From NCBI RefSeq assembly GCF_900090275.1, contig NZ_LT607755.1:3534001-3598000 (forward strand): 64,000 bases of DNA, in the 5' to 3' direction. The stretch comes from Micromonospora zamorensis (GTDB lineage: Bacteria; Actinomycetota; Actinomycetes; Mycobacteriales; Micromonosporaceae). The position numbers and the translations under genes were made by a program. Positions within the stretch are counted from its first letter, which is position 1. Every line of letters starts with the position of its first letter. A model generated the notes under the pieces. The model saw nothing but the letters and a program-made list of their open reading frames with translations. It was not told where the DNA came from and made no database searches. Of the stretch, positions 1-64,000 are shown in pieces.

Positions 1-1845
1 GGTGACCTCACGTTCCTTCTGGCGGCGGCGCAGGTATTCGGCGGCGACCTGGTTGATCGCCTCGTTGAGGAACGCGCCGGAGCCGAGCGCCGGCTCACAG
101 ATGGTCCAGTCCAGCAGTTCGCGGGCCGGGGTGATCGTGTCGTCCTGGTCGAGGCGGTACTTGAGGGCGAGTTGGACGGTGACCTCGGTCAGCGACTGCG
201 GGGTGTAGTAGGAGGCACTGGTCTGCCGGTCCCGGCCGGCAAGCCGGTAGACGAACTGGCCGGGCTGGTAGCTGACCCGGCTGCGGACGCCGGTGTAGGC
301 GTCTTCCTTGTAGACGAAGACACCATCGTCGTACTCGTCGACCTTGGAGGCCGGGATCATCCACGAGCCGTCCTTCGGGTCGCCGTTCTTGGCGACCTCG
401 TAGAGCTGCTCGGTGGCGACGAAACCGGTGTACGACATCAGGCCCTCGTAGACCGCGCCGAGCTGGTTGATGCCGAGCTGGGCGTACGAGATGAAGCCGC
501 CGCGGCGCTTCTTGCCGCCCTTGGTGAGCATCAGCCGGCGCAGCACCTCGTAGAGGACCTTGTTGCGCAGCCGCGTGTCGATCTTCGGAGCGTGCTCGTC
601 GTCCGGGTCACTGCCCGGTTCGGCGATCAGTCGGCCGATGAGCTTGGTCTTCTCGGGCAGGAACAGGTCGGAGCGCATCGGCTCGAAGCGCAGCCCCTCC
701 CCCTCGCTGGCCTTGTCCTCGACCTCCGCGCCGCCACGCGGCCGGTGACCCTCGTTGACCATGCGGAACAGCAGGTTGAGTGACTCGTACAGGTGGGTGC
801 CGTCCTCGGCGGAGGGGGCGAGGCGGCGGGAGACGAGGTCACCGAGGCGGGCGAGGCTGTAGCCCTCGACGTACTGGGGGTCGTTGACCGGCAGCACCCC
901 CAGTTCGGGACGCGCCTCGGCATAGAGCAGGAACAGGATCCGGTAGAGGTAGCGCAGCGACTCCCGGCCCAACTCCTTGGCCAGCTCGTCGAGGTCCATC
1001 ACCTGCTGCGGGTGGTAGCCGGCCCGCCGGATCTGGTCGAGGACCTCGTTGGCGATGAGTTCGACGGAGACCTTCAGGCCCTCGCGGAGTTCGCTGGAGA
1101 CACCGACGGCGTGCTGGCGGGAGCCGGCCACCAGGTCGGCGAGGGGTTCGGTGCCGCCCTCGGCGGGTGGGCGCAGCGAGTCGGCGCCGAAGAGCGCGGC
1201 GACGACGTCGAGTTCCTTGTCGTCGTTGCGGGCGTACGCGGTGTCGAGGCTGACGGCCAGGTAGCGGCCCTCACCCCAGACGGTGCGGTCGGCGAGGGTG
1301 ATCACGCCGCCGCTGAGGATCAGCACGTAGCGGGGCTTCGGACTGTCGGCGGCGAAGAGCAGGGAGGCGAGCTTGGCACCCGTCTCGATGCTCTCGGTGC
1401 TCGACAGGGTGAGCGGGTCGAGCAGGCGACCGGCGTCGTCCGGGTCCTGCGCCGCCTCGGTGTCGACCGCCCAACCGCAGTCCAGCGCGACGATGCCGTG
1501 CGCGGTGGTCAGCTCGGCGTGGGCGACGTGGACCTCGTACTCCTGGCCGTTGCGCTCGACGGTGATGGTCTGCGGCTGCGGGTCGAAGCCGAGCGCCCGC
1601 AGCACGTCCTGGTGCTGCTTGCGCAGCCGCTCCGGGTCGAAGAAGTCGGCGTCGGTCAGCTCGGTCTTGGCGTCGAAGTACTGCCGACGCATGCCGCGCA
1701 GCCCGGCGCGTGGCGTGACCCGGTTGGCCTTCTCCTGCTCGGCCCACTGCTTGAGCAGGCCGCCCTTGAGGGTGGTGGGCAGGATCTCGGCGAGGTAGTG
1801 CGCGGAGAGGTACTCGCCGCGGTTCGTCAGCGACTCGAAACTCAT
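1..1845 (-). CDS. Large adenine-specific DNA methylase (Eco57I/DrmMI/PglX-like), 3' end beyond the window
   Basis: The reading frame is open from the ATG at 1845-1843 to the left edge (615 codons, no stop), so the C-terminal part is missing. A GGAG ribosome site lies about 10 bases before the ATG. The first ~580 residues are an alpha/beta N-terminal region. Near codon 590 the SAM-binding motif I appears as EPALGSGAFLNEA, the form used by class I N6-adenine methylases of restriction or BREX/DISARM type. The catalytic NPPY-type motif would lie off the edge, so activity cannot be judged. It follows the helicase gene by 77 bases and is probably in its operon. The long N-terminus argues against a small Dam-like enzyme. 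It could be a type II Eco57I-like enzyme, a DISARM DrmMI or a BREX PglX; the pairing with an SNF2 helicase favours DISARM-like. Confidence 0.85.
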   Translation of the reverse strand, partial: MSFESLTNRGEYLSAHYLAEILPTTLKGGLLKQWAEQEKANRVTPRAGLRGMRRQYFDAKTELTDADFFDPERLRKQHQDVLRALGFDPQPQTITVERNGQEYEVHVAHAELTTAHGIVALDCGWAVDTEAAQDPDDAGRLLDPLTLSSTESIETGAKLASLLFAADSPKPRYVLILSGGVITLADRTVWGEGRYLAVSLDTAYARNDDKELDVVAALFGADSLRPPAEGGTEPLADLVAGSRQHAVGVSSELREGLKVSVELIANEVLDQIRRAGYHPQQVMDLDELAKELGRESLRYLYRILFLLYAEARPELGVLPVNDPQYVEGYSLARLGDLVSRRLAPSAEDGTHLYESLNLLFRMVNEGHRPRGGAEVEDKASEGEGLRFEPMRSDLFLPEKTKLIGRLIAEPGSDPDDEHAPKIDTRLRNKVLYEVLRRLMLTKGGKKRRGGFISYAQLGINQLGAVYEGLMSYTGFVATEQLYEVAKNGDPKDGSWMIPASKVDEYDDGVFVYKEDAYTGVRSRVSYQPGQFVYRLAGRDRQTSASYYTPQSLTEVTVQLALKYRLDQDDTITPARELLDWTICEPALGSGAFLNEAINQVAAEYLRRRQKEREVT

Positions 1846-1921
1846 GCCGGCACTCCGCTACGCTCCGTGCCGCCCTGAGGCACCATCGCACTCAGCCTGA
1901 TGATTCGCTCGCTACGCTCGC

Positions 1922-4723
1922 TCATGCGGCACTCTCCTGCGACGGTACGAGGACGGCGAGCACCCGTAGTAGCGGGTCGCCGGCGGTTTCCAGGCGGTCG
2001 AGCAGGTCGTTCTGCTCCTGGACGGTGGTGTCGACGCGTTGGCGTCGCTTCTCCCTGTGCGCGCCGGGCAGCTCATCGAGGAGGCTGGCCTGCCGGAAGG
2101 TCCTCAGCTGCTCGCGGTGCCGCTGCAACGGCTCGGCGTTGGCCTCGGCCCACTCGGCGCGCTTGCCCTCCAGATACTGCCGGGCAACCTGGACGGCCTC
2201 CGGCAGCAGATCCTTGAGCGGGTCGATCGCGATGGCCTCGGCGCGGTTGACCATCGCCGGACCGACGTTTGCCTCGCGCAGCACGTCGTCCATCGGTCGG
2301 ATGGTCGGCGACGCGGGCAGGTCGGAGACGGCCATCCACTGGACGACGGTGGGTTGACCGAGGCGGTTGGCGTAGACGCCCTGGATCAGGAACGTCGGCG
2401 CGGTCACGTCGGCGGTGAGCACCGGGGCCTGTTGGCGGCCGAGCCGGATCAGCACCTTGTCGACCAGCCAGTCGACCATCGGGTGCACGTCGCTGAGGAA
2501 GGCGATGTCCGGCCACATCGGGGTCTTGCTCTGCCGGGCCTGGTCGAGTTTGCGCTGGGCGAGCGCGCGGTCGAAGGTGACCTTGAGTCGCAGGTCCTCG
2601 CCCTCCCGGTGTGCCCGCAGGTAGGTGCGGGGCAGGTCGGTGAGCCGGTGCACCAGGTCGTCAGGGGCGAGGAAGGTCATCAGTTCGTCCTCGCGGCGCA
2701 GGTCGATGTGGTCCTCGGGCCGGTCCTCGTAGATCTCGTACAGGGCGGCGTCGACGAAGTCCTGCGTGGAGTCGAAGAGCTTCGGCACCTTTGCGTGGGG
2801 CACGTCCGCCGCCACGGGAGCGGTGCCGACGTCGGCGAAGAGGTCGGCCATCACGTCGACCTCGGCGTGGGCAGCTTCGTAGGACTCGTCCACCGACTTG
2901 CCGGCGAGCAGGTCCCGGACCAGCCGGTCCTCCTCGGCCTTGGCGTCGTACTGGCCCGTCACCGCCTCGACGCTGCCGAGGCTGCGGTGGGCGGTCTCCT
3001 CCCGGTTGAGCAGCTTCTCGGCGACCGTGCGGTCGTCCTTGGCGTCGTCACGGTCGGAGGTGAGGATCAGCGCGCGGAACTGCGGTTGGTGCTTCTGCCC
3101 GTAGCGGTCGATCCGGCCGTTGCGCTGCTCGATCCGGATCAGGCTCCACGGGATGTCGTAGTGGATCAGATGGTGGCACTGCTGGTGCAGGTTGACGCCC
3201 TCAGAGGCGACGTCGCCGGTAAACAGCAACCGGACGTCGCTGCCGGCCAGCTCGAACTCCTGCAGGATCGTCTGCTCGTCCTTGTCAGCCACACCGCCGT
3301 GCAGCACCCGGATCGCGTTCGGCTTGAGGCCGAGCATTCCGGGGACGACCTCGGCGAGCCACTTGATGGTCGGCACCCGCTCAGAGAAGACCACGGCCCG
3401 GGTTGCGCTGTTCTTGCCGACGCCGATCTTTCTCAGCTCGTCGACCAGCCCCTTGAGCTTGCTGGAGTCGGTGTCGGTCATCGCCGAGGTCAGCTCCGCG
3501 AGCCGGTCCAGGGCCGCCCGCTCGGTGCCGGTGGCCTTCTTGCGCCGGTTGGTCACCGTCTCGTGCAAGGCCCGGTGCGAGGACAGAAACGACTTCAACA
3601 AGGTGTACGGGAAGAGTCGGTGCTGCCCCGTGATTGGCTCGTCGGTCCACTTGCCGGCCAACCACACATCGGTCAGTTCGTCGAAGATCTGTTCCTCGAT
3701 CGAGGTCGCCGTGCAGTGCAGGGCCTCGGACGGGCCGCGGTCGGCCCAGCGGTCGCCGATCTGGTCGCGTACCTCCGGGCTGATCTTCGTGCGGCGCAGG
3801 TAGAGGTGCGCGATGTCGCTGGCCTGGTAGTCCTTCTCGTTGGCGATCGCCGCCGGGTCGAGCAGCGAGATCAGCTGCGCGAACGACTCCTTGTCGCCGT
3901 TGTGCGGGGTCGCGCTCGCCAGCAGCAACGCGTCGGTCTTCGCGGCCAGGCGGCGGGCCAGCTCATTGCGCTGGGTGCCCTTGTTGATGAGGTTGTGCGA
4001 CTCGTCGATGACGACGGCATCCCAGGTCGTGGCATCGAGGTGATGGCCGAACTGGCCGGCGTCCTTGAGGGTGTCGACCGAGATGATGGCCCGTTTGAAG
4101 TAGGTGAACGGGTTACGCCCGGCGGGGATCTCCTGCTGGATGCGCTGGATGCCGGTCGAGTCGAGCCGGACCAGCGGAATCGCGAACCTGGTCCAGAGCT
4201 CCCGCTGGAACTGTTCGAGGACCTGCTGCGGCGAGACAACCAGGATGCGCTCACCTCGGCCCCGGCGGATCAGCTCGGCGAGGATCAGCCCGATCTCCAG
4301 GGTCTTACCCAGGCCGACGACGTCAGCGAGCAGGATCCGCGGCCGCAGGCCGGACAGGGCCAGTTCGACGGGTCGCTGCTGGTAGGTCAGCGGGTCGAGC
4401 AGGAACCGGTCGGCGAGGGCCAGCCCGCGCTCGGTGCGGGGCAGTGGAGTACGCCGCAGCACGGCCTCCAGGAAGAGGCGGCTCTGCCGGAACCGCGACG
4501 AGGTGTCCTGGATGAGGTCCGTCTCCTCGGGCACCAGCGGCGTGATGTCCTCAAGCTTGGTGAAGAAGGTCGCCTCGACGTCCTGCACGAACTCGGAGAC
4601 GCCGACCGCCTTCACCATCGTGCCGTCCGCGGTGCCGGTCTTGACGCTGCGGATCAGCCACTCCTCGTCGCGGACGACGATGCGGGAGCCCGGGGCGAAG
4701 GTCGCGGCCTGGGTGGTGGTCAT
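1922..4723 (-). CDS. SNF2-family DEAD/DEAH-like helicase (DrmD-like candidate)
   Basis: A 933-residue superfamily 2 helicase/translocase. Visible motifs are Walker A ADVVGLGKT (residues 133-141), Walker B as DESH (240-243), motif III-like SATPHNG, and the C-terminal RecA lobe with a motif VI-like QRNGRIDRYGQ stretch. Residues 1-60 form a small beta-rich N-terminal region and residues ~650-933 a helical/charged tail. The family hydrolyses ATP to translocate on or remodel double-stranded DNA. The gene starts 13 bases after the kinase stop, and its AGGAAGG ribosome site sits right at that stop, so the two are very likely co-transcribed. The methylase follows. SNF2 helicase plus large adenine methylase is the core pair of DISARM class 1 (DrmD, DrmMI). 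That subtype assignment is inference because further genes lie off the window. Confidence 0.88.
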   Translation of the reverse strand: MTTTQAATFAPGSRIVVRDEEWLIRSVKTGTADGTMVKAVGVSEFVQDVEATFFTKLEDITPLVPEETDLIQDTSSRFRQSRLFLEAVLRRTPLPRTERGLALADRFLLDPLTYQQRPVELALSGLRPRILLADVVGLGKTLEIGLILAELIRRGRGERILVVSPQQVLEQFQRELWTRFAIPLVRLDSTGIQRIQQEIPAGRNPFTYFKRAIISVDTLKDAGQFGHHLDATTWDAVVIDESHNLINKGTQRNELARRLAAKTDALLLASATPHNGDKESFAQLISLLDPAAIANEKDYQASDIAHLYLRRTKISPEVRDQIGDRWADRGPSEALHCTATSIEEQIFDELTDVWLAGKWTDEPITGQHRLFPYTLLKSFLSSHRALHETVTNRRKKATGTERAALDRLAELTSAMTDTDSSKLKGLVDELRKIGVGKNSATRAVVFSERVPTIKWLAEVVPGMLGLKPNAIRVLHGGVADKDEQTILQEFELAGSDVRLLFTGDVASEGVNLHQQCHHLIHYDIPWSLIRIEQRNGRIDRYGQKHQPQFRALILTSDRDDAKDDRTVAEKLLNREETAHRSLGSVEAVTGQYDAKAEEDRLVRDLLAGKSVDESYEAAHAEVDVMADLFADVGTAPVAADVPHAKVPKLFDSTQDFVDAALYEIYEDRPEDHIDLRREDELMTFLAPDDLVHRLTDLPRTYLRAHREGEDLRLKVTFDRALAQRKLDQARQSKTPMWPDIAFLSDVHPMVDWLVDKVLIRLGRQQAPVLTADVTAPTFLIQGVYANRLGQPTVVQWMAVSDLPASPTIRPMDDVLREANVGPAMVNRAEAIAIDPLKDLLPEAVQVARQYLEGKRAEWAEANAEPLQRHREQLRTFRQASLLDELPGAHREKRRQRVDTTVQEQNDLLDRLETAGDPLLRVLAVLVPSQESAA

Positions 4724-4736
4724 CGGTGGTGCCTTC

Positions 4737-5798
4737 CTACAGGGTCGAGCGGCGGGCGTACTGGCGGCGCATCTTGTCGACGAGCCACGTCACATCGGCT
4801 GGCGCGTTGGGCCGCTTGGCGTCGACCTTCGTGGGTGTCGTCTCCGGCACCGGTACGGTGTCCGACTCGATGACCGGCGTGCCCTCCGGGTCCTGTAGCG
4901 GATCATCCAGGTCCGGAGGGACCAGCAGCTCCGTGCCACCGTCGTAGGTGAGTTCGGCGACTTCCTGGCGCAGGCCGTGGACACTCTTGCCGCTGGCAGC
5001 GGTGGCGACCGCGAGCAACCGCGCGCGAACGTCGGTCAGACCGGGTCGCGCCGTGGGGTCGAAGGCGAGCATCGTGCCGAGCAACTGCACCAGCTCGGCC
5101 GGCACCTCGGAGAGGTCGGGAAGGTCGCTGGGCTCGCTGATGCGCAGCAGCAGGTTCCAGGAGTTCGTCGGCGGGTAGAGCCCACGCCCGGTCAGGGCGA
5201 AGACCAGCGTCGCGGCGAGGGCATAGACGTCGACCGCCGGAGTGAGGTCTCGCTCACCCTTGACCTGCTCGGGCGACATGTAGGCGGGAGTGCCGACCAG
5301 GGCGCCCGGCTCGGTCAGGTAGTCGTCCCGCTCGATCAGCACCGCCAGGCCGAAATCGATCAGTTTGGGGCCGTCGGGGCCGAGGATGATGTTCTGCGGC
5401 TTGAGGTCGCGATGCAGCAGCTTGACCTGGTGCACCTTGGCGAGACCTTCGGCGAGCATCGCTCCGGCCATGGCGGCCAACGGCAACGGAAGCGGCCCTC
5501 GTGCGTCGACATGCTGTCGCAGTGTGGCGCCGGGGACGTACTCCACGGCGAGCCAGGCCGGATTCGCGTACGGGTCGGCGCCCTCAAGGCGGGCCACCCG
5601 GGACCCGAAGACCAGCTTGAGGCTGTCGACCTCGGCGGCGAACCGCTCGCGCACCGTCGGCGCCTCAATCAGGTGTTGCTTGATCACCTTTACGGCGACC
5701 CGCTCGGCGGTCGGCGACACCGCGAAGAACACGTCGCCCATACCGCCTGAGCCGAGCGGCCGGACCAACTCGTAGCCGCCGATTCTGCCCAGCGTCAT
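4737..5798 (-). CDS. Cytosolic Hanks-type Ser/Thr protein kinase
   Basis: 353 residues. The kinase domain covers residues ~8-265 with glycine loop GSGGMG (16-21), ATP-binding Lys37 in AVKVIK, catalytic HRDLKPQN (Asp131), DFG (148-150) and the activation-segment end GTPAYMSPE (169-177). All key residues are present, so it should be active. The ~85-residue tail is acidic, Pro/Thr-rich and ends in a short basic helix. There is no transmembrane segment and no PASTA repeat, unlike PknB. GAGGGGGACGA gives a good ribosome site. It is the first gene of an operon with the helicase and methylase. In BREX type 2 a kinase (PglW) accompanies the methylase, and kinases act in some abortive-infection systems, so a signalling role in a defence operon is plausible but inferred. 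Confidence 0.9.
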   Translation of the reverse strand: MTLGRIGGYELVRPLGSGGMGDVFFAVSPTAERVAVKVIKQHLIEAPTVRERFAAEVDSLKLVFGSRVARLEGADPYANPAWLAVEYVPGATLRQHVDARGPLPLPLAAMAGAMLAEGLAKVHQVKLLHRDLKPQNIILGPDGPKLIDFGLAVLIERDDYLTEPGALVGTPAYMSPEQVKGERDLTPAVDVYALAATLVFALTGRGLYPPTNSWNLLLRISEPSDLPDLSEVPAELVQLLGTMLAFDPTARPGLTDVRARLLAVATAASGKSVHGLRQEVAELTYDGGTELLVPPDLDDPLQDPEGTPVIESDTVPVPETTPTKVDAKRPNAPADVTWLVDKMRRQYARRSTL

Positions 5799-5993
5799 TC
5801 GTCCCCCTCACGATGACACCCGCCAAAACTGCTCGTCTGCCCTGTCGGCTTGACGCATGGCGGACGCATGACCGTACAACGTTGAACTTCCGACGAGGAA
5901 GTGTCCGAATGGCGGTTCCTGTGAGACGTTGAATCCAAACTTCAGACGACTCGATGCGCCGCCGTCGGATATCTGACGACACCAGAAAGCTTG

Positions 5994-6404
5994 TCAGCTG
6001 TTCCAGAACATCAGGTCGCGGGCCTGCCGCGAACAAGCCGTCAACTCCGGCACATCCCTCGAAGGGACGACGTAGTCACGCTCGCGGATGAGCGCGAGGA
6101 AATCCGCCGGCAATGCGACGCGGTGACGCCGCACGTAGTAGGCGAGGTCCTTCCGCCAGAGCCAGTCACCGTCGGTCATAACGGTCGAGCCGTTCATCAC
6201 CTGCCGGGTCGAGTCGAAGGCGTCGTTGGCGACGTCCATCACGTCGATGAGGATGTGTCCCGAGTTCAAATAGCTGACCACCTGGGTGAGGTCGGGCAGT
6301 TCCTCGTCGGCGACGCTGTCGAAGATGCTCTCCTGCGGCTCGGCGGAGCGGACCGGTCCGAATTCGCGGAACATTCCCGCTGCCTTCAACTGACCGCCGC
6401 TCAT
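5994..6404 (-). CDS. Hypothetical protein, candidate immunity protein for the upstream toxin
   Basis: 136 residues if it starts at the ATG at 6404, which shares its A with the toxin stop (TGATG), a classic translational-coupling junction. A GTG at 6437 would give 11 more residues inside the toxin gene and is less likely. The product is soluble, mixed alpha/beta and acidic in its first half, with no signal peptide and no membrane segment. I do not recognise a named family. Its position directly after a polymorphic-toxin-like gene, overlapping by one base, is the standard place for the immunity gene. Function is inferred from context only. Confidence 0.7.
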   Translation of the reverse strand: MSGGQLKAAGMFREFGPVRSAEPQESIFDSVADEELPDLTQVVSYLNSGHILIDVMDVANDAFDSTRQVMNGSTVMTDGDWLWRKDLAYYVRRHRVALPADFLALIRERDYVVPSRDVPELTACSRQARDLMFWNS

Positions 6405-7786
6405 CAACGCCCACCATTCGGGTAGAAGGTCTTCCACACTCCGTCGCCCCGGATCACCGGGGTCTGCCCCACGGGACCATACCGGTCGACACCGACCGCG
6501 TCCGTCGGCGCTGTCACCGGCACCCCGAGGGCGTCGGCGACCTGTTGCGCCGCTGGTGGCACGCCGGCTTCGGGGGCGACGGTGCCGGTGTGACAGGAGA
6601 CCAGCCGCACCGGGCCACCGTCGTAGTGCGGGTTGGCGCGGATGGCGTCGGCGATCTGCTGTGGGTGAGTGAAGTTGGCAGGGTGGTCGGCACCGTCAGC
6701 GCCCACGAGGCCCGGCCGGAACAGACCGGTGCGTTCGCCGTGCACGACCACATCGTGATGGCCGGGGATCGGTGCCACGGCGTCAAAGTTGCGCATCGTT
6801 GCGCTGTCGTAGCCGATCGCCGTGCTGTTCGGGCGGTGGTAGACCGGATCTCCCGCCGGGAGGTTCGCATCCGGCGGTGGCGGCGTCTGCGGATGTGCGG
6901 AGGGGTCCTCCCAATCCGACCGGCGCCCCATCGAATCCAGGTCCGGCTCTCCCCAGGCCCCTGGGCGCCCGCCGGGTGTGGCGCCGTTCGTCGGGCTGGC
7001 CGGGTCGGCCCGGGCCGCCCGCCGCAGGAGGCCGTTCAGCTCGTCGATCAGGTCGCCCAGGCGGCTGAGCAGCGGGGCCAGCCGACGAAGGCTGCTGATC
7101 AGGGCGCTGATCAACCTGCCGATCCGCGCCGCCCACTTGGCCACCAGGCTGCTCACCTGGGAGATCACCAACGGAGTCGCGATGCCCAGCGTCGCGCCGG
7201 CCTCGGCCAGCCAGAGCGGCAGCCGGACCGCCAGCACCGACACGAAGTCCGCGATCAGGTCCCGGACCAACTCGCGGACCAGCGCCACCAGCAGCCCCGC
7301 GCCCTCCACCAGCGAAGCGATGCCGCCGGCAGCTCGCGCAATGCCTTCCATCGCCCGCACCTGGCCCGACATGTGCGCCCGGTAGGCGCGCGCCGAGGCG
7401 CCATCCCACTCGGCGAGCTGCGACGAAATGGCCGCCTGCAGATCAGCCGCCGCGTCGGTGCTCTGCTTCGCGACGTTGCGCCACGTGGCCGCGTACGCGT
7501 CGATCTGATCCGGGTCGCCGGCCAGCCAGTCCAGCGCGTCCGAGAGCGGCTTGACGTGTTCAAGCAACCAGCCGACGCCCCAACTGACCAGCGAGCCGAG
7601 CGGGTCGAGCACGGTGGCCAACGCGTCCATCGAGGTGGCGACACCACCGATCGTCGAGTCGATCCAGCTTCCCGACTCGATGCCTGCCACGGTGTCCGTG
7701 ACGTCCTCCACCAACCCGAGCCCCGTGTACCACTGGGTCGAGTCATGGCGCTCCACCACCAGCGGGTTGGCCGCCATGTCGGTCAC
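6404..7786 (-). CDS. WXG-type polymorphic toxin with His/Cys (CPD/caspase-like) C-terminal domain
   Basis: 460 residues from a GTG start that overlaps the previous stop by 4 bases (GTGA). Residues ~85-160 are a helical WXG100/ESX-type region with the turn motif WDG at 127-129. Residues ~160-255 are long hydrophobic/amphipathic helices. A Pro/Gly-rich linker spans 260-325 and a compact C-terminal domain 325-460. That domain has DVVVHG (His349) on one strand and VRLVSCHTG (Cys398) on another, the arrangement of the catalytic dyad in clan CD caspase-like and CPD/C80 proteases. There is no Sec signal, fitting type VII-type export. Upstream EspC-like and YbaB-like genes and the downstream candidate immunity gene support a secreted antibacterial toxin. 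The protease assignment is an inference from motif spacing; another toxin fold is possible. Confidence 0.78.
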   Translation of the reverse strand: MTDMAANPLVVERHDSTQWYTGLGLVEDVTDTVAGIESGSWIDSTIGGVATSMDALATVLDPLGSLVSWGVGWLLEHVKPLSDALDWLAGDPDQIDAYAATWRNVAKQSTDAAADLQAAISSQLAEWDGASARAYRAHMSGQVRAMEGIARAAGGIASLVEGAGLLVALVRELVRDLIADFVSVLAVRLPLWLAEAGATLGIATPLVISQVSSLVAKWAARIGRLISALISSLRRLAPLLSRLGDLIDELNGLLRRAARADPASPTNGATPGGRPGAWGEPDLDSMGRRSDWEDPSAHPQTPPPPDANLPAGDPVYHRPNSTAIGYDSATMRNFDAVAPIPGHHDVVVHGERTGLFRPGLVGADGADHPANFTHPQQIADAIRANPHYDGGPVRLVSCHTGTVAPEAGVPPAAQQVADALGVPVTAPTDAVGVDRYGPVGQTPVIRGDGVWKTFYPNGGR

Positions 7787-8115
7787 AGCGGCAGTTCCAA
7801 CCGGCCGCCACTGTCGGCAAGTCGTCGTGCGCTCGCCGCGTCGGCGGCTTCGGTCGCGGCAGCAACCGCCCGCAGGTTGGCTGCCGCCTCACGCAGTGCC
7901 GTGGCGGATCCTCCGAGCGCTGTCACCGCCCTGTCCGCCACCGGGTCGATCAACCGAGGCAGGAACCCGCAGATCTGCCCGTACGCCTCAGCGCCCATCT
8001 GCACGTACGCCGCCGCTCCACGAGCGGCTTCCATGCTGTCGGCGATGTCGTTGACCGTCGCGGCGTGCCGGATCACTGCCGCCACCGACATCTGCATCTC
8101 GGCGTCACCAGCCAT
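7783..8115 (-). CDS. EspC-like / type VII secretion target protein
   Basis: 110 residues from the ATG at 8115, which overlaps the preceding YbaB-like gene by 11 bases; a longer start at 8151 is possible. The product is almost entirely alpha-helical, Ala-rich and without Cys pairs, with a central AYGQICGFLP turn. This resembles the EspC/ESX-secretion-associated family that accompanies WXG-type toxins in actinomycetes. It probably forms a helical-hairpin partner or adaptor for the downstream toxin, with which it overlaps by 4 bases. Family assignment is by pattern only. Confidence 0.7.
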   Translation of the reverse strand: MAGDAEMQMSVAAVIRHAATVNDIADSMEAARGAAAYVQMGAEAYGQICGFLPRLIDPVADRAVTALGGSATALREAAANLRAVAAATEAADAASARRLADSGGRLELPL

Positions 8116-8524
8116 TTCCGGCGTCCCGCTCCCACCGATCGGGCTGCTCATCGGCGGGTTTGGGGAACCGCCTAGCGAAGGTGTCGGTGACCGCCCGCCC
8201 TGTCTCCGAGTCGGCGCCGACGGTGTCGTGCACCGCAATGCTCACCTGCTCGGTCAACCCGGCCTGTGCACGGGCGATCGCGGCCATGATGATGCTGGCA
8301 AGTTCGGCGCCGGGTATCCGCTGAACGCGGTCGTCCAACCGAAGGTCTGTCAGCGCCCCCGAGGCAGCGACTGTCACGCGCACCGCACCGTTTGCGCCGA
8401 CCGCCGACGACGCGATGGTCGCGACCCGGTCCGACAGATCGGTGGCAGCCTCAGCTCGCGCCGACAGCTGGGCTGCCCAGGCATGCATCAACTCCTGTGT
8501 CGCGTCCGGATCTTGACTTAGCAA
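8105..8524 (-). CDS. YbaB/EbfC-like protein at the head of the toxin operon
   Basis: About 139 residues. The frame could open with GTG at 8533, but a strong GGGGGAGG ribosome site abuts that GTG and is spaced 8 bases from the TTG at 8524, so I take TTG as the start. An N-terminal helix (residues ~5-40) is followed by VRVTVAASGALTDLRL, the beta-hairpin typical of YbaB/EbfC-fold proteins, then a helix and a charged tail. Classical YbaB binds DNA. In actinomycetes divergent copies sit at the front of ESX/WXG toxin operons, where they are more likely secretion-associated. It is the first gene of a four-gene overlapping operon. Confidence 0.75.
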   Translation of the reverse strand: MLSQDPDATQELMHAWAAQLSARAEAATDLSDRVATIASSAVGANGAVRVTVAASGALTDLRLDDRVQRIPGAELASIIMAAIARAQAGLTEQVSIAVHDTVGADSETGRAVTDTFARRFPKPADEQPDRWERDAGNGW

Positions 8525-8720
8525 GTCCGCCACCTCCCCCGCGACGCATCTCGGCGCCGTCGTTCGACCGACGCCTTCCCGCTCAGCCCTCCACTGTGCA
8601 CCACGACCGCGATGGACGCTGCCCCTCAGCCGTCACGTGCAGAGTCGGCAGGAACCGGCCAGGGGCCCCGAACGGTGACTCAGCACGCCGGACCGTGTGG
8701 TTGGCGGCCAGCACGGCCCC

Positions 8721-10646
8721 TCATCGGACGGCGTCGTCCGGCCGCACGACCCCCCGCGCCAACCCGTCAGCGGTGAGTTGCACCAGCTCCGCCCCCAAAA
8801 CCGCAGTCTCCCGCACCGCCGCCTCAAACGCCTCAAGCCGCCGAAACGCTGCCCCGTAAGCCCGCTGCTCGTCCAGCGGCAACCGCCGCACCTGAGCCCG
8901 CCGGATGTCGAGCCGCATCGTCCCGGACAGGCTCGACGACTGCTTCTCGTTCGCCGACGTCCGCAGTTGACCGGCCAGGAACCACGGATCCAACGCCGCC
9001 GGATTGGGCCGCAACAGGTACAGGTTGCGCCCCAGCAGCGCCCCCTCGGCGGTGACCACCCGGGCAGTGAGTTGCCGCGCGATCATCGGCACCACCACGT
9101 CCCCGACAGCAAGCGGGATCTCCTGCCCGAACCGGTCGTCGACCCGTCCGGACGCCTCCACACCGGCGAGCACGTCCGGCACGGTGAGCACCGGCGGCCC
9201 GTCGGGCGCGGGTGCGGACGTGCCGGCGCGGACCGGGCCGATCAGTTGAAGGGCCCCGGTCTTCGCCAGCTCCCCCACCGTGAGGAAGAGGCCGTCCGCC
9301 CCGTCGGGAGCGGGTGTGACCTGCGGTAGCAGCGCCGGCAGCTCGCCGACGATGGCGGCCAGCCGTTCTCTGGTGCGTACCAGATGCTCTCCCGTTGCCT
9401 CGCCCACGACGGCGGGTTGCCGGCGCGCGGGGGTGAGGTCGACGTCCTCGTCGAGCAGTTCGATGACCGGGACCGCGCGGGCGAACCCGGCCTCCTCGAC
9501 GTCGCCGTCCGATGCGGCGGCGAAGGCCCGCCACGCATTCAGCACGCGCGGCGCGGTGTCGGCCAGGTCACCGCCGGCGGCGTCGATCAGCAGCGCCCGC
9601 GCTGGTGGCGGCGCGTCGGTCGCGGCGCGTCGCAGCACCCACAGGTGCAGGGGTACGCCGTGCGGCGCCGCCACCCCCGGTGGAAGCGCGATGACGGCAC
9701 GCAGGTGGCCTCGGCGCAGCAGTTCGCCGCGGATCCGTTTGCCGGCGCGCCGGCTGGCGACAGTAGGTGGCATCAGCAGGACGGCGTGTCCGCCGACCCG
9801 CAGGTGGGCCAGGGCGTGTTGCGCCCAGGCCAGCTCCGGTTCGGTACGGGGTGTGGTGCCGACGATCCAGCGGGGGTCGTGGCCGAGTTCCTCGTCGCCC
9901 CAGTTGGTGGCGCCGAACGGTGGGTGGCAGACGACGGCGTCGACGGTTCGGCCGGCAAAGGCGTCGGTGCGCAGCGAGTCCCCCGTGCTCACCTCGCCGG
10001 ACACGTCGTGCAGTGCCAGCCACAGGCTGGCGAGTTTGGCCAGGTCAGGATCGAGTTCCTGCCCGTACACGGAGGTGCTGCCGGCGCGGACGGCGGCCCG
10101 AAGGATGGCGCCGGAGCCGGCGGCCGGGTCGAGCACTGAGCCGCCGCCGACGCTGGCGAGCCCGATCATCAGGTCGGCGAGGTCGTCGGGGGTGGCGAAG
10201 GGGCGGCCGGGGCCTGGTGCGGAGAACCGCTGCCACAGCTCGTCGAACGCGCCCTGCGCGCCCAGCTCGTCGGCGAGGGCGTCGACGTCGGGCAGGAGTG
10301 GGGCGAGCTGTGCATCGGGGTGGCCGCTGCGGGAGCCGCGCTGTCGGGCCAGCAGGAAAGCGCCGACCGCGGCGAGACCGGCGGCCGGGGAGTCGCTGGC
10401 CGCGGCGAGGTGGCGCCAGAGCCGGTCGGCGGTGGCGAGCTCGGGGAGCTTGCCCTGGGTGCGTAGCCACTGCTCGACCTGGATCAGGTCGAACTCGGGG
10501 CTCGCCGTCGTCCCGCCCACCGGGGCGGGGAAGTCGGGATGCCGTTTACGCCAGTTGCTGACCGCAGCGCGACCGACGCCGGCGAGCCGGGCGATTTCCG
10601 CTGCCGTGATGGTCGGGTTCTCCTGCACGCCGAAAGTCTCGCACAT
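8721..10646 (-). CDS. HTH-N6-adenine methylase-TRD fusion, HsdM-like, with altered motif IV
   Basis: 641 residues. Residues 12-40 are a helix-turn-helix (AAEIARLAGVGRAAVSNWRK). The methylase core follows with motif I DPAAGSG at 173-179. The catalytic motif IV, expected as (N/D/S)PPF/Y, reads CHPPF (240-244) with His at the key position. The C-terminal ~200 residues resemble half of a HsdS specificity subunit (LTVPDVLAG..., QSSSLSGTMRLDIRR). The architecture is like a type I M-S fusion lacking a nuclease. No hsdR gene is nearby. The start is the ATG at 10646 without a clear ribosome site; a GTG six codons on is possible. It diverges from the lipoprotein gene across a perfect inverted repeat that its own HTH might bind. 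It may be an orphan methylase or a DNA-binding regulator that has lost catalysis. Confidence 0.85.
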   Translation of the reverse strand: MCETFGVQENPTITAAEIARLAGVGRAAVSNWRKRHPDFPAPVGGTTASPEFDLIQVEQWLRTQGKLPELATADRLWRHLAAASDSPAAGLAAVGAFLLARQRGSRSGHPDAQLAPLLPDVDALADELGAQGAFDELWQRFSAPGPGRPFATPDDLADLMIGLASVGGGSVLDPAAGSGAILRAAVRAGSTSVYGQELDPDLAKLASLWLALHDVSGEVSTGDSLRTDAFAGRTVDAVVCHPPFGATNWGDEELGHDPRWIVGTTPRTEPELAWAQHALAHLRVGGHAVLLMPPTVASRRAGKRIRGELLRRGHLRAVIALPPGVAAPHGVPLHLWVLRRAATDAPPPARALLIDAAGGDLADTAPRVLNAWRAFAAASDGDVEEAGFARAVPVIELLDEDVDLTPARRQPAVVGEATGEHLVRTRERLAAIVGELPALLPQVTPAPDGADGLFLTVGELAKTGALQLIGPVRAGTSAPAPDGPPVLTVPDVLAGVEASGRVDDRFGQEIPLAVGDVVVPMIARQLTARVVTAEGALLGRNLYLLRPNPAALDPWFLAGQLRTSANEKQSSSLSGTMRLDIRRAQVRRLPLDEQRAYGAAFRRLEAFEAAVRETAVLGAELVQLTADGLARGVVRPDDAVR

Positions 10647-10675
10647 CTGTCAAGCACGAGATTGTCTGTTGACAG
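10647..10675. promoter_or_regulatory. Inverted repeat, candidate operator between divergent genes
   Basis: CTGTCAA (10647-10653) and TTGACAG (10669-10675) form a perfect 7-base inverted repeat with a 15-base spacer, lying directly against the start of the HTH-methylase gene. The right arm contains the -35 hexamer of the plus-strand promoter. Binding by the HTH domain encoded next door (autoregulation) is inference. Confidence 0.5.
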
Positions 10676-10697
10676 TGTTGTCGGACGATGCTCTTAT
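10669..10697 (+). promoter_or_regulatory. Sigma-70-type promoter for the DUF4352 lipoprotein gene
   Basis: A perfect -35 hexamer TTGACA (10669-10674), a 17-base spacer and TCTTAT (10692-10697, four of six matches to TATAAT). The gene starts 34 bases downstream behind an AGGAGG ribosome site. Confidence 0.6.
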
Positions 10698-10730
10698 TGA
10701 CCCCGCAACGCTCACTTCAGGAGGACAACG

Positions 10731-11300
10731 ATGCGCAAGACCACGACTCTCGCTCTGATCGCCACCGGTCTCATCGCCCTGGGCTGCGGCTCCGGTGCCG
10801 CCGACAAGGCGAGCAGCTCCAGCGGCGACGAGGGCGGCACCAAGGCCGGCACTTCCACCAGCGACAAGGGCGACGCCAAGGGCGAGGAGAAGCCGGCGGC
10901 GACCGCCAAGATCGGCCAGCCGGCCCGCGACGGCAAGTTCGAGTTCACGGTGAAGTCCGCCAAGTGCGGCGTCGCCAAGATCGGCAACGACATGCTCGGC
11001 CAGAAGGCGCAGGGCCAGTTCTGCCTGGTCACGGTCAACGTGAAGAACATCGGCAAGGAAGCGCAGATGTTCGACGGCAGCAGCCAGAAGGCGTACGCGG
11101 CCGACGGCACCGAGTATTCCGCCGACTCCGGCGCGGCCATCTACGCCAACAAGAACGCCGAGACGTTCCTCAACGACATCAACCCCGGCAACCAGGTCAA
11201 CGGCGTCGTGGTCTTCGACATCCCGAAGAACGTCAAGCTCACCAAGCTCGAGCTGCACGACTCGATGTTCTCCGGCGGCGTCGACGTCACCCTCGGCTGA
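10731..11300 (+). CDS. DUF4352-type lipoprotein
   Basis: 189 residues. A lipoprotein signal peptide ends in LIALGC with Cys19 as the lipidation site. A low-complexity Ser/Gly/Lys linker runs over residues 22-58 and an immunoglobulin-like beta domain over ~60-189. The pattern (DGKFEFTVKSAKCG, then VTVNVKNIGKEAQMF) is that of DUF4352 (telomeric-repeat-factor-like) extracellular domains. It should be anchored on the outer face of the membrane; no enzymatic function is known for the family. It has its own promoter and AGGAGG ribosome site and is followed by a strong hairpin terminator. Confidence 0.85.
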   Translation: MRKTTTLALIATGLIALGCGSGAADKASSSSGDEGGTKAGTSTSDKGDAKGEEKPAATAKIGQPARDGKFEFTVKSAKCGVAKIGNDMLGQKAQGQFCLVTVNVKNIGKEAQMFDGSSQKAYAADGTEYSADSGAAIYANKNAETFLNDINPGNQVNGVVVFDIPKNVKLTKLELHDSMFSGGVDVTLG

Positions 11301-11315
11301 CCTCTCTCACCGGAC

Positions 11316-11344
11316 CCGGGGCGGGCAACCACCGCCCGCCCCGG
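11316..11344 (+). terminator. Hairpin terminator after the DUF4352 gene
   Basis: A perfect 11-bp G+C stem (CCGGGGCGGGC / GCCCGCCCCGG) with a 7-base loop, 15 bases after the stop. There is no U-tract, as is common in high-G+C actinomycetes. Confidence 0.75.
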
Positions 11345-11382
11345 CTGTTCACAGCCCACCTGTTCACAGAAGGAGCCTCGCC

Positions 11383-12099
11383 ATGACCGACCCGACCACC
11401 CCGAAGCCGCCCGACCCGCCCACCGAGCCGCCGCAGCCCTCGATGTCGCCTGTAGCCAGCCCGACTCCCGGGGCCAACCTGGTCGCCGGCCCTGGCACCG
11501 CCACCCCCGAGAAGCGGTCCAACGTGCGAGCCTGGGCGGTCGGCGGCACCGCACTCGCCGTCATTCTCTTGTGTGGCGGCGCTGCCATCGGCATGTTCAA
11601 CGGTGACGAACCGAAGACGACCGCCAGTGCCACCAGCTCGCCTGCGGCAACTCCTACCAGCGCGACGCCGACGCCGGTCGCCCCCACTACTGCGGCCCCG
11701 ACCAGCGCCATCCCGAGCCCTACCAAGGCTGCACCGCTGCCGAAGCCGAAGCCGCCGTCGTACAAGACGCTGACCGAACGGCAGTGGAAGCTGATCGCCA
11801 AGGACCCGGACGGCTACCTGGGGAAGACCTACGTCGTCTACGGGCGGGTCACCCAGTTCGATGCGGCCACCGGCACCGACAGCTTCCGCGCGGACGTCGC
11901 CCACCGCCGAATGGCCGAAGACTACGACTACGAGACCAACACCATCCTGAACGGGTCCGAATCCGATCTCGACAACCTCGTCGAGGACGACATCTTCCGC
12001 GCCAACGTGACGGTCCTCGGCTCCTTCAGCTACGACACCCAGACCGGCGGCGAGACCACTGTCGCGCTGCTCCAGGTCGACTCCATCAAGGTCCTCTGA
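11383..12099 (+). CDS. Membrane-anchored protein with OB-like extracellular domain
   Basis: 238 residues. A Pro-rich cytoplasmic N-terminus (1-45) is followed by one transmembrane helix (~48-70), a Thr/Ala/Pro-rich wall-spanning linker (75-122) and a C-terminal domain (125-238). The last begins LTERQWKLIAKDPDGYLGK and contains YVVYGRVTQFD and ANVTVLGSF, consistent with a small OB-fold of the kind found in surface proteins. There is no catalytic motif. GAAGGAG gives a good ribosome site. The gene is preceded by the terminator of the lipoprotein gene and followed 27 bases later by the RNase H-like gene. Function is unknown. Confidence 0.8.
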   Translation: MTDPTTPKPPDPPTEPPQPSMSPVASPTPGANLVAGPGTATPEKRSNVRAWAVGGTALAVILLCGGAAIGMFNGDEPKTTASATSSPAATPTSATPTPVAPTTAAPTSAIPSPTKAAPLPKPKPPSYKTLTERQWKLIAKDPDGYLGKTYVVYGRVTQFDAATGTDSFRADVAHRRMAEDYDYETNTILNGSESDLDNLVEDDIFRANVTVLGSFSYDTQTGGETTVALLQVDSIKVL

Positions 12100-12126
12100 A
12101 CTCGCCCTGAGACGTGAGGAGGCGTC

Positions 12127-12945
12127 GTGCGCCCCGATGAGTTCCTCCGCGCCCTGACCCAACTTCCCCCGCCACTGCACGAGCGCGTCCTCATCCTTCG
12201 CCCCTACACCCGCGCCACACGTTGCGACGACTGCCAGGGCATCGGTGATGCCGTCCACCTCGCCCTCACCGCCGCCCACTATGACGAGCTGACCTCGGCC
12301 GGCGAACTGCTCGACGCAGCCGAGCGGCTCGCTGCCGAGCACGCCGAGCATGTCCCGCCGCGCCCGGACCAGCAGCGCGGGCGCGGCCAGGTAGTCCGCT
12401 GGGCGCAGGCGTCCGGCCCGCTGGTGGCCGCAACCGACGCCAGTTGGAAGGGCCGCGCCGGTGGCATCGGGTACGTCGTCAGCGATGGCCGTTACGGTCT
12501 GCTCGGGCGGGGCACCGGCCGGCTCGACCCGACCGGCAGATCCCGGGTGCTCGTCGACGAACTGCGCGCGGTCGACTATCTGCTCACCGGGTATGACGAG
12601 GTGCCAGTGGGCATGAGCGTGCTGCTGGACAGCCTGACGGCCGTGCGGTATCTGCACCGCTGGCAGGGCGGCGAAACCGATGCGATGCCCGCCGGATACA
12701 ACCTGCGGCAGCGCCGCTGGTCGGATCAACCGACCCTGGTCCGGCTCGCCGACCAGGTGGCCAACCGACCCGACCTGACCTTCGCGCACGTGAAGGGCCA
12801 CAGCGGCCACCCGCTCAACGAGGCTGCCGACGGACTGTGTCACATGGCCCGCCGCCGGCGGGAGGAGTCCTTCGACCTGCGTCCTCGGGCGCACGCCCTG
12901 GTCGACGCGTTCCTGCACGACTGGCACGCGAACGCCACGGTCTGA
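12127..12945 (+). CDS. RNase H-like protein
   Basis: 272 residues from a GTG start behind GAGGAGG. Residues ~97-245 show the RNase HI catalytic set in order: Asp104 (ATDASWKG), Glu145 (VDELRAV), Asp168 (LLDSLTAV), and His225 and Asp235 in VKGHSGHPLNEAAD. All four acidic residues are kept, so RNA:DNA hybrid cleavage is likely. Residues 1-95 are an extra N-terminal region with a CxxC pair (33/36) and helices, absent from classical RnhA (~155 residues). The gene sits 92 bases before an SMC-like ATPase gene. It may be an accessory RNase H rather than the main housekeeping copy. Confidence 0.85.
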   Translation: MRPDEFLRALTQLPPPLHERVLILRPYTRATRCDDCQGIGDAVHLALTAAHYDELTSAGELLDAAERLAAEHAEHVPPRPDQQRGRGQVVRWAQASGPLVAATDASWKGRAGGIGYVVSDGRYGLLGRGTGRLDPTGRSRVLVDELRAVDYLLTGYDEVPVGMSVLLDSLTAVRYLHRWQGGETDAMPAGYNLRQRRWSDQPTLVRLADQVANRPDLTFAHVKGHSGHPLNEAADGLCHMARRRREESFDLRPRAHALVDAFLHDWHANATV

Positions 12946-13037
12946 CCCGCGCAACCGCGGTAGCCCGCACATCCACCGCTCCCCCGGGCGGGCCGACAAG
13001 TCGTCGGTCCGCGGACACCACACGCCTGGAGACCACC

Positions 13038-15491
13038 ATGAACCAGCCTCCGCAGTCCACCGCGCCCCTGATCGAGCTGATCTTCGAGCGGCTTGCGGCC
13101 GCCGCTGACGTACCGACCGAGACCGCCGAACTGGTCCTCGCCGCGCTGACCGGCGAGGACGACCTGGCCGCCGCCCTCGCCGGCACCCCCACCAGGCTCG
13201 ACCCCCGCTCCCCCACCAGCGACGGTCCAGCGGAACGGATCTGGCTGAAGTCGGTGACCGTTGCCGGGTTCCGCGGCGTCGGCCCGGAGCGAACCCTCCA
13301 GGTCGACCCCGGCCCGGGCCTCACCCTGGTCGTGGGCCGCAACGGCTCCGGCAAGTCCAGCTTCGCCGAGGCCGTCGAGCTCGCCCTCACCGGTGACAGC
13401 GCCAGGTGGGCCGACAAGACGAGCGTCTGGCGTACGGGGTGGCGCAACCTGCACCGCCCGGACCCGTGCTGGGTCGACGTGGAGCTGCGCGTCGACGGGG
13501 TGGCCACGCCGACGCGGGTGAACCGTGCCTGGCCGGTCGGGGCCGAGCTGGCCGACGCCGAGGTGACCGTCACCAGCGCCCGAGGTCGACACACCGGCCT
13601 CTCCGAGTTGGGTCTGGCCCGGCCGCTGGAGCTGTACCGGCCGTTCCTCACCGCCGCCGAGCTGGGCAAGCTCGCCGCTGGCACGCAGAGCCAGCTCTTC
13701 GACGCGCTCTTCGCGATCCTCGGCCTGGACGCGCTCACCGACGCCGACCAGCGTCTGCTGCGCGCCGCCCGGCCACACGACACCACCATCAGGGAGGTAC
13801 GCGCACAGCGCACCGCCCTGGCCAACGCGCTTGCGGGGATCGCCGACGACCGGGCCCGGCGGACCGCCGCGCTGCTGGGCGGCCGGGGTGCGGTCGACCT
13901 CGCCGCGGTGACGGCGATCCTCGACGAGCCGGACGAGGCGACGGCCGACCGGGAGGTGCTGCTCTGTCGGGAGCTCGCCGCTCTCGACATGCCGCCGGTC
14001 GACGAGGTGAACCGGCTGGCCGGTCAGCTGCGGGAGGCGGCGGCTGAGGCCGTGCGGTATGACGGTGGCCGGTCGCGGGCCGCGCTACGCAGCGCCGAGC
14101 CGCTCCGTCTCGCCCTCGAACACCACGACGACGAGGGCGACGGGTCGTGCCCGGTGTGCGCCGCCGGCACCCTCGACGGTGGGTGGCGTGCCACCGCCGC
14201 GCAGTCGCTCACCGAGCTGCGGCAGCGCAGCGTCGCCGCTCAGACGGCGACGACCCGGTTGACGGCTCTGCTGCGGCAGACGCACCACCTGATCGACGAC
14301 CTGGCGGTGCCCGAGGGGCCGGGGTCGGAGGTGTCGGTCGGGGCGCTGCGCGATGCCGTGGCCGCGCTGCGACGCGTACCCGGGAAGCCGGCCGACCTGG
14401 CCGACCACCTGGCCGCGCGGTACCCGGCGGTGGTGACGGCGGCGGACGCGGCCCGCGCGTACGCCGAAGGGTTTCTGCGGCAGCGCGACACCGGTTGGCG
14501 GGCGGCGGCGGCCGACGTGCGCGAGTGGGTGGCCGCCGTCGGCGGCCTGCCGGCGCGGGAGGCGACGCTGACCCGGTTGAAGGCCGCGCGCGCCTGGCTG
14601 AAGAACACCGGTACGGGGATCCGCAACGAGCGGGTCGAGCCGTTCGCCGGGCACTCCCAGCGGATCTGGGCGCAGCTGCGGCAGGAGAGCAACGTCGAGT
14701 TGGGCGCTATGACGTTGGAAGGCGCGAACACCCGACGGCGGGTGGTCTTCCCGGTCAGCGTGGACGGCGCCGACAACGGCACGGCGCTGGGCGTAATGAG
14801 TCAGGGTGAGATGCAGGCGCTCGGGCTGGCCACCTTCCTGCCGCGCAGCTGCGCCCCGGAGAGCCCGTTCCGGTTCATCGTGGTCGACGATCCGGTGCAG
14901 AGCATGGACCCGTCGAAGGTGGACGGTCTCGCGCGGGTGCTCGCCGAGCTTGCCGAGCAGCGGCAGGTGGTGGTCTTCACCCACGACACGCGTCTGCCGG
15001 ACGCGGTGCGCCGGCTCGACCTGGGCAAGGCGCGGATCATCGAGGTGACCCGGGCCGAAAAGTCGGTCGTGACCCTGCGGCCCGGCTCCGACCCGGTGAC
15101 CCGCTACCTGGACGACGCCCACGCGTTGGCGCGCAACGAGGAGATCACCGCCGAGGTACGCGGGCCGGTGGTCGCGGAGCTGTGCCGCTCGGCGCTGGAG
15201 GCGGCCTGCCACCGGGCGGTCTGGCGGACCCGGGTGGCGCGGGGCGTACCGCACGCTGACATCGAGAGCGCGATCGAGGACGCGTCGCGGCGGGTCGCCA
15301 CCACTGTCGCTCTGGCGGCGTTCGATGACGCCGACAAGGGCGGCGACGTGCTCGGCTGGCTCGGCCGCCGGCACGGACGACGGGCGGTGAACGCCTACCA
15401 GGCGTGTCGGGAAGGCGTGCACGGGGCGTACCTGGCGGACCTGCCCGGACTGGTCGCGGACGCCCGCTTCCTCGCGGCGGCGTTGTCGTGA
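13038..15491 (+). CDS. SMC/Rad50-like AAA ATPase with CxxC hook motif
   Basis: 817 residues from the ATG at 13038; the frame is open further upstream but lacks a ribosome site there. The ABC-type ATPase halves are Walker A GRNGSGKS (100-107) with the signature-like MSQGEMQALGLATFLP (587-602), Walker B FIVVDD (613-618) and an FTHD switch loop (647-650). Between them lies a helical insertion (~235-530) with a CPVC pair (371-374) at its tip region, as in Rad50/RloC zinc hooks, though the arms are much shorter. The last ~125 residues form a helical domain I do not recognise. The N-terminal 60 residues are also helical. The stop overlaps the start of a small partner gene by GTGA. A DNA-processing or anti-phage ATPase is plausible; there is no recognisable nuclease motif. 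Confidence 0.85.
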   Translation: MNQPPQSTAPLIELIFERLAAAADVPTETAELVLAALTGEDDLAAALAGTPTRLDPRSPTSDGPAERIWLKSVTVAGFRGVGPERTLQVDPGPGLTLVVGRNGSGKSSFAEAVELALTGDSARWADKTSVWRTGWRNLHRPDPCWVDVELRVDGVATPTRVNRAWPVGAELADAEVTVTSARGRHTGLSELGLARPLELYRPFLTAAELGKLAAGTQSQLFDALFAILGLDALTDADQRLLRAARPHDTTIREVRAQRTALANALAGIADDRARRTAALLGGRGAVDLAAVTAILDEPDEATADREVLLCRELAALDMPPVDEVNRLAGQLREAAAEAVRYDGGRSRAALRSAEPLRLALEHHDDEGDGSCPVCAAGTLDGGWRATAAQSLTELRQRSVAAQTATTRLTALLRQTHHLIDDLAVPEGPGSEVSVGALRDAVAALRRVPGKPADLADHLAARYPAVVTAADAARAYAEGFLRQRDTGWRAAAADVREWVAAVGGLPAREATLTRLKAARAWLKNTGTGIRNERVEPFAGHSQRIWAQLRQESNVELGAMTLEGANTRRRVVFPVSVDGADNGTALGVMSQGEMQALGLATFLPRSCAPESPFRFIVVDDPVQSMDPSKVDGLARVLAELAEQRQVVVFTHDTRLPDAVRRLDLGKARIIEVTRAEKSVVTLRPGSDPVTRYLDDAHALARNEEITAEVRGPVVAELCRSALEAACHRAVWRTRVARGVPHADIESAIEDASRRVATTVALAAFDDADKGGDVLGWLGRRHGRRAVNAYQACREGVHGAYLADLPGLVADARFLAAALS

Positions 15492-15904
15492 CCGCGCCGA
15501 CGCCACAGCGCTGCCTGGCGGCGGCCGACCAGTTGCTGCGCGGCACCGGTCTGCTCGGCGGCGCCGCGGTCACCGCGGGCTGGTGGCCGCGGGCTGGTGG
15601 CCGCGGGCCTGCGCCTGCCTGATCCGGCTCGCCCTCGAAGGCGGCATCGACGGCTACTGGCGGCGGGTCAAGCCGACCGTGGCGGCGTGCCGGCAGGGTC
15701 GCGAAGCAGTTGATGCTGCGCGGCCGGCTCGGCCCGGGTGCCGAAACCGCCCGTCGGGTGGCCTTCGCCTGGGCGACGTTGTCCGCCGCCACGCACCACC
15801 ACTGCTACGAGCTGGCCCCCACGGCGGCGGAGCTGCGGCGGCTGCACACCGAGGTGAGCACCCTGCTCGAACAACTGGAGCCCACGACGCGCGCCACGAA
15901 CTGA
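15488..15904 (+). pseudogene. Small helical partner of the ATPase, broken by two frameshifts
   Basis: Translation starts at a GTG overlapping the ATPase stop. The frame reads VTAPTPQRCLAAADQLL, hits a 14-base tandem duplication at 15575-15602 (net shift), continues in a second frame (ACACLIRLALEGG...YWRRVKP), and near 15690 shifts again to a third frame that ends QLEPTTRATN at 15904. Removing one copy of the duplication restores the first join exactly. The intact product would be a ~135-residue all-helical protein with a THHHCYELAPT segment. Either the gene is truly decayed or the assembly has errors. I do not recognise a named family; its overlap with the ATPase implies it normally works with it. 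Confidence 0.7.
15575..15602 (+). repeat. 14-base tandem duplication causing a frameshift
   Basis: GCGGGCTGGTGGCC occurs at 15575-15588 and again at 15589-15602, followed by a partial third copy (GCGGGC). Fourteen is not a multiple of three, so the duplication breaks the host frame. Confidence 0.9.
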
Positions 15905-15940
15905 CCTCCGACAGACGACACGACCAAGAGGGATGCCACC

Positions 15941-16333
15941 TTGTCCTACCAGCCCGGATACGACCCGACCCGACCGCAGCCGCCGATCTCGGCCGTGCCC
16001 GCCGGCCCCTACCCTCCGACCCACTACCCGCCGCTGCTGCCCCAGATGGTCGTACAGGCCGCGCCGTCGTCCGACCTCGCCACCGCGTCGATGGTCCTCG
16101 GCATTCTCGGTTTCCTCGGCGGCTGGTGCCTGTTCGGACTGCCGTGCGTCCTCGCCGTCGTCCTCGGCCACATCGGTCTGCACGAGACCCGGGACGGCAG
16201 GAAGTCCGGGCGGGGCATGGCTGTGACGGGTCTGATCCTCGGGTACGTCTTCGTCGGCCCGATGATCGCGCTCACGGTCCTGATCTTCTTTGGCGGTGTC
16301 ATCGGCGCCGCCGCCCCGATGGCGAACCCGTGA
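15941..16333 (+). CDS. DUF4190-type membrane protein
   Basis: 130 residues from a TTG start; an AGAGGG ribosome site precedes it and no ATG/GTG in this frame fits better. A Pro/Tyr-rich cytoplasmic N-terminus (1-40) is followed by two hydrophobic segments (~47-75 and ~95-125) separated by a short polar stretch HIGLHETRDGRKSGRGMAV. This helix / Gly-His-I / charged turn / helix layout is the DUF4190 family pattern. These small proteins of actinomycetes have no established function. Confidence 0.8.
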   Translation: MSYQPGYDPTRPQPPISAVPAGPYPPTHYPPLLPQMVVQAAPSSDLATASMVLGILGFLGGWCLFGLPCVLAVVLGHIGLHETRDGRKSGRGMAVTGLILGYVFVGPMIALTVLIFFGGVIGAAAPMANP

Positions 16334-16500
16334 GCACGGAAGCCACCGCCAGCCGAGGCGACGTCCCAACCCGCGCGTGTGATCTGTTCAGTCATTCGCG
16401 TGTGGACACTACGCGCGATGAGGTACCGCTCCGGATGAGCCGGGGTGACCACGATGACACCTACTGTGATGCTCCCGTTATCGATCATGAAGGTTGTGAG

Positions 16501-17232
16501 ATGGCGCCTGAGGCTGAGGAACCCCAGAACGAAGATCCCACACGCGACGACCGCGACGCCCTCGATGGACCGGTTCCGGAAGCGGCCGTACGTGGGCAGA
16601 GGGTCCTTGACGTCCTGGACAAGGCAATCACCCTCCAGAGCCCACTGGTGCGAAAGAACATCGCCCGGGCCCGCCAACGAAACCCAGAGGCGACACCAGC
16701 GGAGGTGATCCGCAATCTGGAGCGGATGTACGTCAGCGCCCTGGCCGGGACGGGCGCTGCGGTTGGAGGAGCTGCAGCTGCGCCGGGCGTCGGCACGGGG
16801 GTCGCACTGGCACTGTCGGCCGGCGAAGTCCTCTCGTCACTTCAGCTGAGCGCCCTCTTCGCGCTCTCGGTCGCCGAAGTCCACGGAGTCCGCATGGACG
16901 AGGTCGAGCGCCGCCGAACGATCGTCATGGGGATCATGCTCGGCGGATCCGGATCCGCCACCATCACCAAGGTCGCCGAGCGCACCGGGCAACACTGGGG
17001 ACGTCAGGTTGTCGCCAAGGTGCCCATCGAAACGCTGCGTCAGATCAACAAGGTCCTGGGGAAGCACTTCATCACGAAGTACGGGACCAAGCAGGGAATC
17101 ATCGTTCTCGGTCGAGCGGCGCCGTTCGGCATCGGCGCTGTGATTGGTGGTGGCGCCAACGCTGCCCTCGCCAGTTTGGCTGTGCGGGCCAGTCGTCGCG
17201 CATTTGGCCCACCTCCGCCGTCCTGGCCATGA
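16501..17232 (+). CDS. Hypothetical helical, Gly/Ala-rich protein
   Basis: 243 residues from the ATG at 16501 (AAGG upstream). The same frame is open far upstream through two other genes but has no start signals there. The N-terminal 35 residues are very acidic. Residues 50-120 are helical (KNIARARQRNPEATPAEVI). A hydrophobic Gly/Ala-rich segment (GAAVGGAAAAPGVGTGVAL) follows, and near the end there is a conserved-looking KYGTKQGIIVLGRAAPFGIG stretch. The hydrophobic stretches may be peripheral or re-entrant membrane helices. I recognise the look of a conserved actinomycete hypothetical but no functional family. No operon partners are evident. Confidence 0.7.
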   Translation: MAPEAEEPQNEDPTRDDRDALDGPVPEAAVRGQRVLDVLDKAITLQSPLVRKNIARARQRNPEATPAEVIRNLERMYVSALAGTGAAVGGAAAAPGVGTGVALALSAGEVLSSLQLSALFALSVAEVHGVRMDEVERRRTIVMGIMLGGSGSATITKVAERTGQHWGRQVVAKVPIETLRQINKVLGKHFITKYGTKQGIIVLGRAAPFGIGAVIGGGANAALASLAVRASRRAFGPPPPSWP

Positions 17233-17409
17233 CTGACGCGGCCGAGTTGCCCGTCCAACTGCCAACAAGTCAAGGGACGTCTGGGCGAGCAGGTCAGCGT
17301 GACGGGTCCGGTGGCTTATGGTGAGAAACCGGGCGGTCCTCGAAGCCGGACGAGGCGGGTGTCCGGTCCGGGCCGCGGGTTTCACGCTGTTCGACCGGAG
17401 GGTGGACCG

Positions 17410-17445
17410 ATGACGGAGAACGCCCGCGACGTCGACGACTGTTGA
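17410..17445 (+). CDS. 11-codon upstream ORF with strong ribosome site
   Basis: ATG at 17410 encodes MTENARDVDDC and stops with TGA at 17443-17445, one base before the ATG of the membrane-protein gene. It has the strong GGAGGG site (7-base spacing) that the main gene lacks. It may act as a leader peptide for translational coupling. It is in a different frame from the main gene, so it is not a simple N-terminal extension. Confidence 0.4.
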   Translation: MTENARDVDDC

Positions 17446-17446
17446 G

Positions 17447-17923
17447 ATGGACTGGGCCGGATGGGCGTTGTTCGGGTTGGTCGCCACCGCGGCGCTCACC
17501 GCGGCGATGATCACCGCTCAACTGGCCGGTCTCACTCGGCTCGACCTTCCCCTGGTGCTCGGGGCCTTCGTCACCGGGGATCCCGACCGGGCCCGGGTCG
17601 TCGGGTTCTTCCTCCACCTCTGCGCCGGGCAGGGTTTTGCCCTCGGCTACGCGGCCACGTTCGCGCTGTTGCACCGCGCGACCTGGTGGATCGGGGCGTT
17701 GCTCGGGATTGTGCACGTCGGGATCGCGCTGACGGTGATTCTGCCGCTGCTTCCTGGTGTCCACCCGCGCATGGCCTCGCAACGGGCGGGGCCGGCCAGC
17801 ACGGCGGTGTTGGAGCCGCCCGGGCTGTTCGCCCTCAACTACGGCATCCAGACCCCGCTGGTCACGGTTGTCGTCCACGTCGTCTACGGGGTCTGCCTCG
17901 GGCTGCTCCTGCAGGCCAGGTGA
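17447..17923 (+). CDS. Four-helix integral membrane protein, function unknown
   Basis: 158 residues with four hydrophobic segments (about 5-25, 50-75, 80-100 and 130-155) and a loop containing HPRMASQ. There is no signal peptide and no recognised motif. The ATG has no ribosome site of its own; the upstream 11-codon ORF ends one base before it, suggesting coupled translation. The GH15 gene follows after 40 bases on the same strand. Confidence 0.75.
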   Translation: MDWAGWALFGLVATAALTAAMITAQLAGLTRLDLPLVLGAFVTGDPDRARVVGFFLHLCAGQGFALGYAATFALLHRATWWIGALLGIVHVGIALTVILPLLPGVHPRMASQRAGPASTAVLEPPGLFALNYGIQTPLVTVVVHVVYGVCLGLLLQAR

Positions 17924-17963
17924 TCCGCAACCCGCTGGCGCGGCTCGTCGAGGAGCGATCTCC

Positions 17964-19766
17964 ATGACTGGCGGGCCACCGATCAGCGACTACGGTCTGT
18001 TGGGCGACACGCGCACCGCCGCCCTGGTCGCGAGTGACGGCGGGATGGACTGGCTCTGCGTACCACGCTTCGACGGCGACCCCCTGTTCGGTCGGCTGGT
18101 CGGGGGCCCGGACGCCGGAACGTTCCGGGTCGGCCCGGCGCGGCCGGCCACGGTCGTCGAACGACGGTACCGGCAGCACACCGCCACTCTGGAGACCACC
18201 TGGGCGGTGGGCAGCGGCCGGCTCCGCCTCACAGAGGCGATGGTGGCCGAGGTCAGCGGTCGCCTGCTGCCCACGTCGCTGTTCGTGCGACGGCTGTCGG
18301 CCGAGCAGGCGGCGGTCGAGGCGGTGGTGGAGTTCGATCCCCGACTTGGCGCACGGCACCGCCGGCCCCGGGCCCAGCACCGGCGCCAAGGGCTCGTGTG
18401 TGAGTGGGGGGCGCTTGCGGTCGCGCTGGAGAGCACGCCCACGTTCAGAATTGAACCGGGTCGGCCAACCTCGATCACGGTCCGGCCAGGTCATCCGGTC
18501 ACCCTCGTACTGGCCGTGGCCCACCGCGAACCGCTGATCCACGTCGACCCGACAGTGGCCTGGGAGCTGCTCGTCGAGGACGAAGCTCGTTGGCGGGCCT
18601 GGACCGCGGAGATCGACGAGCGGTTGCCGTTCCGGGAACACGTCGTACGAAGCCTGCTCACCTTGCGGCTGCTGACCTACTCGCCCTCGGGAGCGCCGGT
18701 GGCCGCACCCACCACCTCACTGCCCGAGGATCCCGGCGGGGGACGAAACTGGGACTACCGCTATGTCTGGCCCCGTGACGCCAGCATCGGCGTCAGCGCC
18801 TTCCTCAGCGTCGGCAAGACCGACGAGGCTCGCGGTTTCCTCGCGTGGCTGTTGCACGCCAGCCGACTGCAACGGCCACGCCTGCCGGCGCTGCTCACCC
18901 TGCACGGCAGGCACGTGCCAGCGGAACGAGAACTGTCCGGTTGGCCCGGCTACCTCGACAGCCTTCCGGTGCGGACGGGCAACGGTGCCGCCGGTCAGCA
19001 CCAGCTCGACGGCTACGGCTGGGTGATCGACGCCGCCTGGGCGTTCGCTCAGGCCGGACACCTCCTCCACGCCGAGACGTGGCGGGCGGTGCGCGGTTTC
19101 GCCGACGTGGTCGCCGACTGTTGGCAGGAACCCGATGCTGGCATCTGGGAGGTACGGGAGCCCACCCAACACGTCCACTCCAAGCTCATGGGCTGGCTCG
19201 CCCTGGACCGTGCCCTGGCCATCGCCGACACGCACCACCTGCCGGACCGTCAACGTCGACGCTGGCAGGAAGCCCGGGATGCCATCGCCGCCGAGGTCCG
19301 GACGCGGGGCTTCGACCCGATGGCGGGCAGCTACGTCCGCAGCTACGGCTCGCAGGATCTCGACGCGGCCCTGCTCGTCCTGCCGCTGCTGGGGATGGAC
19401 CGGGCCGATTCGCCCCGGGTACGGGGCACCATCGACGCCATCCGGGACCGGCTGTCCGCCGGCGGTCCACTGCTCTACCGCTACCCGCCCGGACGTGACG
19501 GCCTCCCCGGCACCGAGGGCGCGTTCCTGCCCTGCTCGTTCTGGCTCGTCCAGGGCCTTGCCCGCACCGGACGTCGCCGCGAGGCTGTCGAGCTGTTCCA
19601 GGCCATGGTCGACCACGCCAGCCCACTCGGCCTCTACGCCGAAGAGGTGGAGCCCGCGACGGGTGCCCACCTCGGCAACTATCCCCAGACGCTGACCCAC
19701 GCCGCGCTCGTCCAAGCCGCACTCGCCATCCGAGATGCCCCCACTGGTGGTCCCGGATCTGCCTGA
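17964..19766 (+). CDS. GH15 family glycoside hydrolase (trehalase/glucoamylase-like)
   Basis: 600 residues from the ATG at 17964 with AGGAG 8 bases upstream. The N-terminal ~250 residues are the beta-sandwich found in bacterial GH15 (start PISDYGLLGDTRTAALV). The (alpha/alpha)6 barrel follows with the hallmark RNWDYRYVWPRDAS, the acid-containing EPDAGIWEVRE and the C-terminal base region EEVEPATGAHLGNYPQTLTH. Actinomycete members of this kind are intracellular trehalases or glucodextran/glucoamylase-type enzymes acting on alpha-glucans; the substrate cannot be fixed from sequence. There is no signal peptide, so it acts in the cytoplasm, probably on storage sugar. Confidence 0.9.
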   Translation: MTGGPPISDYGLLGDTRTAALVASDGGMDWLCVPRFDGDPLFGRLVGGPDAGTFRVGPARPATVVERRYRQHTATLETTWAVGSGRLRLTEAMVAEVSGRLLPTSLFVRRLSAEQAAVEAVVEFDPRLGARHRRPRAQHRRQGLVCEWGALAVALESTPTFRIEPGRPTSITVRPGHPVTLVLAVAHREPLIHVDPTVAWELLVEDEARWRAWTAEIDERLPFREHVVRSLLTLRLLTYSPSGAPVAAPTTSLPEDPGGGRNWDYRYVWPRDASIGVSAFLSVGKTDEARGFLAWLLHASRLQRPRLPALLTLHGRHVPAERELSGWPGYLDSLPVRTGNGAAGQHQLDGYGWVIDAAWAFAQAGHLLHAETWRAVRGFADVVADCWQEPDAGIWEVREPTQHVHSKLMGWLALDRALAIADTHHLPDRQRRRWQEARDAIAAEVRTRGFDPMAGSYVRSYGSQDLDAALLVLPLLGMDRADSPRVRGTIDAIRDRLSAGGPLLYRYPPGRDGLPGTEGAFLPCSFWLVQGLARTGRRREAVELFQAMVDHASPLGLYAEEVEPATGAHLGNYPQTLTHAALVQAALAIRDAPTGGPGSA

Positions 19767-19813
19767 GGCACCGTCCTGGCGGCAGACACGGCCTGCGGGA
19801 CGGCTCGCACGAG

Positions 19814-19819
19814 TAGGGT
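19814..19819 (+). promoter_or_regulatory. -10 box of a leaderless promoter (aldo/keto reductase)
   Basis: TAGGGT lies 7 bases before the ATG at 19827, and there is no ribosome site. This is the arrangement of leaderless mRNAs in actinomycetes. Confidence 0.55.
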
Positions 19820-19826
19820 TCCGATC

Positions 19827-20663
19827 ATGACGATTCCCCACCTGACGGCAGCCGACGGCACCACTCTGCCGGCGATCGGGCTCGGCACGTACCAACTGAA
19901 CGGCTCGGCTGGTGTCGATGCGATCGGGCAGGCGATCCGGGCCGGTTACCGGTTGATCGACTCTGCGGTGAACTACGAGAACGAGGGCGCGGTCGGCCGG
20001 GCGGCTCGTGCGGCGGGTGACGTGCGCGACGAGCTTGTCGTCACCTCGAAGCTGCCGGGGCGGCACCACCGCCACGACGAGGCGCTGACCACCATCGAGG
20101 AGAGCGTGTTCCGCACCGGCCTCGACCGGATCGACCTGTATCTGATCCACTGGCCGAACCCCACTGTCGACCTGTACGTGCAGGCGTGGCAGGCGCTGAT
20201 CGAGGCCCGCGAGCGCGGCCTGGTCCGGCACATCGGCCTCTCCAACTTCCTGCCCGAGCACATCGACCGGCTGGTGGCCGAGACCGGGGTCGCCCCGGTG
20301 GTCAACCAGATCGAGGTACATCCGTACTTCCCGCAGCAGGAGGCGCTCGACCACCACCGGGAGCACGGCATCCTCGTGCAGGGGTGGAGCCCGCTCGGCC
20401 ACGGCAACGACCTGCTGCAGCACCCCGCCATCGTGGAGATCGCGACCGCCCACGGCGTCAGCCCGGCGCAGACCATCCTCGCCTGGCACGTGACCCGCCA
20501 GGTGATCCCGCTGCCCAAGGCCGCCTCCCCGCAGCGGCAGGCCGAGAACCTGGACGTCTTCGGCATCAAGCTCACCGACGGTGAGGTCGAGGCCATCACC
20601 GCGCTGGGCCGCCCGGACGGGCGGCTCGCGGACCAGGACCCCGCGGTGTACGAGGAGTTCTGA
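19827..20663 (+). CDS. Aldo/keto reductase (2,5-diketo-gluconate reductase-like)
   Basis: 278 residues, the usual length for the AKR5-type small aldo/keto reductases. The tetrad is visible: Asp in YRLIDSAVNYENE, Tyr in the same segment, Lys in VVTSKLPG and His in DLYLIHWP. The NADPH-binding C-terminal loop IPLPKAAS is present. The enzyme would reduce aldehydes or ketones with NADPH in the cytoplasm. It appears leaderless. It is monocistronic and ends before a long palindrome that separates it from the convergent AraC gene. Confidence 0.92.
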   Translation: MTIPHLTAADGTTLPAIGLGTYQLNGSAGVDAIGQAIRAGYRLIDSAVNYENEGAVGRAARAAGDVRDELVVTSKLPGRHHRHDEALTTIEESVFRTGLDRIDLYLIHWPNPTVDLYVQAWQALIEARERGLVRHIGLSNFLPEHIDRLVAETGVAPVVNQIEVHPYFPQQEALDHHREHGILVQGWSPLGHGNDLLQHPAIVEIATAHGVSPAQTILAWHVTRQVIPLPKAASPQRQAENLDVFGIKLTDGEVEAITALGRPDGRLADQDPAVYEEF

Positions 20664-20719
20664 TCGCCCTCGACCATGCGCGACCAGCACCACGGAGCGT
20701 GAGGTCTGAGGGATCGGAC

Positions 20720-20783
20720 GCGGTGATGAGCGTGATGACTGTGAGGCATCAATATGCCTGTGAGTCATCACGCTCATCACCGC
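20720..20783. repeat. Long near-perfect palindrome between convergent genes
   Basis: A 21-base arm (20720-20740) is exactly complementary to 20763-20783. Inside it is a 3x3 unpaired GTG/GTG, then a 6-bp stem AGGCAT/ATGCCT with loop CAAT. It lies between the convergent aldo/keto reductase and AraC genes and could act as a bidirectional terminator. The sequence is less G+C-rich than typical terminators here, so a dispersed palindromic element is also possible. Confidence 0.8.
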
Positions 20784-20820
20784 ATCGGCCGGCAAGTCCA
20801 CGGCGCTCGAACGTCGCCGG

Positions 20821-21738
20821 TCAGGCCGCCTTTTCGCCGTCGCGGGCGAGCCGTCGGTGCCCGCTCGGGCTCATCCCGTGGACCCGTTTGAAGGCCGCGC
20901 TGAAGCCGAAGGCGTCCGCGTACCCGAGTTGGTGTGCCACGGCGGCGACGGTCGCCGTCGACTCGGCCAGCATGTCCGCGGCCAGGGTCATCCGCCAGTC
21001 GGTCAGGTAGGTCAGCGGCGGTTCACCCACCAACGCGGTGAACCGTTTGGCCAGTGTGGACCGTGAGACTCCGGCCTGCCCGGCCAGGCTGGCCAGGGTC
21101 CACGACCTGCCCGGGTCGTCGTGCATGGCCCGCAGCACCGGGCCGACCGTGTCGTCGCTCAGCGCGCGGTACCAGCCGGGAGCCTCGGCGTCGGGCTGGT
21201 CGAACCAGTCCCGCACCGTGCACACCAACAACCAGTCCAGGAGGCGGTCCAGCACGATCTGCCGGCCGGGCCGGCCCGCGTCGAGCTGTGCGTCCAGGTA
21301 GTCGCGCAGCGAGGCACAGTCGTGGTCGTCCGGCACGACGACCACCGGCGGCAGCGCGCCCAGCAGCCGCTGGGGCACCCGACCCCGGACGTGGTACACG
21401 CCGACCAGCAGCACCAGGCGCTCGGTGTGATCCGCGTCCACCGTCCCGGTCCGGCCACGCCGCACGTCCCGAAGCTCGCCGGGGTCGAAGCTCGACCGCG
21501 GCTCGGCGGAGAACGTGAACGGCGTCGGCCCGCGTACGGCGGCGACCTCACCGACCCGCACCAGGCGGGGCTTGTCGCTCTCCGGGTGCGAGATCCAGCC
21601 CTCACCCCGCATGGGGACGCAGAGCGTCAGCGGTGCGCCGTCGGTGAACCGCAGTGCCCACGGCGGCGTCAGCTCCGACCGGCCGAAGGCCGCACCGTCG
21701 GCGTGTACGCCCCGCAACAGGGTGTCGAACGGGTCCAT
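20821..21738 (-). CDS. AraC-family transcriptional regulator with cupin-type sensor
   Basis: 305 residues from the ATG at 21738 (MDPFDTLLRGV); the frame is open upstream but that part lies in the divergent promoter. The N-terminal ~180 residues look like an AraC-binding cupin_6 domain (PPWALRFTDGAPLTLCV). The C-terminal ~100 residues carry the two AraC HTH motifs, WTLASLAGQAGVSRSTLAKRF and VAHQLGYADAFGFSAAFKR. It is divergent from the NmrA-like gene, the typical arrangement for a local regulator of a redox enzyme. A 10-bp inverted repeat lies between them. Confidence 0.9.
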   Translation of the reverse strand: MDPFDTLLRGVHADGAAFGRSELTPPWALRFTDGAPLTLCVPMRGEGWISHPESDKPRLVRVGEVAAVRGPTPFTFSAEPRSSFDPGELRDVRRGRTGTVDADHTERLVLLVGVYHVRGRVPQRLLGALPPVVVVPDDHDCASLRDYLDAQLDAGRPGRQIVLDRLLDWLLVCTVRDWFDQPDAEAPGWYRALSDDTVGPVLRAMHDDPGRSWTLASLAGQAGVSRSTLAKRFTALVGEPPLTYLTDWRMTLAADMLAESTATVAAVAHQLGYADAFGFSAAFKRVHGMSPSGHRRLARDGEKAA

Positions 21739-21779
21739 GGCCCCGACGATAGAGCCCCGGCGACAGGGCGCGGACGATC

Positions 21780-21810
21780 GGACATGCGCGGCGTACGACA
21801 GCGCATGTCC
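21780..21810. promoter_or_regulatory. Inverted repeat in the AraC/NmrA divergent promoter
   Basis: GGACATGCGC (21780-21789) and GCGCATGTCC (21801-21810) are a perfect 10-bp inverted repeat with centres two helical turns apart. This is a plausible operator in the 97-base divergent region. The binding protein is unknown; the adjacent AraC regulator is the obvious candidate. Confidence 0.55.
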
Positions 21811-21835
21811 TGCCGGCGGCCGGGCGAGTTGACTC

Positions 21836-22672
21836 GTGACCATGACGACGGACGCACCTTCGATACTCGTGATGGCCGGGACCGGCAAGACCGGTCGCCG
21901 GCTGGTACGGACGCTGCGAGCCACGGGCCGGCACGTCCGGGCGGCCTCCCGCTCCGGTGAGGTGCGGTTCGACTGGTCGCGGCCGGCCACCTGGCAGCCG
22001 GCGCTGGCGGGAGCTTCGGCGGTCTATCTGCTGGCTCCGGAGGACCCCGCGCTGGCAGCCGACTTCGTGACGCAGGCCGTCGACTCAGGTGTCGGCCGCT
22101 TCGTGGCGCTGTCCGGGCGCGGGATCGACCAGATCGGTGACTTCTCCCCCGGCATGGTCGCCGCCGAGGAGGCGGTGCGGAAATCCGGCGTCCAGTGGAC
22201 GATTCTCCGGTCGAACAACTTCAGTCAGAACTTCAGCGAGGACCTGTGGCGCCAACCACTGCTCGACGGTCGGCTGGCCCTGCCGATGGGCGCCACCCCG
22301 GAGCCGTTCGTCGACGCGCAGGACATCGCCGACGTGGCCGCGACGCTGTTGACGTCGCCCGGTCACCACGAACAGGTGTACGACCTGTCCGGTCCTCGCG
22401 CGCTCACCTTCGCCGCGGCGGTGGCGATGATCGCCGAGGCGACCGGTCGCCCGATCCGCTACGTGCAGCTCACACCGGAGCAGTACCGGGCCGAACTTCT
22501 CGCCGAGGGCCTTCCGCCGGAGGTGGTCACGGCGATGGACGTCCTGTTCGCCGGGATGCGAGCGGGTCATCTCGCCGAGCCGGCCGACGGGGTGCGGCGG
22601 GTGCTCGGGCGTGACCCGCTCGACTTCGACACCTACGTCGCCCGGGCGGCGGCAGCCGGCGCGTGGTCATGA
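21836..22672 (+). CDS. NmrA-like NAD(P)-binding protein
   Basis: 278 residues from GTG at 21836 (an ATG two codons later is equally possible). The N-terminal Rossmann motif is VMAGTGKTGRR, followed by a short-chain-reductase-like fold without the Tyr-xxx-Lys pair, as in NmrA/HSCARG and azoreductase-like proteins. SNNFSQNF and PFVDAQDIADVAA are typical of this atypical SDR group. It may be a quinone or azo reductase or a redox sensor. It is divergently transcribed from, and probably controlled by, the AraC-type regulator. Confidence 0.88.
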   Translation: MTMTTDAPSILVMAGTGKTGRRLVRTLRATGRHVRAASRSGEVRFDWSRPATWQPALAGASAVYLLAPEDPALAADFVTQAVDSGVGRFVALSGRGIDQIGDFSPGMVAAEEAVRKSGVQWTILRSNNFSQNFSEDLWRQPLLDGRLALPMGATPEPFVDAQDIADVAATLLTSPGHHEQVYDLSGPRALTFAAAVAMIAEATGRPIRYVQLTPEQYRAELLAEGLPPEVVTAMDVLFAGMRAGHLAEPADGVRRVLGRDPLDFDTYVARAAAAGAWS

Positions 22673-22756
22673 CTGCGGGCGGCGCTGGTCGGAGCTGCGG
22701 GCGGTGTGAGAGCGGCGTAACAGGTGATCTGCCCGCACACCGAGAGCACCCCGACG

Positions 22757-22762
22757 TACCGT
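22757..22762 (+). promoter_or_regulatory. -10 box of a leaderless promoter (SEC-C gene)
   Basis: TACCGT lies 6 bases before the GTG at 22769, with no ribosome site. It supports that GTG as the start over the GTG at 22724. Confidence 0.5.
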
Positions 22763-22768
22763 GAGATC

Positions 22769-23809
22769 GTGCCGACGAGAGACGTACTCACCAAGGCTGA
22801 CCTCGCTGAACTTCGCCGCTCAGCGCTTGGGACGGCCAACCCGCTCGGTGTCGCCGCCGACCTCGCCGAGGCGGCCGAGCAGGGCCGGCTGGAGGATCCG
22901 GACGACGCCGGGGACGCCCTGACCCTGGCCGCCGAGATCGCCGAGATCCGGGCGAGACCCGATGCCGCCCTGCGGTACGCGGAGCAGGCTCTGGCGGCGT
23001 ACCCGTCCGGGGACGATCCTCGGGCCGGCTTCGCTCGGGCGCTGCGGGCCCGGGCGCTGTTCCGGGCCGGCGGTCGGGACGACGAGGCGGTGGCGGAGCT
23101 GACCGCGCTGCGCCCGTTGCTGCTCACGCAGCCCGACGCTCCCGCCTACGTGAGTGCGGCGCTGGACGCGGGTGGTCGTTCGGCGATCGCCGAGGCGTGG
23201 CTGAGCGAGGCGGTCGACAGCCTGCTCAGCGAGCGCGCGACCGCGGCGTCCGGGCCGGCCAGCACCGCGATCGACCCGGTGGTGGATCTCGGTCCGCCGG
23301 AAGCGCCCGGTGTCGTCTTCTTCCTGCTGCAACAGCGGCACCGGGTACGCCGGAATCTCAACCTGCCGCACGACCGGCAGGACGACCTGGCGGACCGGTT
23401 GGAGACCCAGCTCGTGCGCCGGGCCGGGGAGCGCAGGGACGCCGAGTCGGACCTGCTCTTCTGGCCTCGGGCGGAGTTCGACCGGCTGCTCGCGGAGCAC
23501 GCCGCGCTGAGCGAGGTGTACGGGCCGGACTGGGACGCGCACCGGGGCCGGCTGGAGAAGGAGCTGGTCCGGCTGAGGGGTGCCGGTCAGTCCGGGTTGG
23601 GCGTGTTCCGCGCCACAGTGGACGGGTTGAACGCGTTCGCCGGTCGACGTGACGGCGACCCGGCCGACGCGGCGGTCCGGGCGGGGTACGCGGCCGAGGT
23701 GCAGGCGCGACCCAGCGCGCGGATCGCCTGGCCGCCGGAGCGCAACGACGCCTGCTGGTGCGGCTCGGGCCTCAAGTACAAGAAGGACTGTCTGCCGCGC
23801 TCCCGGTAG
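22769..23809 (+). CDS. SEC-C motif protein with TPR-like helices
   Basis: 346 residues from the GTG at 22769. Residues 10-180 are Ala-rich helical pairs resembling TPR repeats (AALRYAEQALAAYPSGDD...). A mixed central region follows. The last ~22 residues are the zinc-binding SEC-C motif NDACWCGSGLKYKKDCLP, with the Cys-x-Cys...Cys pattern and Lys/Tyr residues as in SecA tails. SEC-C motifs bind zinc and mediate contacts with ribosomes or nucleic acid. The central VVFFLLQQRHRVRRNL may be an interaction segment. Function is unknown. It probably has a leaderless promoter and is monocistronic. Confidence 0.85.
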   Translation: MPTRDVLTKADLAELRRSALGTANPLGVAADLAEAAEQGRLEDPDDAGDALTLAAEIAEIRARPDAALRYAEQALAAYPSGDDPRAGFARALRARALFRAGGRDDEAVAELTALRPLLLTQPDAPAYVSAALDAGGRSAIAEAWLSEAVDSLLSERATAASGPASTAIDPVVDLGPPEAPGVVFFLLQQRHRVRRNLNLPHDRQDDLADRLETQLVRRAGERRDAESDLLFWPRAEFDRLLAEHAALSEVYGPDWDAHRGRLEKELVRLRGAGQSGLGVFRATVDGLNAFAGRRDGDPADAAVRAGYAAEVQARPSARIAWPPERNDACWCGSGLKYKKDCLPRSR

Positions 23810-23840
23810 CCGAGGGGCATCGGCGCGGTCCCGACTGCGA

Positions 23841-23846
23841 CATAAT
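23841..23846 (+). promoter_or_regulatory. -10 box of a leaderless promoter (23854 gene)
   Basis: CATAAT, five of six matches to consensus, lies 7 bases before the GTG at 23854, and no ribosome site is present. Confidence 0.5.
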
Positions 23847-23853
23847 CCCGTCC

Positions 23854-24603
23854 GTGGCGAAGGGAAGACGGCGAGCGGTCCTTGGTGGAGCGGCGCTGCT
23901 GGTGGTGGCGCTGGTCGGCGTCGGTCTCTGGCAGTACGTCGACCGCCCGGACGACCCGACTCACGACAGTGCCGTGGCCGACGCCGCGGAGAAGGTCGAC
24001 CGGGTGCTGTTCGGCTTCGAGTACGACCACCTCTACCAGGCCGACAAGTACGTGCACTCCGCCAGCCAGCACCCCGACGTCGCGGTCCTCTCGGTCACCG
24101 GCGAGACGCACTGGGAGACCGGCGTGACGTTGGTGCTGCGGGTGATGGGCCACGGCGTGGAGATCGGCGCGGACGGCTCGGTGATCGACGAACGTGACGA
24201 GCCGATCTGCTTTCGGCTTCAGTTCGGCCCGGACGACGACGACCGCGACGACGACATCGAGTGCCCGGCCAATGATCCTCTCCAGGTCAGACAGGACCCG
24301 TCGCTGGACGGGGTCGACGACCGCCTGAAGAGCGCTCTGGACGCCGTCGACCCGGACGAGTCCGCCGTCCGCGCGGCGATCGCCGACCTGAAGCTCGACC
24401 CTGCCATCACGCTGGAGGTGGCGGCGAAGAACGGCACGGTCGGTGTGGCGCTGCGGGCCGCGCAGTACGACTGCATCTTCGCCCGCGTCACCGAGAAGGG
24501 TGCCGAGCTCTGGCAGCCGGCGCACATCCAGTTGGCTCCCGGCGAGCTGCCCTGCGCCTCGTGGGTCGCCCTGAGCAGCAATTTCGGTAAAGGCCTGCGC
24601 TGA
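23854..24603 (+). CDS. Membrane-anchored hypothetical protein
   Basis: 249 residues from the GTG at 23854. Basic residues (KGRRR) are followed by one transmembrane helix (~8-27), then an acidic extracytoplasmic domain. That domain has a run of Asp residues (DDDDRDDD) and two spaced cysteines near the C-terminus (YDCIF, LPCAS) that could form a disulfide. There is no recognised family. The leaderless -10 box supports the start. The frame continues upstream into the SEC-C gene but without start signals. Confidence 0.75.
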   Translation: MAKGRRRAVLGGAALLVVALVGVGLWQYVDRPDDPTHDSAVADAAEKVDRVLFGFEYDHLYQADKYVHSASQHPDVAVLSVTGETHWETGVTLVLRVMGHGVEIGADGSVIDERDEPICFRLQFGPDDDDRDDDIECPANDPLQVRQDPSLDGVDDRLKSALDAVDPDESAVRAAIADLKLDPAITLEVAAKNGTVGVALRAAQYDCIFARVTEKGAELWQPAHIQLAPGELPCASWVALSSNFGKGLR

Positions 24604-24727
24604 GCACCTCGTGACGCGGGGCCGGGTCGACGCCGTCGGCAATCTTGGGGGCTGACACGTCCCTTGGGTACCGTTAGCGTCCTTTCCTGGACGATCGACG
24701 TCCGGCCCGTGTCAGGAGGAGACGGCG

Positions 24728-25228
24728 ATGTTCGAGGAGTTCATGGGCATCCCCGCCCACCCGCTGGTGCTGCACGCCGCTGTGGTGTTCGTGCCGCTGC
24801 TGGCCCTGCTGACGGTCGGCTACGCGCTCGTTCCGCCGATCCGGCCGCACACCCGTTGGGTGCTGGGGTTGCTCGCCGTGGGTGCGCCGCTCGCCGCCCT
24901 GCTGGCGAAGCTGTCCGGTGATGCCTTCTTCGAGCGCATGCGCGCCGCCAACCGGGTCACCCCGGAGTTCGCTCCGACGATCGAGGCGCACCAGGAGTTC
25001 GGCGACATCACGCTCTGGGCCACCATCGGGCTGGCGATAGTGGCGCTGGCCCTGGTCCGCTTCGTGCCGCCGAGGGGCGGCGAGGCGACCACCACCGACG
25101 GCGGGCGGTCCAGTCGGTTGCTGACTCCGGCGTTGCAGGTGTTGTCGCTGCTGGCCGCCGCCGTCACCGTGTACTACGTGATCCGCACCGGCGACTCTGG
25201 CGCGAAGGCGGTCTGGGAGGGTCAGTGA
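24728..25228 (+). CDS. DUF2231 membrane protein
   Basis: 166 residues with four transmembrane helices and the family hallmark GIPAHPLVLHAAVVFVPL at the N-terminus (conserved His pair). AGGAGGAGA gives a strong ribosome site. A -10-like TACCGT lies at 24669-24674, leaving a leader of about 45 bases. DUF2231 proteins are predicted cytochrome-b561-like or haem-associated membrane proteins; the role is unproven. Confidence 0.9.
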   Translation: MFEEFMGIPAHPLVLHAAVVFVPLLALLTVGYALVPPIRPHTRWVLGLLAVGAPLAALLAKLSGDAFFERMRAANRVTPEFAPTIEAHQEFGDITLWATIGLAIVALALVRFVPPRGGEATTTDGGRSSRLLTPALQVLSLLAAAVTVYYVIRTGDSGAKAVWEGQ

Positions 25229-25316
25229 GCTGTCCCGCCGCGGGTGCCGGATCGACGCGGAGCTGCAAGCGGTGGTGCGGCCCGGCCGGAGCCGGGCCGC
25301 ACCAGTGCGCGGACCG

Positions 25317-28300
25317 TCAGCCGGCGTTGTACGCCCGGATGATGGTCTGGTCGATGCCGCTGCCGCCGTTGGCGGCGGCCTTCACCCGCAGCGAGACGGG
25401 CTGTCCGGTGGCGGCCGTCGGCAGAGCGACCCGGTAGGTGTCGCCGGTGCCGGTGACCCGGGCCGACGTCCAGGTGGCACCGTCGTCCGTCGAGGTCCAG
25501 ACCTGGAACGACGTCACCTTCCGCGCCTTGATTCCCCGCATCTGCCGGACGGCCAGCTCGGCCGTCCCGCCGGTGGCGTGGTTGAGGGTGTCCATCGGCA
25601 GCGCGTAGTCCACCGCCAGCAGGGGCAGCGGCACACTGCCGGTGCCGTCCGGTCCGGCCGACCGGAACGTCCACGACGTGTTGACCCTGGTCGAGATCGG
25701 CAGGATCAGGCTCGTGTCGACGTCGAGGGTCAGCCGGTAGTCGGCCATCTGCTGCGCAACGGTGACGTCGGCGAGCGGGCGGTCCCGCTCGTCGACGAGC
25801 TTGCCGTTGCGGTACACCGACAGCTTGCGGTTCACCCCGATCGAGCCGCCCTGGAGGCAGTCGGCCCGCTGGTGCTGGTCCGTCAGCGACACCAGGTCGA
25901 TGTGCAGGTTGCCCCGGGTACGCGACGGCGCGGTGGCGCAGCTGGACTCGGCCCCGGCCGGGTCGTCGTACCAGCCGGAGTGCAGCGGCTGCCGCGCCCA
26001 GACCTTGGTCTGCCGGCTGCCCGGCTGGTAGCTGCGCGGCGCCTCCTGCGCCGACAGGCCACCGTAGACACCCTCGTCGGCCCACAGATAGCCGGGCGAG
26101 AGGTAGTCGGTGCGGTACGGGGGCAGGTTGCCCTCGTGGGTCTGCGTCACCGGCACCCCGTCGGGCGTGAAGCCACTGCGGATCAGCTGGGTGACCATCC
26201 CCTCCGAGTCCATCTGGTGGAAGCGCTCCTCGATCCGAGCGAGCTTCGCCTGTTCGGCTCTGCTCACCCGGAAGGCGGGGTCGGCCGGTACTCCGCCCGC
26301 GTACTCGTGCACCAGGTTGTAGCGGTACGGCCTGGCGGTGCCGGCCGGCGAGTCGAGGTTGACGGCCGCCCAGGTGCGCCGGGACCCAACGCCGGGTTTC
26401 GGGAGCGCGGTGGTGCGGACCGTCGTCTGGGCCCCGTACCCGCTGACCTGGTGCCACCAGGACAGCCCGTTCGGGGCGGTCTGGACGTTGGTGAGGTCGG
26501 TCCGGGTGGGTGTGGTGGGCACCCCGTCGACAGTCGCCGTCACCGGCCTGGCCCGCGCCGGGTCGAGCGTCACGCTTCGGGCATCGCGCACGTCCAGGTC
26601 GGCCTCGGCGGCGAGCGTCGTCTCCAGCACGTCACTGTCGACGTAGTAGGCGACGGATGAGCCGAGGATCGCGTACCGGCCGGCCGGCACCCGCAGCGTG
26701 AAGGTGTCGCCGGGCGTACCGCCCGCACCGCTGTAGTAGACCACCGGGTCGGTGAGGTTGGTGACCAGCAGGTTGATCCAACTCTCCGCGCCCTCCTTGA
26801 GGCCGGGCAGTGGCTTCGTCCGGATCGTCAGGTCATAGCTGGGCTGCTCGACGTAGAAGCTCACCGGCGTGGTCGAGACCAGCTTGTGCCCGGCGGCGCG
26901 GGCGGTGACGGTGGCCAGGTAGAAGCCCGGCCGGGCGGCCAGCGCCGCGCGGTTGATCCGCACTGTCGCGCCGGCGGTCGCGCCGCGCTTGAGCGTCACC
27001 CGACTCGCCGACAGCGACGCCGCGCCGCGCGGCACCGACTGGCCGTCGTGGTTGACGAACGACACGTCGAGGTCGAGCACGGTCGTCGACTCACCGGTCC
27101 AGCTCAGCTTCGCCTCGCTGGTGCCGGACTGCGGGTACGCGAAGGTGCCGAGGTTGACGACCGGCTGGTCGCTGGTCGGGCCGCCGAGGGCCCGGGCCGC
27201 GTTGAGCCGACCGGCACCGACGGCGTACGCGTCGACGCCGCTCAGCGGGTCGGCGGCACCGACGAGCGCGGCCTTGAGCTGCGCGCCGGTCCAGTCCGGG
27301 TGCCGCTGGGCGAGCAGCGCGGCGGCGCCCGCCACGTGTGGGCTGGCCATCGAGGTGCCGCTGATGGCCTCGTAGTACCTGTCGATCGGGTCCTGGAGGT
27401 TGGTGCCGGCGGCCCGCGCGGCGACGATGTCGACGCCGGGTGCGACCAACTCCGGCTTGGCCACGTTGCTGGTGACCAGCGGCCCACGGCTGGAGAAGTC
27501 GGCGAGCTTGTCGTTCCGGTCGACCGCGCCGACGGTCAGCGCGCTGGCGGCCGACCCCGGCGAGGAGATGGCCCCGCCGCTGTTGCCGGCGGCGATGACG
27601 AAGAGCGCGCCGGTGGACCTGCTCAGTCCGTCGACGGCCAGCGAGAGCGGGTCGTTGCCGTCGTCCGGGTCGCTGCCGCCGAGGCTCATGTTGATGACGT
27701 CGGCCCGGGTGGCGGCCCACTCCATGCCGGCGATGATCCCGGAGTCCGCACCGGAACCGTGGTCGTCGAGGACCTTGCCGATCACCAGCTTGGCGTCAGG
27801 CGCCACGCCGCGACGCTGACCGCGGGCGGCAGCGCCGGTGCCGGCGATGGTCGACGCGACGTGCGTACCGTGGCCGTTGTGGTCGACGGCGTCACCGCCC
27901 TCGGCGGTGAAGTCGGCCCGGTCGGCGACCCGGCCGACCAGGTCCGGGTGGGTGAAGTCGGCACCGGTGTCGAGCACCGCGACAGTGGTCCCCCGGCCGG
28001 TGTAACCAGCCTTCCAGGCATCGGGCGCGGCGATCTGGCCGAGGTTGCGGTCCAGGTCGGCGTGCTGTCCGCCGCCGGTCAGGGCGGTGGCGCGGACCTT
28101 GCGGTCCAGCCAGACCTTCTTCGCGCCGGCGAGCAGCGAGTCGGTCGCCAGCTTCGCGGTGGCCGGGCTCTTCTTGGGTACGTGGCCGGCGACCGCGCCG
28201 ATGCTGGGCAGCGACAGCACGTCACCGAGTGCGGCCACCCGGGCGGAAGCGGTGGCGGGCTGCACGATGACCGGCAGGTCCGTGGTGTTCTCGTCGTCGT

Positions 28301-28661
28301 ACCCGTCGGCGATCAGCACGGTGACGTCGAACAGGTCGGGGTCGAGGACCGGACCGATCTGGGACGCGACGCGGGCGGGTACGACGTGCAGGTGACCGTC
28401 GGGGCCGCAGGTCTGCTGGATGACCGCGTTCTCGTCGGCCGGCCGCACCGTGGCCTTGGGGCATCCCGATCCGGTGCTCCGTACGGTCACCACGTCCCCG
28501 GTCAGCAGGGTGACGGTGTGCGTCTTCCCGTCGACAGAGGTCCTGGACGTGCCGGTCGTGCCGATTCCGCCTGGCCCGGCCGTGGCGGAGCCGCCCGGTA
28601 GGGCGGTCAGTGTCGTGGCCGTGACGGCGATGGCCAACAGCCATCGCGTTTTCCTGAGCAT
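25317..28661 (-). CDS. Secreted S8 subtilisin-like serine protease
   Basis: 1114 residues. A Sec signal peptide (1-28, ending SATA) and a propeptide (to ~205) precede the S8 domain, with Asp231 (AVLDTGAD), His264 (HGTHVAS), oxyanion Asn360 (AAGNSGG) and Ser437 (GTSMASPH), all intact. Beta-sandwich domains follow (fibronectin/bacterial Ig-like, residues ~500-1114), as in large actinomycete subtilases of the kiwellin/vpr type. It degrades extracellular protein. It is monocistronic and divergent from the S15-type hydrolase gene, sharing a 241-base promoter region. The basic KTRWLLAIA start follows a weak ribosome site. Confidence 0.95.
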   Translation of the reverse strand: MLRKTRWLLAIAVTATTLTALPGGSATAGPGGIGTTGTSRTSVDGKTHTVTLLTGDVVTVRSTGSGCPKATVRPADENAVIQQTCGPDGHLHVVPARVASQIGPVLDPDLFDVTVLIADGYDDENTTDLPVIVQPATASARVAALGDVLSLPSIGAVAGHVPKKSPATAKLATDSLLAGAKKVWLDRKVRATALTGGGQHADLDRNLGQIAAPDAWKAGYTGRGTTVAVLDTGADFTHPDLVGRVADRADFTAEGGDAVDHNGHGTHVASTIAGTGAAARGQRRGVAPDAKLVIGKVLDDHGSGADSGIIAGMEWAATRADVINMSLGGSDPDDGNDPLSLAVDGLSRSTGALFVIAAGNSGGAISSPGSAASALTVGAVDRNDKLADFSSRGPLVTSNVAKPELVAPGVDIVAARAAGTNLQDPIDRYYEAISGTSMASPHVAGAAALLAQRHPDWTGAQLKAALVGAADPLSGVDAYAVGAGRLNAARALGGPTSDQPVVNLGTFAYPQSGTSEAKLSWTGESTTVLDLDVSFVNHDGQSVPRGAASLSASRVTLKRGATAGATVRINRAALAARPGFYLATVTARAAGHKLVSTTPVSFYVEQPSYDLTIRTKPLPGLKEGAESWINLLVTNLTDPVVYYSGAGGTPGDTFTLRVPAGRYAILGSSVAYYVDSDVLETTLAAEADLDVRDARSVTLDPARARPVTATVDGVPTTPTRTDLTNVQTAPNGLSWWHQVSGYGAQTTVRTTALPKPGVGSRRTWAAVNLDSPAGTARPYRYNLVHEYAGGVPADPAFRVSRAEQAKLARIEERFHQMDSEGMVTQLIRSGFTPDGVPVTQTHEGNLPPYRTDYLSPGYLWADEGVYGGLSAQEAPRSYQPGSRQTKVWARQPLHSGWYDDPAGAESSCATAPSRTRGNLHIDLVSLTDQHQRADCLQGGSIGVNRKLSVYRNGKLVDERDRPLADVTVAQQMADYRLTLDVDTSLILPISTRVNTSWTFRSAGPDGTGSVPLPLLAVDYALPMDTLNHATGGTAELAVRQMRGIKARKVTSFQVWTSTDDGATWTSARVTGTGDTYRVALPTAATGQPVSLRVKAAANGGSGIDQTIIRAYNAG

Positions 28662-28825
28662 GGTGCTCCTCGTCTAATGTGGACGAAACCGTCTCTTCGG
28701 GCGGCTTCCCGCAAGATCATATGCACGAGACTGTGATCTTCGGAGGCCCCGGAACGAGGAGTTTTCCGGCTCGCGAGAAGGATGCATCCCCGTCCGAGGG
28801 GATCGACGGGACGCCAGCGCCGTCC

Positions 28826-28831
28826 TAGCAT
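28826..28831 (+). promoter_or_regulatory. -10 box for the S15-type hydrolase gene
   Basis: TAGCAT lies 72 bases before the ATG at 28903 in the divergent region with the subtilase. No confident -35 is visible. Confidence 0.35.
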
Positions 28832-28902
28832 GGCGACGAATGGATCTTCGAGATCGGCCCCTGCCGACCCCCGGCAACCAGCCCAACCGAAGGGAGACGC
28901 GC

Positions 28903-30786
28903 ATGCGTCGACCCCGTCATCTGGCACTTCTGAGCATCGGTGTGTCCGGCGCTCTGGTGCTCAGCGCAGCCCCCACAGCAACGGCTGCCCCGCCCACCGC
29001 GACCACGCCCACCGGCATCGTGGTCAGCGACGGCATGACCCAACCGGTGTTCTCGCTCGCCGACGCGATCGAGGAGCGGGTGTTCGTCCAGACCCCGGTC
29101 GACACCGACCACGACGGTCGACCCGACCGGGTGGCGATCGACATCTCCCGACCCCGGGAGACCGCCACGCAGGGCTTCAAGGTGCCGGTCATCTTCGAGC
29201 ACAGCCCGTACCGCAAGGGCACCTGGGGTGACGTGCCGTACCCGAGCGTGCTGGTCGACGAGCTGCCGCAGAACGGTCTGACCGACCGTTCCGGACGGCG
29301 GGCGCTCGACGTGGGCACCCAGCGCGCCCAGGCGAAGGCCAACCTGCCCGGCTCGCTGGACGACTACTACGTGCCCCGCGGGTACGCGGTGGTGCTCGGT
29401 CAGAGCGTCGGCACCGGCGACTCGGACGGCTGCCCCACCAGCGGCGACCAGGCGGAGACGCTCGGCACCAAGGCGGTCATCGACTGGCTCAACGGCCAGG
29501 CGTTGGGGTACGACGCGAACGGCGCCCCGGTCTCCGCCGGCTGGACCACCGGCGCGGTCGGCATGACCGGTGTCTCCTACAACGGGACGCTGCCCAACCA
29601 GGTGGCCACCACGGGAGTCAAGGGACTCAAGACCATCGTGCCGGTCTCCGCGATCAGCAGCTGGTACGACTATTACCGGGCCAACGGTCTGGTCGTCGCC
29701 CCCGGGACGTTCCAGGGCGAGGACCTCGACATCCTCGCCCAGTACACCGCCGGGCAGGCACGGGCCGAGGGGCAGTGCGCCGACGAGCTGGCCGCCATCA
29801 CCGAGGAGCAGGACCGGGTCACCGGCGACTACTCCGAATTCTGGCAGGACCGGGACTACCTCGACGCCCGCAACGTCAAGGCGAGCGTCTTCGTCGTCCA
29901 CGGCCTCAACGACTGGAACGTGAAGACCGAGCACTTCGCCGGCTGGTGGGACCAGCTCGCGAAGCGCGACGTACCGCGCAAGATCTGGCTGCACCAGGGC
30001 GGCCACGGCGGCCCGGGCAGCAGCGCGTCGGTGACCCTGCCGAGTGGCCAGACGTGGACGTACAAGCAGACCGAGAACCGCTGGTTCGACTTCTGGCTGT
30101 GGAACGTGCGCAACGGCATCATGGACGAGCCGACCGCGGTGCTCCAGCGCGAGGACCGGGCCTACACCACGTACGCCAACTGGCCCGACCCGGCCGCGCG
30201 TGAGGTCGGCTTGCGGTTCGCCGCCACCGACGCCACCGCCCCGGGCACGCTCACCACGGGCAAGCCGCCGAAGGTCAAGGTCGAGCAGAGCTTCGTCGAC
30301 GAGGGGCGGACCATCCACCCGGACACCCTGGTGTCCAACCCGGACACGGCGAGCGCGAACCGACTCGCGTACCGCTCCCCCGAGCTGACGCAGAGCGTGC
30401 GCATCTCCGGCCGTCCGGAGATGCGGCTGCGGATGGCGATCGACAACAAGCCGGACGCGAACCTCACCGCGTACCTGGTCGACTACGGCCCGGCCGGGTC
30501 GACCGCCGCGCCGACAGTGGTGACGCGAGGTTGGATGGACCCGCAGAACCGCAAGAGCGCCGCACGCACCCAGCCGGTCAAGCAGGGCAAGCTGTACGAC
30601 TACCGGTGGACCATGGAGCCGAAGGACTACGTCTTCCCGGCGGGCCACCGGATCGGCGTGGTCGTCATCTCCAGCGACCAGGAGTACACCCTGCTGCCGT
30701 TGGGTGGCACCGAGCTGCGGGTCGCACCGAACGACAGCGAACTGCGACTGCCGGTGGTCGGCGGGCGGAGCGTCCTCGGGTTCTGA
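28903..30786 (+). CDS. Secreted S15/CocE-type X-Pro dipeptidyl-peptidase
   Basis: 627 residues from the ATG at 28903 with an AAGGGAG site. A signal peptide (1-29) precedes an alpha/beta hydrolase with Ser225 in GMTGVSYNGT, Asp337 in GLNDWNV and His368 in GGHGGPG. A C-terminal jelly-roll (~400-627) is typical of PepX/CocE. The family removes X-Pro dipeptides or hydrolyses esters. Given its secretion and the neighbouring subtilase, peptide breakdown outside the cell is likely. A strong hairpin follows the stop by 18 bases. Confidence 0.93.
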   Translation: MRRPRHLALLSIGVSGALVLSAAPTATAAPPTATTPTGIVVSDGMTQPVFSLADAIEERVFVQTPVDTDHDGRPDRVAIDISRPRETATQGFKVPVIFEHSPYRKGTWGDVPYPSVLVDELPQNGLTDRSGRRALDVGTQRAQAKANLPGSLDDYYVPRGYAVVLGQSVGTGDSDGCPTSGDQAETLGTKAVIDWLNGQALGYDANGAPVSAGWTTGAVGMTGVSYNGTLPNQVATTGVKGLKTIVPVSAISSWYDYYRANGLVVAPGTFQGEDLDILAQYTAGQARAEGQCADELAAITEEQDRVTGDYSEFWQDRDYLDARNVKASVFVVHGLNDWNVKTEHFAGWWDQLAKRDVPRKIWLHQGGHGGPGSSASVTLPSGQTWTYKQTENRWFDFWLWNVRNGIMDEPTAVLQREDRAYTTYANWPDPAAREVGLRFAATDATAPGTLTTGKPPKVKVEQSFVDEGRTIHPDTLVSNPDTASANRLAYRSPELTQSVRISGRPEMRLRMAIDNKPDANLTAYLVDYGPAGSTAAPTVVTRGWMDPQNRKSAARTQPVKQGKLYDYRWTMEPKDYVFPAGHRIGVVVISSDQEYTLLPLGGTELRVAPNDSELRLPVVGGRSVLGF

Positions 30787-30804
30787 TCTCGCCCTCGTGC
30801 GACA

Positions 30805-30839
30805 GGTGGGGCAGTCCGACGCGTTCGGGCTGCCCCACC
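30805..30839 (+). terminator. Hairpin terminator of the S15-type gene
   Basis: GGTGGGGCAG pairs with CTGCCCCACC and the stem extends five more pairs inward (one G:T) to a 5-base loop, 18 bases after the stop. Confidence 0.75.
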
Positions 30840-30875
30840 CGCGTGTCCGGCGGTGTCCGGTATCCCACCCCGGGT

Positions 30876-30955
30876 CAAGATCCGCGCAACATCAGGGAAC
30901 TTGCTGCCTCGGCGTGGTCTGAGGCAGCAAGTTCCCTGAAAGTGCGCGGATCTTG
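30876..30955. repeat. 80-base palindrome (13 bp + 3x3 bulge + 19 bp)
   Basis: The arm 30876-30910 is complementary to 30921-30955 except for three central unpaired positions (ACA against AAG) and has a 10-base loop. It lies about 40 bases beyond the terminator of the preceding gene. The perfect pairing and the same stem/3x3 bulge/stem design as 20720-20783 suggest a dispersed palindromic element rather than another terminator. Confidence 0.85.
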
Positions 30956-31092
30956 GATTGCCCACGCCCGGGGTTGCGGGGTGTGGTGTCCGGTTCGGCG
31001 GATCCGGCCGTGGGGTGGGTGTCGGGTTTGGGGGTCGGTGTCGCGTGGTCGGCGCCACCCTGGCGGCGGAATCGTGGGCCGGGCGGGGTCGT

Positions 31093-31302
31093 TATACCTG
31101 GCATGCCACCGCGACTTTCGGGTCGTGGGGCGAGGGCGCACCGACCGGGAACATCCGCTGGGCCGCCCCGGTTACATCCCCCGCAACGCCCGAGCAGGTC
31201 CCCCCGGGGATCGCCGGCGTTCCCCCCGAGACTTTCCCGCACGGTCACCGTTCCCCCCTTGTGTGTCGTGCGGACACCCCCGATGCAGAGGAGCACGCCA
31301 TC
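31093..31302 (+). promoter_or_regulatory. Promoter and long structured 5' leader of the C39-like protease
   Basis: This is the right part of a 516-base gene-free stretch (30787-31302), which otherwise holds the terminator and palindrome above. TATACC (31093-31098) is a good -10, giving a ~200-base leader. The leader has a stem AACGCC (31185-31190) with GGCGTT (31216-31221) and other G+C pairings. Segments such as ACATCCGCTGGGC and GCCCGAGCAGG faintly resemble parts of the ydaO (c-di-AMP) riboswitch, which precedes cell-wall enzyme genes in actinomycetes. The canonical GAACCCGACAG core is not intact, so riboswitch identity is uncertain. Confidence 0.4.
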
Positions 31303-31959
31303 ATGCGTACCGATCTGATTCGTAAGACCGCTCTGACCGCTGCTGGCCTGGCCTTCACCGGCGGCGCCATCGTCGGACCGATCACCGCCGCGTACGCCGC
31401 CGAGGCGAAGCCGGCGTCGCAGACGCAGTCTGACCGCAAGCCGTCGGGTGAGCGTCAGCTGGGCGTGCGCTACGAGGCCCAGCCGAACTTCTACTACTGC
31501 GGACCCGCCGCGACCCGTAACGCCCTTTCCGTGCAGGGCAAGGACATCAGCGTCGACGCGATGGCCAAGGAGATGGGCACCACCGAGGCCGGCACCAACT
31601 CGATCAACGACATCACCCCGGTGCTGAACAAGGAGACCGGCAAGAACGACGCGTACCGGTCCGTGGAGATCAGCACGCCCGCGGCCGACGATAAGCAGAC
31701 CGACAAGCTGCGCGCCGACATCGTCCGCACCGTCGACGACGGCCGGGCCGTGGTCGCCAACATCGCCGGCACCACCACCGACACCGACGGTGCTATCCAC
31801 TCCTTCGAGGGCGGGCACTACATCAGCGTCGTCGGCTACCGCGACAACGGCCAGATCGTGAAGATCGCCGACTCCGCCGACCCGAACACCGCCTCCTACG
31901 AGGTCACCGTCGAGCACCTCGCCGACTGGATCGCCACCCGCGGCTACGCCACCAGCTGA
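31303..31959 (+). CDS. Secreted C39-like papain-fold peptidase
   Basis: 218 residues from the ATG at 31303 (AGAGGAG site). A signal peptide (1-33, ending AYA) precedes a C39_2-type domain: Cys66 in FYYCGPAA, His172 in GGHYISVVGY and Asp190 in IADSADP form the expected triad. Secreted members act on peptides at the cell surface; they lack the transporter part of bacteriocin-processing C39 proteins. The gene has a long leader and a strong terminator with a T-rich tail. Confidence 0.88.
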   Translation: MRTDLIRKTALTAAGLAFTGGAIVGPITAAYAAEAKPASQTQSDRKPSGERQLGVRYEAQPNFYYCGPAATRNALSVQGKDISVDAMAKEMGTTEAGTNSINDITPVLNKETGKNDAYRSVEISTPAADDKQTDKLRADIVRTVDDGRAVVANIAGTTTDTDGAIHSFEGGHYISVVGYRDNGQIVKIADSADPNTASYEVTVEHLADWIATRGYATS

Positions 31960-31979
31960 CCCCGCACCAGACACGAAGC

Positions 31980-32014
31980 GAAGGGCCGGACCCCACCACG
32001 GGGCCCGGCCCTTC
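31980..32014 (+). terminator. Intrinsic terminator of the C39-like gene
   Basis: GAAGGGCCGG pairs with CCGGCCCTTC; after one mismatch CCCC pairs with GGGG. The stem is followed by a T-rich GTCGTCTTTCATTT tail. Confidence 0.85.
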
Positions 32015-32047
32015 GTCGTCTTTCATTTCCGCCAATTGCGGAACGTA

Positions 32048-32098
32048 TTGACAACTTTCGACATGGGGGTGAGGCTTGACCTGCTGAGAGCGCTCTCT
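32048..32098 (+). promoter_or_regulatory. Promoter with a LacI-type palindromic operator at the start site
   Basis: TTGACA (32048-32053), a 17-base spacer and GAGGCT (32071-32076). The predicted start site at about 32083 is followed at once by the palindrome TGAGAGCGCTCTCT (32085-32098, core GAGAGCGCTCTC perfect). It matches the shape of LacI/CebR-type operators (TGGGAGCGCTCCCA). A repressor there would block transcription of the DUF1996 gene. Confidence 0.6.
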
Positions 32099-32208
32099 CG
32101 CACCCGGCCGCAAACCGGCCACCACCAGTCTGGCCAGGGCAATCTCCGATGTCTTCGGCGGCGGCGCCGGAGCTTTCCCTGACCCGTTCCCCCGACAGGA
32201 GTCACACG

Positions 32209-33102
32209 ATGGACAGGGCCGCACCCCTCTCCGGCACCCACCGCCGGCTGCGCCTCGCCACGGCGATCGGCGCACTGCTGGTGCTACTCGGCACGTACGT
32301 CGCCTCCACCACCGAGCGGGCCGACGCCGCCCCGGTCGCCAACGCCATCCGGGTTGCCGAGTTCCCCGCCGACTGCACCTACAGCCACCGGCTGCCGGAC
32401 GACCCGATCATCTTCCCCGGGCTGCCCGGGGCCTCGCACATGCACAGCTTCTTCGGCGCCACGGTGACGAACGCCAACACCACCCTCCCTGACCTGGTCA
32501 ACTCCCCCAGCACCTGCAACCCGCGGGTGGACGTCTCGTCCTACTGGGTGCCGACCCTGTACCGCGACAACGTGCCGGTGGAGCCGGCGATCGCCACGTT
32601 CTACTACCTGGGCGAGGGCGTACGCTCCGACGTCGTCGCGAACACCCAGCCGTTCCCGCTCGGGCTGCGACTCGTCGCCGGCAACGCGAAGGCCACCGGC
32701 TCGAACGACAGCATCGCCCGGTGGTCGTGCCTGCACGCCGGGCACGTGCCTCCGTCGAAGGACTTCGTCAACTGCCCGTCCGGCACGATGCTGGAGTCGT
32801 ACCTGGACTTCCCGCAGTGCTGGAACGGCCGGGACCTGGACTCGCCGGACCACAAGAGCCACCTGGCGTACCCGGTGAACCAGGCCTGCCCGAGCACCCA
32901 CCCGGTGCACGTGCCCAAGCTGCGGCAGGTGCTGCGATACCCGGTCACCGGCGACCCCTCGCGGATCCGGCTCGCCTCCGGGCCGGGCTACACCATGCAC
33001 GGTGACTTCTTCAACGCCTGGCCGGTGGCGGAGATGGCCCGGCGGGTCCAGGACTGCATTCGTCCCGTCATCAAGTGCGGTCACGACGGCCGACCGATCT
33101 GA
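32209..33102 (+). CDS. Secreted DUF1996 protein
   Basis: 297 residues. A signal peptide (long basic start, hydrophobic 18-33, ending ADA ~41) precedes a DUF1996 domain: FPADCTYSHRLPDDPI, HMHSFFGA, YWVPTLY and LDFPQCWNGRDLDSPDHKSH are its hallmark segments. Six or more conserved Cys suggest disulfides. The family is common in fungi and actinomycetes next to carbohydrate-active enzymes; its function is not established. CAGGAG gives a good ribosome site. A LacI-type operator upstream hints at sugar-dependent expression. Confidence 0.92.
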   Translation: MDRAAPLSGTHRRLRLATAIGALLVLLGTYVASTTERADAAPVANAIRVAEFPADCTYSHRLPDDPIIFPGLPGASHMHSFFGATVTNANTTLPDLVNSPSTCNPRVDVSSYWVPTLYRDNVPVEPAIATFYYLGEGVRSDVVANTQPFPLGLRLVAGNAKATGSNDSIARWSCLHAGHVPPSKDFVNCPSGTMLESYLDFPQCWNGRDLDSPDHKSHLAYPVNQACPSTHPVHVPKLRQVLRYPVTGDPSRIRLASGPGYTMHGDFFNAWPVAEMARRVQDCIRPVIKCGHDGRPI

Positions 33103-33174
33103 GCCGACAGGCTCCCACCACGGAGGCGGGTCCGGTCACGCCGGGCCCGCCGTCCGGGGGCGAGAGGAGGCCGG

Positions 33175-33777
33175 ATGCGAACCCTCGTGAGCGCGTCCAT
33201 ATCCCTGTTCCTCGCGGCGCTGCTCGTCACGGCGTGCGCCACCGGATCACCGACCACGACCGCACCGTCGACCGCCGCACCCTCGACCGCCGGACTGGCC
33301 GGCTCGGTGTCGCCCAGTGGCTCGGCCAGTCTGTTCAGCCCCACCGACATCGCGTGGCTTCAGCTGACGGTGGCGATGAACGAACGCCTTCTGCCGGTGC
33401 TGGACATGGTGCCGGGTCGGACCACCGACCCCGCGTGGCAGACCTTCGCCGCCCGGCTCGGCACGGCGCACCGCGCCGACCTCAGCACCGCCCGACGGCT
33501 GCTCGCCGAATCCGGTGCCCCGGCGACCAACCCGCACGAGGGCCACGACATGCCGGGCATGGTCACCGAGCAGGAGTTGACGACGTTGCGGTCGGTGACC
33601 GGTGTCGCGTTCGAACGATTGGCAGGTCAGCACGTACGGGCGCACCTGCAACAGGCGGTGCGGATCGCCGCCGCGGAGCAGCGGAACGGGGCGTATCCGG
33701 CGACGACCGCGTTGGCCGCGGAGGTGGCCCGGGCCGGCGACGCCGAGCTCACCCGACTCGATCGGTTGACCCTGTAG
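33175..33777 (+). CDS. DUF305 lipoprotein
   Basis: 200 residues with a lipobox LLVTAC (Cys21), a Thr/Ser-rich linker (24-50) and a four-helix DUF305 domain. The family's methionine/histidine motif appears as HEGHDMPGMV, and there are MNERLLPVLDM and GQHVRAHLQQA helices. DUF305 proteins are ferritin-like extracytoplasmic proteins linked to copper resistance; the Met/His cluster fits metal binding. GAGGAGG ribosome site. It follows DUF1996 by 72 bases and may be in the same transcript. Confidence 0.88.
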   Translation: MRTLVSASISLFLAALLVTACATGSPTTTAPSTAAPSTAGLAGSVSPSGSASLFSPTDIAWLQLTVAMNERLLPVLDMVPGRTTDPAWQTFAARLGTAHRADLSTARRLLAESGAPATNPHEGHDMPGMVTEQELTTLRSVTGVAFERLAGQHVRAHLQQAVRIAAAEQRNGAYPATTALAAEVARAGDAELTRLDRLTL

Positions 33778-33798
33778 ACCGCCACGCCGATCGTCCTC

Positions 33799-34533
33799 TC
33801 AGCTGGTCACCAGCAGCCGGGCGATCGTCGCTGGCTCCGCCAGGTGCGGGAAGTGGCTACCGGGCAGCACGGTCACCACGACCTCCGGCAGGGTCTCCGT
33901 CAGCCAGGTCAGATAACGGGGTGGCGGCTCGGACGAGGTCACCCAGCGGTAGGGAATCCCGCGCTCACCGATGGACCGCAGATCGCTGTGGCGCTCGGCG
34001 GCGATGTCCTCGTCGGAGCCGCGCAGGATCTCACCCCAGTAGCCCAGCAGCAGGTCCGGCCGGGGGTCGGTCGCGGTGGTCACGATCTCCTGGGCCTCGG
34101 CCGGCAACGACTCGATGCCCATCCCGGCCAGCATGCCGTCCCACACCCGCCGCCAGTCCGGGCCGCGCAGTGTCGACTCCGCCTGGCGTACGGCCGCACC
34201 GAAGGGGCCGGGCAGCAGGATCTGGTCCAGATTCACCACGCCGCGCACCGGATAGCGGGCCGCGTACGTCGTGGCGACCACCGCGCCGACCGAATGTCCC
34301 ACCACGATCGGCTGCGCGAGGCGGGCCTCGGTCACCTGGTCGTGCAGGACCTCGGCAACCTCCGCCATCCGGTAGGACTCCCGACGTGGTGCGTCGCCGT
34401 GACCGGGCAGATCGAGGGCGAGGACCTGCCGGTCGGGGTCGATTGCCGCAAGCTCGCGCCGGACCGGGTCCCACTGTCGCCGGTCGTAGGTGAGGCCGTG
34501 CAGCAGCACCAACGGTGGTCGGTCGTCATTCAT
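33799..34533 (-). CDS. Alpha/beta hydrolase
   Basis: 244 residues from the ATG at 34533. The fold is clear: LVLLHGLTYDRRQW oxyanion strand, nucleophile Ser in VVGHSVGAVV, and His in LPGSHFPHLAEP. The length is right for a small esterase, haloperoxidase or lactonase-type enzyme; the substrate is unknown. It overlaps the end of the TetR gene by 8 bases, so the two are co-translated, and the regulator probably controls it. Confidence 0.9.
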   Translation of the reverse strand: MNDDRPPLVLLHGLTYDRRQWDPVRRELAAIDPDRQVLALDLPGHGDAPRRESYRMAEVAEVLHDQVTEARLAQPIVVGHSVGAVVATTYAARYPVRGVVNLDQILLPGPFGAAVRQAESTLRGPDWRRVWDGMLAGMGIESLPAEAQEIVTTATDPRPDLLLGYWGEILRGSDEDIAAERHSDLRSIGERGIPYRWVTSSEPPPRYLTWLTETLPEVVVTVLPGSHFPHLAEPATIARLLVTS

Positions 34534-35158
34534 TGTCGCGCCTTTCCTGCTCTCCGCTCGCCCGGGCGCTGGCCCGAAGCGAGTCGATGGTGAGGTCGAG
34601 GGCCGCCTCGAGGTGATCGATCTTCCCGGTGGAGAGCAGCAGCAGGACGCCGCCCTGAATGCCGGCCAGCAGCGCCGCGGAGGCACGGTCGGCGTCCACG
34701 TCCGGGCCGATGTCCCCGGTCGACTGCATGTGGCGGATGCCCTCGATGATCGCCGCCTGCCAGCGCCACATGAGCCCGGTCACGATCGCCTGCGCGCCTG
34801 GCGCGCGTCGGCCGGTCTGACCGAGCAGCCCGTTGAGCGGGCACTTCACGCCCTGCGCGAGGTAGCGCTCGATGAGCCGGTCACGCCACGCCAGCCAGGC
34901 CGGCCAGGACGTCAGGTTGCTGAGCATCGGCTCCTGGTCGATGAGCACCTGATCGGCCTCGTGCTGGGCCACCGCGAGCAGCAGGTCCTCCTTGCCGCCG
35001 GGGAAGTAGTGGAAGAGCTGTCCCTTGCTGGTGCTGGTGTGGGCCATCACGTCTTCGAGGCGCACCTCGTCGACGCCGCGTTCGCGGATCTCGGCGGCCG
35101 CGCCTGCGACGATCCGCGCCCGGGTGGCCTCGCCCTTGCGGGTCAACGCGCGTGTCAT
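34526..35158 (-). CDS. TetR-family repressor
   Basis: 210 residues from the ATG at 35158. The N-terminal HTH (TRARIVAGAAAEIRERGVDE, then TSTSKGQLFHYFPGGKEDLL) is diagnostic. The C-terminal ligand domain carries KCPLNGLLGQTG, as in the YxaF/LmrA group. It is divergent from an aldo/keto reductase gene with a palindrome between them and overlaps the hydrolase gene downstream. It likely responds to a small toxic compound. Confidence 0.92.
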   Translation of the reverse strand: MTRALTRKGEATRARIVAGAAAEIRERGVDEVRLEDVMAHTSTSKGQLFHYFPGGKEDLLLAVAQHEADQVLIDQEPMLSNLTSWPAWLAWRDRLIERYLAQGVKCPLNGLLGQTGRRAPGAQAIVTGLMWRWQAAIIEGIRHMQSTGDIGPDVDADRASAALLAGIQGGVLLLLSTGKIDHLEAALDLTIDSLRASARASGEQERRDNE

Positions 35159-35215
35159 GAGACCCCCGTCACCGATCTGCGTCCGTACCTGCCGGTCCAA
35201 CGCTAGCGCGGACTT

Positions 35216-35231
35216 TGGACTTGCAGGTCCA
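35216..35231. promoter_or_regulatory. Candidate TetR operator
   Basis: TGGACTTGCAGGTCCA is a 16-base palindrome with one mismatched pair, in the 138-base region between the divergent TetR and aldo/keto reductase genes. This is the usual place for a TetR-family autoregulatory operator. Confidence 0.55.
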
Positions 35232-35296
35232 TTTTTGCCGAGCAAAGGTCTGGGACGGCCCGCTCGGGGCCGACGCGCGATCGAGAGGACGCAACG

Positions 35297-36400
35297 ATGA
35301 ACCACTACTACCTGCTCGGGCGGTCCGGGCTGCGGGTGAGCCGGCTGGCGCTGGGCACCATGAACTTCGGCGTCGACGGGTTCCATGCCGCCTACGGCAA
35401 GACCGAGGAGGAGGCGAAGCCGATCTTCCGTCAGTACCTGGAGTCGGGGGGCAACTTCATCGACACGGCAGACTTCTACACCGCCGGGGAGAGCGAGAAG
35501 ATCCTCGGCCGCCTGATCGACCGGGCCGGCGTCCGCGAACGGCTCGTGCTCACCAGCAAGGCCACCAACACCGTCGACCCGACCGACCCGAATGCCAGCG
35601 GCAATGGTCGCAAGCACATCACGCGGGCTGTAGAGGCTTCGCTGCGCCGACTCGGCACCGACTACATCGACCTGTACCTGCTGCACACCTGGGACCGGAT
35701 CACACCGGTCGAGGAGGTCGTGCACACCTTCGACGACCTGGTGCGGGCCGGCAAGATCCGGTACGCCGGGCTCTCCGACGTACCGGCCTGGTACGCGGCC
35801 CGGGCGCAGAGCTACGCCGAGGCACACGGGCTGGCCCCAATGATCAACGTGCAGCTGCCGTACTCCCTGGTCACCCGGCACATCGAGGCGGAGTTCGTGA
35901 CGATGGCCCAGACCCTGGGAATGGGTGTCACCGCGTGGAGCCCGATCGGTGGCGGCCTGCTCAGCGGCAAGTACCGCCGGACCAGCGAGGGCATGAGCGG
36001 CACCGGCCGGTTGACCAACCCCGACGCCGCGGGTCGAGAGATCAGCCCCGGCGACTGGCAGGTGATCGAGGCACTGGAGAGCGTGGCCGCCGATCTGGGG
36101 CGCAGCATGGCGCAGGTGGCGATCAACTGGGTGGCCACCCAGCCCGCCGTCGCCTCGGTCGTCGTCGGGGCGAGCAGCCCCGAGCAGCTCGCCAGCAACT
36201 TCGGCGCGCTCGACTTCGAGATCCCGGCGGACGCCCGTCGGCGACTCGACGAGGCGAGCGCCCCGAACCTCGGGCTGGTCTACAGCATGTTCACCCCGCA
36301 GTACCAGTCCTGGGTGGTGAGCCCCGGCCTCGGCATCGGCGACAAGCCGGCCGGTTACGCCCCTCCGGTGTTCAACGGCGCCACCCCGCCCACCCGGTAG
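35297..36400 (+). CDS. Aldo/keto reductase (general stress / IolS-like)
   Basis: 367 residues, the longer AKR form. The tetrad is seen in FIDTADFYTAGESE (Asp, Tyr), LVLTSKATN (Lys) and DLYLLHTWD (His). NADPH-binding GASSPEQLASN lies near the C-terminus. The tail ends QYQSWVVSPGLGIGDKPAGY. It is probably repressed by the adjacent TetR protein. GAGAGGA ribosome site. The last 46 bases overlap the convergent hydrolase gene. Confidence 0.92.
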   Translation: MNHYYLLGRSGLRVSRLALGTMNFGVDGFHAAYGKTEEEAKPIFRQYLESGGNFIDTADFYTAGESEKILGRLIDRAGVRERLVLTSKATNTVDPTDPNASGNGRKHITRAVEASLRRLGTDYIDLYLLHTWDRITPVEEVVHTFDDLVRAGKIRYAGLSDVPAWYAARAQSYAEAHGLAPMINVQLPYSLVTRHIEAEFVTMAQTLGMGVTAWSPIGGGLLSGKYRRTSEGMSGTGRLTNPDAAGREISPGDWQVIEALESVAADLGRSMAQVAINWVATQPAVASVVVGASSPEQLASNFGALDFEIPADARRRLDEASAPNLGLVYSMFTPQYQSWVVSPGLGIGDKPAGYAPPVFNGATPPTR

Positions 36401-37344
36401 GGGAACGGTCCGGGGAGCGGCTCCCCCTCGTAGAGCGCGATGTACAGCCGGCGCAGCTCGGGCCCGTCGGCGCCGAGCACGGTGAGGTTGAGGGTGTTGT
36501 GGCCGACGCCCAACGCCTCCGGCAGGGTGCAGACCTGGAGCGGAATCGCGTTCGCGTCGGCGATCCGGCGCGGCACGCGCTCCGCCGCACCGAGGTCGAC
36601 CACGCCGTCGAGGGGGCTGATCGCGACGGCCGCGGTCCGCAGACCGGTCCGTCGTGGCGGCTTCGGCAGAGTACGCGCAATGCTCAGGTACTGGGTGACG
36701 GCGGCGAGGGAGTAACCGCGCGACGTGACACGGTCCGGGAGGATGCTGCGCCCGTACAACATGATGAGCGGTCGGACCGCGAAAGCCGGCGCCTGCCGAC
36801 GGTCCGGGCCGAAGAACGGCGACAGCAACAGCAGATGCCGTACGACGGTGTCCGGCACCTGGGCCAGCCAGGCGGCCAGGACGGCACCGCCGGAGATCCC
36901 CACGACGCCCACCTCGTCTCCCAGGCCCTCGGCGACGGCCAACGCCTGCTCGGCGTACGTCGTCAGCTCGTCGGCCTGGACCCGGTGGTGGGCCCGCAGG
37001 TCGACGGTGCCGTGCTGCGGGGCGCGCGGAACCCAGACGTTGTAGCCGCGGTCGAAGAACTCCTCGGCCAGTTCGTCGTACTGGTCGGGCGCGAGGGTGT
37101 ATCCGTGCAGCAGCAACACGGCCCTGCCGGTGCGGGCGCCGTGGCTCAGGAGACGGCTGCGCGACTCCGGGCGGACCTCCGGGTCAGCCGCCTCGGCGGC
37201 GATGACGGCCTCGGCGGCACGGACGGCGGTGTCGAAGTCGAGCGGTCGCACCGGTGCGACCGGTGGCTCACGGCGCAGCGACCGCCGGAGGCAGAGCACG
37301 GCACCGGCCGCCACGACCAGTGCCAGTACGCCGACGATGAGCAT
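36355..37344 (-). CDS. Membrane-anchored alpha/beta hydrolase
   Basis: 329 residues from the ATG at 37344. An N-terminal transmembrane helix (3-19) is followed by RRSLRR. The hydrolase has AVLLLHGYTLAPDQY, nucleophile Ser in VVGISGGAVLA and a likely His in GVGHNTLN. It resembles carboxylesterase/monoacylglycerol-lipase-like proteins; the substrate is unknown. The C-terminal 15 codons overlap the convergent aldo/keto reductase gene tail to tail (36355-36400), which is unusual but both stops are clear. Confidence 0.85.
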   Translation of the reverse strand: MLIVGVLALVVAAGAVLCLRRSLRREPPVAPVRPLDFDTAVRAAEAVIAAEAADPEVRPESRSRLLSHGARTGRAVLLLHGYTLAPDQYDELAEEFFDRGYNVWVPRAPQHGTVDLRAHHRVQADELTTYAEQALAVAEGLGDEVGVVGISGGAVLAAWLAQVPDTVVRHLLLLSPFFGPDRRQAPAFAVRPLIMLYGRSILPDRVTSRGYSLAAVTQYLSIARTLPKPPRRTGLRTAAVAISPLDGVVDLGAAERVPRRIADANAIPLQVCTLPEALGVGHNTLNLTVLGADGPELRRLYIALYEGEPLPGPFPYRVGGVAPLNTGGA

Positions 37345-37420
37345 GGCCCGATGCTGGCAGGGCCAGCGGTCGGCGCCGGTGCGGGGGTGCGCCCCGGTGA
37401 CAGGGCGCACCCCCGATCCG

Positions 37421-38317
37421 CTACTCCTGCTGGTCCGCCGGCGCGAAGACGACCCTGGTGCGCAACTGCCGGAACCCGGTCCGTTCCAGCTCGGCCAGCA
37501 CCGCCACCCGACGCGCGTCCACGTCGGCGATGACCTCGCGGGCACCGCCGGCGGCCAGCACCCGGACCGCCTCGGCCAGCAGCTCGGGCCGGGCCGCCTC
37601 GTCGAGCAGGCCGAGATAGGCGAGCAGTGGGAAGCAGCCATCGCCGGCCGTTCCGGCCAGGCCCACCGGCTTACCGGCGTCCACCGCGACGCGCCACCCC
37701 TCGGTGGCGTCGCCCAGCCAGGCCAGCGGGTCGGTGGCCAGGTCGACGCCGCCGACCGCCAGTGCGTTCTCGACACCGGTCAGCACGTCCGGCTCGGCGA
37801 TCCGGGCAACCAGGGCGTTGATCTCCGCCGCATCGACCGGCGGACGGAATTCGTACCGTCCGGAGGACGCCGGCAGGGGTGTGCCCGTCCAGGAGCATCG
37901 GAGCCGCTCCCCCCGCTCGACCAGGCCGGCGAGCCGGGCCGCGGCCATCGGTGCCTCCACCACGGCCCGCACCTCGGGGCGGCGCCGCCAGTGTGCCGGC
38001 AGCGCGGCGTAGTACAGGCCGGGACCGCCCAGTGCGTCGTGGGCGGCGCGCAGCAGTTCGGCGCCCACCTCCGGCTCGGCGTCCAGATCGAACCGTTCCA
38101 GCCACGGGGCACCGATGGCACCCGGCGGGAGGACCCAGGCTGCCCGACCGACCACCCGGCCGGCACGCAGGGCGACCCAGGTGGTCTCGGGACGGTAGCC
38201 GCCGCCTGCGACCCCGTCGGCGTAGCCGACCTGGCGCAGTTGGGGCAGCGGATCAGGCATGGAGTCGAACAGGTTTTCCTCGCCCGCGACGAGCGGACGG
38301 ATGACCAGATCAGTCAT
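37421..38317 (-). CDS. GNAT-family acetyltransferase
   Basis: 298 residues from the ATG at 38317 behind GGAGGACC. Two halves are visible: an N-terminal degenerate GNAT-like half (VALRAGRVVGRAAWVLPP) and a C-terminal half with PVGLAGTAGDGCFPLLAYLGLLDEARP and LERTGFRQLRTRVVF, the acetyl-CoA fold's last strands. Substrate unknown. A 7-bp inverted repeat lies 70 bases upstream. Confidence 0.82.
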   Translation of the reverse strand: MTDLVIRPLVAGEENLFDSMPDPLPQLRQVGYADGVAGGGYRPETTWVALRAGRVVGRAAWVLPPGAIGAPWLERFDLDAEPEVGAELLRAAHDALGGPGLYYAALPAHWRRRPEVRAVVEAPMAAARLAGLVERGERLRCSWTGTPLPASSGRYEFRPPVDAAEINALVARIAEPDVLTGVENALAVGGVDLATDPLAWLGDATEGWRVAVDAGKPVGLAGTAGDGCFPLLAYLGLLDEAARPELLAEAVRVLAAGGAREVIADVDARRVAVLAELERTGFRQLRTRVVFAPADQQE

Positions 38318-38385
38318 GGCTTGGTCCTCCGGGAAGCGAGCGCCCCGGATCAGATCCGCGCGGACGCCGGAGCGCGGAGGGGGCG

Positions 38386-38407
38386 CAGAACATCGGACAT
38401 TGTTCTG
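38386..38407. promoter_or_regulatory. Inverted repeat upstream of the GNAT gene
   Basis: CAGAACA (38386-38392) and TGTTCTG (38401-38407) form a perfect 7-bp inverted repeat around 8 bases, about 70 bases before the GNAT start. Possible operator, not matched to a known family. Confidence 0.3.
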
Positions 38408-38475
38408 ACCTCCTCCCGGCTCGACGGCGTGCCGGAAGAACATACGCCGATCGGTCGCTGGCCCGCAACGGGTTG

Positions 38476-39672
38476 TCACAACGTCGGGTTGGTTTCCGAC
38501 CCTCGCTGGTGGGCTCGCTGGTCGAAGACGGCGATGCCGGCCAGGACCACCGCCGCGAGGGCGGCCACGGCGACCGGCGGGAGCAGCACCATCACCGGGG
38601 CCACCACGACCAGCGCCACCGCGCCGAGGTACAGCACCCGACACCGCGGCGCGGTTCTGCTCGCCCGCTCCAGGGTGCTGCGCCCGATCAGGAACAGCAC
38701 CGGGCCGCCGAAGATGATGACCACCAGAGCCCAGTCGATAGGCGGGTGCGGATCCTCGATGACCTGCCCGAAGCCGACGGCGGTGCAGATGATGCCACCG
38801 ACGATCAACAGCAGGCTGTAGCTCGCCCACCTCGACAGCTGGACCCCCTCACCGCTCGGGGTCGAGGCTTGGCCGGACCTGACGTGGTAGAAGTAGATCC
38901 GCCAGAACGAGACCACCGCCACGAACGAGGCGACGAGGGCGATGGTTCCCTCGGTCGAGAAGCCCGGGAAGCTGACCGCGGCGCCGGCTTCGAGCACCAC
39001 CTCGGCGAGAGCGATCATGAAGAACTGGTTGTACCGCTCGGCGAGATGCCCCTGGGAGACGCTGACCCCCGTGTGGCCGAGCCGCTTCCCGCCCGGCCGG
39101 GGCACGGGCCAGGCGGTCGCGGCGCCGATCAGCTCGATGGCAAGAGCAAGGGTCCAGAAGATGCCCCGACCGAGGCCACCGCTGATGCCACCACTGATCC
39201 ACAGCACGCCGGACGCCAGGTGCCAGGCCAGCATCCGGACCGCGAACGCCTGGCCCGGGTGACCCCGCAGGGCGAACGCCAGGAAGAGCGGTCGGCCGAC
39301 CTGGATGACGACGTAGGTGCAGGCGAAGACGACGCCGCGCTGGCCGAAGGCCTGCGGCAACGAGACGGCCAGCACCAGCGTGCCGAACATCGTCGCCAGC
39401 AGGACGGCCTGGAGATCGGGGCGTCGAGGGTCGTAGGTGCTCGCCAGCAGGGCGTTGAGCGACCAGATCATCCACATCGCCGTGAAGAACAGCACCGTCT
39501 GACCCGCCTCGGACAGCAGCGTGTGCCGGACGATGGTCAGGTCGTCCGCGACCCGCCCGGCGAGACGGGCCAGCGCGAAGACGTACACGATGTCGAACAG
39601 CAGTTCCAGGACGGTCGCCGAGTTCGGGCTCCTGCTGTCCCCGAGCCCACGGGACCCGATGCGCGTCAACAC
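38476..39672 (-). CDS. ltrA: LtrA-family membrane protein
   Basis: 398 residues from a GTG start. About eleven transmembrane helices. The N-terminal signature TVLELLFDIVYVFALARL, the WMIWSLNALLASTYDPRRPDL loop and LAERYNQFFMIALAEVVLEAG identify the low-temperature-requirement A family. The name comes from Listeria cold growth; the molecular role is unknown. No clear ribosome site precedes the GTG. It is divergent from the GH128 gene across a 306-base region. Confidence 0.9.
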   Translation of the reverse strand: MLTRIGSRGLGDSRSPNSATVLELLFDIVYVFALARLAGRVADDLTIVRHTLLSEAGQTVLFFTAMWMIWSLNALLASTYDPRRPDLQAVLLATMFGTLVLAVSLPQAFGQRGVVFACTYVVIQVGRPLFLAFALRGHPGQAFAVRMLAWHLASGVLWISGGISGGLGRGIFWTLALAIELIGAATAWPVPRPGGKRLGHTGVSVSQGHLAERYNQFFMIALAEVVLEAGAAVSFPGFSTEGTIALVASFVAVVSFWRIYFYHVRSGQASTPSGEGVQLSRWASYSLLLIVGGIICTAVGFGQVIEDPHPPIDWALVVIIFGGPVLFLIGRSTLERASRTAPRCRVLYLGAVALVVVAPVMVLLPPVAVAALAAVVLAGIAVFDQRAHQRGSETNPTL

Positions 39673-39978
39673 GGACGGCGGGACAGCTCAGCCGGCCAGG
39701 GCCGCCGACACGGGCGGGCCGAGGTGAGGGCGGTGCTCGGCGATCCGACCCGTTGCCATCGCCCCCGAGCCCCCTCACCGACCGCGTGATCCAGTTACGC
39801 GTACTTTATCCATCTTCTGGCCGATTACGCGGTAGATGGCGGATCTGGCCCGCCGCTCACCCGGGCAGAAACTGTTATCCCGGTCCGGGCGTCCAGTCTC
39901 CTGAGGGGAAGGTGGTGGCAAGATCCGCCGCCACCACGGCATCGGACAGCGATGCGACCACACGGAGGAGTCGAGACG
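39673..39978. other. Divergent intergenic region between ltrA and the GH128 gene
   Basis: 306 bases without a supported gene. It holds two copies of TTACGCG about 30 bases apart (near 39795 and 39826), a TACTTT -10-like box between them and a short CCATCT/AGATGG inverted repeat, so it is probably a promoter region. GGAGGAG just before 39979 is the ribosome site of the GH128 gene. Confidence 0.4.
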
Positions 39979-41091
39979 ATGCGCGCAACAGGTCAGGGTG
40001 GAGCGGGCGCCGCGAACGGGAATCGGGGCGTCCACGCGGACCCCCGACGCGGGTTGTCCGGCCGCCTCCCGACCGGCGCGAGGCGTCTGCTGTGGCCGCT
40101 CGCCGTGGCCGCCGTGATCGTCCTCCTGGTGACCGGGGTGATCGTCGTGATCCAACCGACCGGGCCGACGCCCGCTCCCGCGGCGGCCCCGCAGGCCGTC
40201 GACGAGCCGCTGGGCGCCAACCCGGCGTCCAGCTCCGCCACCGCGACCACGCCGGTCGCCACGCCGAGCCCGACGGGAGCGACCCCGTCCCCGACCCTGA
40301 CGCCGACGGCGAAGCCGACGACCGGGCGTACGGTCGCCCCGGCGGCACCCGTGGTGACCTCGAAGCGCAAGGGTGTCGGGGTGTGGACCTTCGACGGCGT
40401 CAACCAGGCGCTGGCCAGCTCCGGGGCGAGCTGGTACTACACCTGGGACGTGGCCCACCAGGGCGTCACCAGCCCGAAGGGCGCCGAGTTCGTCCCGATG
40501 ATCTGGGGGGCGAAGAGCGTCACCGCCACCAATCTGCAACAGGCCAGGAAGAACGGCAGTTACCTGCTCGGGTTCAACGAGCCGGACCTGAAGGGTCAGG
40601 CGGAGATGACCGTGGAGCAGGCGTTGGAGCTGTGGCCGCAACTGGAGGCGACCGGCCTTCCGCTGGGCAGCCCCGCCGTGGCCTGGGGCGGTGACCGGCC
40701 GGGCGAGTGGCTCGACCGCTTCATGGCCGGCGCGAAGCAGCGCGGGTACCGCGTCGACTTCATCGCCCTGCACTGGTACGGCGGCGACTTCACCACCGCC
40801 AACGCCGTCAACCAGCTCAGGTCGTACCTCCAGGCGGTGCACGACCGCTACAAGCTGCCCGTCTGGCTCACCGAGTTCGCCCTGATCGACTTCTCCAACG
40901 GCGTTCGCTTCCCGACCCAGGCACAGCAGGCCGCGTTCCTCACCGCGGCGACCCGGATGCTGGGCGGCCTGTCCTGGCTTCAGCGGTACGCGTGGTTCGG
41001 CCTGCCGGCAACGGACAAGGATCAGACCGGGCTCTTCCGCACGGGCAGCGAGGCGACCGCCGTGGGCCGCGCCTACCAGGCGGCTCGCTGA
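39979..41091 (+). CDS. GH128-like endo-beta-1,3-glucanase, membrane-anchored
   Basis: 370 residues from the ATG at 39979 (strong GGAGGAG site); an upstream ATG at 39952 has none. One transmembrane helix (~39-58) and a Pro/Thr-rich linker (to ~130) precede the catalytic barrel. It contains WYYTWD, acid LLGFNEPD, IALHWYG and nucleophile WLTEFAL, the hallmarks of the Asl1-like GH128 family that cleaves beta-1,3-glucan of fungal walls. Ends WFGLPATDKDQTGLF. It fits a fungal-wall-degrading role next to the chitinase. Confidence 0.88.
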   Translation: MRATGQGGAGAANGNRGVHADPRRGLSGRLPTGARRLLWPLAVAAVIVLLVTGVIVVIQPTGPTPAPAAAPQAVDEPLGANPASSSATATTPVATPSPTGATPSPTLTPTAKPTTGRTVAPAAPVVTSKRKGVGVWTFDGVNQALASSGASWYYTWDVAHQGVTSPKGAEFVPMIWGAKSVTATNLQQARKNGSYLLGFNEPDLKGQAEMTVEQALELWPQLEATGLPLGSPAVAWGGDRPGEWLDRFMAGAKQRGYRVDFIALHWYGGDFTTANAVNQLRSYLQAVHDRYKLPVWLTEFALIDFSNGVRFPTQAQQAAFLTAATRMLGGLSWLQRYAWFGLPATDKDQTGLFRTGSEATAVGRAYQAAR

Positions 41092-41092
41092 C

Positions 41093-41986
41093 CTAGAGCT
41101 GATCCACGTGGTCTCGCCAGGAGTGCTGCGGCTCGTAGCCCAGCACCCGGCGGGCCTTGTCGATGCTGAGCAGGGTCTCGTGCTCGCCCAGCTCCTTGCG
41201 GATCTCGACGCCCGGGTAGACCTCGGCCATCAGACTGGCGCTGGACCTGGTCATGACGGTGTCGGCGTTGGCGATGATGAACACGTCGGCGCCGGGCTGG
41301 TCGTGGGCGAGGGCCCGCTCGACCGCCTGGGCTCCGTCCCGGGCGTCGATGTAGCCCCACAGGTTCCACCGGCGCAGCAGCGGGTCGGCGTCGAAGGAGG
41401 GGAACGGGGCGTAGTCCTCGACGTCCATCACGTTGGAGAAGCGCAGACCCACCATGACCAGCTCCGGGTCCCAGCGGCAGAAGTGCCGCGCCATCTCCTC
41501 CTCAAGGGCCTTGTTCAACGAGTACGTCGACTCGGGGCGCGGCGCGTACTCCTCGTCGACCGGCGCGTACGGCGGTGGGGTGTCGAACGGCAGCCCGAGG
41601 ACCGTCTCGCTGGACGCCCAGACGACCCGCCTGATCCCGGCCGCCCTGGCGGCGGCGAAGACGTTGTACGTGGCCGCGGAGTTGTTGGCGAACGTGGTCG
41701 CGTTCGGCATCAGCCCAGGGGCCGGGACCGCCGCCAGGTGCACGACCGCGTCGATACCGCCGGCATGCTCGTCGGCGCCTCCGGTGAACGCCTCCACCAC
41801 CTGCCCGTAGTCGGTCAGATCGACTTGGAGGAACTCGCCGGCCACGTCGCGGGGGTCGCGGCCTCCGGCGCGGTCCACCGCCAGCACGTCGACGCCCACG
41901 GCGCGCAGGTGGGCGACGACGGCGCGGCCGAGCTTGCCGGTGGCCCCGGTGACGACAACACGCCTGGGGAGTGCGGGATCGGTCAT
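41093..41986 (-). CDS. NAD-dependent epimerase/dehydratase (extended SDR)
   Basis: 297 residues from the ATG at 41986. Rossmann motif VTGATGKLGRA, DAVVHLAAVPAPG, and the catalytic Tyr-xxx-Lys in TYSLNKA with the upstream Ser in ASSET. Similar to UDP-glucose 4-epimerase or uronate dehydrogenase-type enzymes. Its stop is one base from the GH128 stop (convergent). The substrate cannot be set from sequence. Confidence 0.9.
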   Translation of the reverse strand: MTDPALPRRVVVTGATGKLGRAVVAHLRAVGVDVLAVDRAGGRDPRDVAGEFLQVDLTDYGQVVEAFTGGADEHAGGIDAVVHLAAVPAPGLMPNATTFANNSAATYNVFAAARAAGIRRVVWASSETVLGLPFDTPPPYAPVDEEYAPRPESTYSLNKALEEEMARHFCRWDPELVMVGLRFSNVMDVEDYAPFPSFDADPLLRRWNLWGYIDARDGAQAVERALAHDQPGADVFIIANADTVMTRSSASLMAEVYPGVEIRKELGEHETLLSIDKARRVLGYEPQHSWRDHVDQL

Positions 41987-42241
41987 GACCACATCTTCTC
42001 CGGCGTGGAGCGGCACCCCGCGCGCGGGTGGAGCACACCGGCTGTCAGCTGCCTTACATCGGGGACTGTCGATCTTAATCCATTGGTAGCTTAGCGAAGT
42101 TCGTCGATGCGGGGATCGAGACCGAACTGCTCAAAGCGCCTGCGTGCCGTGCGGCTACCGGTCGCGGTGACGTCCAGCGGCACCATGTCCACCCCGTCGG
42201 CGATCCGTCCACCGGAGCAACGCAGACCACGGGGAGGGCAC

Positions 42242-44596
42242 ATGCACCACCGCACGCCACCGCGTCATCGTACGAGAGCCTGGCTATCCAGCACCGCCGC
42301 GGCACTGATCATCGTCGCCGGCGCCGGAACACCAGCCACCGCAGCACCGGCAGCGCCGACCCCGGGGAAGATCGGGGCGCAGTGCGCACCGACCCACTCG
42401 GAGTGGCTGCGCTGCGTGACGGTCACCGCAGCACTCGACCGGGCACCGACCACCGGGCAGACCGCCCGGCTCACCGTCACCGTCGACGCCCGGGTGGCGA
42501 TCGACGACCTGCGGGTACTGGTCACGCTTCCGTCGGCTCTGCGCCCGGCCGCGACCCCGGCCGGCTTCACCGCGGCCCGGGCCCTGTCGCGGGTTCCGTC
42601 CGACGCCGGCGAGGTCACCACGCTGAGCACGACCGTCGACGCGGCACCCAGCCGTGTCCTGCGCTACCAGACCGACCTGATCGCCACGGCCACCGGCCCC
42701 ACGGTGTTGCGGGTGCAGGCGACGTCCGCCGGCGGGCCCGTTCTCGGCAGCGACGAGGTCCACGTGCCGGTCACGATCGGCGCCACGGACCGCGAGTCCC
42801 GACTGGGCAAGGCCGAGGGTGACGCGGAGGCCGCACAGACTCCGGCCGGCACGCCGGTCCTCCGGGCCAACCCGTCGGTGCCCTACCGTCCCGCTAGCAC
42901 CGCCGGACTGCCGGCGCCACACAGCGACGACATCCGGTCGCCCGGTGCGGCGCCCGCCCAGGTCACCTGCGTCACGGGCAGCTTCGACTACAGCGACAAC
43001 AACGGCGCCTGGCACCCGTCGAAGAACCTGCAGTACCAGGTGTGGGACGACGACTCGTTCGGCGACGACCTGCTCGCGGCCGGGCTCACCGACAGCGCTG
43101 GTGCCTATCGCGCCTGCTTCGGCAACGACGACGGCATCGGCGGTGGTGGTCAGGACGTGTACGTCCGCGCGGTCACCGAGGGCACGCAGTACAAGGTGGA
43201 GGACTCGGACGACGACGCGTACGCGTTCCGTAGCACCACCCGCGACAACCTGGGCAACGGCCGCACGTACGACTACGGACAACTGCACACCGCGGACACG
43301 ACGTTGATGCCGGCATACCACGCGTATGACACCGCCGACGACGCGCTGGCCTGGACGCCGGGCGACTGCTGGGACATGCGCGACGAGAGCTGCCAGAACA
43401 TCGACATCGAGTGGGAGCCGGGCTCGACCGAGGGCACCTACTACGACCCCGGCGACGACGAGGTACGGCTGCTCGCCGCCGACCCGGGCAATCCGTGGGT
43501 GGTGATCCACGAGCTCGGCCACGGTGTCATGGACGACGTCTACGAGGACAACTACCCGCAGATCGGCTCGGAGTGCAGCCCGCACTACGTCACCCGCCGG
43601 TCTGGCCCGGCCTGTGCCTGGTCCGAGGGCTTCGCCGACTGGTTCGGCGCCGCCGTGCTGAACAACCCCGACCTGCCCGGCCTCGGCAACATCGACACCG
43701 CGACCTGGGGCACCCCTGACTGGGACGACGGCGACCAGGTCGAGGGCCGCGTCGCTGGCGCGATCTGGGACCTGCTGGACACCGGCACCGAGGGCACCGA
43801 CGCGTACCGCGACACGCTGACGAACGTCTGGGACACGTTCCTGGACCACCGGGTGACCAGCTTCGCCGCCTACTGGTCGGCACGCGGCCAGGACGGCCAC
43901 GAGGTCGGCGACCAGGCGCTCGGATCGCTGTTCCAGAACACGATCGACTACGGGTTCCGTCGGGGGTTGACCGACGGCGCCGAGGTGACCGCCACGACGC
44001 CGCCGAACGACCAGAACTTCCGGTACGACACGCGGCACGAGGCATGGTCGGTCGTCGCCGTCCGCCCGCCGGCAGGCGCGGACGACGACGTGACGCTCTT
44101 CGACGACCGGGCACAGACCCAGCGGCTGGAGGAGAGCCTGCTCGGCGTCGACGTGACGGACTTCGTCGCGGTCGACTCCACAGCCGGGCGGCGCCCGCTC
44201 GGCGACTACTATCCGCGGATGCACCGGGTCAGCGGCACTGGGGCGTACACCATCGAGCTGGCCGACAGCGGCCAGACACTGGTCGACACCGCGAAGCGAC
44301 AGATGGGCACGGGTGACGTGGCCGCTGTCTGGAACTCGTGCCTCACCGCCGGCCAGCAGGTGACGTTCACCGTCACGCCGGGCGACCCGAGCCAGGACGC
44401 CGAACTGTTCGTGGTGTCCTCGACGGCCGGTGCGCCGGCCACGTACGTACGGGACCGGGCCAGCGCGGCGACCGCGGCCGCGACCGGGGCGGGCCAGCCG
44501 GAGTCGCTCGCCTACACGGCACCGGCCGACGGCTGCGTGGGCGTGATCATCATCAATCGAGCGGGCAGTGGCACCTACACACTGACCCGTTCTTGA
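42242..44596 (+). CDS. Secreted zinc metalloprotease with HELGH motif
   Basis: 784 residues from the ATG at 42242 (GGGGAGGG site); the frame is open upstream without start signals. A signal peptide ends ~42 (ATAAP). A beta-rich N-terminal region follows with TLPSALRPAAT-like repeat-domain sequence, then an Asp-rich segment. The protease domain has HELGH at 423-427 (zinc ligands His423, His427, catalytic Glu424) and the downstream glutamate-containing CAWSEGFADWFGA, a gluzincin-like arrangement. The C-terminal ~150 residues are a pre-peptidase-type beta domain. Large extracellular protease; a hairpin terminator follows. Confidence 0.9.
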   Translation: MHHRTPPRHRTRAWLSSTAAALIIVAGAGTPATAAPAAPTPGKIGAQCAPTHSEWLRCVTVTAALDRAPTTGQTARLTVTVDARVAIDDLRVLVTLPSALRPAATPAGFTAARALSRVPSDAGEVTTLSTTVDAAPSRVLRYQTDLIATATGPTVLRVQATSAGGPVLGSDEVHVPVTIGATDRESRLGKAEGDAEAAQTPAGTPVLRANPSVPYRPASTAGLPAPHSDDIRSPGAAPAQVTCVTGSFDYSDNNGAWHPSKNLQYQVWDDDSFGDDLLAAGLTDSAGAYRACFGNDDGIGGGGQDVYVRAVTEGTQYKVEDSDDDAYAFRSTTRDNLGNGRTYDYGQLHTADTTLMPAYHAYDTADDALAWTPGDCWDMRDESCQNIDIEWEPGSTEGTYYDPGDDEVRLLAADPGNPWVVIHELGHGVMDDVYEDNYPQIGSECSPHYVTRRSGPACAWSEGFADWFGAAVLNNPDLPGLGNIDTATWGTPDWDDGDQVEGRVAGAIWDLLDTGTEGTDAYRDTLTNVWDTFLDHRVTSFAAYWSARGQDGHEVGDQALGSLFQNTIDYGFRRGLTDGAEVTATTPPNDQNFRYDTRHEAWSVVAVRPPAGADDDVTLFDDRAQTQRLEESLLGVDVTDFVAVDSTAGRRPLGDYYPRMHRVSGTGAYTIELADSGQTLVDTAKRQMGTGDVAAVWNSCLTAGQQVTFTVTPGDPSQDAELFVVSSTAGAPATYVRDRASAATAAATGAGQPESLAYTAPADGCVGVIIINRAGSGTYTLTRS

Positions 44597-44603
44597 TCAG
44601 GTG

Positions 44604-44645
44604 AGGTTCCGGCGGGTACCCACGATCGGGTGCCCGCCGGAACCT
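44604..44645 (+). terminator. Hairpin terminator of the metalloprotease gene
   Basis: An 18-bp stem (44604-44621 with 44628-44645, one G:T pair) with a 6-base loop, starting 8 bases after the stop. Confidence 0.85.
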
Positions 44646-44670
44646 GTACCCGCAGGGGGAACGTCGAACG

Positions 44671-45414
44671 GTGATGACCCGACGCCTACTGCTCAGTGCG
44701 GTCCTCCTCCTTGCCGCCTGCTCTGACGGACCGGCAGCTCGGCCGCCGACCGGCACGGACACCGTGATCGCTGTGGTCGACCGGCGCGGCGGTTTCGCCG
44801 CCTCTGCCGAGCAGTGGGCGCTGCCGGCGCTCACTCTCTACGGCGACGGCACCGCCGTGACGCGGGGTGACGACCGGGGTGCGCTGCTGACGGGGCATCG
44901 GCGGACGCTCTCGACGGCACAGATCGACGCGCTGTTCCGGCGTGCTGACGACGCGGGCATACTCACGGACCGCGACTACCCGCAGGACGTCACCGACGCG
45001 GCCACACTCACCGTGCGGCTGACCACGACCGGCGACACGTACGAGACGACGGTCACGCAGCCGTCGCCCGGCGAGGGCGGTGACCGTGGTGAGGTGATCG
45101 CGTTCGCCGAGGCCGCGGCAGCCTCCGGTGTCGACGCCGGAGAGTACCTGCCGCAGCGGGCGGCGGTGCTGGTGGTCGCCGATTCCGAGGACAACTCCGA
45201 CGTACGGCCCTGGCCACTGGACGTGTCCCTCTCCGCGATGGACGGCGCACCCCAGCGGCCCTGCCACGTGGTCGACGGCGCGTCGCTGGCACCGCTGCTG
45301 GCCGAAGCCGGCGCGGCGCGCGGCGAGACCCGATGGCAGGCTGAGGGACACCGGGTACGCCTGGTGGTCCGACCGCTGCTGCCGCACGAGCGGACCTGCG
45401 CGGACCTCGACTAG
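44671..45414 (+). CDS. Hypothetical lipoprotein
   Basis: 247 residues from GTG at 44671 (an ATG follows at once) behind GGGGGAA. Lipobox LLAAC with Cys17. The mature part has ALTLYGDGTAVTRGDD, typical of actinomycete surface lipoproteins with a beta-propeller-like or cystatin-like strand pattern, and two Cys (CHVVD, RTCADLD) near the C-terminus. No named family recognised. Confidence 0.8.
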   Translation: MMTRRLLLSAVLLLAACSDGPAARPPTGTDTVIAVVDRRGGFAASAEQWALPALTLYGDGTAVTRGDDRGALLTGHRRTLSTAQIDALFRRADDAGILTDRDYPQDVTDAATLTVRLTTTGDTYETTVTQPSPGEGGDRGEVIAFAEAAAASGVDAGEYLPQRAAVLVVADSEDNSDVRPWPLDVSLSAMDGAPQRPCHVVDGASLAPLLAEAGAARGETRWQAEGHRVRLVVRPLLPHERTCADLD

Positions 45415-45448
45415 GCGGCATCACGGCACAACTTTGGGAGTCAGCGCG

Positions 45449-45679
45449 ATGGGAATGATGGTGACCGCGAGGCGGATCGAGGCCACCGCGGATGAGGTCC
45501 GCTATGAATTCGGGTTCGAGGACAGGTTCGATCGGGTTCTCACGATCGATCCCAGAACCCTTGAAGCAGGTGTCGACGACGGCGAATTCAACTCGGCCGC
45601 CAGCGCGATCACCGTAAAGATCGTCAAGGCGTGGCGGTCCAGCGGCGAGTTCCCCGCCACGATGATGTACGCCAGTTGA
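45449..45679 (+). CDS. Small hypothetical protein
   Basis: 76 residues from the ATG at 45449 with a GGGAG site nine bases upstream. Predicted beta-strands (VTARRIEATADEVRYEFGF) precede a helix ending in AWRSSGEFPATMMYAS. It is soluble, acidic in the middle and of normal codon use. No known domain, but the start signals and fit between neighbours support a real gene. Confidence 0.6.
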   Translation: MGMMVTARRIEATADEVRYEFGFEDRFDRVLTIDPRTLEAGVDDGEFNSAASAITVKIVKAWRSSGEFPATMMYAS

Positions 45680-45716
45680 GCGATCACATCCCACGGCGAT
45701 CGGGACGGAGGGTGCG

Positions 45717-45722
45717 TAACGT
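45717..45722 (+). promoter_or_regulatory. -10-like box for the PPOX gene
   Basis: TAACGT lies 36 bases before the ATG at 45758; no clear -35 is seen. Confidence 0.3.
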
Positions 45723-45757
45723 GCAGGGGTAACCCTGACGCGACGAGGAGAGACTTC

Positions 45758-46177
45758 ATGTCCAAGCCACCGCTGCCCGAGCCCGCGATCGCCATGCTGC
45801 AGAAGCCGAATCCGGCCGTCATGACCACCCTGCAGGCGACCGGTCAGCCGGTGTCCGCTGCCACCTGGTACCTGTGGGAGGACGGCCGGATCCTGGTGAA
45901 CATGGACGAGAGCCGCCGCCGGCTGGAGCACGTCCGCAACGACCCGCGGGTGTCCCTGACCGTGCTCGACGAGGCCGGCTGGTACACCCACGTCAGCATT
46001 ATCGGGCACGTCGTCGAGCTGCGGGCCGACGAAGACCTGGCGGACATCGACCGGTTGTCGCAGCACTACACCGGCAATGCGTACCCCCGGCGGGAGCGCG
46101 CCCGGGTCAGCGCCCTGATCGAGATCGACCGCTGGCACGGTTGGGGCTCCCTCAAGGACAACGACCAGGTCGGCTGA
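45758..46177 (+). CDS. PPOX-class (F420/flavin-dependent) oxidoreductase
   Basis: 139 residues, a standard length for the split-barrel family. Strands VMTTLQATGQPVSAATWYLWEDGRILVNMD, then RRLEHVRNDPRVSLTVLD, then GHVVELRAD match the pyridoxamine-phosphate-oxidase-like fold of F420-binding proteins in actinomycetes. Acts in the cytoplasm with a deazaflavin or flavin; the substrate is unknown. GAGGAGA ribosome site. Followed by a strong bidirectional hairpin. Confidence 0.9.
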   Translation: MSKPPLPEPAIAMLQKPNPAVMTTLQATGQPVSAATWYLWEDGRILVNMDESRRRLEHVRNDPRVSLTVLDEAGWYTHVSIIGHVVELRADEDLADIDRLSQHYTGNAYPRRERARVSALIEIDRWHGWGSLKDNDQVG

Positions 46178-46185
46178 CCAGCATC

Positions 46186-46215
46186 AGCCCGGCCGGCGGC
46201 ACCGCCGGCCGGGCT
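46186..46215. terminator. Bidirectional hairpin terminator
   Basis: A 13-14-bp G+C stem AGCCCGGCCGGCGG / CCGCCGGCCGGGCT with a very short loop, between the convergent PPOX and BASS transporter genes. Confidence 0.8.
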
Positions 46216-46226
46216 GGCGGCACCCG

Positions 46227-47108
46227 TCAGGGCTGCACGGTGGCGGGCCGGGTGCCGACGCGGGTCACCAGGTAGCCGAAGGCCGCCGCGGTGAAGAACA
46301 TGACGATGCCGTAGACGGCGCCCGGGATCGCCATCTGCGTGCTGTTGAGCAACGCCGGGCTGAGCGCGATAGTGATGGCCAGGGTGCTGTTGTGGATGCC
46401 GATCTCGAACCCGGCTGCCGTCGCGGCGCTCCGCTCGACACCGGCGAGCCGCGGCACCCCGTACCCGATGGCGAGGCTCAGCAGGTTGAACGCGAGCACG
46501 GCCAGACCGACCGAGACGAAGTAGTCGGCGATGTTCTCCCGTTCGCCGAGCACGGCCCCGGCGATCACCGCGACGAGCACGACGACGGAGAGGATCCGGA
46601 CCGGCCGGTTCAGACGCTCGGCGACGTGCGGCAGCCGGGCCCGGATCAGCATGCCGATCGCGACCGGGACGAGCACGATGGCGAAGACCTGCACCACCTT
46701 GTCGAACTGCAACCCGATGCTCCTGCCGTCGGGCAGGAAGTACGCCGCCGACAGGTTGACCAGGATCGGCAGGGTGAACACGGCGAGCACCGAGTTGATG
46801 GCGGTCAGGGTGATGTTCAGGGCCACGTGGCCGCCGAACAGGTGGCTGTAGAGGTTGGCCGTCGTGCCGCCCGGCGAGGCGGCCAGCAGCATCATGCCGA
46901 CGGCCAGTTCGGGCGCCAGGTCGAACGCGAGGACGAGGCAGAAGCAGAGCGCCGGCAGCACCAGCACCTGGCACACCAGGGCGATGACGGCGGCTCGTGG
47001 ATGCTGGGCCACCCGGCGAAAGTCCGCGATGGTCAGTCCGAGACCCAGACCGAGCATGATGATGCCGAGGGCGATGGGCAGGCCGATCAGAGTCAGGGCG
47101 GAGTCCAT
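46227..47108 (-). CDS. Bile acid:sodium symporter (BASS) family transporter
   Basis: 293 residues and about nine transmembrane helices. The family signatures LAASPGGTTANLYSHL (helix-break region) and GFEIGIHNSTLAITIAL are intact. BASS proteins import organic anions with sodium; actinomycete members may move small carboxylates. It is monocistronic, divergent from the chitinase gene. Confidence 0.92.
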   Translation of the reverse strand: MDSALTLIGLPIALGIIMLGLGLGLTIADFRRVAQHPRAAVIALVCQVLVLPALCFCLVLAFDLAPELAVGMMLLAASPGGTTANLYSHLFGGHVALNITLTAINSVLAVFTLPILVNLSAAYFLPDGRSIGLQFDKVVQVFAIVLVPVAIGMLIRARLPHVAERLNRPVRILSVVVLVAVIAGAVLGERENIADYFVSVGLAVLAFNLLSLAIGYGVPRLAGVERSAATAAGFEIGIHNSTLAITIALSPALLNSTQMAIPGAVYGIVMFFTAAAFGYLVTRVGTRPATVQP

Positions 47109-47253
47109 GGCACAACATCGTTACCACCGGGTAACGCCGCAACAATCCCCCATGTGGCTGGACGCTCTTGACCCCGGACTGTGATCGGCTTAACTTCATC
47201 AATCAGATAAGTCTCTTTACTAATTCTGCTTGATGCCTCGTGGGAGTGTGCCG

Positions 47254-48597
47254 ATGCGACCATTCCGCCACCGCCGTCTCACCGCCGTCGTCACAGTGGC
47301 GGCCCTGCTGTTCACCGCCGCCCCGCCCAGCGCCGCCAGCGCGGGCGACAACCAGCAGCGCCGCACCGGTTACCACCGGGTCGGCTACTTCACCCAGTGG
47401 GGCATCTACGGCCGGGCCTTCCCGGTCAAGAAGCTCGACACGTCCGGGGCGGCGAGCCGCCTCACCCACGTCAACTACGCCTTCGGCAACGTCAGCGAGG
47501 ACGGACGCTGCTACGTGGACGGTGGGCCGGGCGAGGGCGACGCCTGGGCCGACTACCAGCGACCCGTCCCCGCCGAGGAGAGCGTCGACGGCGTCGCGGA
47601 CGCCCCGGGCCAGGCCCTCAACGGCAACTTCGGCCAGCTCGCCAAGCTGAAGGCCAAGCACCCCAAACTGAAGGTGCTGATCTCGCTGGGTGGCTGGAGC
47701 TGGTCCACGTACTTCTCGAACGCCGCCCGCACCGACGCCTCCCGCAAGGCGTTCGTCGCGTCCTGCATCGACCTCTACCTGAAGGGCAACCTGCCCGGCG
47801 GGGACGGCGCCGCCGGCGGCCCGGGTGCCGGGGCCGGCGTCTTCGACGGCATCGACCTCGACTGGGAGTGGCCCAACTGGGAGGGTGAGCCCGGCAACGT
47901 CATCCGCCCGGAGGACCGGGAGAACTTCACCAAGCTGCTCGCCGAGTTCCGCCGGCAACTCGACGCGTACGGGCGCACCACCCGGACGCACCACCCGCTG
48001 ACCGCCTTCCTGCCCGCCAACCCGGCCACCATGGACGCCGGCTACGAGGGCCGCAAGATCTTCAAGTACCTGGACTTCGCCACAGTGCAGGGGTACGACT
48101 TCCACGGCGGCTGGGAGGCAGTGGCCAACCAGCAGTCGGCGCTGCGCGTACCGGCGGGATCGCCGGACAACCCGGACTTCTCCGTCGAGGTGGCCATCGA
48201 CGGCTGGATCGCCCGCGGGGCGCCGCGCGACAAGCTCGTGCTCGGCATCCCGTACTACGGTCGGGGTTGGACCGGTGTCACCGGAGGCGGCAACGGCCTC
48301 TTCCAGCCGGCCACCGGGCCCGCGCCGGCCACCTTCGAGGCCGGCTACGAGGACTACAAAAAGCTCAAGACCCTGGCCGGCAACGGCTACACCGTGCACC
48401 GCGACCTCCGCGCCGGGCACGCCTGGCTGTTCGACGGTACGACGTTCTGGACGTACGACGACCCGGCGGTCGTGTTGCAGAAGACGCTCTACATCCGCCG
48501 CGCCGGCCTGGCCGGAGCGATGATCTGGTCGCTGGACGGCGACGACGACAACGCCACGCTGACCAGGACGATCGGCCTCGGCCTGACCACCTGGTAG
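47254..48597 (+). CDS. Secreted GH18 chitinase
   Basis: 447 residues from the ATG at 47254, chosen because GGGAG lies 7 bases before it; an ATG eight codons earlier has no site. Signal peptide 1-30 (ending ASA). Catalytic motif DGIDLDWEW with Asp198, Asp201, Asp203 and acid Glu205. The insertion domain and GAMIWSLDGDD at the barrel end are typical of ChiC/ChiD-type GH18. No chitin-binding domain is seen. It degrades chitin outside the cell. The promoter region is A+T-rich. Confidence 0.93.
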   Translation: MRPFRHRRLTAVVTVAALLFTAAPPSAASAGDNQQRRTGYHRVGYFTQWGIYGRAFPVKKLDTSGAASRLTHVNYAFGNVSEDGRCYVDGGPGEGDAWADYQRPVPAEESVDGVADAPGQALNGNFGQLAKLKAKHPKLKVLISLGGWSWSTYFSNAARTDASRKAFVASCIDLYLKGNLPGGDGAAGGPGAGAGVFDGIDLDWEWPNWEGEPGNVIRPEDRENFTKLLAEFRRQLDAYGRTTRTHHPLTAFLPANPATMDAGYEGRKIFKYLDFATVQGYDFHGGWEAVANQQSALRVPAGSPDNPDFSVEVAIDGWIARGAPRDKLVLGIPYYGRGWTGVTGGGNGLFQPATGPAPATFEAGYEDYKKLKTLAGNGYTVHRDLRAGHAWLFDGTTFWTYDDPAVVLQKTLYIRRAGLAGAMIWSLDGDDDNATLTRTIGLGLTTW

Positions 48598-48623
48598 GCG
48601 TACCCGCGACGCGCCGCCCGTGA

Positions 48624-49004
48624 TCAACTGGTCGCGGGCGGCGCGCCCTGTCCGGGGGAAACCGCGCGCACGGCGGCCTCGATGAGCGCGGTGACCTCGT
48701 CCATGTCCCGAGCCCGGTGCACGTCCAGCTCGGCCGACCAGCCGTCCGGACGACTGAGCTGGACCGTGACGTCGTCGCGGCGATGGGTCAGCCAGCCGGC
48801 GATCGCCTGCACCAGCACCATGACGGTGCCAGCGTCGTCGGCCACCACCCGCAGCACCTCGGTGTCGCCCGCCGACGAGGTTGTGGTCACCTCGTCGCGC
48901 AGCCGGTCCTCCGCGCGCAACCAGGACGTCAGCGAACGCCGAGCATCGGCGGACGGAAGATCCGGGAAGACCGAGAGCGTGATCATCTCCAGAGACGCCG
49001 GCAC
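48624..49004 (-). CDS. EACC1-like (effector-associated constant component 1) protein
   Basis: 126 residues from a GTG at 49004 with a perfect GGAAGGAGGAGACA site; an ATG six codons in lacks one. The pattern SLTSWLRAEDRLRDEV..., TVMVLVQAIAGWLTHRRDDVTVQLSRPDG and ALIEAAVRA matches EACC1, the small component that precedes diverse effectors in actinomycete conflict systems. Here no effector follows: the gene is convergent with the chitinase. It is therefore an orphan copy, or a relic. Family call is by pattern. Confidence 0.65.
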   Translation of the reverse strand: MPASLEMITLSVFPDLPSADARRSLTSWLRAEDRLRDEVTTTSSAGDTEVLRVVADDAGTVMVLVQAIAGWLTHRRDDVTVQLSRPDGWSAELDVHRARDMDEVTALIEAAVRAVSPGQGAPPATS

Positions 49005-49100
49005 TGTCTCCTCCTTCCGGGCGAGGTGGACCCCACCCCTCCATCCTGCCAGCCGGCCCCGGCGCGAGCATCCCGTGCAGTCACCGAAGTCGATCGAAGC

Positions 49101-49129
49101 TTGACCTGCGCATCGACGGTTCATAGGCT
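49101..49129 (+). promoter_or_regulatory. Sigma-70-type promoter of the M14 peptidase gene
   Basis: TTGACC (49101-49106), exactly 17 bases, TAGGCT (49124-49129), 41 bases before the start codon. Confidence 0.65.
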
Positions 49130-49170
49130 CCGGCCACTGCGAGGCTTTCCCCAGGAAGGGAACCCGAGAC

Positions 49171-51972
49171 ATGGCCCCATCGTCGCGTCCGTTCTGGACG
49201 GTCCCTCCGAAGCGGCTGGCGGGTGCCGCCACGATCGCGCTCCTGCTCGGCATGGCTCCCCTGCTCAGCGGCACGGCGACCGCGAGCCCCACCCGACCCT
49301 CCCCCTGCAGCAACGACCCGACCTCCCGGCTGAGCACCGTGCCCGCCCCGGAGACCGTGCTCGGCTTCCCCCTCGGCGCGGGACAGGAGCGGGTCGTCAC
49401 CAACGACGAGGTGCGGACGTACCTCGGGGCTGTGGACAGCGCCTCCAACCGGGTCGTCACCGGAGTGATGGCCACCAGCGTGCTCGGCCAGCCGCTGCCG
49501 TACGCGGTGGTGTCCAACGAACGCCACGTGCGGCCGTCCGCCCTGCGGAAGATCGCCGACGACGTACGGGACCTGCGCGACCCGCGCCGGACCAGCGCGC
49601 GGACGGCCGACCGGACGGCGAAGGACAGCCCGGCCATCGTCTGGGTCACCGCGAACGTGCACGGCGGTGAGAAGAGCGGCACCGACGCGGCGCTCAAGAC
49701 GCTGTACGAGTTGGCGGCGGGCCTGTCCTGCGAGGTCGCCCGGCGAAACGACAACCTGGTCACCATCATCGTTCCGACCCAGAACCCGGACGGCCGCGAC
49801 GCGACGCGTCGGCAGAACGAGTTCGGCTTCGACATGAACCGGGACTGGTTCGCCCGCACCCAGCAGGAGACCGACGGCAAGCTCGAACTGCTGCGCCGCT
49901 ACCCGCCGCAGGTGTTCATCGACGCGCACGAGATGGGTGGCCGGCAGTACTTCTTCCCGCCGAACGCCGACCCGATCCACCACGAGATCGCCGGCGAGGC
50001 GGTGGACTGGATCAACCGGATCGGCGAGGCCAACAAGGCCGGCTTCGGCTTCAACGGGGCCTGCGACGACACCGTCACCACCGAGTGCTACTTCAACTAC
50101 GACACGTACGACATGTTCTTCATGGGCTACGGCGACACGGTGCCCACCACCGGTTTCGGTGCGGCCGGCATGACGTACGAGAAGGGCAGCGCGTCGGCGG
50201 TGGCCGACCGGGTCCAGCAGCAGTTCCACACCCAGTGGTCGACGCTGGGCTGGGCCGCCGCGAACAAGCGCGAGGTGCTCAGCGGCTACTTCGACATCTG
50301 GACCGACGCGCTCGCCCAGGGCAGGGCGGGCACCCTGGAGCCGAACGAGGTGGTGCAGCCCACCAACGAGGTCCAGTTCCCCGTGCCGGACATCAAGATC
50401 CGCTCGTACTTCCTGCTGCCGGACCGGCAGCTCGCCGACGTCCGGCAGCTCGTCGAGCGGCTGCGCCGGATGGACGTCGAGGTGTACGAGGTGCAGAAGC
50501 CGACCCGGGTGCCCAACGCGCGGGTCTTCGGCGGACGGACCGCCACGAACGTGACAGTGCCCAAGGGCGCGTACTGGATCCCGATGGACCAGCCGCAGAA
50601 GCACTGGATCCAGGCCATCATGGGCGAGGACCCGTACGTTCCGTTCCCCTACTTCTACGACGTGTCGTCCTGGAGCAACCCGCTGCTGATGGGCGTCTCC
50701 ACCATCTACACCGGCGACAACGTCCGACCGAAGGCGGAGCTGGTCCGGGGAATCTCCGGCGGCCGGGGCTCGCTCGCGTGGCCGTGGGGTTCGTACACGT
50801 ACCCGCTCGACTCGGCCGCCGCCGCGGAGTTCACGTTCCGCCTGCTCGGTCGCGGCGTTCCGCTGGTCCGTGACCTGAAGACCAGCCGCGTCGCCATCCC
50901 GGCGACCAAGCTGAGCCGCACCGTCGACGAGCTGGCAGAGTCGTTCGGGGTGACCCTCACCCCGGGCGGGCGGCCCACCGGCACCAGCCTGGCCCTGCCC
51001 GACGTCGGGCTCTTCCAGGGCACCGGCATCTCCACCACCTCGGGTTCGCACGGCGAGGCCCGGTACGTGCTCGGCAAGCGGTGGGGGCTCGACCTCACGC
51101 CGGTCACCACAGCCGACATCAACGACAACACCGAGGCGTTCACCGGGCGTACCGTGCTGCTGGTCCCTGACGGCAGCAGCGCGACCGGCGGTCTGACCGC
51201 GACCGGGCAGGCCAACCTGCGTGACTGGATCGCCCAGGGCCACACCTACCTCGGGCTGCGCAACGAGGGCACACGGGTGGCCCGCGCGGCCGGGCTCACC
51301 TCCACCACCGAGAAGACCAAGCCGGCCGACTACCTGGTGATCGGCTCGCACCTGCGGGTCGACGTCGACACCGACAGCCCGGTCGCGCTGGGCCGCCCGG
51401 CGGAGGACTTCGAGTTCAACAACAGCGACCCGATCCTCAACCCGAGCACCACCGGGACGAACGTGCTCAGCTACCCGACGGGTGACACGTTCTGGGCCAA
51501 CGGCTACACCGTCGGCGAGGACGCCCTGAAGGGCACGGCGGCAGTGGTCGACGAGCCGACCGGTGCCGGCCGGGCGGTGCTGTTCGCGTTCAATCCGCTC
51601 TTCCGGGCGTACAACGAGAATGGTCTGCACCTGGTCGCCAACGCGCTGCTCTACCCGGCGGGCGCCTCGGACGCCCGGCGTTCCGCCGGGGTCGACCCGG
51701 CGCGCGCCAGCGCCGCCGCCGCGCCGGTCACGCCGGACCTGGGCGGCGGTTGGCGGCCGATCACCATCCAGGTGGCGGCGGCGGACCTGCCGCGCGCTGA
51801 GGCGGTCGTCGAACGCTTCACCACGGACGCCAAGGCGTCCGCGAAGGACGGCTCGGCGTACGTCGTGATCCCCAACCCGCAGGGCCTCCAGGTCGACGAG
51901 CACCCGTTCGCGAGCGATCTGGTACGCGCGCTCCGCGATGCCAAGGTGCCGCTGCGGTCGGTGGTCGGCTGA
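49171..51972 (+). CDS. Secreted M14 zinc carboxypeptidase-like enzyme
   Basis: 933 residues. Signal peptide ~1-39. The M14 domain has zinc ligands His164 and Glu167 (NVHGGEKSG) and His253 (DAHEMGG), with catalytic Glu337 in MTYEKGS. Conserved PTQNPDGRDATRRQNEFGFDMNRDW contains the substrate-binding Asn-Arg pair. The remaining ~550 residues are C-terminal domains found in large actinomycete M14 proteins. It trims peptides outside the cell. Its promoter and terminator are both visible, so it is monocistronic. Confidence 0.93.
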   Translation: MAPSSRPFWTVPPKRLAGAATIALLLGMAPLLSGTATASPTRPSPCSNDPTSRLSTVPAPETVLGFPLGAGQERVVTNDEVRTYLGAVDSASNRVVTGVMATSVLGQPLPYAVVSNERHVRPSALRKIADDVRDLRDPRRTSARTADRTAKDSPAIVWVTANVHGGEKSGTDAALKTLYELAAGLSCEVARRNDNLVTIIVPTQNPDGRDATRRQNEFGFDMNRDWFARTQQETDGKLELLRRYPPQVFIDAHEMGGRQYFFPPNADPIHHEIAGEAVDWINRIGEANKAGFGFNGACDDTVTTECYFNYDTYDMFFMGYGDTVPTTGFGAAGMTYEKGSASAVADRVQQQFHTQWSTLGWAAANKREVLSGYFDIWTDALAQGRAGTLEPNEVVQPTNEVQFPVPDIKIRSYFLLPDRQLADVRQLVERLRRMDVEVYEVQKPTRVPNARVFGGRTATNVTVPKGAYWIPMDQPQKHWIQAIMGEDPYVPFPYFYDVSSWSNPLLMGVSTIYTGDNVRPKAELVRGISGGRGSLAWPWGSYTYPLDSAAAAEFTFRLLGRGVPLVRDLKTSRVAIPATKLSRTVDELAESFGVTLTPGGRPTGTSLALPDVGLFQGTGISTTSGSHGEARYVLGKRWGLDLTPVTTADINDNTEAFTGRTVLLVPDGSSATGGLTATGQANLRDWIAQGHTYLGLRNEGTRVARAAGLTSTTEKTKPADYLVIGSHLRVDVDTDSPVALGRPAEDFEFNNSDPILNPSTTGTNVLSYPTGDTFWANGYTVGEDALKGTAAVVDEPTGAGRAVLFAFNPLFRAYNENGLHLVANALLYPAGASDARRSAGVDPARASAAAAPVTPDLGGGWRPITIQVAAADLPRAEAVVERFTTDAKASAKDGSAYVVIPNPQGLQVDEHPFASDLVRALRDAKVPLRSVVG

Positions 51973-51980
51973 CCAACCCG

Positions 51981-52029
51981 GCACGACAGAGCGCCCGTCC
52001 CCGACACGGAGACGGGCGCTTTGTCGTGC
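51981..52029. terminator. Bidirectional hairpin terminator
   Basis: A 19-bp stem (51981-51999 with 52011-52029, one G:T pair) 8 bases after the M14 stop and before the end of the convergent gene. Confidence 0.85.
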
Positions 52030-52045
52030 GCGCTGTTGCTGGGAA

Positions 52046-52471
52046 CTATGCGCCGAGCTGGCGGAAGATCTCACCACACACGTCGACGCAATGCGCCAGC
52101 ACGACGTCGGCCGTCCGCACCCCGGCCGTGGTGAACAGGAAAACCTCGCGGTCGACGCGTTCGACCGACTCGGTCCATGGGGCGGCCGTCATCGCCTGCT
52201 CGAAGAGGTCGTTGCCCGGGCGGGACAGGCCGAAGACGGCCAGCTTCCCGTCGTCGAAGCTGAGCGTCCACTCCCGGCCGTCCTTCGTGGAGACGGCCAG
52301 ATAGCCCGGCAGGTCCTCCAGTGCCGGGTCCTGCGGCAGGCGCGCGGCGGCCTCAGCCACCGCGGATGACCCGGCCAGCGCGTCACCGTCGAAGACGTCC
52401 CAGCCGTCGACGCGCTGCGGCTCGACACCGTCGACCGCATAGCCAGGGCGGGATCGTTGCCACCAACTCAT
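52046..52471 (-). CDS. Hypothetical protein, candidate immunity protein of the nuclease toxin
   Basis: 141 residues from the ATG at 52471. GATAGT seven bases upstream suggests a leaderless promoter; there is no ribosome site. The protein is acidic, soluble and alpha/beta (WTLSFDDGKLAVFGLSRPGNDLFEQAM), with two Cys near the end. I recognise no named family. Size, acidity and position just downstream of a secreted nuclease toxin on the same strand fit an immunity protein. A hairpin separates the two, so it may be expressed on its own, as immunity often is. Confidence 0.65.
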   Translation of the reverse strand: MSWWQRSRPGYAVDGVEPQRVDGWDVFDGDALAGSSAVAEAAARLPQDPALEDLPGYLAVSTKDGREWTLSFDDGKLAVFGLSRPGNDLFEQAMTAAPWTESVERVDREVFLFTTAGVRTADVVLAHCVDVCGEIFRQLGA

Positions 52472-52491
52472 GGTTCTCACTATCAGGTAAG

Positions 52492-52519
52492 GGGGGCCCG
52501 GTGTCGCCACCAGGCCCCC
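52492..52519 (-). terminator. Hairpin between toxin and candidate immunity gene
   Basis: A ~12-bp stem with one mismatch (GGGGGCCCGGTG / CACCAGGCCCCC), 13 bases past the toxin stop. Confidence 0.6.
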
Positions 52520-52531
52520 ACACGGACGGGA

Positions 52532-54715
52532 TCAGGGCCAGAACGAGCCGTTCGAGGGATAGATCTTGTACGGGATCCGCTTGGTGCGCAGGCAGTCGAG
52601 GAGATCCTGCGGGATGTCCAGCGAGCCGTTGGCATGCGGCAGGAAGTGCCACGTCGCCTCGGCCACCTGCGCCGTGTCGAGCAGGTGCCGGTCCTGTTCG
52701 CACTGCTTCAGGTAGTGCCCAGGGTACGGCTTACCCGTCTTCACCTCGTGCAGCTTGCGCGGCGGGCCGGTCTCCAGGAAGTCCGGCTCCCGTGCCGACC
52801 CCGGCCTGGGTACGCCCGGGGTGGCGATCCGCCCGGCGTGATTGCGCACGCCCGGCACCCCCGCCATCACCACGTCGGCGAAGTAGTCCTCGCCAGCGGG
52901 CGCCCCCCGCAGCCACGGCGTCGGCGATGGCGGCGGCGTCACCGCGCTGGTCAACGCGTCCGCCAGCCGCCCGAGGCTGTTGTCGGCCCGGCGGGCCATC
53001 CGCAGGATGATGTCGTCGGCGAAGCCCGCGTCGGTGAGCCGGCCGTAGTTGCCGAGCAGAATGGCACGGATGGTCAGCGTCTTGACGCTGTCGGAGATCT
53101 TGTCGTACTTGGCGACAAAGTGGATCACCTTGTCGAGCCGGTGCAGGTACCGCGCGACGAACTTCGCGGCCTTGCCCGGGATCGCCACCGCGTCACCGGC
53201 GTACGGGACCAGGCCCAGGATGCTCAACCCGGCGCCGACCCAGTCCTGGTGGATGATCCCGGCGACGGTGTCGCGCAGGTCCGCCAGGCCGCCGAGCACC
53301 CAACCGACCACCGGGATCAGGCTCAGCCCGCCGGAGCACAGGTAGCCCGACAGCCACGCCATCGAGTCCCGCGGTGAGAAGTCCCCGGCGATCAGGCCGA
53401 CCACGAAATCGGTCACGTACGTCCACTTGCTGACCCGCTCGTCCGGGATCAGCGGATCCAGGCCCTGGTCCTCGGCGTGCGCGAGTTCGTACCCGTCGGC
53501 GAGACCGTCCCCGTCGCTGTCGGCGCTGAGCGGGTTCGTCAGGTGCTCGTTGATCTCCGCCCCGTCGCTCAGACCGTCGCCGTCGCTGTCCGGGTTCGCG
53601 GGGTTGGTCTCGCTGTCGTCGACCTCCGTGGTGTCCGCGATGCCGTCACCGTCGGTGTCGGTGTCGGTCGGCGTGGTCTGCACCGGGTCGGCCGGCCCGC
53701 TGACCGGCGGCGGCGGGTTGTCCGCCACCAGCGGGTTGCGGCCCTGGGCCACCTCGGCCCCGTCGCCGAGGCCGTCGCCGTCGGAGTCCGCCTCGGTCGG
53801 CGAAGTGCCCACCTCCTGCTCGCGCAGGTTGGACAGCCCGTCGCCGTCGACGTCCTCGGCGCCGTCGTTCGTCCCGTCACCGTCGGTGTCGGACCGGCCC
53901 GGCATGGTCCAGCCGGCGAGCTTGGTGATCTCGAACTTGTCGGTCAGGCCGTCGCCGTCGGAGTCGACCAGCAGCGGGCTGGACCCGAAGCGCAGCTCGA
54001 CCACGTCGACCACGCCGTCGGAGTCGTGGTCGCCGCCGTAGGTGATGCCGAGGCGGGTCAGCACCTTGAAGCCGTTGGCCCAGGCGTCCGCCGACTGGAT
54101 CGTCGCCGGCACCGGATTGGCCTTGACCAGCATGTCGTCGGCCTTGGCCAGGTTCACCTTCGCCGCAGCCAGATCCGCGAACGCTTCGGTCAGCCCCACC
54201 GGAGCGGGCGCGGGTGGTGGGCTGGCCCGGAACGGGCCGATGGTCGCCTCGGCGTCCTGGATCGCCGCGTCCGCCAGGAGGCGGGCCCCCGACAGGGTCT
54301 CCACCAGCGCGACCACATGGGCCTGCTCGGCCTCGCCGTTGGGCGGGCTGGCGCCGGTGAGCCGACTCTTGAGGAACGCCTCCAGGTGCTTGAGGTTGTC
54401 GAACGCCGCCGCGCCGTCGCCGGCGCTCTTGAGCCGGGCGCCGTCGAAGTACCGGCTGCCGACGTCCGCCAGCACCGGGTCGATCCGGCTGTCGCCCAGC
54501 CCGTCCCCCACGTACGGCCGCAGGGCCTGAGTCGACTCGGTGATGTAGACCTGAGCGTCGCTGGTGTAATCGGCGGTGGGGATCTTGGCGACCTCCACCT
54601 CCCAAAGGTGTCTACCTTCCGCCGACGCGGGCGTGGCGACCAGCGCCACCGGCACGGCGACCAGTGCCGCGACCACCGCGGCAAGACTCGAACGCAATCG
54701 TCTGCTGTGTCCCAC
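52532..54715 (-). CDS. Secreted polymorphic toxin: Ca-binding repeats and PD-(D/E)xK nuclease tail
   Basis: About 727 residues from GTG at 54715, which is 5 bases after GGAGG; a GTG two codons earlier overlaps that site and is less likely. A Sec signal peptide (~1-34, ending ASA) precedes a helical stalk (~40-225), then at least six thrombospondin type-3-like DSDGDGLxD calcium loops (~231-410). A hydrophobic Gly-rich pretoxin segment (SLIPVVGWVLGGLADLR, ~467-483) is followed by a C-terminal nuclease fold (~605-729): Asp647 in EPDFLE and Glu659/Lys661 in LHEVKTGKP form a PD-(D/E)xK motif. This modular design is that of secreted polymorphic toxins acting on DNA. A downstream gene is the candidate immunity protein. 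Confidence 0.8.
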   Translation of the reverse strand: MGHSRRLRSSLAAVVAALVAVPVALVATPASAEGRHLWEVEVAKIPTADYTSDAQVYITESTQALRPYVGDGLGDSRIDPVLADVGSRYFDGARLKSAGDGAAAFDNLKHLEAFLKSRLTGASPPNGEAEQAHVVALVETLSGARLLADAAIQDAEATIGPFRASPPPAPAPVGLTEAFADLAAAKVNLAKADDMLVKANPVPATIQSADAWANGFKVLTRLGITYGGDHDSDGVVDVVELRFGSSPLLVDSDGDGLTDKFEITKLAGWTMPGRSDTDGDGTNDGAEDVDGDGLSNLREQEVGTSPTEADSDGDGLGDGAEVAQGRNPLVADNPPPPVSGPADPVQTTPTDTDTDGDGIADTTEVDDSETNPANPDSDGDGLSDGAEINEHLTNPLSADSDGDGLADGYELAHAEDQGLDPLIPDERVSKWTYVTDFVVGLIAGDFSPRDSMAWLSGYLCSGGLSLIPVVGWVLGGLADLRDTVAGIIHQDWVGAGLSILGLVPYAGDAVAIPGKAAKFVARYLHRLDKVIHFVAKYDKISDSVKTLTIRAILLGNYGRLTDAGFADDIILRMARRADNSLGRLADALTSAVTPPPSPTPWLRGAPAGEDYFADVVMAGVPGVRNHAGRIATPGVPRPGSAREPDFLETGPPRKLHEVKTGKPYPGHYLKQCEQDRHLLDTAQVAEATWHFLPHANGSLDIPQDLLDCLRTKRIPYKIYPSNGSFWP

Positions 54716-54986
54716 TGACACCTCCGTCTATGTGTAACGACCAGGGATCAGGGGAATGCTATTCAAGGATGTGATTGCTTTCGGCCCCGCCAGAATTAGC
54801 CCCCAAATGGCCAATTATCAATATGTGGGTAACAAAAATCCGGGTGGCGGTCGGGGTGCCACGATGCCGCCACGACCGGCGTCGCCCCGGACTGGCGCGG
54901 CCCCTGCCCGCCGGCACCCTCGCCGGGATCGGGGCCGGGATCCGGCCGGCCCGACGAACGGGCCGGCCGGCCGGCCGACTGCAGCG

Positions 54987-57047
54987 TCAGCCTGTCGCGC
55001 AGACGGTGCCGTTGAGGGTGAACGCCGTGGGCAGCACGTTCGGCCCGCTGTACGCGCCGACGAAGCCGGCGCTGACGCTGCCGCCGGCGGCGATCTGCCG
55101 GTTGTCGTCGGTGGGCGTGACCCGAACGGCGGTGCCGACCTGCTCCCAGGTGGCGCTCCAGCCGCTGCTCACCTGCTGCCAACCGGTGGGCCAGGTCCAG
55201 GTGAGCGTCCACCCGTTGATCGGACTGGTCCCGTTGTTGACGATCTCGACGCCGCCGATGTAGCCGTTGCCCCAGTCGCTGTTCGTGGTGAACCGGACGG
55301 TGCACGCGCTGGCGGCGGGGCCGCCGGTGGCGAAGGTGAGCGGCGGCGAGGACCAGGACACCCGGCCGGCGGTGTCCCGGGCCACCACGTTGACGGTGTA
55401 CCTGCTGCCCGGCACGAGGTTGCCGACAGTGAACGAGGTGGCCGCCGTCTCGCCGAGCTGCTCGCTGAGCCCGCCGTTCTGCCGGTACACCTCGTACTTG
55501 GCGATCGGGCTACCGCCCGGGGTCGCCGCCGGCCAGGAGATCGTCGCGGTCCGGTCGGTGACGCCGCTGACGGTGGGTTGGCCCGGTGCCGAGGGCCGCC
55601 CGGCGGTCGCGCCGGCCGGTCGCAGCACGAGCGTGGTCAACGAGTACGCCGGCAGCGTCCGGCTGGTGGCGGAGCCGGACTGGCCGGTGGCGATGCCGGT
55701 GGCGCCGTTGGCGAGGGTGGACACCGTCGGCGCGGCGGTCGACGGGGTGAACCCGGCATAGTCGATGGTGACCGGGTGGGCGTTGTCCGGGTCCTTGTTG
55801 ACCAGCAACACCGCGAGGTCACCGTTGCGTCGGCGGACCGCGTGCGCGCTGACCAGCGGCTCGTCGCTGCCGGCCCGCACGAACTGGTCACCGGCCTTGG
55901 CGAAGAGCTTCATCATGCTCAACCCGTGGTACGGGGCGAACGGTGTGTTCAGCGGTGGTTCGCAGACCGAGCCGTCCTCGGTGCAGGCGCCACTGGAGAG
56001 CATGCCGAAGTCGCCGTAGTCGGTCTGCCCGGCGACCTCCGTGACCGTGCCGATGCCGTTGTGCACGTTCCACCAGTGGACGGTGAAGATGCCGTTCTCC
56101 AGCAGCTCGCTGTAGGCGTCGGCCAGGAAGAGCGCGGCCGGTTGGGTGGTCCGGCCGGCATCGACGTTCAACTCGGTGAAGCTGATGCCGATGCGGTCGG
56201 CGTTCGGGCCGGCGTAACGGCTGAGTTGCTGCCGCAGCAGGTAGGTCGCATCGGAGATGTGGCTGGTGCGGGCCAACGAGTCGGCGGCGCTGCCTCCCGG
56301 GTACCAGTGCACGTCCACGAAATCGATCTTCGGGCCGGCGATGGAGAGGACTGTCTGGTTCCACGGGCCCGGGTCGCTGCCGGCGGTGATTCCGTCCGGC
56401 CAGTTGCCCGGCATGGTGAGCACCGCGCCGACCTTGATGCTCGGGTCGACCGCCTTCATGGCGTCGGCGTACTCGACGACCAGCCGCGCGTACTGTGTCG
56501 CGCTCTTGTCCGGGTGGTCGTCCGCCTCCCAGGCGGACCCGTAGTGGCCGTTGCCGTAGTTCTCGTTGCCGACCGTCCAGTACCGCGCGCCGTACCCCTT
56601 GGTCACGTTGGCATAGCGCACCCAGTCGGCAGCCTCAGCGGGGGTGCCGGTGCCGTAGTTCGCGATGATCATCGGCTGTGCGCCGACCCGCTTCACGGCC
56701 GCCATGAACGTGTCGAAGTCGGTGTTCGGCGCGACGTAGCCGCCCGGCGCGGTGTGGTCCTTCCAGTGGTAGATGTCGGCGTACGAGCCGCCGGGGTAAC
56801 GCATCATCTGCACGCCGGCGTCGCGGAGCAGGTCCGACGTCTCGGGGGTGCCGAGGTTCTGGTCCCAGATGGCGTGGTTGACGCCCAGCGCGGTGTCGGG
56901 CACGGTCGCCATCCCCGCCCGGGCGTCGACGGTGACGGCGGCCGGGTCGGGTGCGGCGCTGGCGTTGGGTGGGTTGACGCCGGAGAGCGCGGTCGCGGCG
57001 AGCAGCAGGCTCGCCAGCAGCGTCGCGCGGCTTCTCGGGAGGTTCAT
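54987..57047 (-). CDS. Secreted clan-A glycosidase (GH44/GH51-like) with Fn3 and CBM2
   Basis: 686 residues from the ATG at 57047 (GAAGGAAA site). Signal peptide ends ~32. The (beta/alpha)8 barrel has acid/base Glu162 in YWTVGNENYG and nucleophile Glu292 in ISFTELNVD, the clan-A pattern of alpha-L-arabinofuranosidases and GH44 endoglucanases. A beta domain to ~475, a fibronectin type III domain (~485-570) and a C-terminal CBM2 cellulose-binding domain (~585-686, CTVRFTTNSDWGNGYIGGVEIVN) follow. It acts on plant cell-wall polysaccharide. Divergent from the CE1 esterase gene. Confidence 0.88.
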   Translation of the reverse strand: MNLPRSRATLLASLLLAATALSGVNPPNASAAPDPAAVTVDARAGMATVPDTALGVNHAIWDQNLGTPETSDLLRDAGVQMMRYPGGSYADIYHWKDHTAPGGYVAPNTDFDTFMAAVKRVGAQPMIIANYGTGTPAEAADWVRYANVTKGYGARYWTVGNENYGNGHYGSAWEADDHPDKSATQYARLVVEYADAMKAVDPSIKVGAVLTMPGNWPDGITAGSDPGPWNQTVLSIAGPKIDFVDVHWYPGGSAADSLARTSHISDATYLLRQQLSRYAGPNADRIGISFTELNVDAGRTTQPAALFLADAYSELLENGIFTVHWWNVHNGIGTVTEVAGQTDYGDFGMLSSGACTEDGSVCEPPLNTPFAPYHGLSMMKLFAKAGDQFVRAGSDEPLVSAHAVRRRNGDLAVLLVNKDPDNAHPVTIDYAGFTPSTAAPTVSTLANGATGIATGQSGSATSRTLPAYSLTTLVLRPAGATAGRPSAPGQPTVSGVTDRTATISWPAATPGGSPIAKYEVYRQNGGLSEQLGETAATSFTVGNLVPGSRYTVNVVARDTAGRVSWSSPPLTFATGGPAASACTVRFTTNSDWGNGYIGGVEIVNNGTSPINGWTLTWTWPTGWQQVSSGWSATWEQVGTAVRVTPTDDNRQIAAGGSVSAGFVGAYSGPNVLPTAFTLNGTVCATG

Positions 57048-58741
<1,694 letters not shown>

Positions 58742-58748
58742 GGGGGTC

Positions 58749-59162
58749 TCAGTCGTCGAGGCGCAACAGGTGACGGCCGGGGAACGGACCGCCGTGCTCC
58801 TGCTCCCAGGTCGCCAGGCGCCGCTTCCTGTCCTGCACGGACGGGGCCAGGAAGTCGAAGTAGGTGAGGATGACCTCGCGCGCCTCGTCGACCGTGTACG
58901 TCGTACCCGACGGGACAGGCCCGAGGCTGTCCACCGTGACACCGGTCGGCGTGCAGCGCACGACGGCGGAGTTGCCCTCGTACTCCTCGTACGCGGAACG
59001 CCCGGACAGCACGTCGTCGATGCACTGCAACAGCTCCAGGCAGTCCGGGGCGTAGCTCTGGATGTCGCTGGTGAGTTGGGAGGCGAGGTCGCGGAAGCGC
59101 CGGTCCCCGCTCGTCATGGTCGGCGCGCCGTACTGGTTACGACCGAACTCAACGTGCCCCAT
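58749..59162 (-). CDS. Hypothetical protein coupled to a YbaB-like gene
   Basis: 137 residues from the ATG at 59162, two bases after the previous stop and with GGGGGGAA as ribosome site. Helical N-terminus (RFRDLASQLTSDIQSYAPDCLELLQCI) and a beta-rich middle (NSAVVRCTPTGVTVDSLG). Soluble. No named family; the layout resembles a contact-inhibition immunity or export-partner protein. It is convergent with the CE1 gene (7-base gap). Confidence 0.7.
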   Translation of the reverse strand: MGHVEFGRNQYGAPTMTSGDRRFRDLASQLTSDIQSYAPDCLELLQCIDDVLSGRSAYEEYEGNSAVVRCTPTGVTVDSLGPVPSGTTYTVDEAREVILTYFDFLAPSVQDRKRRLATWEQEHGGPFPGRHLLRLDD

Positions 59163-59164
59163 CG

Positions 59165-59407
59165 TCAGCTTCCCCCCACCGGCCAGGCCGAATACGGCTC
59201 CGCACCGGACATCCGCATCAGCTGGGCGGCGACCTCGACCGACTGCAGGCGACCTGCCGCCGCGACGACGGTCACCGACCCGTGCGCGTCGTCGGCGCGG
59301 CTCTGCGCGACCGCGTCCGTCCTCGGTGGGCCCGTGCGCAGACCCGCCAGCTCCTGACGGTACGCGTTCACCCGCGCGGTCCAGCTGTCCCCGGCATCGT
59401 CTGACAT
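59165..59407 (-). CDS. YbaB/EbfC-like small protein
   Basis: 80 residues from the ATG at 59407 (GGGGAGG site). An N-terminal helix (DSWTARVNAYRQELAGL) is followed by the hairpin GSVTVVAAAGRLQSVEV, the YbaB-like pattern seen also in the gene at 8105-8524. It is coupled to the downstream hypothetical gene (2-base gap). It likely belongs to an ESX/WXG-type accessory pair that has no toxin in this copy. Confidence 0.65.
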   Translation of the reverse strand: MSDDAGDSWTARVNAYRQELAGLRTGPPRTDAVAQSRADDAHGSVTVVAAAGRLQSVEVAAQLMRMSGAEPYSAWPVGGS

Positions 59408-59463
59408 CCCGCAGCCTCCCCGTCCTGGCCCACGAAACCCTGGCAACGAAAGCCAGACCCGAA

Positions 59464-59517
59464 GGGCCGTGCTGGTCAGCCCCGGGCCGGACGTCGTGAG
59501 CACGGCCCGAATACTCT
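59464..59517 (+). promoter_or_regulatory. Promoter and inverted repeat of the SanA/YdcF gene
   Basis: TACTCT (59512-59517) lies 6 bases before the ATG at 59524 with no ribosome site, so the gene is probably leaderless. The perfect 10-bp inverted repeat GGGCCGTGCT (59464-59473) / AGCACGGCCC (59499-59508) sits just upstream and may be an operator. Confidence 0.45.
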
Positions 59518-59523
59518 CTCGGC

Positions 59524-60231
59524 ATGCGGGGACGGTCCGGCGCGCTCAGACGGTGGTACGGGAATCGCGGGCGACTCGCTCGTCGTACTTTCGTGGCGGT
59601 GGTGGTCGGTGCGGTGCTGCTGACCGGCGGCACGGTGGCCAGCGTGGTGTGGACCCGCGACGCGGCCGACGGCCACATCTACAGCGAGGCAACCGTGCCG
59701 GATGCGCCCGTCGCCCTGGTGCTGGGGACCAAGGTGGACACCGACGGCAACCCGTCGCCGTTCCTCGCGGCCCGGTTGGAGATCGCGCGACGGCTCTTCG
59801 ACGCCGACAAGGTGCGGGCGATCCTGGTGTCCGGTGACAACATGAACGCGGACTACAACGAGCCTGCCGCGATGCTGGGCTGGCTGGTCGACCGGGGCGT
59901 GCCGGCGCGCAAGGTCGTGCTCGACCACGCCGGTTTCGACACGTACGACTCGTGCGCGCGGGCTGAGCGGATCTTCGGGGTACGGCGCGCGACGGTCGTG
60001 ACCCAGTCGTTCCATCTCCCCCGCGCGGTGGCACTGTGCAGGGGCCTCGGCATCGACGCCAGCGGAGTGGGTGACGAGACCGCGAGACGGTACGCGCAAA
60101 CCTGGCGGGTCAGCTCGTCCCGGGAGAACGGCGCCTGTCTGAAGGCAGCAGTGGATCTGCTGTCCCGTCGGGACCCGGCGCACCTCGGCCGACGGGAGAC
60201 GGGCGTCGACGACGCTCTCCGTGGCGGCTGA
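59524..60231 (+). CDS. SanA/YdcF-family (DUF218) membrane protein
   Basis: 235 residues. One transmembrane helix (~22-44) precedes a DUF218 domain: ALVLGTKVDTDGNPSPFLAARL, ILVSGDNMNADYNEPAAM, DHAGFDTYDSCARA and VTQSFHLPRAVALC. These are the conserved active-site-like segments of SanA/YdcF proteins linked to cell-envelope integrity and vancomycin sensitivity. Leaderless promoter. Its end is 6 bases from the convergent LacI gene. Confidence 0.9.
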   Translation: MRGRSGALRRWYGNRGRLARRTFVAVVVGAVLLTGGTVASVVWTRDAADGHIYSEATVPDAPVALVLGTKVDTDGNPSPFLAARLEIARRLFDADKVRAILVSGDNMNADYNEPAAMLGWLVDRGVPARKVVLDHAGFDTYDSCARAERIFGVRRATVVTQSFHLPRAVALCRGLGIDASGVGDETARRYAQTWRVSSSRENGACLKAAVDLLSRRDPAHLGRRETGVDDALRGG

Positions 60232-60237
60232 ACGGTG

Positions 60238-61281
60238 TCACGACCGGGGCCGCCCCGACGAGGACTCTCGCGGCGGTGCGGCGCTGTCGCGCACGATGAG
60301 TTCGGTGGCCAGCTCGACCCGAGGGCTTTCGGTCTTCTCGCCGCCCGCGAGGCGCAGCACGGTCCGCGCGGCCAGCATGCCCATCTCCGCGAGGGGTTGA
60401 CGAACGGTGGTCAGCGGCGGTGAACACCAGCGGACCTCCGGCAGGTCGTCGAAACCGACCACGCTGACGTCGTCGGGCACCCGCAGGCCGCGCTTGCGGA
60501 CCGCCTCGTAGACGCCGAGGGCCATCTGGTCGCTGGAGGCGAAGATGGCGGTGGGCGGATCGGGCAGGGCCAGCAACTGTGTGCCTGCGCTGAACCCGGC
60601 CTCGTGATAGAAGTTGCCGGGTCGGATGAGGGCGTCGTCGATGGGGATGTCGGCGGCGCCGAGGGCTGCCCGATAGCCGTCCATCCGGGCCCGGCTGCAC
60701 ATCAGGTGCGGTGGGCCGGCGATGAAGCCGATGCGGCGGTGGCCGAGGTTGATCAGGTACTGGTTGGCGCTCAGGGCGCCCGCCCAGTTGGTGGCGCCGA
60801 TGGTGGGTGACTCCTGGGGGTCCACCCCGGCGGGGTCGATGATGACCACCGGCAGGTGCAGGCGGCGCAGCTCGGCCTGCAACGGCGGGTTGACCATCGA
60901 GGTCACGAAGATGATGCCCTCGGTGGAACGCGTCCGCATGTTGTCGAGCCACTGCTTGGCCGAGGAGATGCGCCAGTGGATGGCCGACACGACGGTCCCG
61001 ACGCCGCTGGTCTGACCGACGTCCTCCACCCCGCGGATGATCTCGACGGCCCACGGGCTGTCCAGGTCGTTGAAGACCAGGTCGATGAGGGCGGCGTCGG
61101 TGCGCCGGGCCGGTGACCGGCGGCGGTAGCCGTGCCGGTTGAGCAGCGCCTCGACGCGTTCCCGGGTGTCGGGGGCGACGTCGGAGCGACCGTTGATGAC
61201 GCGGGAGACCGTGGGCACGGAGACACCGGCCAACCTCGCGATCATGGCGATGGTGACGTTTCGGCCGTTCTCCGTGCCCAC
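60238..61281 (-). CDS. LacI-family transcriptional regulator of the sugar ABC operon
   Basis: 347 residues from a GTG with GGGGGGACC. The N-terminal HTH (VTIAMIARLAGVSVPTVSRVING) and hinge are canonical; the C-terminal sugar-sensing domain carries RMDGYRAALG and FASSDQMALGVYEAV. It is the last gene of the operon with two permeases and a solute-binding protein, so it should control uptake of their sugar. It may also act on the LacI-type operators at 32085 and 57355, but that is speculation. Confidence 0.93.
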   Translation of the reverse strand: MGTENGRNVTIAMIARLAGVSVPTVSRVINGRSDVAPDTRERVEALLNRHGYRRRSPARRTDAALIDLVFNDLDSPWAVEIIRGVEDVGQTSGVGTVVSAIHWRISSAKQWLDNMRTRSTEGIIFVTSMVNPPLQAELRRLHLPVVIIDPAGVDPQESPTIGATNWAGALSANQYLINLGHRRIGFIAGPPHLMCSRARMDGYRAALGAADIPIDDALIRPGNFYHEAGFSAGTQLLALPDPPTAIFASSDQMALGVYEAVRKRGLRVPDDVSVVGFDDLPEVRWCSPPLTTVRQPLAEMGMLAARTVLRLAGGEKTESPRVELATELIVRDSAAPPRESSSGRPRS

Positions 61282-61334
61282 GGTCCCCCCTTCGTCGTGC
61301 TGGAAGCGTCAGGTCTGCTCGCGGTGACGCGATG

Positions 61335-62171
61335 TCATCCCTTGACGCTGCCGGTCAGGCCGCCGATCAGTTGGCGCTCGGCCACGGCGTAGAAGCCCAG
61401 GGCAGGCAGCATGGACAGCACGACGTACGCGAGTACCCGTGCGGTGTCGTCGGCGTACTGGCCCTGGAAGGCCTGCACCCCGACGGGGAGGGTCCACCAG
61501 CTCTGGTCGCTGAAGACGACCAGCGGGAGCATGAAGTTGTTCCAGCTGGTCACGATGGCCAGCACCGACACGGTGGCCAGGGCCGGACGGGCCATCGGCA
61601 GCAGGACCCGCCAGAAGAACCCGAACGAGCCGCAGCCGTCCAGGACGGCTGCCTCCTCGACCTCCGCCGGGATGGTGCGGAAGAACTGGCGCAGGATGAT
61701 GATGGTGATCGGCAGCCCGAAGGCGGCCTGGGGCAGGATGACACCCAGCGGGTTGTCCAGCAGGTTCATGCCGCGCAGCAGGACGAACAGCGGCAGGATG
61801 GCCACCGCGAACGGGAACATCAGGCCGATCGCGAACAGCGTCACCAGGAACTCGCGGCCCCGGAAGGCGTAGCGAGCGAAGACGAACGCGGCCATCGCCG
61901 CCGCGCCGACGACAATGACGGTGCTGCTCACGGCGATGAGCAGGCTGTTGCCGAGCTGCCGCCAGAACACGCCGTTGCTCAGGATGTCGATGTAGTTCGG
62001 CACCCAGGGGTCGGGCCAGCCCAGCGGGTTGGTGGACAGCTGGCCGTTGTCCTTGAAGCCGCCGAGCACACCGAACCACACCGGCACGACGATGAGCGCG
62101 CCGACGGCGATGCAGACGAGGTGCAGCACGACGCTGCGGGTCCGCTGGGCACGGCTCGCCGTGGCGGTCAT
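61335..62171 (-). CDS. Carbohydrate ABC transporter permease (MalG-like)
   Basis: 278 residues, six transmembrane helices, and the EAA loop EEAAVLDGCGSFGFFWRVLLP that docks the ATPase. Starts at an ATG overlapping the upstream permease stop (ATGA). No ATPase gene is in the operon, as usual for actinomycete sugar importers that share MsiK. Confidence 0.94.
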   Translation of the reverse strand: MTATASRAQRTRSVVLHLVCIAVGALIVVPVWFGVLGGFKDNGQLSTNPLGWPDPWVPNYIDILSNGVFWRQLGNSLLIAVSSTVIVVGAAAMAAFVFARYAFRGREFLVTLFAIGLMFPFAVAILPLFVLLRGMNLLDNPLGVILPQAAFGLPITIIILRQFFRTIPAEVEEAAVLDGCGSFGFFWRVLLPMARPALATVSVLAIVTSWNNFMLPLVVFSDQSWWTLPVGVQAFQGQYADDTARVLAYVVLSMLPALGFYAVAERQLIGGLTGSVKG

Positions 62172-63166
62172 CGCTGGCCTCCCTGGTTGGTGATCGCGCC
62201 CGCGGTGTCACGACGCAGCACGATGCGTTGGTAGAACAGGGCGAAGACGAGGCTCAGCAGGAACATGACGATGCTGATGGCGCTCGCGTAGCCGACCTCG
62301 AAGCGGCGGAAGCCGAACTGGTACATCGTGACGGCCAGCGTCTCCGAGGAGTGGATCGGACCACCGCCGGTGAGCACCCAGACCATGTCGAACAGCTGGA
62401 TGGTGCCGATGACGGACAGGAACACGCTGATCCGGATCGTCGGGCCGAGCAGGGGCAGAGTGACGTGCCGGAACGCCTGCCAGGCGGTGGCGCCGTCGGT
62501 GACCGCAGCCTCGGACAACTCCTTGGGGATTCCCTGCCGGGCGGCCAGGAAGAGCATCATGTAGAGGCCGAAGTACTTCCAGGACACCACCAGGAAGACG
62601 GCGAACAGCACGGTGTCCGGGTCGGCGAAGACCGCGCCCGCGTCGGCGCCCAGCCACCGGGAGACACCCTCGCCCAACCCTCGGTTCGGTGAGAACACCA
62701 GGGTGAACAGGACGGCCGTGGTGACCTCGGAGAGCACGTACGGGGCGAAGAAGATCAGCCGGTAGATGGCCCGGCCGCGAATCGGCTGGTTGAGGAGCAT
62801 GGCCAGGGCCAGCGCCACCGGCAGCTGCACGACCAGGGACAGCACCACCAGCACCAGGCCGCGCCTCAGGTCGCCGCGGAAGGTCGGGTCGCCGAAGGCG
62901 CGGGTGTAGTTGTCCAGCCCGATGAAGTTCTCCGGCAGCCCGAAGCCGTTCCACTTGTAGAGGCTGGCGTAGCCGGCCACCACGATGGGGGTGAGGACAA
63001 GTAGCAGGAACAGCGCCAGGGCAGGCGCCAGGAACACGGCGAGGACGCCACCCCGGCCCGGCCGGGGCTGGCGGCCGCGCTGTCGCGCGGTGCCCGGCCC
63101 CGGTGCCGGCGGATCGGTCGCCGTGTCGCCGCGCCTCGTGTCCGACACGGTCGATGGCCTGGTCAT
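62168..63166 (-). CDS. Carbohydrate ABC transporter permease (MalF-like)
   Basis: 332 residues. A Pro/Arg-rich cytoplasmic start (1-38) and about six transmembrane helices with EAA loop SEAAVTDGATAWQAFRHVTLP. Works as a heterodimer with the MalG-like subunit. Follows the solute-binding protein gene by 52 bases. Confidence 0.94.
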   Translation of the reverse strand: MTRPSTVSDTRRGDTATDPPAPGPGTARQRGRQPRPGRGGVLAVFLAPALALFLLLVLTPIVVAGYASLYKWNGFGLPENFIGLDNYTRAFGDPTFRGDLRRGLVLVVLSLVVQLPVALALAMLLNQPIRGRAIYRLIFFAPYVLSEVTTAVLFTLVFSPNRGLGEGVSRWLGADAGAVFADPDTVLFAVFLVVSWKYFGLYMMLFLAARQGIPKELSEAAVTDGATAWQAFRHVTLPLLGPTIRISVFLSVIGTIQLFDMVWVLTGGGPIHSSETLAVTMYQFGFRRFEVGYASAISIVMFLLSLVFALFYQRIVLRRDTAGAITNQGGQR

Positions 63167-63218
63167 GCCTGCTCCACTCGGGTTCTACGGCCGGCTACGG
63201 ATGGGTGATGGATCACGG

Positions 63219-64000
63219 TCAGACGGTCTTTGCCACCTGCGTGATGTCCTTGAGAATCGCCGCCGGCGACTTCTTGCCGGCGATGATCTCGGCGACGCTG
63301 TCGTTGATCTGCTGCCCGAGCGCGGGCGCGTACGCCTGGTCGAGGTAGAGCTGGAAGCCGGTGTTCTTGGCCAGGGTCTCCGCGACGACCTTGTTGTTGG
63401 CGTCGCTGATCGCCGAGGTGGCGTCCTTCACCGTGGGCAGCACCGCGCCGGTCTGCGCGGACCGCTTCTGGTTGTCGGCGCTGAGCAGGAACTTCAGGAA
63501 GTCGATGGTGGCGGCCGGCGCGTCCTTGCCGACGGCGAAACCGTTGCCGCCACCGAAGACCTCGGTCGCGGAGCCCTTGCCGCCGTCCACGGCCGGGAAC
63601 GGGAAGAAGCCGAGCTTGTCGCCGAGGCCCTTCTTGCTCGTGGAGCTGGACGCCTGCACCGCAGGTGCCCACTGCCCCATCAGCTCCATGGCCGCGCCGC
63701 CGTTGCCCATCGTGGCGGCCTGCCCGTCGGGCGAGCCGAACTCGGCGCCCAGGAACCCCTTCTGGAACGGCTGCAGGTCGACGAGCTCCTTGAGCCGCTC
63801 GCCGGCGGCGGCGAGGTCAGGGGTGTCGAAGTTCTTGTCGTCGACGGCCTTCTGCAACGCGCCCACGCCGCCGATGCGCATGGCGAGGTAGGACCAGTAG
63901 AAGTGGGCCGGCCACTTGTCCTTGCCGGCCAGGGCGACCGGGGTGATGCCGGCGGTCTTGAGCTTGCGGACCGCGTCGAGCAGGGCAGCCCAGGTGGCGG
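63219..64000 (-). CDS. Extracellular sugar-binding protein, 5' end beyond the window
   Basis: About 260 C-terminal residues of a family 1 solute-binding protein (MsmE/xylobiose-type). The frame runs through the right edge, so the signal peptide and lipobox are missing. Visible: WAALLDAVRKLKTAGITPVAL, PAHFYWSYLAMRIGG, GNGGAAMELMGQWA and FGGGNGFAVGKDAP. First gene of the importer operon (binding protein, two permeases, LacI). Ligand unknown. Confidence 0.92.
   Translation of the reverse strand, partial: ATWAALLDAVRKLKTAGITPVALAGKDKWPAHFYWSYLAMRIGGVGALQKAVDDKNFDTPDLAAAGERLKELVDLQPFQKGFLGAEFGSPDGQAATMGNGGAAMELMGQWAPAVQASSSTSKKGLGDKLGFFPFPAVDGGKGSATEVFGGGNGFAVGKDAPAATIDFLKFLLSADNQKRSAQTGAVLPTVKDATSAISDANNKVVAETLAKNTGFQLYLDQAYAPALGQQINDSVAEIIAGKKSPAAILKDITQVAKTV

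Follow-up and report, generated by a model that had tools for sequence, protein, structure and literature searches.

Known systems related to the locus

ARMADA has been described as a combination of three helicases and one methylase (Bell et al., preprint PMC12458937). Its Type II carries, in this order, an SNF2/BrxHII-like helicase, a PglX-like methylase, a YprA-like helicase and a GajB-like UvrD helicase, and a Vsr-type nuclease is predicted at the C-terminus of ArmC (PMC12458937). Anti-phage activity has been demonstrated only for E. coli ARMADA, where defence needs all four Arm proteins and is direct and non-abortive (PMC12458937). The main text of the preprint does not contain the word 'kinase' (0 occurrences), and the form of ARMADA Type II with a lead kinase that is described here is new relative to that text. 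Other systems share parts of this arrangement. Class 1 DISARM has an SNF2 helicase followed by an adenine methylase, and BREX Type 2 (PglW) and MADS (MAD6) couple a Ser/Thr kinase to methylation-based defence.

A kinase-headed locus in Micromonospora zamorensis

The window is a stretch of 64,000 nucleotides from M. zamorensis (G000:C1:3534001-3598000), and the parts to its left were read in the full contig. The following features were annotated; positions refer to the window unless the contig is given.

4737..5798, minus strand: lead Hanks-type Ser/Thr kinase, 353 aa (Pfam Pkinase, 5.1e-38)
1922..4723, minus strand: armA, RapA/BrxHII-like SNF2 helicase, 933 aa (SNF2-rel_dom and Helicase_C)
1842..1925, minus strand: mini-ORF of 27 codons from an 80-bp insert (from the sequence)
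1..1845, minus strand: armB, PglX-like adenine methyltransferase (Eco57I-type methylase match), first 615 of 1637 aa, continuing to G000:C1:3530932
G000:C1:3516155-3530931, minus strand, left of the window: insert of about 14.8 kb between armB and armC
G000:C1:3509729-3516154, minus strand, left of the window: armC, 2141 aa
G000:C1:3507549-3509732, minus strand, left of the window: armD, 727 aa
G000:C1:3506225-3507499, minus strand, left of the window: trailing kinase, 424 aa
8721..10646, minus strand: HTH and N6-adenine methylase, 641 aa, a possible accessory gene
5994..8533, minus strand: WXG100-like cassette between the N6-methylase and the lead kinase

Coordinates and Pfam matches agree with the original prediction of a complete Hanks kinase, an SNF2 helicase 13 bases behind it and a large adenine methylase on the minus strand. 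The next genes were correctly expected outside the window: armB is a single open frame that the full contig shows to end 3068 bases beyond the left edge of the window, and armC and armD lie 18-26 kb to the left. The armB start is located 76 bp behind armA, and armD overlaps the end of armC. The mini-ORF overlaps by ATGA with the armA stop and also with the armB start, and its 80-bp insert is a member of a repeat family in the genome; in the related loci L010 and L021, the ATGA overlap is between armA and armB themselves. A structured RNA between armA and armB could be dismissed (fold z-score 0.06).

The same three genes, kinase, helicase and methylase, are kept in the same order in 78 of 80 related named loci, so that the trio is beyond chance. 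In the two exceptions (L075 and L089) the contig starts at the helicase or at most 275 bases from it, and one of the 78, L064, has a disrupted kinase frame. This comparison upholds the proposal that the kinase is part of the operon. The trio as a complete system is ruled out by the presence of ArmC behind armB in relatives.

Correspondence to ARMADA Type II

The four genes are those of ARMADA Type II in the published order (PMC12458937), each with its counterpart in the E. coli plasmid copy, where the gene order is identical. In blastp comparisons with this copy, ArmA shows 33% identity over residues 8-929, ArmB 34% over residues 1-853, ArmC 30% over residues 1-2140 and ArmD 36% over residues 20-718. 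That ArmA is a BrxHII/RapA-like SNF2 helicase is seen both from this match and from its structure model (pTM 0.76), for which RapA (6bog) is the top PDB match with an E value of 4.1e-30 and a TM score of 0.35. The PglX-like methylase ArmB adjoins it. ArmC, in Type II a YprA-like DEAD helicase with DUF1998, is a YprA/DruE-like helicase with DEAD, Helicase_C and MZB domains, here 14.8 kb from armB, and the GajB-like UvrD helicase ArmD follows behind it (GajB, 1.7e-26).

At the C-terminus of ArmC, R93, D95, G114, H118, D129 and R133 are invariant in 13 homologues, and Pfam and PDB sequence searches gave no nuclease match there. For the ArmD N-terminus, where Type II has a RelE-like domain, PDB searches gave 12 weak matches, including the toxin-like 2khe (E 0.009), 1wmi (0.051) and RelE3 3bpq (0.59), and the Pfam match to ParE_like was below the cut-off.

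The window locus differs from the published Type II (PMC12458937) by the added lead kinase and by the splitting of the operon by cargo; part of the loci also have a second kinase at the end or an N6-methylase ahead of the array. Gene content, gene order, one-to-one likeness to E. coli ARMADA, the constant lead kinase and a swapped recognition half of ArmB are read directly from the sequences. We consider it likely that the locus is an actinobacterial, kinase-headed form of ARMADA Type II, split here by cargo between armB and armC, in which the kinase would be tethered by its tail and would phosphorylate an Arm member.

The array in relatives and the insert

Conservation of the array was assessed in 200 Micromonosporaceae genomes, which contain 48 places with a near-complete armA. 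Fragmentary armA matches (G432, G516:C104 and G514) and the armC row of G516:C104 had been left out, split matches (armC of G475 and G565, armD of G414 and G472) were merged to one place each, and second armD copies in G590, G534 and G537 were omitted. At 42 of the 48 places, one of them a contig-end fragment, armC was found downstream on the same contig and strand. The distance from armA to armC is 4.7-5.5 kb in 36 of these 42, where armC directly follows armB, and 10.8-20.8 kb in six, among them the window with its roughly 14.8 kb of other genes in between. An armD gene stands behind armC in 48 of 49 rows.

The insert contains a transposase and may uncouple armC and armD from the promoter in the window strain. 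Together with the 36 of 42 same-contig loci that lack such a gap, the transposase would also fit a locus in decay whose parted armC and armD are possibly silent. We regard this as unlikely, given that in the window strain the two kinases and the four arm genes all retain open reading frames, that armC and armD are likewise open in the five other widely spaced loci, and that the recognition half of ArmB is still diversifying.

This diversification can be followed between close relatives. The SAM-motif region and the NPPW motif of ArmB are conserved in 70 rows. Between the window and M. lupini, ArmA agrees to 97.5% and ArmB up to residue 1030 to 95.7%, against 53.0% for the remainder; averages over 66 Micromonospora pairs are 89.4 for ArmA, 87.9 for the front of ArmB and 53.7 for the remainder. 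By these values, the C-terminal recognition half of ArmB, from about residue 1022, is swapped wholesale. Pfam showed no nuclease domain in ArmB, and a fold search with residues 1-1060, based on a poor model (pTM 0.45), gave no match at E <= 0.001.

The lead kinase and its tail

All 78 named actinobacterial loci for which upstream sequence is available begin with the lead kinase; they are not 78 independent observations, because the kinase-headed lineage is essentially one clade. It was also found in 26 of 26 fetched family loci above 985 bits, in addition to the window; these counts overlap with the named ones because strains are shared (family loci such as L117-L122, L131 and L097 are from the same strains as named loci). 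Both Streptomyces plasmids carry it as well (2/2), in a survey of 10 of the 32 plasmid records with an ArmA-like match. No kinase was present within 2.5 kb upstream in 13 of 13 outlying loci, and the plasmid loci examined from E. coli, cyanobacteria and alphaproteobacteria lack the lead kinase. The deep loci L092 and L093 have high-scoring helicases (1240 and 1183 bits) and no kinase.

The active-site residues are intact in the window kinase, and HRDxKPxN is present in 77 of 78 lead kinases. Hydropathy revealed no membrane segment in the window kinase. The window kinase ends in a short, conserved C-terminal tail (WLVDKMRRQYARRSTL), which is perhaps a docking motif. The tail pattern, derived from the counted sequences and widened twice after misses, occurs in 76 of 78 named and 28 of 29 family loci, in 0 of 20 control kinases and in 0.8% of shuffled tails; its first form matched 58 of 78 named and 16 of 29 family loci and its second form 71 of 78 named loci. 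L064, with its broken frame, was removed before this count, and L049, which has no HRDxKP, was left out of the kinase tree. The kinase tree separates the lead kinases from other kinases (2 changes versus 15.1 in shuffles). The best tree leaves L106, which has a different, tail-less kinase, outside, and the AU test does not reject a single clade (p 0.281).

Because a protein kinase heads the cluster, actinobacteria may switch ARMADA defence by phosphorylation. In the proposed mechanism, ArmB would methylate a strain-specific adenine site and thereby mark self, and ArmA, ArmC and ArmD would translocate on and destroy unmarked phage DNA. Anchored by its C-terminal tail, the soluble kinase would stay with the Arm complex and phosphorylate one of its members, at a first guess ArmA, and in this way activate or restrain the machine. 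The kinase could also regulate transcription or a target outside the complex.

Within an ARMADA locus, the kinase might instead be a self-contained second line, a suicide or shut-off effector that phosphorylates host proteins once the main machine has failed. A back-up effector role has been proposed for kinases in DndF-type systems (PMC10853773), and the lead kinase matches models of stand-alone PD-T4-6 defence kinases. Its place at the head of the array, the spacing in many loci (13 bp or an overlap) and the docking-like tail speak against such a role, as does the report that kinase-less E. coli ARMADA is non-abortive (PMC12458937), and we think it improbable.

Comparison with other defence systems

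ArmB has a Type IIG enzyme as its best PADLOC model (8.9e-284), and actinobacteria are rich in kinases. A lone Type IIG-like restriction-modification pair beside an unrelated kinase is nevertheless very improbable: kinase, armA, armB, armC and armD recur jointly and in order across families, and the lead kinases group apart and share a common tail.

The original prediction took helicase and methylase for the start of class 1 DISARM. PADLOC, which it proposed as a check, does match the helicase to DrmD (9.7e-85) and the methylase to DrmMI (6.2e-47), and in a sister group of this helicase the gene follows DrmA-like and DrmB-like genes. Against NCBIfam DrmD, however, the helicase scores 308 bits with a cut-off of 610, whereas true DrmD proteins reach 1185-1407 bits in 345 genomes of the class (a scan that did not list the window helicase and whose low-scoring rows are incomplete). 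It matches canonical DrmD with 31% over 176 aa only, compared to 33% over nearly the full length for E. coli ArmA, and DrmD falls outside the helicase family in the tree, on long branches. Extension to the left, also suggested as a check, yielded ArmC and ArmD instead of drmA and drmB, homologues of which were not found by tblastn with DrmA-like and DrmB-like queries in the window or the 34 kb to its left; the same queries had no match in L007 and L008. A weak DrmA-like match (30%) occurs in just one of the 80 named loci, L077, which has it in its flank together with a sigma-like match. No PLD domain (DrmC) was seen among the neighbours given to Pfam, which were part of the frames. What stands is a helicase/methylase defence operon distantly related to DISARM; that the locus is class 1 DISARM, intact or as a remnant, plus a kinase is hardly credible.

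BREX Type 2 and MADS are set apart by kinase scores below the cut-offs, 43 versus 990 bits for PglW and 106 versus 460 bits for MAD6, and by the lack of a PglZ/BrxC-like gene among the neighbours tested, and the BREX-related Hma/DUF499 system (PMC12839542) was rejected with no DUF499 among the neighbours tested and two Hma-type helicases outside in the tree.

Further kinases and a candidate phosphorylation site

As to how the DNA-destroying machine of ARMADA is restrained, a kinase that stays constant throughout a broad actinobacterial lineage points to signalling control. The shared tail, the second kinase in many loci and a kinase-YprA fusion add to these pointers, which also widen the link between Hanks kinases and methylation-based defence that is known from PglW and MAD6. 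Of the loci fetched, half have the trailing kinase behind armD and half lack it. In the Streptomyces locus L137, ARMADA Type I-like by gene order only, the YprA helicase carries a kinase at its N-terminus as a fusion. Like the window locus, L137 combines a YprA helicase, an SNF2 helicase and a PglX-like methylase with a kinase, but the fused gene stands first. Among the matches listed for the N-terminus of the fusion, 120 relatives have kinase and DEAD domains, 119 of them also MZB. The other Type I-like loci fetched (L138, L141 and L143) showed no kinase, giving one fusion in four loci. Second kinase and fusion might do a similar job with other wiring.

A specific version of kinase control, which we put forward as a doubtful one, is that the lead kinase, docked through its tail, targets S584 of ArmA for phosphorylation, kinase-less systems being permanently acidic there. 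Of 101 kinase-headed ArmA proteins, 99 have Ser/Thr at this position, and all 21 kinase-less ones have Asp/Glu. The residue is Glu in L106, whose tail-less kinase groups elsewhere, and Ala in L107, where the tail is present; L025 and L026 miss the tail pattern, yet have Ser/Thr. In the ArmA structure model S584 precedes a predicted helix (585-589), and S, T and D are all good helix caps. Ser/Thr-to-acidic switches are not enriched, with 2 of 23 class switches in ArmA and 1 of 24 in ArmB, and the near-single-clade nature of the kinase-headed lineage also speaks against this version.

Genes in front of the array

In 22 of the 80 named loci a relative of the N6-methylase precedes the lead kinase in the same orientation, and in 20 of these the distance is 104-584 bp. 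A G521-type strain has an unsplit array in which N6-methylase, lead kinase, armA-D and second kinase are contiguous. The WXG100-like cassette separates the two genes in the window, L010 and L019 and is judged to be inserted and outside the system.

The locus is a split ARMADA Type II array

According to the original prediction, the window's left edge carries three minus-strand genes, a kinase, a helicase 13 bases further on and then a large methylase, and all three frames were located there.

Features of the locus and of one related locus (G000:C1 is the single 7.1-Mb contig of which the window forms bases 3534001-3598000)
window 5798-4737, minus: lead Hanks kinase, left edge
window 4723-1922, minus: SNF2 helicase (armA), 933 aa, 13 bases behind the kinase
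window 1845 leftwards, minus: methylase (armB), 1637 aa, stop codon 3068 bases beyond the left edge
G000:C1:3509729-3516154, minus: armC, 2141-aa DEAD helicase (PADLOC DruE 1.4e-95, MZB domain)
G000:C1:3507549-3509732, minus: armD, UvrD helicase, 727 aa
G000:C1:3506225-3507499, minus: trailing kinase behind armD, 424 aa, TPR-like repeats
window 8721-10646: second adenine methylase with HTH
L137 (Streptomyces) 10188-16514, minus: kinase-YprA/DUF1998-type helicase fusion, kinase N-terminal

The trio first appeared to be a complete system because the strand flips just behind the methylase, at a DUF397/DUF5753 pair. This was ruled out by relatives in which a DEAD helicase directly follows the methylase; in the window strain it sits 14.8 kb further left. 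From the order of armC and armD in relatives, we read the window locus as a four-gene array split by an insert of about 14.8 kb (G000:C1 3516155-3530931; DUF5753/DUF397, AAA_28, DDE transposase, HNH_2, NB-ARC/TPR, a RAMA+CBS protein and others).

The array is ARMADA Type II as set out in the main text of Bell et al. (PMC12458937), where the system protects E. coli directly and requires all four genes. ArmA to ArmD are 33, 34, 30 and 36% identical to an E. coli plasmid array of the same order, the ArmB match spanning the first half only, and likewise match arrays on cyanobacterial and alphaproteobacterial plasmids. Class 1 DISARM with the helicase as DrmD, as originally proposed, does not hold. 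With the gene set taken from the part of PMC9142583 that describes it, a canonical DISARM locus gave only short domain matches to the window strain's proteins. The window helicase reached 308 bits on the DrmD model in a direct scan versus 1185-1407 for canonical DrmD, which was present in 24 of 345 genomes; among the matches listed for these genomes, which do not include the window helicase, non-canonical ones scored at most 382 bits. In the helicase tree, DrmD, Hma and Type I-like helicases fall outside the window family on long branches. Extension of the contig to the left and gene order in relatives did reveal further system genes, as expected, but these are armC and armD of ARMADA Type II. 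Of the canonical DISARM loci, five were fetched, and one has two kinases upstream of DrmD (L132 5141-7547, oriented).

Gene order in relatives

A helicase-alignment scan with one genome per species (GTDB 220) returned 288 encoding stretches, of which the best 80 loci (55-98% identical) were kept. The methylase lies directly downstream of the helicase in all 80 and a kinase directly upstream in 78; L075 and L089, the two exceptions, are on contigs that start at the helicase or within 275 bases of it. The kinase frame is broken in L064. These loci come from Micromonospora, where the closest relatives of the window helicase are found, Dactylosporangium, Actinomadura, Streptosporangium, Nonomuraea, Nocardiopsis, Streptomyces, Frankia, Nocardia and Glycomyces. 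In the Micromonospora loci L010-L021, 13-18 bp separate kinase and helicase, and the helicase gene shares an ATGA overlap with the methylase gene. In the window strain, an insert of 80 bp separates armA from armB and creates a 27-codon ORF (window 1842-1925, minus) with an ATGA overlap at each end, by which translational coupling may be kept. Relatives of this insert occur at four other genome places (68-90 bp, 77-91%).

An armC relative is visible downstream in 29 of the 80 loci, most fetched as stretches of about 5 kb, and lies within 200 bp of the methylase in 15. Of 48 near-complete armA places counted in 200 Micromonosporaceae genomes, 42 have armC downstream, sharing contig and strand with armA, and six have it on a separate contig. 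The armA-armC distance is 4.7-5.5 kb in 36 of the 42, which just fits the methylase, and 10.8-20.8 kb in six (19.8 kb in the window strain). armD comes after armC in 48 of 49 DEAD-helicase rows. Together with the 14 of the 80 loci that have a gap of about 1-4 kb, the six long distances mark the armB-armC junction as a recurrent insertion site. A DUF5753 regulator lies close to armB in several loci.

The lead kinase

ARMADA is already known; the kinase is a new addition relative to the main text of the preprint, in which the word 'kinase' does not occur (PMC12458937). The literature searched, whose coverage leaves out many journals, yielded no account of an ARMADA-associated kinase; the portion of PMC12904381 consulted has both terms, unconnected to each other.

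The lead kinase heads 78 of the 80 loci, 26 of 26 fetched family loci above 985 bits (overlapping sets) and the window locus. Two Streptomyces plasmids also carry it, the only ones with kinase-coding sequence among 10 plasmid records examined of 32. The HRDxKPxN motif is kept in 77 of 78 kinases, and the hydropathy profiles of 77 show no membrane segment past the kinase domain. In most, a variable, often proline-rich linker leads to a short C-terminal tail: hydrophobic, then hydrophobic-(R)-x-x-Tyr-(Ala). This pattern was found in 76 of 78 lead kinases of the 80-locus set and 28 of 29 family ones, in none of 20 other kinases of fetched loci and in 0.8% of shuffled tails. The pattern was fitted: a first, narrower form matched 58 of 78 and 16 of 29, and a second one 71 of 78, so that a fair test comes only from the controls and the deeper family loci. 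The kinase tree places 28 of 29 lead kinases in one group (support 84/87); the tail-less L106 falls outside, and a single clade was not rejected (p 0.281).

In all 13 outlying loci, no kinase was found within 2.5 kb upstream of armA; two of them (L092, L093) exceed 985 bits. Six have sigma-70-like, DrmA-like and DrmB-like genes in place of the kinase, four a candidate pair, PDC-M02A/B, and one a TIR-domain gene, while two were assigned to none of these groups. The six (L095, L108, L110, L111, L112, L115; Micromonosporaceae) carry these genes directly before armA-armB, with armC and armD behind; a Tsukamurella plasmid (L168, by annotation) has the DrmA-like and DrmB-like genes in the same setting. 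All seven are apparent DISARM/ARMADA hybrids. PDC-M02A/B, a DUF4365 protein and its partner, is a candidate defence pair and precedes armA-armB in L109, L113, L114 and L116. On plasmids, a WYL gene precedes all three alphaproteobacterial loci and a DUF1998 gene the Tsukamurella locus.

Proposed mechanism

Compared with M. lupini (L021), ArmA of the window strain is 97.5% identical and its ArmB 95.7% up to residue 1030 versus 53.0% beyond. DNA similarity in armB is lost just past the NPPW motif (residue 1022) and regained near residue 1583; the recognition halves of L010 and L021 are 87.4% identical to each other. Such whole-domain swaps are a mark of changing DNA specificity, and on this basis the most likely role of ArmB is to mark self DNA, with ArmA, ArmC and ArmD then probably acting on DNA without the mark. 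The lead kinase would gate this machine, as its gene position, tail and recurrence suggest; ArmA residue 584 is a candidate phosphorylation target, as a lead only.

Other kinases and accessory genes

Relatives of the trailing kinase follow armD in eight of 16 fetched stretches with room there (L145-L149, L155, L161, L162) and are absent from L150, L151, L153, L154, L157-L159 and L164. In L137, which has an ARMADA Type I-like gene order, a kinase is fused to the YprA helicase; no kinase was found in the other Type I-like loci L138, L141 and L143. All 120 listed relatives (of 585) of the fusion's N-terminus have kinase and DEAD domains, and 119 have MZB; they are known from the proteins alone and are mostly from Streptomyces and Kitasatospora. 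In the kinase tree, the kinase of the fusion falls among the trailing kinases (92/93, a group that includes two control kinases) and not among the lead kinases, suggesting that ARMADA gained kinases on more than one occasion.

Relatives of the HTH adenine methylase lie upstream of the lead kinase in 22 of the 80 loci, 104-584 bp away in 20, and are also present in genomes without ARMADA. In the window, a WXG100-type cassette (5994-8533) separates this N6-methylase from the kinase, as in L010 and L019.
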